21,655 nt of DNA from a virus, in IMG/VR virus record IMGVR_UViG_3300031608_000058, positions 1 through 21,655 of that record. The stretch is one strand, 5' to 3'. The notes beneath the pieces were generated by a model. The model worked only from the letters and a program-made list of their open reading frames with translations. It did no database searches and was not told the origin of the DNA. Positions 1 to 21,655 of this stretch are shown one piece after another. A program made the translations under genes and the position numbers. Position 1 is the first letter of the stretch. Each line of letters opens with the position of its first letter.

Positions 1-1
1 A

Positions 2-871
2 ATTAGAAACTTTGCTAAATTTTACAGAGTAAAGGGTTCAAAGTATTCAGCTGAAGGTTTCTTTAGATCTTTCTTTTTAACAGATGCTGAAATTCATTAT
101 CCGAAAAACGATTTGTTCTTTCTCAATGATAGCTCTTCAGAAATCGGCGTTGACGGTCAAAAAGTTATGCAGGATGGTGGGCTATATCAATTGCTGTCAC
201 ATCTGATTCGAACCGACGTTGGCATGCCTGAATGGCAAGAGTTATATAAAAAGTTTGTTCACCCTACAGGATTTCATTTAGCATGTGAAGTTGTAATTCA
301 ATCTCCAGGTAAGTTGTTTGAAGTACCTGCAGTTTCAGTTGCCTTCGATTTACCAGAATATATTCTACAAAGTGTTGCACCGATATCTAATAATTTTTTA
401 TATGATTCGCTCGGTGATCGACCTGTTGCAGATACTTTACAACTTGTTGATATTACTGCGTTGACAGATATGAATTACAACGGCGCTAGTTATAACGTAA
501 GGCTGCATGTGAGACCTTTAAGCGAAGACGCTTATTTAAATCAAACTTTAGCTGTACTAAACACGCAGAGGTCTAGCATATATGATTGGGCATCACAAAC
601 AAGACAGATTTGGAATACTACTACAGATAGTGCAACACTAATTCGTGTCGATGACGCACCTACACATATCGGTGCAGATTCTTATGGATACTATGGAACA
701 TATCCATCATTCTATGTAGGAACCGGTGATAATCCAGATTATCTGAAAAAACCGTATCCATCTATTATTACTACGTCTCTTGCATATGCAGAACTTGGAG
801 CAGCACACTTTGAAGCTGATTCTGATATGACACAACTTTATCCACTTTATGACTCAGATGTAGTCGTATAG
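2..871 (+). CDS. Virion structural protein, baseplate/tail type (5' end outside window)
   Basis: The reading frame is open from base 2 to a TAG at 869-871, so the gene starts before the window; a TTG at 113 lies inside it and is not a credible start. About 289 residues are visible. They include an aromatic-rich stretch beginning RNFAKFYRVKGSKYS and a region around TDVGMPEWQELYKKFVHPTG. From memory this resembles virion-structural proteins encoded next to the baseplate wedge genes of marine T4-like phages, but I cannot name the T4 counterpart. The next gene is a gp8-like wedge protein behind a late promoter, which supports a baseplate role. No signal peptide or membrane segment is visible in this portion. 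Function is inferred mainly from context. Confidence 0.7.
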   Translation: MRNFAKFYRVKGSKYSAEGFFRSFFLTDAEIHYPKNDLFFLNDSSSEIGVDGQKVMQDGGLYQLLSHLIRTDVGMPEWQELYKKFVHPTGFHLACEVVIQSPGKLFEVPAVSVAFDLPEYILQSVAPISNNFLYDSLGDRPVADTLQLVDITALTDMNYNGASYNVRLHVRPLSEDAYLNQTLAVLNTQRSSIYDWASQTRQIWNTTTDSATLIRVDDAPTHIGADSYGYYGTYPSFYVGTGDNPDYLKKPYPSIITTSLAYAELGAAHFEADSDMTQLYPLYDSDVVV

Positions 872-884
872 TATGAATAAACTA

Positions 885-892
885 TATAAATA
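885..892 (+). promoter_or_regulatory. T4-type late promoter (TATAAATA)
   Basis: This is an exact match to the T4-family late-promoter octamer TATAAATA, in the 79-base gap between two structural genes and 66 bases before the ATG of the gp8-like gene. T4-like late promoters consist essentially of this element, read by a phage sigma factor and sliding-clamp coactivator. The same octamer recurs before other genes in this window. Confidence 0.65.
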
Positions 893-950
893 TAACTAAC
901 ATAATATTTTTAGCATTATAACTTTGAGTAAGTATTAAGAGGAAACTAAT

Positions 951-2363
951 ATGACAGCTGTCGTCACCGATAATTTAAAACATAGTATTCTAAAAACCCT
1001 ATTAGCAGATTATAACGGTGCTAGTAGCGAGTTTTATATTGGTTTGTCACGATCTGAATATTGGGATAGTAACGATGTTGCTATTGCTCCAGTAAATTCA
1101 AAACATGACATTATAGATTTTAAGTCACGATTACAAGCAGTAAAACAGGTTGAAGCTGTTAGTTTTGTTGTGCCTCGACAGGACTGGACATACGGTACAA
1201 TTTTTCCCCAGTGGGATGATAAGAGATCCGGCAGCTTAAGTTTAAGTAGGCGTTTCTATGTATTAACTGATAATTATGGAGTATATATTTGTTTAAGAAC
1301 TGGTAGAAATAAAGCAGGTGTTACGCAACCATCTCTTATAAAACCATCGTCGGCTAATGCTGATCCGTTTGAAACATCTGATGGATATGTATGGAAATTT
1401 TTATACACTGTTAGTGCATTAAAAGCTAATTTCTTTTTATCATCACAATATATGCCTGTTCATAGACAAGAGACTGAGCCAGACTCTAACTCGACCGGCA
1501 TTGAAATTAAACAATGGGAAATTCAAAATAACGCAGTTCCAGGTAGAATTGTCTCATTTGCTATGACAAATCAAGGCAGTGGTTACGGTACAGCTGGTCA
1601 ATTTCCTACTATTAGTGTTATAGGTGATGGCGAGCTTCGTTTTCCAGGAGCAGGTGATTCTGCAAATTTGATCCTAAGTTCAGTTATAGATTCTGACACT
1701 GGTAAGATTACAGCTATTAAGACAGATCCTATCGGAACCACATTAAATTATTTAGATAGTTATACTGTAGCAACGTTAACGTTATCCGGTGGTGGTGGTG
1801 ATAGTGCGCAAGCTCGACCAATAATTGGTCCAAATCCAGGATTTGGATTTGACCCAGTAATTGACTTAAAAGCAGATGCGTTAATGTTTAGAAGCAAGAT
1901 TTTAGAAACTGATAACGATTTTATTTTGTCACAGGACTTTAGGCAAATAGGTCTTATCAAAAATGTGCTAGCTGGTGATTCAACCGGCATATATCGTGCT
2001 TTAACTGGAATTGCAACGCATCATATGAAGTTATCTCAGAAAACTGTTGCGTTTAGTAAAGATAAAACTATTCAAGGTGTTAGCTCTGGTGCTAAAGGAT
2101 ATATCGATAATTTCGATTCAAGTGCTGCCTTAGGAACTAGAATATTTTATCATCAATCTCCTGAAACAGGATTTAAAGACTTTTTATCAAGTGAGACAAT
2201 TCAGGAAATCGATGGTAGTGGCGAAGGAACAATTGGAGATTCTGCCAATGTTACTGGTGAAGTAAATAAATTTAGTGGTGACGTATTGTATTTAGATAAC
2301 AGAACTGCAGTGCAGCGTACTGCAAATCAGTCTGAAGATATTAAAGTAATAATCCAATTATAA
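951..2363 (+). CDS. 8: Baseplate wedge subunit, T4 gp8-like
   Basis: This is a probable baseplate wedge protein of the gp8 family, which joins the wedge intermediate of T4-type baseplates. Three features recall T4 gp8: an N-terminal stretch with IGLSRSEYW near residue 30 (T4 has TFGRSEPW); a VPRQDW motif at 74-79 followed by DGYVWKFLY at 144-152 (T4 DGYVWEYLF); and a C-terminus at 443-470 containing GDVLYLDNR and ending in an EDIKVIIQL-type strand (T4 GEMIYMENR ... INILF). At 470 residues it is longer than T4 gp8 (334), with extra Gly/Ser/Asp-rich sequence in the middle (about 200-430). The ATG has a strong Shine-Dalgarno, AAGAGGA at 937-943, with a 7-base gap. It lies between structural genes. 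Confidence 0.85.
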   Translation: MTAVVTDNLKHSILKTLLADYNGASSEFYIGLSRSEYWDSNDVAIAPVNSKHDIIDFKSRLQAVKQVEAVSFVVPRQDWTYGTIFPQWDDKRSGSLSLSRRFYVLTDNYGVYICLRTGRNKAGVTQPSLIKPSSANADPFETSDGYVWKFLYTVSALKANFFLSSQYMPVHRQETEPDSNSTGIEIKQWEIQNNAVPGRIVSFAMTNQGSGYGTAGQFPTISVIGDGELRFPGAGDSANLILSSVIDSDTGKITAIKTDPIGTTLNYLDSYTVATLTLSGGGGDSAQARPIIGPNPGFGFDPVIDLKADALMFRSKILETDNDFILSQDFRQIGLIKNVLAGDSTGIYRALTGIATHHMKLSQKTVAFSKDKTIQGVSSGAKGYIDNFDSSAALGTRIFYHQSPETGFKDFLSSETIQEIDGSGEGTIGDSANVTGEVNKFSGDVLYLDNRTAVQRTANQSEDIKVIIQL

Positions 2364-2378
2364 GAGTAGAGTAATAAT

Positions 2379-5300
2379 ATGACAACAACATTCTCAGAAA
2401 ACTTAATGAGTTCTACCTATAAGGATGATTTTACCGATAGTGCGGGTTTTAAAAGAATTCTTTTTAATCCTCGGCGAGCTCTGCAAGCCCGGGAATTAAC
2501 TCAATCTCAAACTATTATCCAGAAAGATATCGAGCGATTCGGCAGAAATATCTTTAAAGATGGTGCTATGGTTAATCCTGGTGGAGTTACTCTTAATTCT
2601 GGTATTGAATTTATTAAATTAGATCCTACAGATGGGAATACCCCGAGTGTTTTTACTGATGCCTCAGCATTAGAAAACTTAGTTTTTACTGGATCAACTT
2701 CCGGTGTGACGGCAAGGATCATTCAAGTAATAAGCGGAACAGCTGGTGATTTAACAAATAATCCACCTACTCTTTATGTAATATATACCGGATCAGGAAG
2801 TATTACTCCAACAACTAGCACAATAAAATTTACTCCAGGTGAAACTATCACTAGCAGCACAATATCATACGCGACTCAAACAACCAATACTACCGGCAAT
2901 CCGGCTATTGGTCAAGGCATCCGAGTATCTATTGCGGCCGGTGATTATTTCACTCAAGGATTTTTCTGCAGCTCGAAATCTCAATCATTAATGGTTTCGA
3001 AATACTCTAATGATTATACTGGTAGTGTTGGTTTTAAAGTTGTGCAAGAAATAGTTACTGCTAGTGATAATGACGCATTATTTGATAATCAAGGTGTGTT
3101 TCCAAATGTAGCAGCTCCTGGAGCAGATAGATTTAGAATAACGTTGACTATGATCGATCAAGCAAATGTAGGTGCACTCGATACTTTTGTATTTGTAGCT
3201 AATATTGTGAAATCCCAAATAGTTGAACAGGCAACAGGTTTTAATCAATATAATAAAATTAATGATATGGTAGCTCAAAGAACAGCCGAAGAATCTGGTG
3301 ACTATTTAGTAAATCCATATTTTATGACATACGATTCAGCTAGCCTACTTACTCTAAGTGCAGTAGTAAGTCCAGGAAAAGCATATGTAAATGGACACAG
3401 AATAAATCATCCAGTTCAGACTGAATTAGCTGTTAATAAAGCGCTGACAACAAATTTAGATGTGTTGCCAGCTGGATCAGTTTTGCCTAGTTCGTCTATC
3501 GCAGTTGAGTATGGTAGCTATGTAATAGTCACCGCAGCAATTGCTGGAGCATTGCCACTAGATGGTAATGGCACAAAAACTACATATCCATTAGTAGAAA
3601 TTCATAATAATACTACACCAAATAGCGCTACTACATTAATAGGTACTTGCAGGATTAGACACATCGATCAGCTTGGAGCAAATTACCGGCTGTTTATTTT
3701 TGATGTTAATATGACATCGTCGTTTAGAGCTGCTAGGACTCTTGCATTTAGCTCAGATGATACACACTTTGCAACTCTTGTGTTAGAAAGTTCAGTCGCG
3801 GTTCTGAAAGAAGCAAGTGAAAATAATTTGTTATTCCCGCTTCCGGTAAATCGGCCAAAAGCTATTACAAATATGTCCTTTTCAGCTCAAAGAAAATATA
3901 GTGGAACTGCTTCTGGTGGAGGCACAATAGTCTTTACTTCACCTGCTGCTGGTGAAACATTTTCCAATGCGAATGACTGGGTAGTAATGTCAAATGGTGT
4001 TAGACTTGCAAATTCAGCATGGGGAATAACATCAGGTGGTGTAGCTACACAATCAGTTACTGTAGGTGGATCAGGTATTAGTGCGGGTCACGCAGTTGAA
4101 GCCATCGTTTACATACAACAAAGTGCGGTTATTAGAACTAAAACTGTTACAGCAGTTACATCTACAATTGCAATTGATGGAACAACCTTTATCGCTCCTC
4201 TTGGCAAAAATGATGTAATAGAAATGGTTACTATTAAAGCAGGGACTTCAAGCGGAGATAATGTTTCAGATCAATTTACTTTTGATAATGGTCAAAGAGA
4301 TGGTTTTTATGGACAAGGGCAATTAATTAGAAAATCTACTAGCAGTTTAACAGGTAACCTCTATGTAGAATTTACGCATTATTCACATTCGTCCGGAAAC
4401 TGCTTTGCAGTTAATTCATATCCAGCACCATACGGTTCTATTCCATCACATAGACTAAGAGATGGAAGCATAATTGAATTAAGAGATGTTCTTGATTTTA
4501 GATCGGCTAAAAAAGCTAATGGAACATTTGACGATGCTGGTGGTGCAGCTGGAGGTGTGTTAAGTGAATTACCTCAAAATGATACAATTATCTTAGCAAA
4601 AGTTGAACACTTTCTTCCAAGGCAAGATAGGATTGTTGTTGGAGAAAATGGTGTAATTAAAAATTTAGAAGGTGTGCCGAGTATTTTACCTAAACTTCCG
4701 TACTTACCACCAAAAACTTTAGAATTATATAGAACATCATTAAATGGTGGAACAACTTCAATAAGTGATATGACTGTCCAGTATTTGGAAAATAAAGGTT
4801 ATACCATGAGAGATATTGGTAAAATTGATAAACGTATTGATCTTCTTGAAGAAACTGTTGCACTTAGCTTGCTTGAACTAGATACTAGTCAATTAGAAGT
4901 ACTTGATGGTAGCGGTAATAATAGAACAAAATCTGGTTTCTTGGTTGATAACTTTAAAGATCAGTTTCATTCTGATACATCAAATGATGAGTATAAGGCA
5001 TCCATTAATCCTAAAACTATGACATTACATCCAGCATTCAGTGAAACCAACGTGGGTCTGATTTATGATAATACTGCTTCAACAAATACAGTTTTGAAAG
5101 GTGATAACGTATATCTTGCTCACACGAATTCACCATATATAAGTCAAAGTAAAGCGTCAAGAACTGAAAACGTTAATCCGTTTATGCTTTCTTCATATAC
5201 CGGTTCTGTAACACTTTCTCCTCAGTCAGATGAATGGAAAGTAGATCAAATCGCCGCAGCAAAAATTATTGATGGCGGTACTAGATTAAATACTAATCAA

Positions 5301-7607
5301 GCACAATTGCATGATCAGTCTGAATGGGGTTGGTTAGGAACCGATATTAACGGATTAGAAGTCGGTGATCAAACCTCGGCAATTACTGGCACACAACAAA
5401 CTAGTACATCGTTTTTCTCTCAACAATCAAACAACTGGTTAACTTCTGGATTTGATACAACAACATCAGCACTTGTAAACAGAGTTGTAGCATCTGAAAC
5501 AATAAGAACAAGCTTAGGATCTAAAATAATTGATATAGCGCTTATTCCGTTTATGAGAAGCCGACGTGTTTTCTTTGAGGCTGTTGGTATAAGACCGAAT
5601 GCTCAAATGTTTGCTTACTTAAATGGCAAAAAAATTACTGACTTTGTAAGATCTGAAAATTTTTCACGGATCAATAATGCAAGAGTTGAGTATGAAAGTC
5701 CAAATTTATTGACTGCACATCCAGCCGGGGCAAGTTCTCTTATTTCTTCTGGAGCAGGAACACTGACTGGATCATTTTTTATTCCTCATAACAGTACTAC
5801 TAAGTTTAGATCTGGAAATGCAGAATTTAAAATACTTGATGTAACTGAAACAATTGAAAATGGAGGTAAGCCCGGATCTTCTGCTGTTGCAACATACCAG
5901 GCAGCCGGCCATATTCAGACATGGCAAGAAGAAATAATGTCAACTAGGCATCTTACAGTTGTAGGAACCCGCGTTACTACAGGATCGAGCCGAGTAATAA
6001 CAAACAATCGCGCAACCAACCAAAATCCTGATCCTTTAGCACAATCATTTTTTATAACTAACCAAGATGGTGTTTACGTAACAAAGGTAGATCTGTTCTT
6101 TAAGTCTAAAGACACAACATTACCGGTATGGATTGAGATACGGCCGTTAGTGAATGGTTATCCAGCGTCAAATACTATCATTCCAGGCTCTAGAAAATAT
6201 TTAAATCCTTCAGCAGTTAGCATTTCAGACAATGCTACTATACCAACAACGTTTGAATTTGATGAACCAATTTTTCTAAGTGGTAATACTGAATATGCAG
6301 TCGTATGTGTAACTGACAACACTAGTTATAATTTATGGACTTCATTTATGGGTGATTTTGAATTGGGATCGACATCGGCAAGAATTACAAAGCAACCTTT
6401 CCTGGGATCTTTCTTTAAGTCACAAAATAGTACAACATGGGAAGCCTCGCAAGAACAAGATATGAAATTTGTTTTGCATAGAGCAGTATTTAGTTCATTG
6501 ACCGGCGAAGTTTATCTTAAAAATGCAAATCTGCCTTTAGCTCAATTGTCGACTAATCCTATTGTTACAACTGCTGGATCTGCAGTCGTAAGAGTTATGC
6601 ATAAAAATCATAACTTATTTGTTGGTGATAAAGTTACTCTAGCCGGAGCCGGCACATCAGCAGTCGGAACAATTACACAATCACAAATTAATACAACACA
6701 TACTATTACTCACATTGATCCAACTGGATATAAATTCACATGTGCTGGAGTAACTGCCGGTAATGTTACTGCCGCTAAAGGTGGTAACGGGGAAATGACG
6801 GCAACTAAAAACATTCAGGGCGATACTGTTCATCCTATTGTTCAAACATTAGCTCCTTCAAATACTTCGATAACGGCATCTGGTAAATTCTATAGCGGAT
6901 ATTCGTCGGTCGCACTCGAAACGCCTTATCAAGCTCCGGTTGATCCACAAGGTAATGCATTAGGGTATAGCTCAATAGCTCTTAATCAAAAGAATTTCTT
7001 TGATAGTCCTATTATGGTTGCAGCAGCAACAAAAGAAGATGCTACTATAGCAGATGGTGGCTTAGCAAATATTGACACTGCGTCAATAAAAATATCATAC
7101 GTAACCGGAAGTAATTTCGTGTCACCTGTTATTGATTTACAAAGATGTTCAATCGCATTGACCAAGAATGAAATTGATAGACCAATTGGATCGGCTACTG
7201 CCGGTTATAATGTCGTATTTGATTATGCAGCAGAAACCACACCATTTAGTGGTAGCGCATTATCTAAACATATTACAAAGCCAGTAACGCTAGTTAACAC
7301 TGCTGTTGGTTTAAAACTACTTCTTGCTGCTAATAGACCTGCTGGTTCACTTATTGATATTTACTATAAAACTGGAACTGAGGATACTGAATTATCTTCA
7401 ACAAATTGGACCTTAGCACCAATTGATACGCCAGTGTCTATTTCAGATAATCCATCACTTTATAAAGAGTACAACTATTTAATTGGTGGAGATGACGGTA
7501 CGGTTGAAGCATTTACTACTTTTCAAATAAAAATTGTATTTTATGCAAATAACTCTTCAAAGGTTCCAACAGTTAAAGATTTAAGAGTCATTGCATTAGG
7601 CATATAA
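2379..7607 (+). CDS. Large baseplate/tail-fibre structural protein (DUF4815-like)
   Basis: This 1742-residue protein is the largest in the window. Its N-terminus (SAGFKRILFNPRRALQARE, then a QTIIQKDIERFGRNIF-type segment, residues about 20-60) matches my memory of the N-terminal domain annotated DUF4815 in large virion proteins of marine T4-like phages. At about 1055-1087 it has an IPFMRSRRVFFEAVGIRPN segment. At about 1217-1310 it has a beta-rich domain (DPLAQSFFITNQDGVYVTKV) seen in fibre-network and receptor-binding proteins of these phages. Composition is rich in Ser, Thr, Gly and Ala with few cysteines, as expected for extended beta structure. It starts 15 bases after the gp8-like gene, with a purine-rich site (AGAGTAGAG) upstream. 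A role in baseplate periphery or fibre attachment is inferred from family and position. The exact T4 equivalent is uncertain. Confidence 0.8.
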   Translation: MTTTFSENLMSSTYKDDFTDSAGFKRILFNPRRALQARELTQSQTIIQKDIERFGRNIFKDGAMVNPGGVTLNSGIEFIKLDPTDGNTPSVFTDASALENLVFTGSTSGVTARIIQVISGTAGDLTNNPPTLYVIYTGSGSITPTTSTIKFTPGETITSSTISYATQTTNTTGNPAIGQGIRVSIAAGDYFTQGFFCSSKSQSLMVSKYSNDYTGSVGFKVVQEIVTASDNDALFDNQGVFPNVAAPGADRFRITLTMIDQANVGALDTFVFVANIVKSQIVEQATGFNQYNKINDMVAQRTAEESGDYLVNPYFMTYDSASLLTLSAVVSPGKAYVNGHRINHPVQTELAVNKALTTNLDVLPAGSVLPSSSIAVEYGSYVIVTAAIAGALPLDGNGTKTTYPLVEIHNNTTPNSATTLIGTCRIRHIDQLGANYRLFIFDVNMTSSFRAARTLAFSSDDTHFATLVLESSVAVLKEASENNLLFPLPVNRPKAITNMSFSAQRKYSGTASGGGTIVFTSPAAGETFSNANDWVVMSNGVRLANSAWGITSGGVATQSVTVGGSGISAGHAVEAIVYIQQSAVIRTKTVTAVTSTIAIDGTTFIAPLGKNDVIEMVTIKAGTSSGDNVSDQFTFDNGQRDGFYGQGQLIRKSTSSLTGNLYVEFTHYSHSSGNCFAVNSYPAPYGSIPSHRLRDGSIIELRDVLDFRSAKKANGTFDDAGGAAGGVLSELPQNDTIILAKVEHFLPRQDRIVVGENGVIKNLEGVPSILPKLPYLPPKTLELYRTSLNGGTTSISDMTVQYLENKGYTMRDIGKIDKRIDLLEETVALSLLELDTSQLEVLDGSGNNRTKSGFLVDNFKDQFHSDTSNDEYKASINPKTMTLHPAFSETNVGLIYDNTASTNTVLKGDNVYLAHTNSPYISQSKASRTENVNPFMLSSYTGSVTLSPQSDEWKVDQIAAAKIIDGGTRLNTNQAQLHDQSEWGWLGTDINGLEVGDQTSAITGTQQTSTSFFSQQSNNWLTSGFDTTTSALVNRVVASETIRTSLGSKIIDIALIPFMRSRRVFFEAVGIRPNAQMFAYLNGKKITDFVRSENFSRINNARVEYESPNLLTAHPAGASSLISSGAGTLTGSFFIPHNSTTKFRSGNAEFKILDVTETIENGGKPGSSAVATYQAAGHIQTWQEEIMSTRHLTVVGTRVTTGSSRVITNNRATNQNPDPLAQSFFITNQDGVYVTKVDLFFKSKDTTLPVWIEIRPLVNGYPASNTIIPGSRKYLNPSAVSISDNATIPTTFEFDEPIFLSGNTEYAVVCVTDNTSYNLWTSFMGDFELGSTSARITKQPFLGSFFKSQNSTTWEASQEQDMKFVLHRAVFSSLTGEVYLKNANLPLAQLSTNPIVTTAGSAVVRVMHKNHNLFVGDKVTLAGAGTSAVGTITQSQINTTHTITHIDPTGYKFTCAGVTAGNVTAAKGGNGEMTATKNIQGDTVHPIVQTLAPSNTSITASGKFYSGYSSVALETPYQAPVDPQGNALGYSSIALNQKNFFDSPIMVAAATKEDATIADGGLANIDTASIKISYVTGSNFVSPVIDLQRCSIALTKNEIDRPIGSATAGYNVVFDYAAETTPFSGSALSKHITKPVTLVNTAVGLKLLLAANRPAGSLIDIYYKTGTEDTELSSTNWTLAPIDTPVSISDNPSLYKEYNYLIGGDDGTVEAFTTFQIKIVFYANNSSKVPTVKDLRVIALGI

Positions 7608-7608
7608 T

Positions 7609-7833
7609 ATGAAAAGACAGTATATACAGATTGAAGGTCAATCGGAATTAGTTAAAGATATTAGCTCTGGTGCTATTTTAAACGTCAATAACGATTCTAT
7701 AAATAAGGCTAGAGCTAGGAAAACTAGAGCAGCTGAAAAAGAAAAAGAACTTGTTGAATTAAAAAATGATGTAAATGAGATAAAACAGATGTTATCAGCA
7801 TTAACAAAGAAAATGGTAGAACAAAATGGCTAG
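7609..7833 (+). CDS. Small coiled-coil protein between structural genes
   Basis: This is a 74-residue, highly charged protein. Residues 1-33 begin MKRQYIQIEGQSELVKD; residues about 33-70 are rich in Lys, Glu and Ala with regularly spaced hydrophobic residues, giving a predicted coiled coil. It starts one base after the stop of the large structural gene and overlaps the next gene by 8 bases, so it is translationally coupled to both. Small proteins with an extended N-terminus and a coiled-coil C-terminus are common between the baseplate and fibre genes of marine T4-like phages. It may be a fibre adaptor or assembly factor, but that is inference from context. A TATAAATA octamer lies inside it (7698-7705). 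Confidence 0.75.
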   Translation: MKRQYIQIEGQSELVKDISSGAILNVNNDSINKARARKTRAAEKEKELVELKNDVNEIKQMLSALTKKMVEQNG

Positions 7834-9385
7834 AAAAGTACACGTAGATCTAAGCGACACAATTAATGGTTTTCGACTAAAAACTAATACTATTAGTAAT
7901 TTAATAGGCGACTTAGATAATCTTAGTGCTGAATATACTGGCTACGATTCAGATATAGTACAAGCTTTAAATTTTAGTAAAGATGTACGTCGTGCTTATA
8001 CTGCCTCAGGCGGAATTCTAAAGACTGCCCTTTCCGGAAACCTTACTGGAGATTCAAGTGGAGTATTTACGGTAGCGGGTGGTCACGGTTTAACTCAAGA
8101 AGCATCTGGTCTTAAATTAGAAGATATGCCAGCGAACACTGTTAAAGTAAGAGATGCAGGAACGGCTGGGGCATCATCAAATAAAGCTGTTATTGATGAG
8201 CAAATTTTAATTGGTGATGGAACTGGTTTCACATCTGCTGCTTTATCTCAAGATGTTCTCATGACAAATGCTGGTGTTGTTACAATTCAACCTGACGTTG
8301 TGACTAATGCTAAGCTTGCTAATATGGCAGCAGTGACAATGAAAGTAAATGCGACAGCTGCAGCAACTGATCCACAAGATTTAGTCATTACACCATATGG
8401 AATCCCTGTTAGAGCTGGCACTGGGCTTATTGCTCCTTTAACAGTTAACACTAGCACAGTAGTCGGGCGCACATCATCCGGTAATATTATATCAGCTCAA
8501 GTAGCTACAGATCAAATAGCTGATGATGCTGTGACTTATGGTAAAATACAAGACATTGTAACTGCAAATAGAGTTCTTGGTAAAACGTCAGCTGGAACAG
8601 TTGAAGAAGTACAAATCCAAACTGATATGATATCAGATGACCAAGTTACTAATGCTAAGCTTGCTAATATGCCAGCCAATTCAGTAAAAGTTGGAAACAG
8701 TGCGTCAGCGGCAGGTCCTTCGGATATTACAGTAGCAAACACTCAAATTCTAATTGGTGATGGTAGTGGTTTTACCGCCGCAGGATTATCCGGTCATGTT
8801 ACTATGACAAATGCTGGTGCGTGTACAGTTTCTGGAGGCGAAGCCGATTTTGTAAAAGTTGAGGAAAAAAATGACAATGTAAATTATCAAATACTGTTTA
8901 GTGATAATAATGGCACAGGTTATCAAAGACCTTATATTGATACTGACAACGCTCACTTAATGTATAATCCATCAACACAAACATTATCTTCCGGTACAAT
9001 TGCTGGTAATGCTTCGTCCGCAAACTTTGCTGACCTTGCAGAAAAATATACTACAAGCGAAGAGCATCCAACTGGAACAGTAATGATGGCATCATTCAAT
9101 GAAATTGAAGAAACTTCTCCCTGCACATCAAATGGAGTTCCGGTAGGCGTAATTTCAGCACAACCCGCTTATTTAATGAATGCGGGTGCTGATGGTCAAG
9201 CTTTAGGTCTTAAGGGAAGAGTTCCAGTAAGAGTAGTTGGTGCTGTTCATAAAGGTGATCCTGTGTATACACACCATAACGGCTGTGCTGGTAAAGAATT
9301 TAATGGCGCTATGATGGTAGGTGTTGCATTAGAATCATCTACTGCAGCTGAAGAAAAATTGATAGAATGTATCCTTAAAGTGTAA
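7826..9385 (+). CDS. Tail-fibre-like protein with internal repeats
   Basis: This 519-residue protein is probably a trimeric fibre. The N-terminal ~60 residues (MARKVHVDLSDTINGF) may be the attachment part. Residues about 97-345 are low-complexity beta repeats: a QILIGDGTGFTSAAL module near 126-140 and a QILIGDGSGFTAAGL module near 308-322, each followed by MTNAG, with VTNAKLANM twice. The C-terminus (about 405-519) begins DLAEKYTTSEEHPTGTVM and ends in a compact domain containing GVPVGVISAQPAYLMNAG and GLKGRVPVRVVGAVHKGDPV. That domain recalls the C-terminal domain of many marine phage fibres and, more loosely, the Peptidase_G2/IMC-type autoproteolytic domain. I see no catalytic residues that settle proteolysis. 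It overlaps the preceding gene by 8 bases. It lies just before the modifying-enzyme island and is a candidate substrate. Confidence 0.82.
   Translation: MARKVHVDLSDTINGFRLKTNTISNLIGDLDNLSAEYTGYDSDIVQALNFSKDVRRAYTASGGILKTALSGNLTGDSSGVFTVAGGHGLTQEASGLKLEDMPANTVKVRDAGTAGASSNKAVIDEQILIGDGTGFTSAALSQDVLMTNAGVVTIQPDVVTNAKLANMAAVTMKVNATAAATDPQDLVITPYGIPVRAGTGLIAPLTVNTSTVVGRTSSGNIISAQVATDQIADDAVTYGKIQDIVTANRVLGKTSAGTVEEVQIQTDMISDDQVTNAKLANMPANSVKVGNSASAAGPSDITVANTQILIGDGSGFTAAGLSGHVTMTNAGACTVSGGEADFVKVEEKNDNVNYQILFSDNNGTGYQRPYIDTDNAHLMYNPSTQTLSSGTIAGNASSANFADLAEKYTTSEEHPTGTVMMASFNEIEETSPCTSNGVPVGVISAQPAYLMNAGADGQALGLKGRVPVRVVGAVHKGDPVYTHHNGCAGKEFNGAMMVGVALESSTAAEEKLIECILKV
8303..8671 (+). repeat. Direct repeat inside the tail-fibre gene
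   Basis: A 24-base stretch is identical at 8303-8326 and 8648-8671 (both encode TNAKLANM). A 16-base stretch, ATGACAAATGCTGGTG, is identical at 8261-8276 and 8804-8819. These are nucleotide traces of duplicated fibre modules, which can recombine to change fibre length. Confidence 0.75.
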
Positions 9386-9398
9386 ATAGCTGTTTACA
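9381..9398. promoter_or_regulatory. 18-bp near-perfect palindrome overlapping a -35 box
   Basis: The sequence TGTAAATAGCTGTTTACA is an inverted repeat with one mismatched pair, which would be a G-U pair in RNA: a 7-bp stem with an AGCU loop. It covers the fibre gene's TAA stop and the -35-like hexamer of the next promoter. It could be an operator or an RNA hairpin at the end of the fibre transcript; no T-run follows, so it is a poor intrinsic terminator. Its first 8 bases, TGTAAATA, also differ from the late octamer by one base. Confidence 0.5.
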
Positions 9399-9421
9399 TT
9401 AGATTAAAAATGGTATATAAT
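9393..9421 (+). promoter_or_regulatory. Sigma70-type promoter candidate before the cupin gene
   Basis: TTTACA at 9393-9398 and TATAAT at 9416-9421 are separated by exactly 17 bases, a near-consensus bacterial promoter. The TATAAT ends only 6 bases before the ATG at 9428, so transcription would begin about at the start codon, giving a leaderless or nearly leaderless message. AT-rich sequence produces such matches by chance, so it is moderately supported. Confidence 0.45.
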
Positions 9422-9427
9422 TAAATT

Positions 9428-9955
9428 ATGATTAATAAATCTCAACTCATATCTGCACTTACTGCAAATCACATGTATGAACAAAATATGGTTTATGCTA
9501 TAGATGAGCAAGGCCGCGAGCAACTAATTACTAGCTTTAGTGATTTTTGCCAAGCGCAAACAAAAAATCATTCTATAAAAATTGAACGTATGGAAAATTT
9601 TAACTCAAAAATATATAAGCATTGTTGGAAAATAAAAACAGATTGGTTGCATAGTCAGCATGTGACATGTCATCTATTTTTTGCGAAAGCCGGAGCGTAT
9701 TCATTTGGTGTGCATACCGATCCTGATGACGTTATTATACATTGCTGTGAAGGCCATAAAACAATGATTGTAGATGGAACAACGTACACTATATGTTCAG
9801 GATCAGAATTACATATCCCAGCCAATACACCGCATCAAGCATTTAATGAAAGCGAAGCATTAACGCTAAGCTTTGGTTTAGAAAATTACACAGAGGATAA
9901 AATAAATAATGAACTGGCTGATGTATCTCAAGACCACGGAAACATGTCAGCTTAA
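9428..9955 (+). CDS. Cupin/JmjC-like putative Fe(II) hydroxylase
   Basis: This 175-residue protein has a single cupin fold. Motif 1 is GAYSFGVHTDPDDV at 89-102, with His96-x-Asp98 as the likely first two metal ligands. Motif 2 is GSELHIPANTPHQAFN at 125-140, which fits the cupin pattern G-x5-P-x-G-x2-H-x3-N with Asn for the second Gly and gives His136 as the third ligand. An HxD...H triad in a cupin is typical of JmjC/FIH-type 2-oxoglutarate oxygenases that hydroxylate protein side chains, so protein hydroxylation is a reasonable inference. A non-oxygenase cupin remains possible because no 2OG-binding residue can be assigned by eye. It opens the enzyme island and overlaps the radical SAM gene behind it by 47 bases, implying a joint function. 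Confidence 0.75.
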   Translation: MINKSQLISALTANHMYEQNMVYAIDEQGREQLITSFSDFCQAQTKNHSIKIERMENFNSKIYKHCWKIKTDWLHSQHVTCHLFFAKAGAYSFGVHTDPDDVIIHCCEGHKTMIVDGTTYTICSGSELHIPANTPHQAFNESEALTLSFGLENYTEDKINNELADVSQDHGNMSA

Positions 9956-10928
9956 CTGTGCACATTGTTTTACAAGTGGAAGAAGCGGACAAAAGATTTA
10001 TTGGAATCCATCTAAACTAATTGACTGGATTCAAAGATTCCGTGAAGAAAAACCATCGCCACATGACTCTGTTCATATGGAATTTCATGGAGGCGAACCT
10101 TTCTTAGTTCCAGTTGGTCAGATGCGAAAAGTGTATGACGCATGTGATGGTCTATGGGATCAAATGACATGGGGTGCTACAACTAATTTAGTTTTCAAAT
10201 TAAAAGATCAGCATATGGATTTTATTAAAGGTCCTCTTAATAATAGACTAGGCACGTCATGGGATCGTAAAATTAGATTTGAAAATAAAACCCAATACAA
10301 TCTCTGGCATAAAAATGTAAAAACGCTTTTAGCTGATGGTGTTACTATCCGTTTGTTTATTAGTCTTACAAAAGATACACTTGCTAAAGATCCTATAACA
10401 TTATTGAGATGGTGCAGACGACTTGGCGTACAAGAAGTTTCACTGGAAAGACTAACTAATAATGGTAGTGCAAGAAAAGCATCAGAAATCTTTCCAAGTA
10501 ATGCAGAACTCGATGCATACTTTTTAAAAATGCATATGCAAAGTGAAGAGCATGGTGCACGAGATTGGTTTGAAAATGACTTTCTAGAAAATGTCTATGC
10601 TAAGTTTGAAAAGACTATGACTACATGTGGAACATTTTGTAGAGATTGTGAACAAAAACTATTTACTATAAATGGTAATGGAACTATTGCAGGATGTCCA
10701 AATAGTGCACCTGAGCAAGCTTTTGGAAGTCTTGATGATTCTATTAATACCCTATTGAAAAGTCCAAAAAGAATACGTACTATATTAGAGGAAAAAATGC
10801 GTAATCCTAATTGTTTACAATGTCCAGTTTCTAGATTCTGTGGAGGTGATTGCCATCAATTAGGATGGGATGGTGATATTTGTGGCGCGCCAAAAAGTTT
10901 AATGATGGAACTCGCAAAACATGTATAA
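9909..10928 (+). CDS. Radical SAM/SPASM enzyme, peptide-maturase type
   Basis: This 339-residue radical SAM enzyme has an intact [4Fe-4S]-SAM motif, C13-QLN-C17-AH-C20, and a SAM-binding HGGEP at 60-64. It has an ERLTNNGSA segment near 180-188, of a kind common in SPASM proteins. Its cysteine-rich SPASM region has Cys240, 244, 247, 263, 302, 305, 311, 315 and 325, including the C-x2-C-x5-C-x3-C pattern at 302-315, enough for two auxiliary clusters. SPASM enzymes include sulfatase-maturing enzymes and makers of thioether or C-C crosslinks in RiPPs. The ATG at 9909 is preceded by AGAGGA at 9892-9897; an alternative Met is 12 bases later. It overlaps the cupin gene by 47 bases, and that overlap includes the codon for Cys13. 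It directly precedes the gene for the CHSS-repeat protein, making that the first candidate substrate. Confidence 0.9.
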   Translation: MNWLMYLKTTETCQLNCAHCFTSGRSGQKIYWNPSKLIDWIQRFREEKPSPHDSVHMEFHGGEPFLVPVGQMRKVYDACDGLWDQMTWGATTNLVFKLKDQHMDFIKGPLNNRLGTSWDRKIRFENKTQYNLWHKNVKTLLADGVTIRLFISLTKDTLAKDPITLLRWCRRLGVQEVSLERLTNNGSARKASEIFPSNAELDAYFLKMHMQSEEHGARDWFENDFLENVYAKFEKTMTTCGTFCRDCEQKLFTINGNGTIAGCPNSAPEQAFGSLDDSINTLLKSPKRIRTILEEKMRNPNCLQCPVSRFCGGDCHQLGWDGDICGAPKSLMMELAKHV

Positions 10929-10931
10929 ATA
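10924..10931 (+). promoter_or_regulatory. T4-type late promoter (TATAAATA) before the CHSS-repeat gene
   Basis: This exact TATAAATA overlaps the TAA stop of the radical SAM gene and lies 34 bases before the ATG of the CHSS-repeat protein. That gene also has a strong Shine-Dalgarno (AAGAGGA at 10946-10952, 5-base gap). The combination suggests high late expression, as expected of a structural protein. Confidence 0.6.
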
Positions 10932-10957
10932 TACCTATATAACGAAAGAGGAATGAA

Positions 10958-11521
10958 ATGGCCACATTAACAAATCCAATTAATGCGCAGAATATAATAG
11001 ATAGATTTGCAGATTATGCACCAGCCACTGCGAATTCTGGAATTGTTTGGGGCACCAACTCGGTTCCGTTTAGTGGATTTTCTACAAGCTATTTCGGTGG
11101 AACAACATCCGGCCGAAGTATTGGAATTACTGGAGCTACTATATCACAAAACCCCATCAATGCTTCTGTTATTAATACAGCAATTGAAAACGAAACTGCT
11201 GCATATACTCAAATTAGAAATTTAAATGCACAGCGAAATGTAACAGGTGAAACAAGTAATGTAGGTACATATCAGACTCCAGGCTTAATTTTTAATCAAA
11301 CACAAAAAGCTTATTTAAACAGTAGTTATATACAAACGTTAGCTGCAGCTGGAGTTACTCTAACTGCCGGTACTCAAATTAGTGTATCTGGGCTTGAAGC
11401 TAAATTTACTGATTTGCAAACAAGATTTAATTCGTTAGTATCTAATACTATTACTGTAACTGTTAATATTTGCCATTCAAGTTGTCATAGCAGCTGTCAT
11501 AGTTCGCGAGGAAGAAGATGA
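10958..11521 (+). CDS. CHSS-repeat protein, candidate modification substrate
   Basis: This 187-residue protein is not a family I can name. Residues 1-170 are rich in Thr, Asn, Ser, Gly and Ala, with a FADY motif near 17-20, a Gly/Ser/Thr stretch near 36-60 and probable beta structure near 160-171; this looks like a small virion or fibre protein. Residues 172-183 are three perfect Cys-His-Ser-Ser units, followed by RGRR at 184-187. The repeat holds every Cys and every His of the protein. The serine codons differ between units (TCA AGT, AGC AGC, AGT TCG), so the repeat is kept by selection on the protein and is not a fresh DNA duplication. CXXX repeats and His-x-Ser repeats are known targets of radical SAM peptide maturases, and radical SAM genes lie close on both sides. 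Metal binding at a fibre tip is the main alternative. Confidence 0.85.
   Translation: MATLTNPINAQNIIDRFADYAPATANSGIVWGTNSVPFSGFSTSYFGGTTSGRSIGITGATISQNPINASVINTAIENETAAYTQIRNLNAQRNVTGETSNVGTYQTPGLIFNQTQKAYLNSSYIQTLAAAGVTLTAGTQISVSGLEAKFTDLQTRFNSLVSNTITVTVNICHSSCHSSCHSSRGRR
11471..11518 (+). repeat. Three-unit CHSS codon repeat plus RGRR tail
   Basis: Three 12-base units at 11471-11506 each encode Cys-His-Ser-Ser, then CGA GGA AGA AGA encodes Arg-Gly-Arg-Arg. The His codon is CAT in all units, but the Ser and Cys codons vary. The purine-rich Arg/Gly codons also contain GAGGAA (11508-11513), the probable ribosome site of the next gene. Confidence 0.85.
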
Positions 11522-12165
11522 AAGTTATTGATGTTACTGCACCATTCAGTATTGAAGATCTGAAATTATATTTTGAAGATGATCAAACTTTTTATATGGT
11601 TGATTATGCGAATTCTCAATTACAAGGAACAAAACTATTAACATATCTCAGTAATCTAGAATTACCATGCAATATTGGTTTTACGGATCAGAAAGATTTT
11701 GATGATCTTACTAGAGAATATCTTTTAGCTAATTTTATTATAAGTGTTCCTATTCTTGAAGAAAGAGTAATTAGTTTATTATTACAAATGAAAGGTATTA
11801 GTGAGTTAACAGAAAAAGATTTTATTGATGATAACGTTGAAATACTTACTACTTGGGCCAAGAAATTAGATTCACTTTCGCTTTACAATTTATACACCGT
11901 TGAGTGTGATGAATTAAAAGACTATGTTAAATCATTTCCAGAAGATAACACAAAAGATTTAACTGGAATAAATTTTGTAAATTTGTTAAAATATGAAAGC
12001 TTTTATTTATTTTATGCCAATGTAATTGAAAATCATAAAACATATTATAAATCGTACTTTAATGAGTATATGTTTAAAGGAAATAATTTATTTAGCTATT
12101 GGGCAAATGTTAATAACCCAATGTTTTTACTAACAAGCGCAATCGCTACAGGAGAACAGTTATGA
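11518..12165 (+). CDS. Unrecognised protein coupled to the CHSS-repeat gene
   Basis: I do not recognise this 215-residue protein. It is acidic and rich in aromatic and aliphatic residues, looks globular and mostly alpha-helical, and has no signal peptide, membrane segment or catalytic motif that I can see. The N-terminus MKVIDVTAPFSIEDLKLYF could form a short beta-strand and helix. Its ATG overlaps the stop of the CHSS-repeat gene in an ATGA junction, and its Shine-Dalgarno GAGGAA (11508-11513) lies within the RGRR codons of that gene, so the two are translationally coupled. Its own stop overlaps the next start in the same way. Position suggests a partner of the CHSS-repeat protein, such as a chaperone or a recognition subunit for the modifying enzymes. 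That is inference only. Confidence 0.7.
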   Translation: MKVIDVTAPFSIEDLKLYFEDDQTFYMVDYANSQLQGTKLLTYLSNLELPCNIGFTDQKDFDDLTREYLLANFIISVPILEERVISLLLQMKGISELTEKDFIDDNVEILTTWAKKLDSLSLYNLYTVECDELKDYVKSFPEDNTKDLTGINFVNLLKYESFYLFYANVIENHKTYYKSYFNEYMFKGNNLFSYWANVNNPMFLLTSAIATGEQL

Positions 12166-13292
12166 TACATCTGTTTAAGAAAATTTATGTAACAACAGAT
12201 AATATCATCGATCCAAAATTTGATCGTATTGTTGTATCACAGAATAACGGTTTTAATCTTTTAGAAGATCTCCAAAAAATCTTATCTGGTCAACTTATCG
12301 CATATGGACTTGAATGGGATGATATTCTAGGAAAAGATAAAACGTTTAAAGATGCTACAACTCTATTTGATGAATTAGCTACTAAATGTGATACTACAAA
12401 TAAAAGAATAATTATTTATTGTGACAATGCCTCGCTGCAATTTATTATGTCTACTTGGTATAAATTCATTTTAAAAACTCCTACAGCTGATGCTGTAGAA
12501 TCATTACTAAAGGCGCATGCTTTTAAATTCAATACATTTTTCAGAGGCAGGTTTTCGAGTAACAACGCAAAATTGGGATCTGGTGAAATTTTAAAAGTAG
12601 AAAATTTCAAGAGCATTTATGCTGGTGTTAAAGCTCCAACTGCGGCTAAGAAAAAAGCGTTTATGGCAAAATATAAAAATGCAATAAGTGTTGAACATCT
12701 ACTAGCAAACTACCTTAACGACAAATCTTCAAAAGTCGAATTAAAAAGCGTAGTCAGACCTCTGCTGAAAAAGGTATTTGAACAATATCTTTACGAATTA
12801 AAAGAAGTATTTTTCCAACATTTCTTAACTAAATCTTTTGCTGATAAATTAGGTTTAGACAAAACTTACACATTAAATAATATTAATGACATTTTTACAG
12901 ATACTTCTAAATTTGCTCAACTGTTTATTAAAGACGATATGTGGTCGATAAAATATCTAAGTGGTGCTTCTAGTAGTGACAATGTAATATTCGAAAATAT
13001 TTCTGATTCAGATCTCAATACTATTAAAGAGTTCGTAGCCATCATAGAAGGTCAATGGTCTGATTTTACTTTAAGAGATGATAGCATATTAGAATTCTTA
13101 CCAGCAATTAATACTGAATTAACAGATGAGCTGTTAGACAAAATTATCTTAATTGAATCATCGTATGACAAAGAACCTGAAAAATTCTTTGCTTTAGAAC
13201 TTGAAACGGTAAATCATTATTTAGTTCACTCACTACTAAATGCTAACTCTGTTTCTGATAAAGCAACTATTGGTAAATACATAACAGCCTAA
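12162..13292 (+). CDS. Unrecognised 376-residue protein of the substrate operon
   Basis: I do not recognise this protein. It appears soluble, rich in Lys, Asp, Leu and Phe. A short N-terminal strand (MIHLFKKIYVTTDN) and a hydrophobic strand RIIIYCDNAS near 80 hint at an alpha/beta fold in the first ~110 residues. The middle (about 165-240) is Lys-rich and helical, and the C-terminal ~120 residues are acidic and helical. No cofactor or nuclease motif was found. The ATG shares an ATGA junction with the preceding stop and has a strong AGGAGA site at 12150-12155. With the two genes before it, it forms a tightly coupled trio. By position it could be an assembly, scaffold or substrate-presenting protein for modification of the CHSS-repeat protein, but nothing in the sequence proves this. 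Confidence 0.7.
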   Translation: MIHLFKKIYVTTDNIIDPKFDRIVVSQNNGFNLLEDLQKILSGQLIAYGLEWDDILGKDKTFKDATTLFDELATKCDTTNKRIIIYCDNASLQFIMSTWYKFILKTPTADAVESLLKAHAFKFNTFFRGRFSSNNAKLGSGEILKVENFKSIYAGVKAPTAAKKKAFMAKYKNAISVEHLLANYLNDKSSKVELKSVVRPLLKKVFEQYLYELKEVFFQHFLTKSFADKLGLDKTYTLNNINDIFTDTSKFAQLFIKDDMWSIKYLSGASSSDNVIFENISDSDLNTIKEFVAIIEGQWSDFTLRDDSILEFLPAINTELTDELLDKIILIESSYDKEPEKFFALELETVNHYLVHSLLNANSVSDKATIGKYITA

Positions 13293-13325
13293 ATATTTTT
13301 TAATATATAATGTATAGAATGAAAT

Positions 13326-14996
13326 ATGATTATAGCATTTGTCAATCCTCCTCACGCTGACTGGTCATTAGCAAATAACTTTACATTTTTATTGATGCAA
13401 AGTTACTATTCTCGTTTTGGTAAATACAGCGATAAAATACAATGGTTAGAATCACCATATAAATGGAATAGTTATAAATCATATGATGAAGTAATAGATG
13501 ATATAATTGCAGCAGATGTAATTATGTTTTCTTCTTACACTTGGAATTATATGATATGCGATGAAATTTCCAATAAAATTAAAAATAGCTATCCAGAAAA
13601 AATACTAGTTTTAGGTGGTCCACATATTGGAACCAATGAACCTGAGCTATTAGCATCGCGTCCTCAGTACGATTTAATTTGTAGACCTACCAAACCAGGT
13701 GAGCCATTTATGGCTGAACTTATCGATCAGTTTATTGAAAACAGAATAGATCCAACAAGTATTCCATGGGAATTGCGATCTGATGTAAAAGTCATACATG
13801 ATTTGTCAAAAGAAGATTATTCAGTATACGAAAATCATTTAGAATATCTTACAAAATTACTTAAATACGCTCGTGATAATAAAATGGAACCGTTTATTGT
13901 TTTAGAGACAACAAGAGGTTGTCCTTACAAGTGTGTATTCTGTGAATGGGGTGGAGGTATTAATACAAAGATTTATAAGAAATCCTTGGACATAGTAAAA
14001 CGTGATATCAATGCTATGTTAAAAGCCGGTTATAGATCTGCTTATTTAAATGATGCAAACTTTGGAGCTTTTTTTGAAAGAGACTTTGAAATATTTGAAT
14101 ATGCTTGGACAAATGGTTTTAATTTAACTGATATTTCTACTATGAAATCTAAGGATTTAAATAGAAGAAAAAAATTAATCGATAAGTATTTTGAAATTGT
14201 TGGAACAAATTACACTTCTCCAAATATGGAAAATGGAAAAGATATGTGGAGCGAGATGGCCAATATATCGATAGTTCCATCAGTGTCGATTCAAAGCAGT
14301 TCTGACATTGCAATGAAAATAGCTGAAAGAGTTGATTTAAATACAGAAGATAAATTAGAATTAAGTAAACACATTAATGAGCAATGTTCAAAGCATGGGT
14401 TTCCGATACCTAATTTAGAAATGATCCTTGCAATGCCAGGTTCTACGATAGATGACTTTTATAATGAAATGGAATATATCTGGAATTTTAAATCGTTTGG
14501 TTCTTACAGACACGATTATATGTTTCTTCCTGATTCAGCACTTAACTCTCAAGAATATAAAATTAAATATGATATTCGAACAGTTGAAGTTTACACTGAT
14601 ATTGCGGATGAACAGGGAATTGATAGCTGGAATAATTTGTACAAAAATAAAAAATCGTATTTCAAAACAATATCATCGTGCTTTTCGTTTACAATTGAAG
14701 AAATGCATGAAATGTGGTTTATGAATAGTGCTGGAAATTATTTATTGCAGCACTTTTATCCTATGCTTGAAAGTAGTGTATCGCCATCAGTCTTTACTAA
14801 AAAAGCATATAAAGCTATAAATAAATTAGATAGTTGGGATGATATACATTCTGAAATAAGAGATATATTTAATCCAAATTCTCAACCAAAAAGCATTAAA
14901 GTTTTAAATCAAGAGTTCAGAGCAAATACTATAAATAAATTTATAGAAAAAAATAGACATATAATTATGTCAGAGGTAAGTAAAGAATGTCTGTAG
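13326..14996 (+). CDS. B12-binding-like radical SAM enzyme
   Basis: This 556-residue protein has a class B (cobalamin-type) layout. Residues 1-140 form a Rossmann-like domain with NPP at 7-9, a strand and helix around VIMFSSYTWN (65-74) and LVLGGPHIG (94-102), as in B12-binding domains. The usual DxHxxG lower-ligand motif is absent, as in many class B members. The radical SAM core starts with C199-PYK-C203-VF-C206, followed by YLNDANFG at 239-246 and a LEMILAMPGST segment later. Known members methylate unactivated carbon or phosphorus, or do other radical chemistry, on natural products and RiPPs; the substrate here is unknown. It begins 33 bases after the preceding gene without a clear ribosome site and overlaps the next radical SAM gene by 10 bases. 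Family assignment is strong, while bound B12 is inferred. Confidence 0.85.
   Translation: MIIAFVNPPHADWSLANNFTFLLMQSYYSRFGKYSDKIQWLESPYKWNSYKSYDEVIDDIIAADVIMFSSYTWNYMICDEISNKIKNSYPEKILVLGGPHIGTNEPELLASRPQYDLICRPTKPGEPFMAELIDQFIENRIDPTSIPWELRSDVKVIHDLSKEDYSVYENHLEYLTKLLKYARDNKMEPFIVLETTRGCPYKCVFCEWGGGINTKIYKKSLDIVKRDINAMLKAGYRSAYLNDANFGAFFERDFEIFEYAWTNGFNLTDISTMKSKDLNRRKKLIDKYFEIVGTNYTSPNMENGKDMWSEMANISIVPSVSIQSSSDIAMKIAERVDLNTEDKLELSKHINEQCSKHGFPIPNLEMILAMPGSTIDDFYNEMEYIWNFKSFGSYRHDYMFLPDSALNSQEYKIKYDIRTVEVYTDIADEQGIDSWNNLYKNKKSYFKTISSCFSFTIEEMHEMWFMNSAGNYLLQHFYPMLESSVSPSVFTKKAYKAINKLDSWDDIHSEIRDIFNPNSQPKSIKVLNQEFRANTINKFIEKNRHIIMSEVSKECL
14930..14937 (+). promoter_or_regulatory. TATAAATA inside the B12 radical SAM gene, possible late promoter
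   Basis: This exact octamer lies 57 bases before the ATG at 14987, a spacing like that of the intergenic copies. A second copy lies at 14816-14823. Both are within coding sequence, so chance is possible, but 14930 is well placed to drive the SPASM/oxygenase operon. Confidence 0.4.
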
Positions 14997-16132
14997 CGCC
15001 TGTTAATCCAGCCCCACTTGATTTTGATATATACAAAATCTTAGGAAGCAAGATCACTCGATCAAGTGAGCTTGTTATAATATTATTTGAACATTGTAAT
15101 TTAAAATGTGTATTCTGTCCACAAGATCATAACTCAATGGTTGGAGCTACTCGAGAAGAAATTTTAGCAAAAAGCGATACTGTTGCGAAATTCATTAATA
15201 ACTCACCAAGATCAAAAGACTATAAATTACATTTATTAGGTGGAGAATTATTTGAAGATCTATGGATTGAAAAAGGCTTTTTAGACGTATATGACGAATT
15301 TATGGATTTAGTCAGATCCAAGATTAACATCGGTGACAAAAGAATTTATTTTAATTATCTTACTAATTTCATGTTTGACAAAAAGAATTCAGATAAGGTT
15401 ATGGACTTTTGTAATAAACACGATGTAAAGCTTTCAACTTCTTATGATCCAAGAGGTAGATTTAATAAAGGTCAACTAGACATATTCTTAGAAAATGTTG
15501 AGACTTTTAAAGATTATATTAGAAATGTTTCGATTGTTACTACTAGCCAAAATGTACAAACAATTATAAAGAGTAACGATAAAAGCACATTTGATTATTT
15601 GTATAAAAACTTTCCAGTTGATTTTGATGCTTATATGCCATCGCCACTAATTAAAGCAGACTCAAAATTAATTCCTAAAGATAGTGAGCTATTAGCATTT
15701 AATAAATATTTAATAGATAACTATCCTGAGTGTGAAAACATGGACGCATTTCATGATCCATTGAATCAAACTGGTGCAATGATGTGCACAAGAGGTAATT
15801 CAATAACTATTCAGCCTGATGGTTCATCACCTGGTGGATGTTGTGGTGTAGCATATCAACGAGATAAAAAAACTGGTGAAACACCTTTTGAAACAGGAGA
15901 GATAGTAGAAAAGTTTTTAAAAAAATACGATTGTTTTGCATGTGATTATTATGAAAACTGTCCATTCACATGTTTTGTAAAAGCTGATATGCCAGGTGAT
16001 CACAACGATATGGAAGAATGCGTTTTTAAAGAAACGTTTAATTATGTTAAAAAAACAAAGGGATTCAAACCAAAACGTGATGGTGAAGATGATCTATCAT
16101 ACGGATTTAGACAAAAGGTAAAAATGCTGTGA
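14987..16132 (+). CDS. Radical SAM/SPASM enzyme
   Basis: This 381-residue enzyme has the cluster motif C37-NLK-C41-VF-C44, a GGEL SAM-binding motif at 85-88 and a C-terminal cysteine set at 267, 285, 286, 316, 319, 325, 329 and 345. That set includes C-x2-C-x5-C-x3-C at 316-329, so it is a SPASM protein likely to carry auxiliary iron-sulfur clusters. A QPDGSSPGGCCG segment at 277-287 is the usual strand-loop before the second half of SPASM. Such proteins usually act on peptides or proteins. The ATG overlaps the end of the B12 radical SAM gene by 10 bases and has AGAGG at 14972-14976. It is followed by an oxygenase gene whose GTG start overlaps its stop (GTGA), so enzyme and oxygenase are co-translated. 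Confidence 0.88.
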   Translation: MSVAPVNPAPLDFDIYKILGSKITRSSELVIILFEHCNLKCVFCPQDHNSMVGATREEILAKSDTVAKFINNSPRSKDYKLHLLGGELFEDLWIEKGFLDVYDEFMDLVRSKINIGDKRIYFNYLTNFMFDKKNSDKVMDFCNKHDVKLSTSYDPRGRFNKGQLDIFLENVETFKDYIRNVSIVTTSQNVQTIIKSNDKSTFDYLYKNFPVDFDAYMPSPLIKADSKLIPKDSELLAFNKYLIDNYPECENMDAFHDPLNQTGAMMCTRGNSITIQPDGSSPGGCCGVAYQRDKKTGETPFETGEIVEKFLKKYDCFACDYYENCPFTCFVKADMPGDHNDMEECVFKETFNYVKKTKGFKPKRDGEDDLSYGFRQKVKML

Positions 16133-16674
16133 AAAATGGTTGGAAAATGGATGATGGGTTTTATACAGAAAATAACGTCCTGGCGTTTCAATATTTAGAA
16201 GATACTATTCCTAATATTAAATGGCTTAGAGGTATTGGTAATAGAAAAGATTATAGATTCCCTTTAAATTATTATATGTTGGGTATGCGAAAGAAAATGT
16301 TAATGACTGCTGATTATCTTTTTAATCAGTATTTAAAACCATATTCAGAAAAACAAGATTTGATTTATTATCATTGTTGGAATGGCACCGAACAAACTTC
16401 ATGTCATTGGCATAATGATTTTTGTGAGGGTGCAAATATAATGTTTCTTCTGTATTTTACGGATATGAATATGGACGCTGGTGGTGAAATTATGTTTAGA
16501 AATATATCACAAAATAATAGAATCACAGCCTTTCATTTACCTCAAAAATATGATGTAGTAGTAGGTAGCCAAGATGAACAGTTCGAACACAGAGTTGAAC
16601 ATTTCAGAGATCCTGATATGCACAGAATCACTATGAATTTTGGGTTTAACGTTAGCAATTCGCCATGGACTTAA
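16129..16674 (+). CDS. 2OG-Fe(II) oxygenase, prolyl-4-hydroxylase-like (canonical HxD)
   Basis: This 181-residue double-stranded beta-helix oxygenase has H95-N-D97 in SCHWHNDF, then GGEIMF at 118-123, a distal His at 154 (FEHRVEHF) and Arg166 in HRITMNFGF as the 2-oxoglutarate anchor. This is the full facial triad plus co-substrate Arg of the P4H-like 2OG-Fe(II) family, which hydroxylates proline or other residues of proteins. The start is GTG at 16129, overlapping the preceding stop as GTGA; Met7 at 16147 is an alternative. The end overlaps the next radical SAM gene by 10 bases. Of the three P4H-like genes in the island, this is the only one with canonical His-x-Asp, so it may have a separate job or origin. 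Confidence 0.85.
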   Translation: MKNGWKMDDGFYTENNVLAFQYLEDTIPNIKWLRGIGNRKDYRFPLNYYMLGMRKKMLMTADYLFNQYLKPYSEKQDLIYYHCWNGTEQTSCHWHNDFCEGANIMFLLYFTDMNMDAGGEIMFRNISQNNRITAFHLPQKYDVVVGSQDEQFEHRVEHFRDPDMHRITMNFGFNVSNSPWT

Positions 16675-17699
16675 TTGTTAAACCAACCGAACTATGTAAT
16701 TTCAAATGTTCGTTTTGTTCATCATCTAAAATTACGTTTGAAGACAATACAGCTTCTCTTGATCTAAATAAGATATTTAAGTTTTTAAAACGTTTTCCAG
16801 AGACTCAAACAATTATTGTTAATGGTGGTGATCCATTAATGATGAAGCCAAATTATTATTGGAAAATTATAGAGTATCTTGATAAGCATGATCTACCTGC
16901 ATCAATATCACTTACAACAAATTTATATCCGTTTCTTATGAAACCAATGAAATGGAAAGAACTTTTTAATCATCCTCGAGTTGGTGTAGCTACATCGTTT
17001 CAATATGGTGGTGGAAGATTAAAAGGTGATTATAGTGAATTTACAGAAGAAGATTTTTGGAAGTGTTCAGATGCAGTGCTCGAACATGTTGGGTATAGAC
17101 CCACATTCATAGCAGTCATTGTTGAAGAGAATGAAGATACTCATATTAAGACAGTTGAACTTGCAAAGAAAATGGATGTAGTATGTAAAGTAAATTATGC
17201 TATGGCATCAGGTTCTCAGTCTGCGCCTTACCAGTTATCAAAAATATATGAGAAATACGTTGAAATATGGAAAGCTGGATTAAGCGATTGGGAACATAAC
17301 ACTCAACAAATGATGGTTCGATTAAGAGGAGAATCTACTATATGTCCACAAACAAGAACATGCGATTCTGGTATTCGAACACTTCAACCTGAAGGTGACT
17401 ACTATTCATGTGGTGCATTTGGTGATGATTTAGATAAGGCTATTGATTTTGATTATGAAATGAGTGGTGGGTTTTCAACTCCTCTTGCAACAGATTTAAA
17501 TTTAATGAGTTTAAAAAATGCATGTTATACTTGTCCAATGTTTGAAATTTGTAATGGATGTAAAAAAACTGTTAAAGATTTAAAACAGCATAATATGGTA
17601 GAAGATCATTGCAAACATATGAAGACTTTAGCAGCTGATATAATCAGTATAAATAGCATCAGTAGACAATTGACGCCGTATGAGAGGGAATACGCATGA
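16665..17699 (+). CDS. Radical SAM/SPASM enzyme
   Basis: This 344-residue enzyme starts almost directly with its cluster motif, C11-NFK-C15-SF-C18, followed by NGGDP at 53-57. C-terminal cysteines lie at 227, 233, 249, 287, 290, 296, 299 and 316, with C-x2-C-x5-C-x2-C at 287-299, so it has a SPASM or near-SPASM auxiliary-cluster domain. The short N-terminus and NFK/NFR cysteine loop resemble the 18307 enzyme, and the two are probably distant paralogues. It overlaps the oxygenase before it by 10 bases and shares an ATGA junction with the oxygenase after it. Its substrate is unknown; the SPASM domain and setting point to a peptide or protein. Confidence 0.87.
   Translation: MDLIVKPTELCNFKCSFCSSSKITFEDNTASLDLNKIFKFLKRFPETQTIIVNGGDPLMMKPNYYWKIIEYLDKHDLPASISLTTNLYPFLMKPMKWKELFNHPRVGVATSFQYGGGRLKGDYSEFTEEDFWKCSDAVLEHVGYRPTFIAVIVEENEDTHIKTVELAKKMDVVCKVNYAMASGSQSAPYQLSKIYEKYVEIWKAGLSDWEHNTQQMMVRLRGESTICPQTRTCDSGIRTLQPEGDYYSCGAFGDDLDKAIDFDYEMSGGFSTPLATDLNLMSLKNACYTCPMFEICNGCKKTVKDLKQHNMVEDHCKHMKTLAADIISINSISRQLTPYEREYA
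17648..17655 (+). promoter_or_regulatory. TATAAATA inside a radical SAM gene, possible late promoter
   Basis: This octamer lies 48 bases before the ATG at 17696. It sits in the 14-base string CAGTATAAATAGCA (17645-17658), which recurs exactly in the intergenic promoter region at 20206-20219. Sharing the flanking bases makes chance less likely than for the octamer alone. Confidence 0.5.
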
Positions 17700-18307
17700 T
17701 AAAAACTATTTTTCCAATAAAAATGTTACATGAGTTGCATAATATTAATGAAGAAGAAAGTAGTACACTTAATTCAGTATGCCAGGCAATATTTAGAAAT
17801 CATTTAGCTATGGCCGGTCTTTCATATCAAGATGGTGGAGATGATGGAGTACACATCCCACTTTTTACCGATGACAATATTAAAAATTATAATGAAATTA
17901 AAATTTTACATGATTTTTTTGCAAAGTCATTTTTAAAACTAGCTAATGAATATGACGAATCAATTACACACACTGAAATTTTAGAACGTATGGAGCAGAC
18001 CACTGGAAGATTGCCGTTTATGAGAAATGGTGATTATAAAGGTTTGCATTGTCATAGCGGTGCTTCGATGGTTGCGGTTTATTATTTAGACTGTGTCGAT
18101 AATGACAAAGATGGAGGCAAATTAATTTTTCATGATCCGGCATTTAACCAGGTTATAAAAACAAGACCTAAATCTAAAATGTCTATTGAGACTGAAAAAA
18201 ATACAATTATTATTGTTCCGGCTCATGTATGGCATGAAGTAACTCCTTATTGTGGTGAAGAAGATAGACTCGCAGTAGTAATGAATATTTCCTTTCCATC
18301 TAGGTAA
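17696..18307 (+). CDS. 2OG-Fe(II) oxygenase, P4H-like with HxH motif
   Basis: This 203-residue oxygenase has a metal-site region GLHCHSGASMVAVYYL at 117-132, GGKLIFHDPA at 140-149, a distal WH at 179-180 and Arg191 in DRLAVVMNISF. The pattern (HxHSGA, then GGxL...DP, then a late His and Arg) matches the phage-type putative 2OG-Fe(II) oxygenases (Pfam 2OG-FeII_Oxy_5-like). The first motif reads His118-x-His120 where many relatives have His-x-Asp; whether His120 replaces Asp as a ligand cannot be told here. It shares an ATGA junction with the preceding radical SAM gene and has a strong GAGAGGGA ribosome site at 17682-17689. Its stop overlaps the next start by one base. It resembles the 19578 oxygenase around HxHSGA and GGxL...DP. 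Confidence 0.83.
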   Translation: MIKTIFPIKMLHELHNINEEESSTLNSVCQAIFRNHLAMAGLSYQDGGDDGVHIPLFTDDNIKNYNEIKILHDFFAKSFLKLANEYDESITHTEILERMEQTTGRLPFMRNGDYKGLHCHSGASMVAVYYLDCVDNDKDGGKLIFHDPAFNQVIKTRPKSKMSIETEKNTIIIVPAHVWHEVTPYCGEEDRLAVVMNISFPSR

Positions 18308-19215
18308 TGATTGTATCGATTAATCCGTCATATTTTTGTAACTTTAGATGTGATTTTTGTTACCTATCTACTAAGCAACTTGGTGATCAGAAACAAATTT
18401 CATTCGATAAACTAGATGAGTTGTTATCTCAAGTACCGGATATAGAGCACATCGATCTATATGGCGGTGAAGTCGGTGCGATGAAGAAATCGTATTTTTA
18501 CGGTATTAAAGATGTTATAAGAAAATATTATTCAGGTGAAATTAGCATTAACACTAATTACTCTATGATGCATCCAGGCTTCTATGATGATGATGTGTAT
18601 CTTTCTGTATCATATGATTTTGAAGCAAGAGAAAAGTCAGAACTTGTCTTTAATAATATGCTGATGAGTACTGTACCTATTGCAGTTTTGGTTCTAGCTT
18701 CTCCAAAGGTGCTAGAAAAAGATGTATCTGAAATGATTAATATGTTGAATATGTGTTCGTCAATTACGTCTGTTGAGATTAAACCATATTCAATAAATCA
18801 AGCAAATGCTCATAATGTGACGCACAAAGACTTTGAAGATTTTGTTATAAAGTGGCTTAAGTTAAAAGATACAATGAAGTTTCAATTTGTAAATGAAGAT
18901 AGAATTATAGAATCAGCGAAAGGAAGATATAATGCATTTTCGGATGATCATATATACATCACTCCTTCTGGCAAATTTGGTGTCTTGGAATTTGATGACG
19001 AAGATAAAGAATTCTTTCTTGAATTGGATTCTTGGGAACAATACATTGATTGGACAAACAAAGAAAAAGAAGAAATGATAAGTCCTATATGTGCTTCATG
19101 CACATATTTTGGAAACTGCTTAACAGAGCATTATCGATATGTTAAAGATTTAGATAATAGTTGTAATGGATATAAAGGATTATTGGATTGGTATCATGAA
19201 AGAATGGCAAGTTAA
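18307..19215 (+). CDS. Radical SAM enzyme with reduced (twitch-like) C-terminus
   Basis: This 302-residue radical SAM protein has C11-NFR-C15-DF-C18 and YGGEV at 52-56. The C-terminal region has only Cys262, 265, 271 and 286 (C-x2-C-x5-C...C). The cysteine expected after the DDHIYITPSGKFG strand is missing (that strand continues VLEF), so it probably binds one auxiliary cluster where full SPASM proteins bind two. It is shorter and more divergent than the other SPASM-type enzymes here. The start overlaps the preceding oxygenase stop by one base (TAATG) with only a weak AGG nearby, implying translation by reinitiation. It is followed by a small unrecognised gene and another oxygenase. Peptide or protein modification is inferred from family and context. 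Confidence 0.82.
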   Translation: MIVSINPSYFCNFRCDFCYLSTKQLGDQKQISFDKLDELLSQVPDIEHIDLYGGEVGAMKKSYFYGIKDVIRKYYSGEISINTNYSMMHPGFYDDDVYLSVSYDFEAREKSELVFNNMLMSTVPIAVLVLASPKVLEKDVSEMINMLNMCSSITSVEIKPYSINQANAHNVTHKDFEDFVIKWLKLKDTMKFQFVNEDRIIESAKGRYNAFSDDHIYITPSGKFGVLEFDDEDKEFFLELDSWEQYIDWTNKEKEEMISPICASCTYFGNCLTEHYRYVKDLDNSCNGYKGLLDWYHERMAS

Positions 19216-19600
19216 ACAAGAAGTTTATCATAGATTAAATAAAGATCATACAGACGATTTGAATAAAGTAGAAATAGTTTTTGATGATAATCAAGAGGTC
19301 ATTATTAAAAATGCTATTCTTCACTTTAATGAGAAAGTAGATGAGTGGCTATATCCAGCTAAGAGCTACGTTGTAGCGATATGTTATGCTCATTGGATTA
19401 GTAAAGATTTTAACGAAGATTTTTATGATCTGTTAAATGATCCAATGCTTTTAGCAGGTAATGATCCGCATTTTAAAACATATGAAAACAGTAAAGAAAT
19501 ATACGATAGAGTACTTAACAATATAGATTGGCCATTGATGGTAATTCATGGTATGGTTAGTGACATAAAAGGATATTATGATGTTGAAATTGGGTATTAA
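19196..19600 (+). CDS. Unrecognised small protein between radical SAM and oxygenase genes
   Basis: I cannot assign a function. From the ATG at 19196 it is 134 residues; an upstream in-frame ATG at 19166 would add 10 residues and overlap the radical SAM gene by 50 bases. I prefer 19196 because a 20-base overlap fits this compact operon better, although neither start has a well-spaced ribosome site. The protein is acidic and soluble, with many aromatics: a WLYPAKSYVVAICYAHWIS segment, then DFYDLLNDPMLLAGNDPHF. It may be a single helical domain. No metal or nucleotide motif is visible. It sits inside the radical SAM/oxygenase operon and could be an adaptor or binding protein for one enzyme. Confidence 0.68.
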   Translation: MKEWQVKQEVYHRLNKDHTDDLNKVEIVFDDNQEVIIKNAILHFNEKVDEWLYPAKSYVVAICYAHWISKDFNEDFYDLLNDPMLLAGNDPHFKTYENSKEIYDRVLNNIDWPLMVIHGMVSDIKGYYDVEIGY

Positions 19601-20144
19601 TCAATGTTGGTCAACACCAATATATAAAACTCAAATTACTTCAGACCAATGTGAAGAATTAGTTCAAGAGGTTTTGCTTAGTACTAATATTATGAAACCG
19701 CAAGCTGAATTTGATAGTGGCTCACTCACAGATAGAATTCCTTTGTTAAAAGATTTAGCTATAGAAAAATATTCGGAATTTTTTAAAGAAGTATTTAATA
19801 GTAATCTAAATGATATATCTCATGGTTTTAGTTCATGGTTAACTGGATCTCAAAAAGGATATTCTATGAATATTCATAATCATTCAGGAGCTCAATTTGC
19901 TGCGGTGTTTTATGTAATTGCTGATGATGTAGATAAGGGTGGAGAACTAGTAGCATACGATCCAAGAGCAAATGCTAACAGAGGTTATTTCGGTAAAACT
20001 GCTGAAATGTTTAACCCTATTGAATATGCGCCTAAAACTGGTGATGTAATAATTATGCCAGGATATGTTTATCATTTAGTGAAAACCTATCAAGGCGGTA
20101 TTAGACTAGCTATTCCAGTTGATATGTTTCTTAGTAATGATTAG
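19578..20144 (+). CDS. 2OG-Fe(II) oxygenase, P4H-like with HxH motif
   Basis: This 188-residue oxygenase begins with a GINQCWSTPIYKTQI segment typical of the phage 2OG-FeII_Oxy_5-like group. Its metal site reads MNIHNHSGAQFAAVFY (His100-x-His102), then GGELVAYDPRAN at 121-132, GDVIIMPGYVYH with the distal His at 166, and Arg176 in GIRLAIPVD as the likely 2OG anchor. It is closest within the window to the 17696 enzyme. Two adjacent ATGs (19578, 19581) are possible starts; AAAAGGA at 19567-19573 is spaced 4 bases from the first and 7 from the second, which favours 19581. It overlaps the preceding small gene by 20-23 bases. It is the last enzyme of the island, followed by about 130 bases with late promoters. 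Confidence 0.83.
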   Translation: MMLKLGINQCWSTPIYKTQITSDQCEELVQEVLLSTNIMKPQAEFDSGSLTDRIPLLKDLAIEKYSEFFKEVFNSNLNDISHGFSSWLTGSQKGYSMNIHNHSGAQFAAVFYVIADDVDKGGELVAYDPRANANRGYFGKTAEMFNPIEYAPKTGDVIIMPGYVYHLVKTYQGGIRLAIPVDMFLSND

Positions 20145-20208
20145 GTGCTATCCCTCTCCATTAAAGAATACTCTTTATTATACCACACTTTTCTATAATT
20201 GTAAACAG

Positions 20209-20216
20209 TATAAATA
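20209..20216 (+). promoter_or_regulatory. T4-type late promoter, upstream copy
   Basis: This exact TATAAATA is in the intergenic gap, 68 bases before the ATG at 20277. It is embedded in CAGTATAAATAGCA, identical to the copy at 17645-17658. Confidence 0.6.
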
Positions 20217-20235
20217 GCAATACTATGTTTTTATT

Positions 20236-20243
20236 TATAAATA
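20236..20243 (+). promoter_or_regulatory. T4-type late promoter, downstream copy
   Basis: This is a second exact TATAAATA, 41 bases before the ATG at 20277 and 27 bases after the first copy. With the first it would form a tandem late promoter restarting structural-gene expression after the enzyme island. Confidence 0.6.
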
Positions 20244-20276
20244 TAGCTAACAAGATATGGTTTAAGGGATTGGGAA

Positions 20277-20663
20277 ATGGCGCATTACGAAGATATAGAA
20301 ATCGATCAAGGAACTGATGTTGTAATTCAGTTAGAACTATATAATCCAGACGGAACAAGAAAAACTTTACTTAACTGGGATTCAGATTTAGGAAGCTTTC
20401 ATAATAATTATGACATGACCGGCAAGATTAAAAAAAGTTATAACTCATCAGATTCTGCAGTTCTATTTGGATGCACCGCATACAATCCACAAAATAAAGA
20501 AAATATTTTAGAGCTATCTTTAACTAATGTACAAACCGATGCAATGCGCGCAGGTCGATTTGTGTATGATGTTGAGATAGCATCTACCGATAGCGATGGC
20601 CTTATAACAGTAGAACGCATTTTACAAGGAAATTTGACATTAGTACCCTCGGTCACTAGATAG
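20277..20663 (+). CDS. Small virion/fibre-associated protein
   Basis: This 128-residue, beta-rich protein begins with a DIEIDQGTDVVIQLELYNPDG segment and later has a KIKKSYNSSDSAVLF stretch, LSLTNVQTDAMRAGRFVYDVEI at about 79-100 and a C-terminus ending LVPSVTR. This matches my memory of small conserved structural proteins that lie before tail-fibre genes in marine T4-like phages, and it looks like an immunoglobulin-like or BppU-N-like beta-sandwich. A fibre-base or connector role is inferred. The ATG has AAGGGA at 20264-20269 with a 7-base gap, and two late promoters precede it. Confidence 0.78.
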   Translation: MAHYEDIEIDQGTDVVIQLELYNPDGTRKTLLNWDSDLGSFHNNYDMTGKIKKSYNSSDSAVLFGCTAYNPQNKENILELSLTNVQTDAMRAGRFVYDVEIASTDSDGLITVERILQGNLTLVPSVTR

Positions 20664-20671
20664 GAAAAACT

Positions 20672-20914
20672 ATGACATACCAAAATATAAAAGTTACTAC
20701 TGACCGTACGATAGTCAAAAACATTAAAATTGGCACTCCTCTTCCTTCAATCAAAGAAATTAAAGTCAGAAACTCTCTGAAAGATACTACCGATATTGCT
20801 CTTGTTGAGAATGTAGGTGATGGTGCTGTTTTATACTTCGACCAATCCACGCTCAAATGGAGAAACTCAAATAGATTAGAGAACGTGAATATAGATGCCG
20901 GAGAAGGCTTCTAA
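20672..20914 (+). CDS. Small structural-module protein of unknown function
   Basis: This 80-residue protein (MTYQNIKVTTDRTIVKNIKIG) appears beta-rich and ends in an acidic, Gly-containing tail (NIDAGEGF). It has no cysteine. The AGGA at 20662-20665 overlaps the stop of the preceding gene and lies 6 bases before the ATG. It shares the late operon with the 128-residue beta protein and is followed by a new late promoter and a fibre gene. I cannot assign a function. A small fibre-associated or baseplate-decorating protein is likely from context. Confidence 0.68.
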   Translation: MTYQNIKVTTDRTIVKNIKIGTPLPSIKEIKVRNSLKDTTDIALVENVGDGAVLYFDQSTLKWRNSNRLENVNIDAGEGF

Positions 20915-20918
20915 TCAT

Positions 20919-20926
20919 TATAAATA
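20919..20926 (+). promoter_or_regulatory. T4-type late promoter (TATAAATA) before a fibre gene
   Basis: This exact TATAAATA starts 5 bases after the stop of the preceding gene and 50 bases before the ATG at 20969. Confidence 0.62.
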
Positions 20927-20968
20927 GATTTAACATTAAAGTATAGAATAAGATAGGTTGTTTATTTC

Positions 20969-21655
20969 ATGGCATCTATAATCCAGATTAGAAGATCATC
21001 TACACAGACCATACCGACAAGTTTAGCAATAGGTGAAATGGCGTACTCATACGCCGATAGTGCAGGTTCTCCAGGTGCTGCTAAACTTTATATCGGCATT
21101 GGTCCGGCTGTTGATAGTAATGTAGTTCCTAATATAGCTACACAAATTGTTACAATTGGTGGTGAATATTATACTAACCTCCTTGGAACTGGTGTTCCTG
21201 GTATTTCAGTAGCCAATCAATATGTACTACTAGATTCAAATAGAAAAATAGATTATCAAGCATTTGGTAGTCTATTAGCTGACTCTGGTACAATTAGTAA
21301 ATTTATGTCTGATAGCGCAGCAATTGCGTATGCTAATATTGACTCGGCACATATCCTAACTCTTTCTGGAAGAAGTATTACTTTTGACTCTGGTACAATA
21401 AGTCAATTTTCGGCTGACAGCGCAAAACTTACATACGCTCATATTGAAACATCTTACCAGCCTCTTATTACTGGACCAGATCAAATTGTTATTGATCCTT
21501 CAGGTATCGGTGATAATACTGGCCGCGTTTTAATTAAAGGTGATTTACAGGTTGATGGTACACAAACTATTGTTAACTCAACAACCGTATCGACAAACGA
21601 TATTAATATTACAGTTGCTGATGAAGCTGTTGATAGTGCTGCAGCAGATGGTGCC
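20969..21655 (+). CDS. Tail-fibre-like protein (3' end outside window)
   Basis: The frame is open from ATG 20969 to the last base, giving 229 residues of a longer protein. It starts MASIIQIRRSSTQTIPTSLA then GEMAYSYAD, an N-terminus I recognise from fibre-like proteins of marine T4-type phages. The segment GDLQVDGTQTIVNSTTVSTN near 190-209 is a hallmark strand of such fibres. In between, two related units contain DSGTISKFMSDSA and DSGTISQFSADSA. The ribosome site is modest (AGATAGG at 20951-20957). Its late promoter and place after the enzyme island mean that fibre genes flank the island on both sides. Receptor binding or fibre-shaft function is inferred, since the distal end is not visible. 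Confidence 0.82.
   Translation, partial: MASIIQIRRSSTQTIPTSLAIGEMAYSYADSAGSPGAAKLYIGIGPAVDSNVVPNIATQIVTIGGEYYTNLLGTGVPGISVANQYVLLDSNRKIDYQAFGSLLADSGTISKFMSDSAAIAYANIDSAHILTLSGRSITFDSGTISQFSADSAKLTYAHIETSYQPLITGPDQIVIDPSGIGDNTGRVLIKGDLQVDGTQTIVNSTTVSTNDINITVADEAVDSAAADGA

Follow-up and report, generated by a model that had tools for sequence, protein, structure and literature searches.

What does a T4-like phage do with five radical SAM (rSAM) enzymes and four oxygenases lodged among its tail genes? The question is raised by a stretch of 21,655 bases from an IMG/VR virus record, hereafter the window (Table 1). A sequence-only reading had recognized nine probable modifying enzymes at positions 9428–20144 and proposed that the phage uses them to modify its own tail or fibre proteins. 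The inventory holds: motifs, Pfam and PHROG matches together give five rSAM and four oxygenase-type (cupin/2OG) enzymes, within an array of about a dozen genes, all on the plus strand and with mostly overlapping start and stop codons, which runs between a fibre-like gene (7826–9385) and a tail-fibre-assembly-like gene (20277–20663). So does the description of the array as a protein-modification cassette within a tail module: tail genes flank it, with gp8 and baseplate wedge homologues adjoining, and almost every related T4-like locus has it at the same place. The G+C content passes from 0.33–0.40 in the upstream tail genes to 0.29–0.33 across most of the array; no RNA family was found in the window.

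Table 1. Features of the window (positions are those of the whole stretch; complete loci are defined in the text).
Feature	Position	Strand	Evidence and remarks
Baseplate wedge	2-871		
gp8-like protein	951-2363		
1742-aa tail protein	2379-7607		
Fibre-like protein, C-terminal Peptidase_G2-like chaperone region	7826-9385	+	Upstream flank; adjoins the cassette in most related loci
Cupin / JmjC_2-like putative Fe(II) enzyme	9428-9955	+	First cassette gene; Cupin_2 E 6.9e-8, JmjC_2 E 7.1e-8, both above cut-off
rSAM_A, SPASM radical SAM	9909-10928	+	Immediately upstream of tailed protein; CxxxCxxC (C13); PHROG 1802 E 6.5e-59
Candidate substrate, 187 aa: folded ~170-aa body and C-terminal (CHSS)3RGRR tail	10958-11521	+	Between rSAM_A and P
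16-residue C-terminal tail CHSSCHSSCHSSRGRR	11471-11518	+	End of candidate substrate
P (PHROG 20767), conserved partner	11518-12165	+	PHROG 20767 E 9.9e-52; 51/51 complete loci
U, conserved but divergent protein	12162-13292	+	45/51 complete loci; homologues L003:13643, L004:14433
B12-binding radical SAM (B12-rSAM), optional member	13326-14996	+	CxxxCxxC (C199); N-terminal B12-binding E 8.4e-7, Radical_SAM E 1.7e-6, each just below cut-off
rSAM_B, SPASM-like Cys	14987-16132	+	CxxxCxxC (C37); PHROG 1802 E 1.6e-30; 51/51 complete loci
2OG_b, putative Fe(II)/2OG oxygenase	16129-16674	+	HND...H (HxD...H) motif; weak PHROG 19592 and PADLOC 2OG matches; no 2OG Pfam domain above cut-off
rSAM_C, SPASM-like	16665-17699	+	CxxxCxxC (C11); PF04055 E 1.9e-9 (above cut-off); PHROG 1802 E 4.1e-56; 49/51 complete loci
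2OG_a oxygenase 1	17696-18307	+	PF13759 (2OG-FeII_Oxy_5) E 7.1e-10, above cut-off
rSAM_D	18307-19215	+	CxxxCxxC (C11); PF04055 E 7.3e-7 (above cut-off); PHROG 1802 match; 51/51 complete loci
T (PHROG 20737), conserved small protein	19166-19600	+	E 1.2e-37; 45/51 complete loci
2OG_a oxygenase 2	19578-20144	+	Last array gene; PF13759 (2OG-FeII_Oxy_5) E 2.8e-10, above cut-off
PHROG 1084 / tail-fibre-assembly-like gene	20277-20663	+	After the cassette

Four of the rSAMs, rSAM_A to rSAM_D, match the PHROG 1802 'radical SAM' family (E 6.5e-59 to 1.6e-30); PF04055 is weak for 9909–10928 and 14987–16132. An alignment of rSAM_A homologues (A1) displays the CxxxCxxC motif together with eight invariant C-terminal cysteines, and rSAM_A qualifies as a SPASM maturase by scoring above the cut-off of the SPASM model TIGR04085 (34.7 vs 27 bits); rSAM_C lies below this cut-off (21.7 bits), and the SPASM-type cysteines of the remaining cassette rSAMs are seen by motif only. 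All cassette rSAMs fall far under every NCBIfam equivalog cut-off (the B12-rSAM, for instance, reaches 83 bits with the KedN5 subfamily model, whose cut-off is 700), so that no reaction can be read from the sequence.

Four array genes, at 10958–11521, 11518–12165, 12162–13292 and 19166–19600, do not figure in the sequence-only reading. The second of them encodes P, whose structural model has a pLDDT of 93.5 and for which we found no PDB fold match at E<=0.001; Pfam gave no match to an RRE-type recognition domain. The first encodes the tailed protein, which has no Pfam or NCBIfam match and which PHROG 35144 matches over the last 26 residues only. Its three tail units are written in different codons (TGC CAT TCA AGT, TGT CAT AGC AGC and TGT CAT AGT TCG), which points to selection on the protein and not to a conserved DNA repeat. 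In the AlphaFold model (pLDDT 85.7), the body consists of helices and a β-sheet; the final strand leads directly to the tail, which is predicted to be disordered and hence accessible to enzymes. The protein has no PDB relative by sequence or by fold; in BFVD, the model matches a 178-aa viral protein (E 6.8e-12), an uncultured-phage protein (E 1.3e-10) and a 296-aa protein of phage Atu_ph07 (E 4.6e-8), the common fold showing that bodies beyond the reach of BLAST are nevertheless related. Some viral bodies carry inserts. In locus L224, for example, the precursor gene is split by a Gly_rich_2 domain; an intron was considered here and rejected, the insert being that domain.

How general is the pairing of tail and enzymes? 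Searching IMG/VR for the DNA pattern (CH..)3R.RR followed by a stop retrieved at least 120 stretches. Among the matches listed, the tail (CHxS)3RxRR forms the exact C-terminus of an open reading frame in 117 of 120, the rest of the protein being variable, and 110 of 116 pattern loci carry a cassette rSAM in the available sequence; five of the other six are short or have the gene at the edge, and the sixth (L114) has P and U. A motif-independent test relied on a search with rSAM_A (alignment A1), from which the best 80 of 361 relatives were used: a (CHxx)3RxRR-COOH protein lies just 3' of rSAM_A in all 72 loci with more than 700 bases downstream, starting in most enzyme-found loci between −26 and +29 nt from the rSAM_A stop. 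Directly 5' of rSAM_A, the cupin gene is found in 77 of 79 related loci. When 55 substrates (33–92% identical to that of the window) are aligned, 10 of the 11 invariant columns fall in the tail, an invariance partly built into the pattern search (C, H and R), the unbiased figure being the 72/72 obtained from the enzyme.

Among the same best 80 of 361 relatives, 51 have at least 9.9 kb downstream of rSAM_A and are referred to as complete loci. The order rSAM_A, tailed protein, P, rSAM_B, rSAM_C, rSAM_D, T is kept in 45 of these 51 loci; rSAM_A, rSAM_B, rSAM_D, P and the substrate occur in all of them, some 2OG oxygenase in 50, and each cassette contains 4–6 rSAMs and 1–5 oxygenases or cupins. 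These presence counts delineate a core made of rSAM_A–D, P and the substrate, the B12-rSAM (29/51) and the individual oxygenases being optional tailoring enzymes; presence of the B12-rSAM does not obviously track with the tail sequence. The array is not a chance assembly, given that dozens of further viruses show the same gene order. The comparison of gene order that the sequence-only reading had proposed thus shows, by both the 72/72 and the 45/51 counts, enzymes that are inherited together, with no independent scattering.

The cassette is also present in named phages. Both rSAM_A and P match seven GenBank records corresponding to six phages (Atu_ph07, Phosso, SURPRISE13, FLC6, FLC8 and pPa_SNUABM_DT01), in which the cassette genes are annotated as hypothetical or rSAM; the phage genome papers give the enzymes only as unassigned proteins. 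In five of these phages, the gene product immediately following the first rSAM is a 'hypothetical' protein of 178–306 aa that ends in FCHSSCHASCHNSRSRR, YCHTSCHASCHSSRSRR, VCHSSCHTSCHGSRGRR (two phages) or ICHTSCHTSCHSARGRR. A tblastn search of the named phages with the tailed protein of the window gave no match since the body is repetitive and diverged, and the link came via the neighbouring enzymes; the B12-rSAM has no homologue among named phages. In the Atu_ph07 proteome study (PMC6102473), 131 virion proteins are reported to be concentrated in CDS clusters, one of which is 170–215; the tailed protein is gp170 (AUZ94952), but every cluster spans 46 CDS.

Viruses are not the only carriers. 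In GTDB contigs, the pattern gave 30 matches, 14 of which were discarded as out-of-frame or internal chance matches; nine of the 16 true tails belong to the predatory Bdellovibrionota. The five Bdellovibrionota copies checked are all chromosomal (neighbours SecA, cytochrome oxidase, pyruvate kinase, thiolase, MetG and similar). Genes that fuse a prepilin N_methyl domain to a Peptidase_S74 tail-fibre chaperone adjoin these cassettes (of four tested by Pfam, one shows S74 only), as does a conserved protein of ~200 aa. Homology of the latter with the phage Peptidase_G2-like fibre protein, suspected by eye, found no support (hhalign probability 0.6%). Bdellovibrionota rSAM_C sequences group together in a single clade among those of viruses (99/96 support), and the cassette occurs in 5 of 129 genomes of one class, a sporadic presence that looks as if it had moved between viruses and predators. 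Note that B. bacteriovorus uses S74 tail-fibre-like adhesins on its prey (PMC10769870). The proteins of the Bdellovibrio mosaic adhesive trimer (MAT) fibres resemble the neighbours of the Bdellovibrionota cassettes in having a phage-tail-fibre S74 chaperone; however, the cassette-side S74 is fused to N_methyl and lies beside rSAM genes, of which the MAT paper makes no mention (PMC10769870).

The constancy of the pairing bears on the possibility that the enzymes modify large tail-fibre or baseplate proteins in general, the Cys-His protein being a mere neighbour or a metal-binding structural tip. The flanking fibre genes vary with the phage group, whereas the tailed protein always adjoins rSAM_A, and the Bdellovibrionota versions retain it without any phage tail module. 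We consider this possibility improbable, even though the cassette sits between fibre genes and Cys/His tails are able to bind metals without modification, as at the HxH iron sites of T4 fibre tips. The idea of a protein-modification cassette fixed in the tail module is the part of the sequence-only reading that stands; what it had overlooked is that the target appears to be a single dedicated (CHxS)3RxRR protein encoded within the array. Judging from gene linkage and tail conservation, the rSAMs and oxygenases very likely act on the Cys-His tail.

Which chemistry could such a tail undergo? Like the cassette, the His-Xaa-Ser (HXS) system, with its paired rSAM maturases (NCBIfam HxsA/B/C), brings together His-x-Ser repeats and at least two rSAM/SPASM maturases within a gene group. 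The cassette differs from it by its Cys-His-x-Ser units ending in RxRR, a precursor without NCBIfam match, the viral tail context, the 2OG oxygenases and the B12-rSAM, and its scores stay well below the HXS cut-offs (HxsB, 35.9 bits vs 370; HxsC, 28.6 vs 267.9). With the CXXX-repeat (TIGR04115) and PapB/ranthipeptide maturases it has in common a Cys at every fourth residue and a SPASM rSAM, but the scores are again low (30.1 bits vs 350 for TIGR04115; 38.4 vs 340 for PapB/ranthipeptide), and the cassette is distinguished by a long carrier protein with a predicted folded body and a multi-gene viral organization. Finally, the His-x-Ser spacing recalls the aromatic-x-residue geometry of cyclophane-forming rSAMs (DynA, FxsB, XyeB, AmcB), and it is to DynA that rSAM_A and rSAM_C score highest within NCBIfam (43 and 52 bits), below its cut-off of 450. 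In 50 distinct tails from the enzyme-found loci, the residue at His+2 is Ser in 127, Asn in 21, Ala in two and Gly in none of 150 positions, while Gly occupies His+1 in 28 positions of the same tails. More broadly, across 78 representatives and, separately, the 50 enzyme-derived tails, His+2 is occupied by Ser, Asn or Ala, in rare cases by Gln, Lys or Arg, and never by Gly, whereas Gly is frequent at His+1. Gly being the sole residue without a Cβ, this pattern is compatible with a His-to-Cβ(i+2) cyclophane; it is a hint that such a bond to the Cβ of His+2 in each unit may be one concrete candidate, a hint whose weight is lowered by the relatedness of the sequences.

With a ribosomal precursor bearing a conserved C-terminal core beside its tailoring enzymes, the cassette resembles RiPP systems in the broad sense. 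The sequence-only reading had set it apart from RiPP clusters: the lack of protease and exporter is confirmed, yet a dedicated tailed target inside the array brings the cassette much nearer to a RiPP pathway than was thought. The combination of rSAM/SPASM enzymes, oxygenases and conserved C-terminal core, which is RiPP cluster anatomy, could even suggest a true RiPP whose tail is cut off as a free peptide (an antimicrobial, a metallophore or a superinfection agent). This is very improbable in our opinion: neither the window nor the bacterial loci examined contain a protease, exporter or immunity gene, the protein begins not with a leader but with a domain predicted to fold, which in some viruses has a Gly_rich_2 insert, and the location of the cassette in the tail module is fixed. 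As genes for leader removal or export are likewise absent from the other cassettes examined, the modification presumably stays on the protein. Hardly credible is a role in small-molecule or nucleotide metabolism or in defence or counter-defence of the viperin/pVip type: such genes are usually catalogued as auxiliary metabolic genes (e.g. PMC7150976) and weak viperin matches extend across the rSAM core, but these matches cover only its generic first ~100 residues, far under the NCBIfam cut-off (25.5 vs 180 bits), which led us to reject the viperin reading, and both proposals are countered by the SPASM-type C-termini and by the strict co-occurrence of the enzymes with a proteinaceous Cys-His tail.

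We thus favor, with good confidence, a virus-encoded, RiPP-like maturation of one dedicated tail-module protein that retains its modified C-terminus. rSAM_A, B, C and D, the optional B12-rSAM and the cupin/2OG oxygenases would act on the three Cys-His-x-Ser units, with the body and the RxRR end serving as recognition elements, perhaps with the help of P, U and T. There would be no leader cleavage or export, and the protein, its modified tail still attached, would be assembled into the virion near the baseplate or fibres, where the tail, hardened chemically or cross-linked and perhaps able to bind metal, may form a tip that faces the host surface. Given the lack of protease, exporter and immunity genes, the tailed protein is likely to be a virion component with its tail retained. 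It plausibly works where contact is made with the Gram-negative envelope, a task common to its two settings, the phage tail module and the predator pilus/fibre genes. More tentatively, and with rather less than even confidence, phages and predators may share a hitherto undescribed class of enzymatically built tips, in which 4–6 rSAMs and several oxygenases turn the (CHxS)3 tail of a virion- or pilus-linked protein into a cross-linked and possibly metal-bearing structure that engages or breaches the Gram-negative envelope. As for the receptor-binding role or resistance to proteolysis suggested by the sequence-only reading, no finding here shows either.

The enzyme superfamilies are known; what appears new is the proposed RiPP-like rSAM chemistry on the retained tail of a virion protein, on an unusual scale. 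We found no paper in the open-access literature, where absence is weak evidence, on the tail motif or on virion proteins matured by rSAMs, and a multi-step rSAM pathway by which a virus modifies one of its own structural proteins appears to be undescribed in that literature. The tail provides a defined substrate and motif for many viral rSAM/2OG genes now filed as metabolic or hypothetical; if phages and predators do share such enzymatically built tips, many rSAM/2OG 'auxiliary metabolic genes' of environmental viruses would be structural-protein maturases. The cassette is present in cultured isolates (the phages Atu_ph07, Phosso, FLC6/S13 and DT01) and could yield new peptide chemistry, and its sharing with Bdellovibrionota connects phage adsorption with bacterial predation.

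Across positions 10001–20000 of the window, the G+C content of the array of radical-SAM (rSAM) enzymes, oxygenases and helpers is mostly 0.29–0.33, below the 0.33–0.40 of the tail genes upstream, hinting at a separate origin of the array. Weak similarity in fold to the body of the candidate substrate was found by a BFVD search in three proteins of 504–660 aa (A0A8S5USJ7, A0A8S5USJ8 and A0A8S5USV2), all from phage Myoviridae sp. ctijX18.

In related loci, the substrate gene itself varies. It is split in L224, where the first ORF (308 aa) joins the N-terminal half to a Gly_rich_2 domain and the second (140 aa) comprises the C-terminal half on its own and bears the tail; L013, L097, L221, L222 and L226 display L224-like spacing or an L224-like C-terminal half, the full readout being that of L224. 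The L036 tail has four units rather than three. In an alternative architecture (L006, L029, L038, L047, L057, L071, L078, L081, L090 and L091), two tandem (CHxS)3RGRR proteins of ~126 aa accompany a series of divergent rSAM_E-like proteins, at times adjoining standard cassette enzymes (L047, L073, L090).

Features of related loci
Feature	Locus	Coordinates	Strand	Remark
Two dihydrofolate-reductase-like genes	L003	18406-19583		SURPRISE13 (Burkholderia phage), within cassette
Same	L005	18319-19532		FLC6 (Burkholderia phage), within cassette
Extra rSAM_B-like gene	L002	23591-24508		Phosso, ~4 kb downstream of cassette
Split substrate gene	L224	11016-12384		two ORFs
Substrate, four-unit tail	L036	8105-8878		CHSNCHSNCHSNCHTNRSRR
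Prepilin-like N-terminus/Peptidase_S74 fusion	L237	16214-17251	-	Bdellovibrionota
Same	L130	5955-7142	-	Bdellovibrionota
Same	L242	13505-14542	+	Bdellovibrionota
Same	L243	9628-10920	+	Bdellovibrionota

Finally, the chromosomal rSAM cassette of Bdellovibrionota is adjoined by genes in which a prepilin-like N-terminus is joined to a tail-fibre chaperone of the Peptidase_S74 type; their products are possibly pilus-borne fibres.
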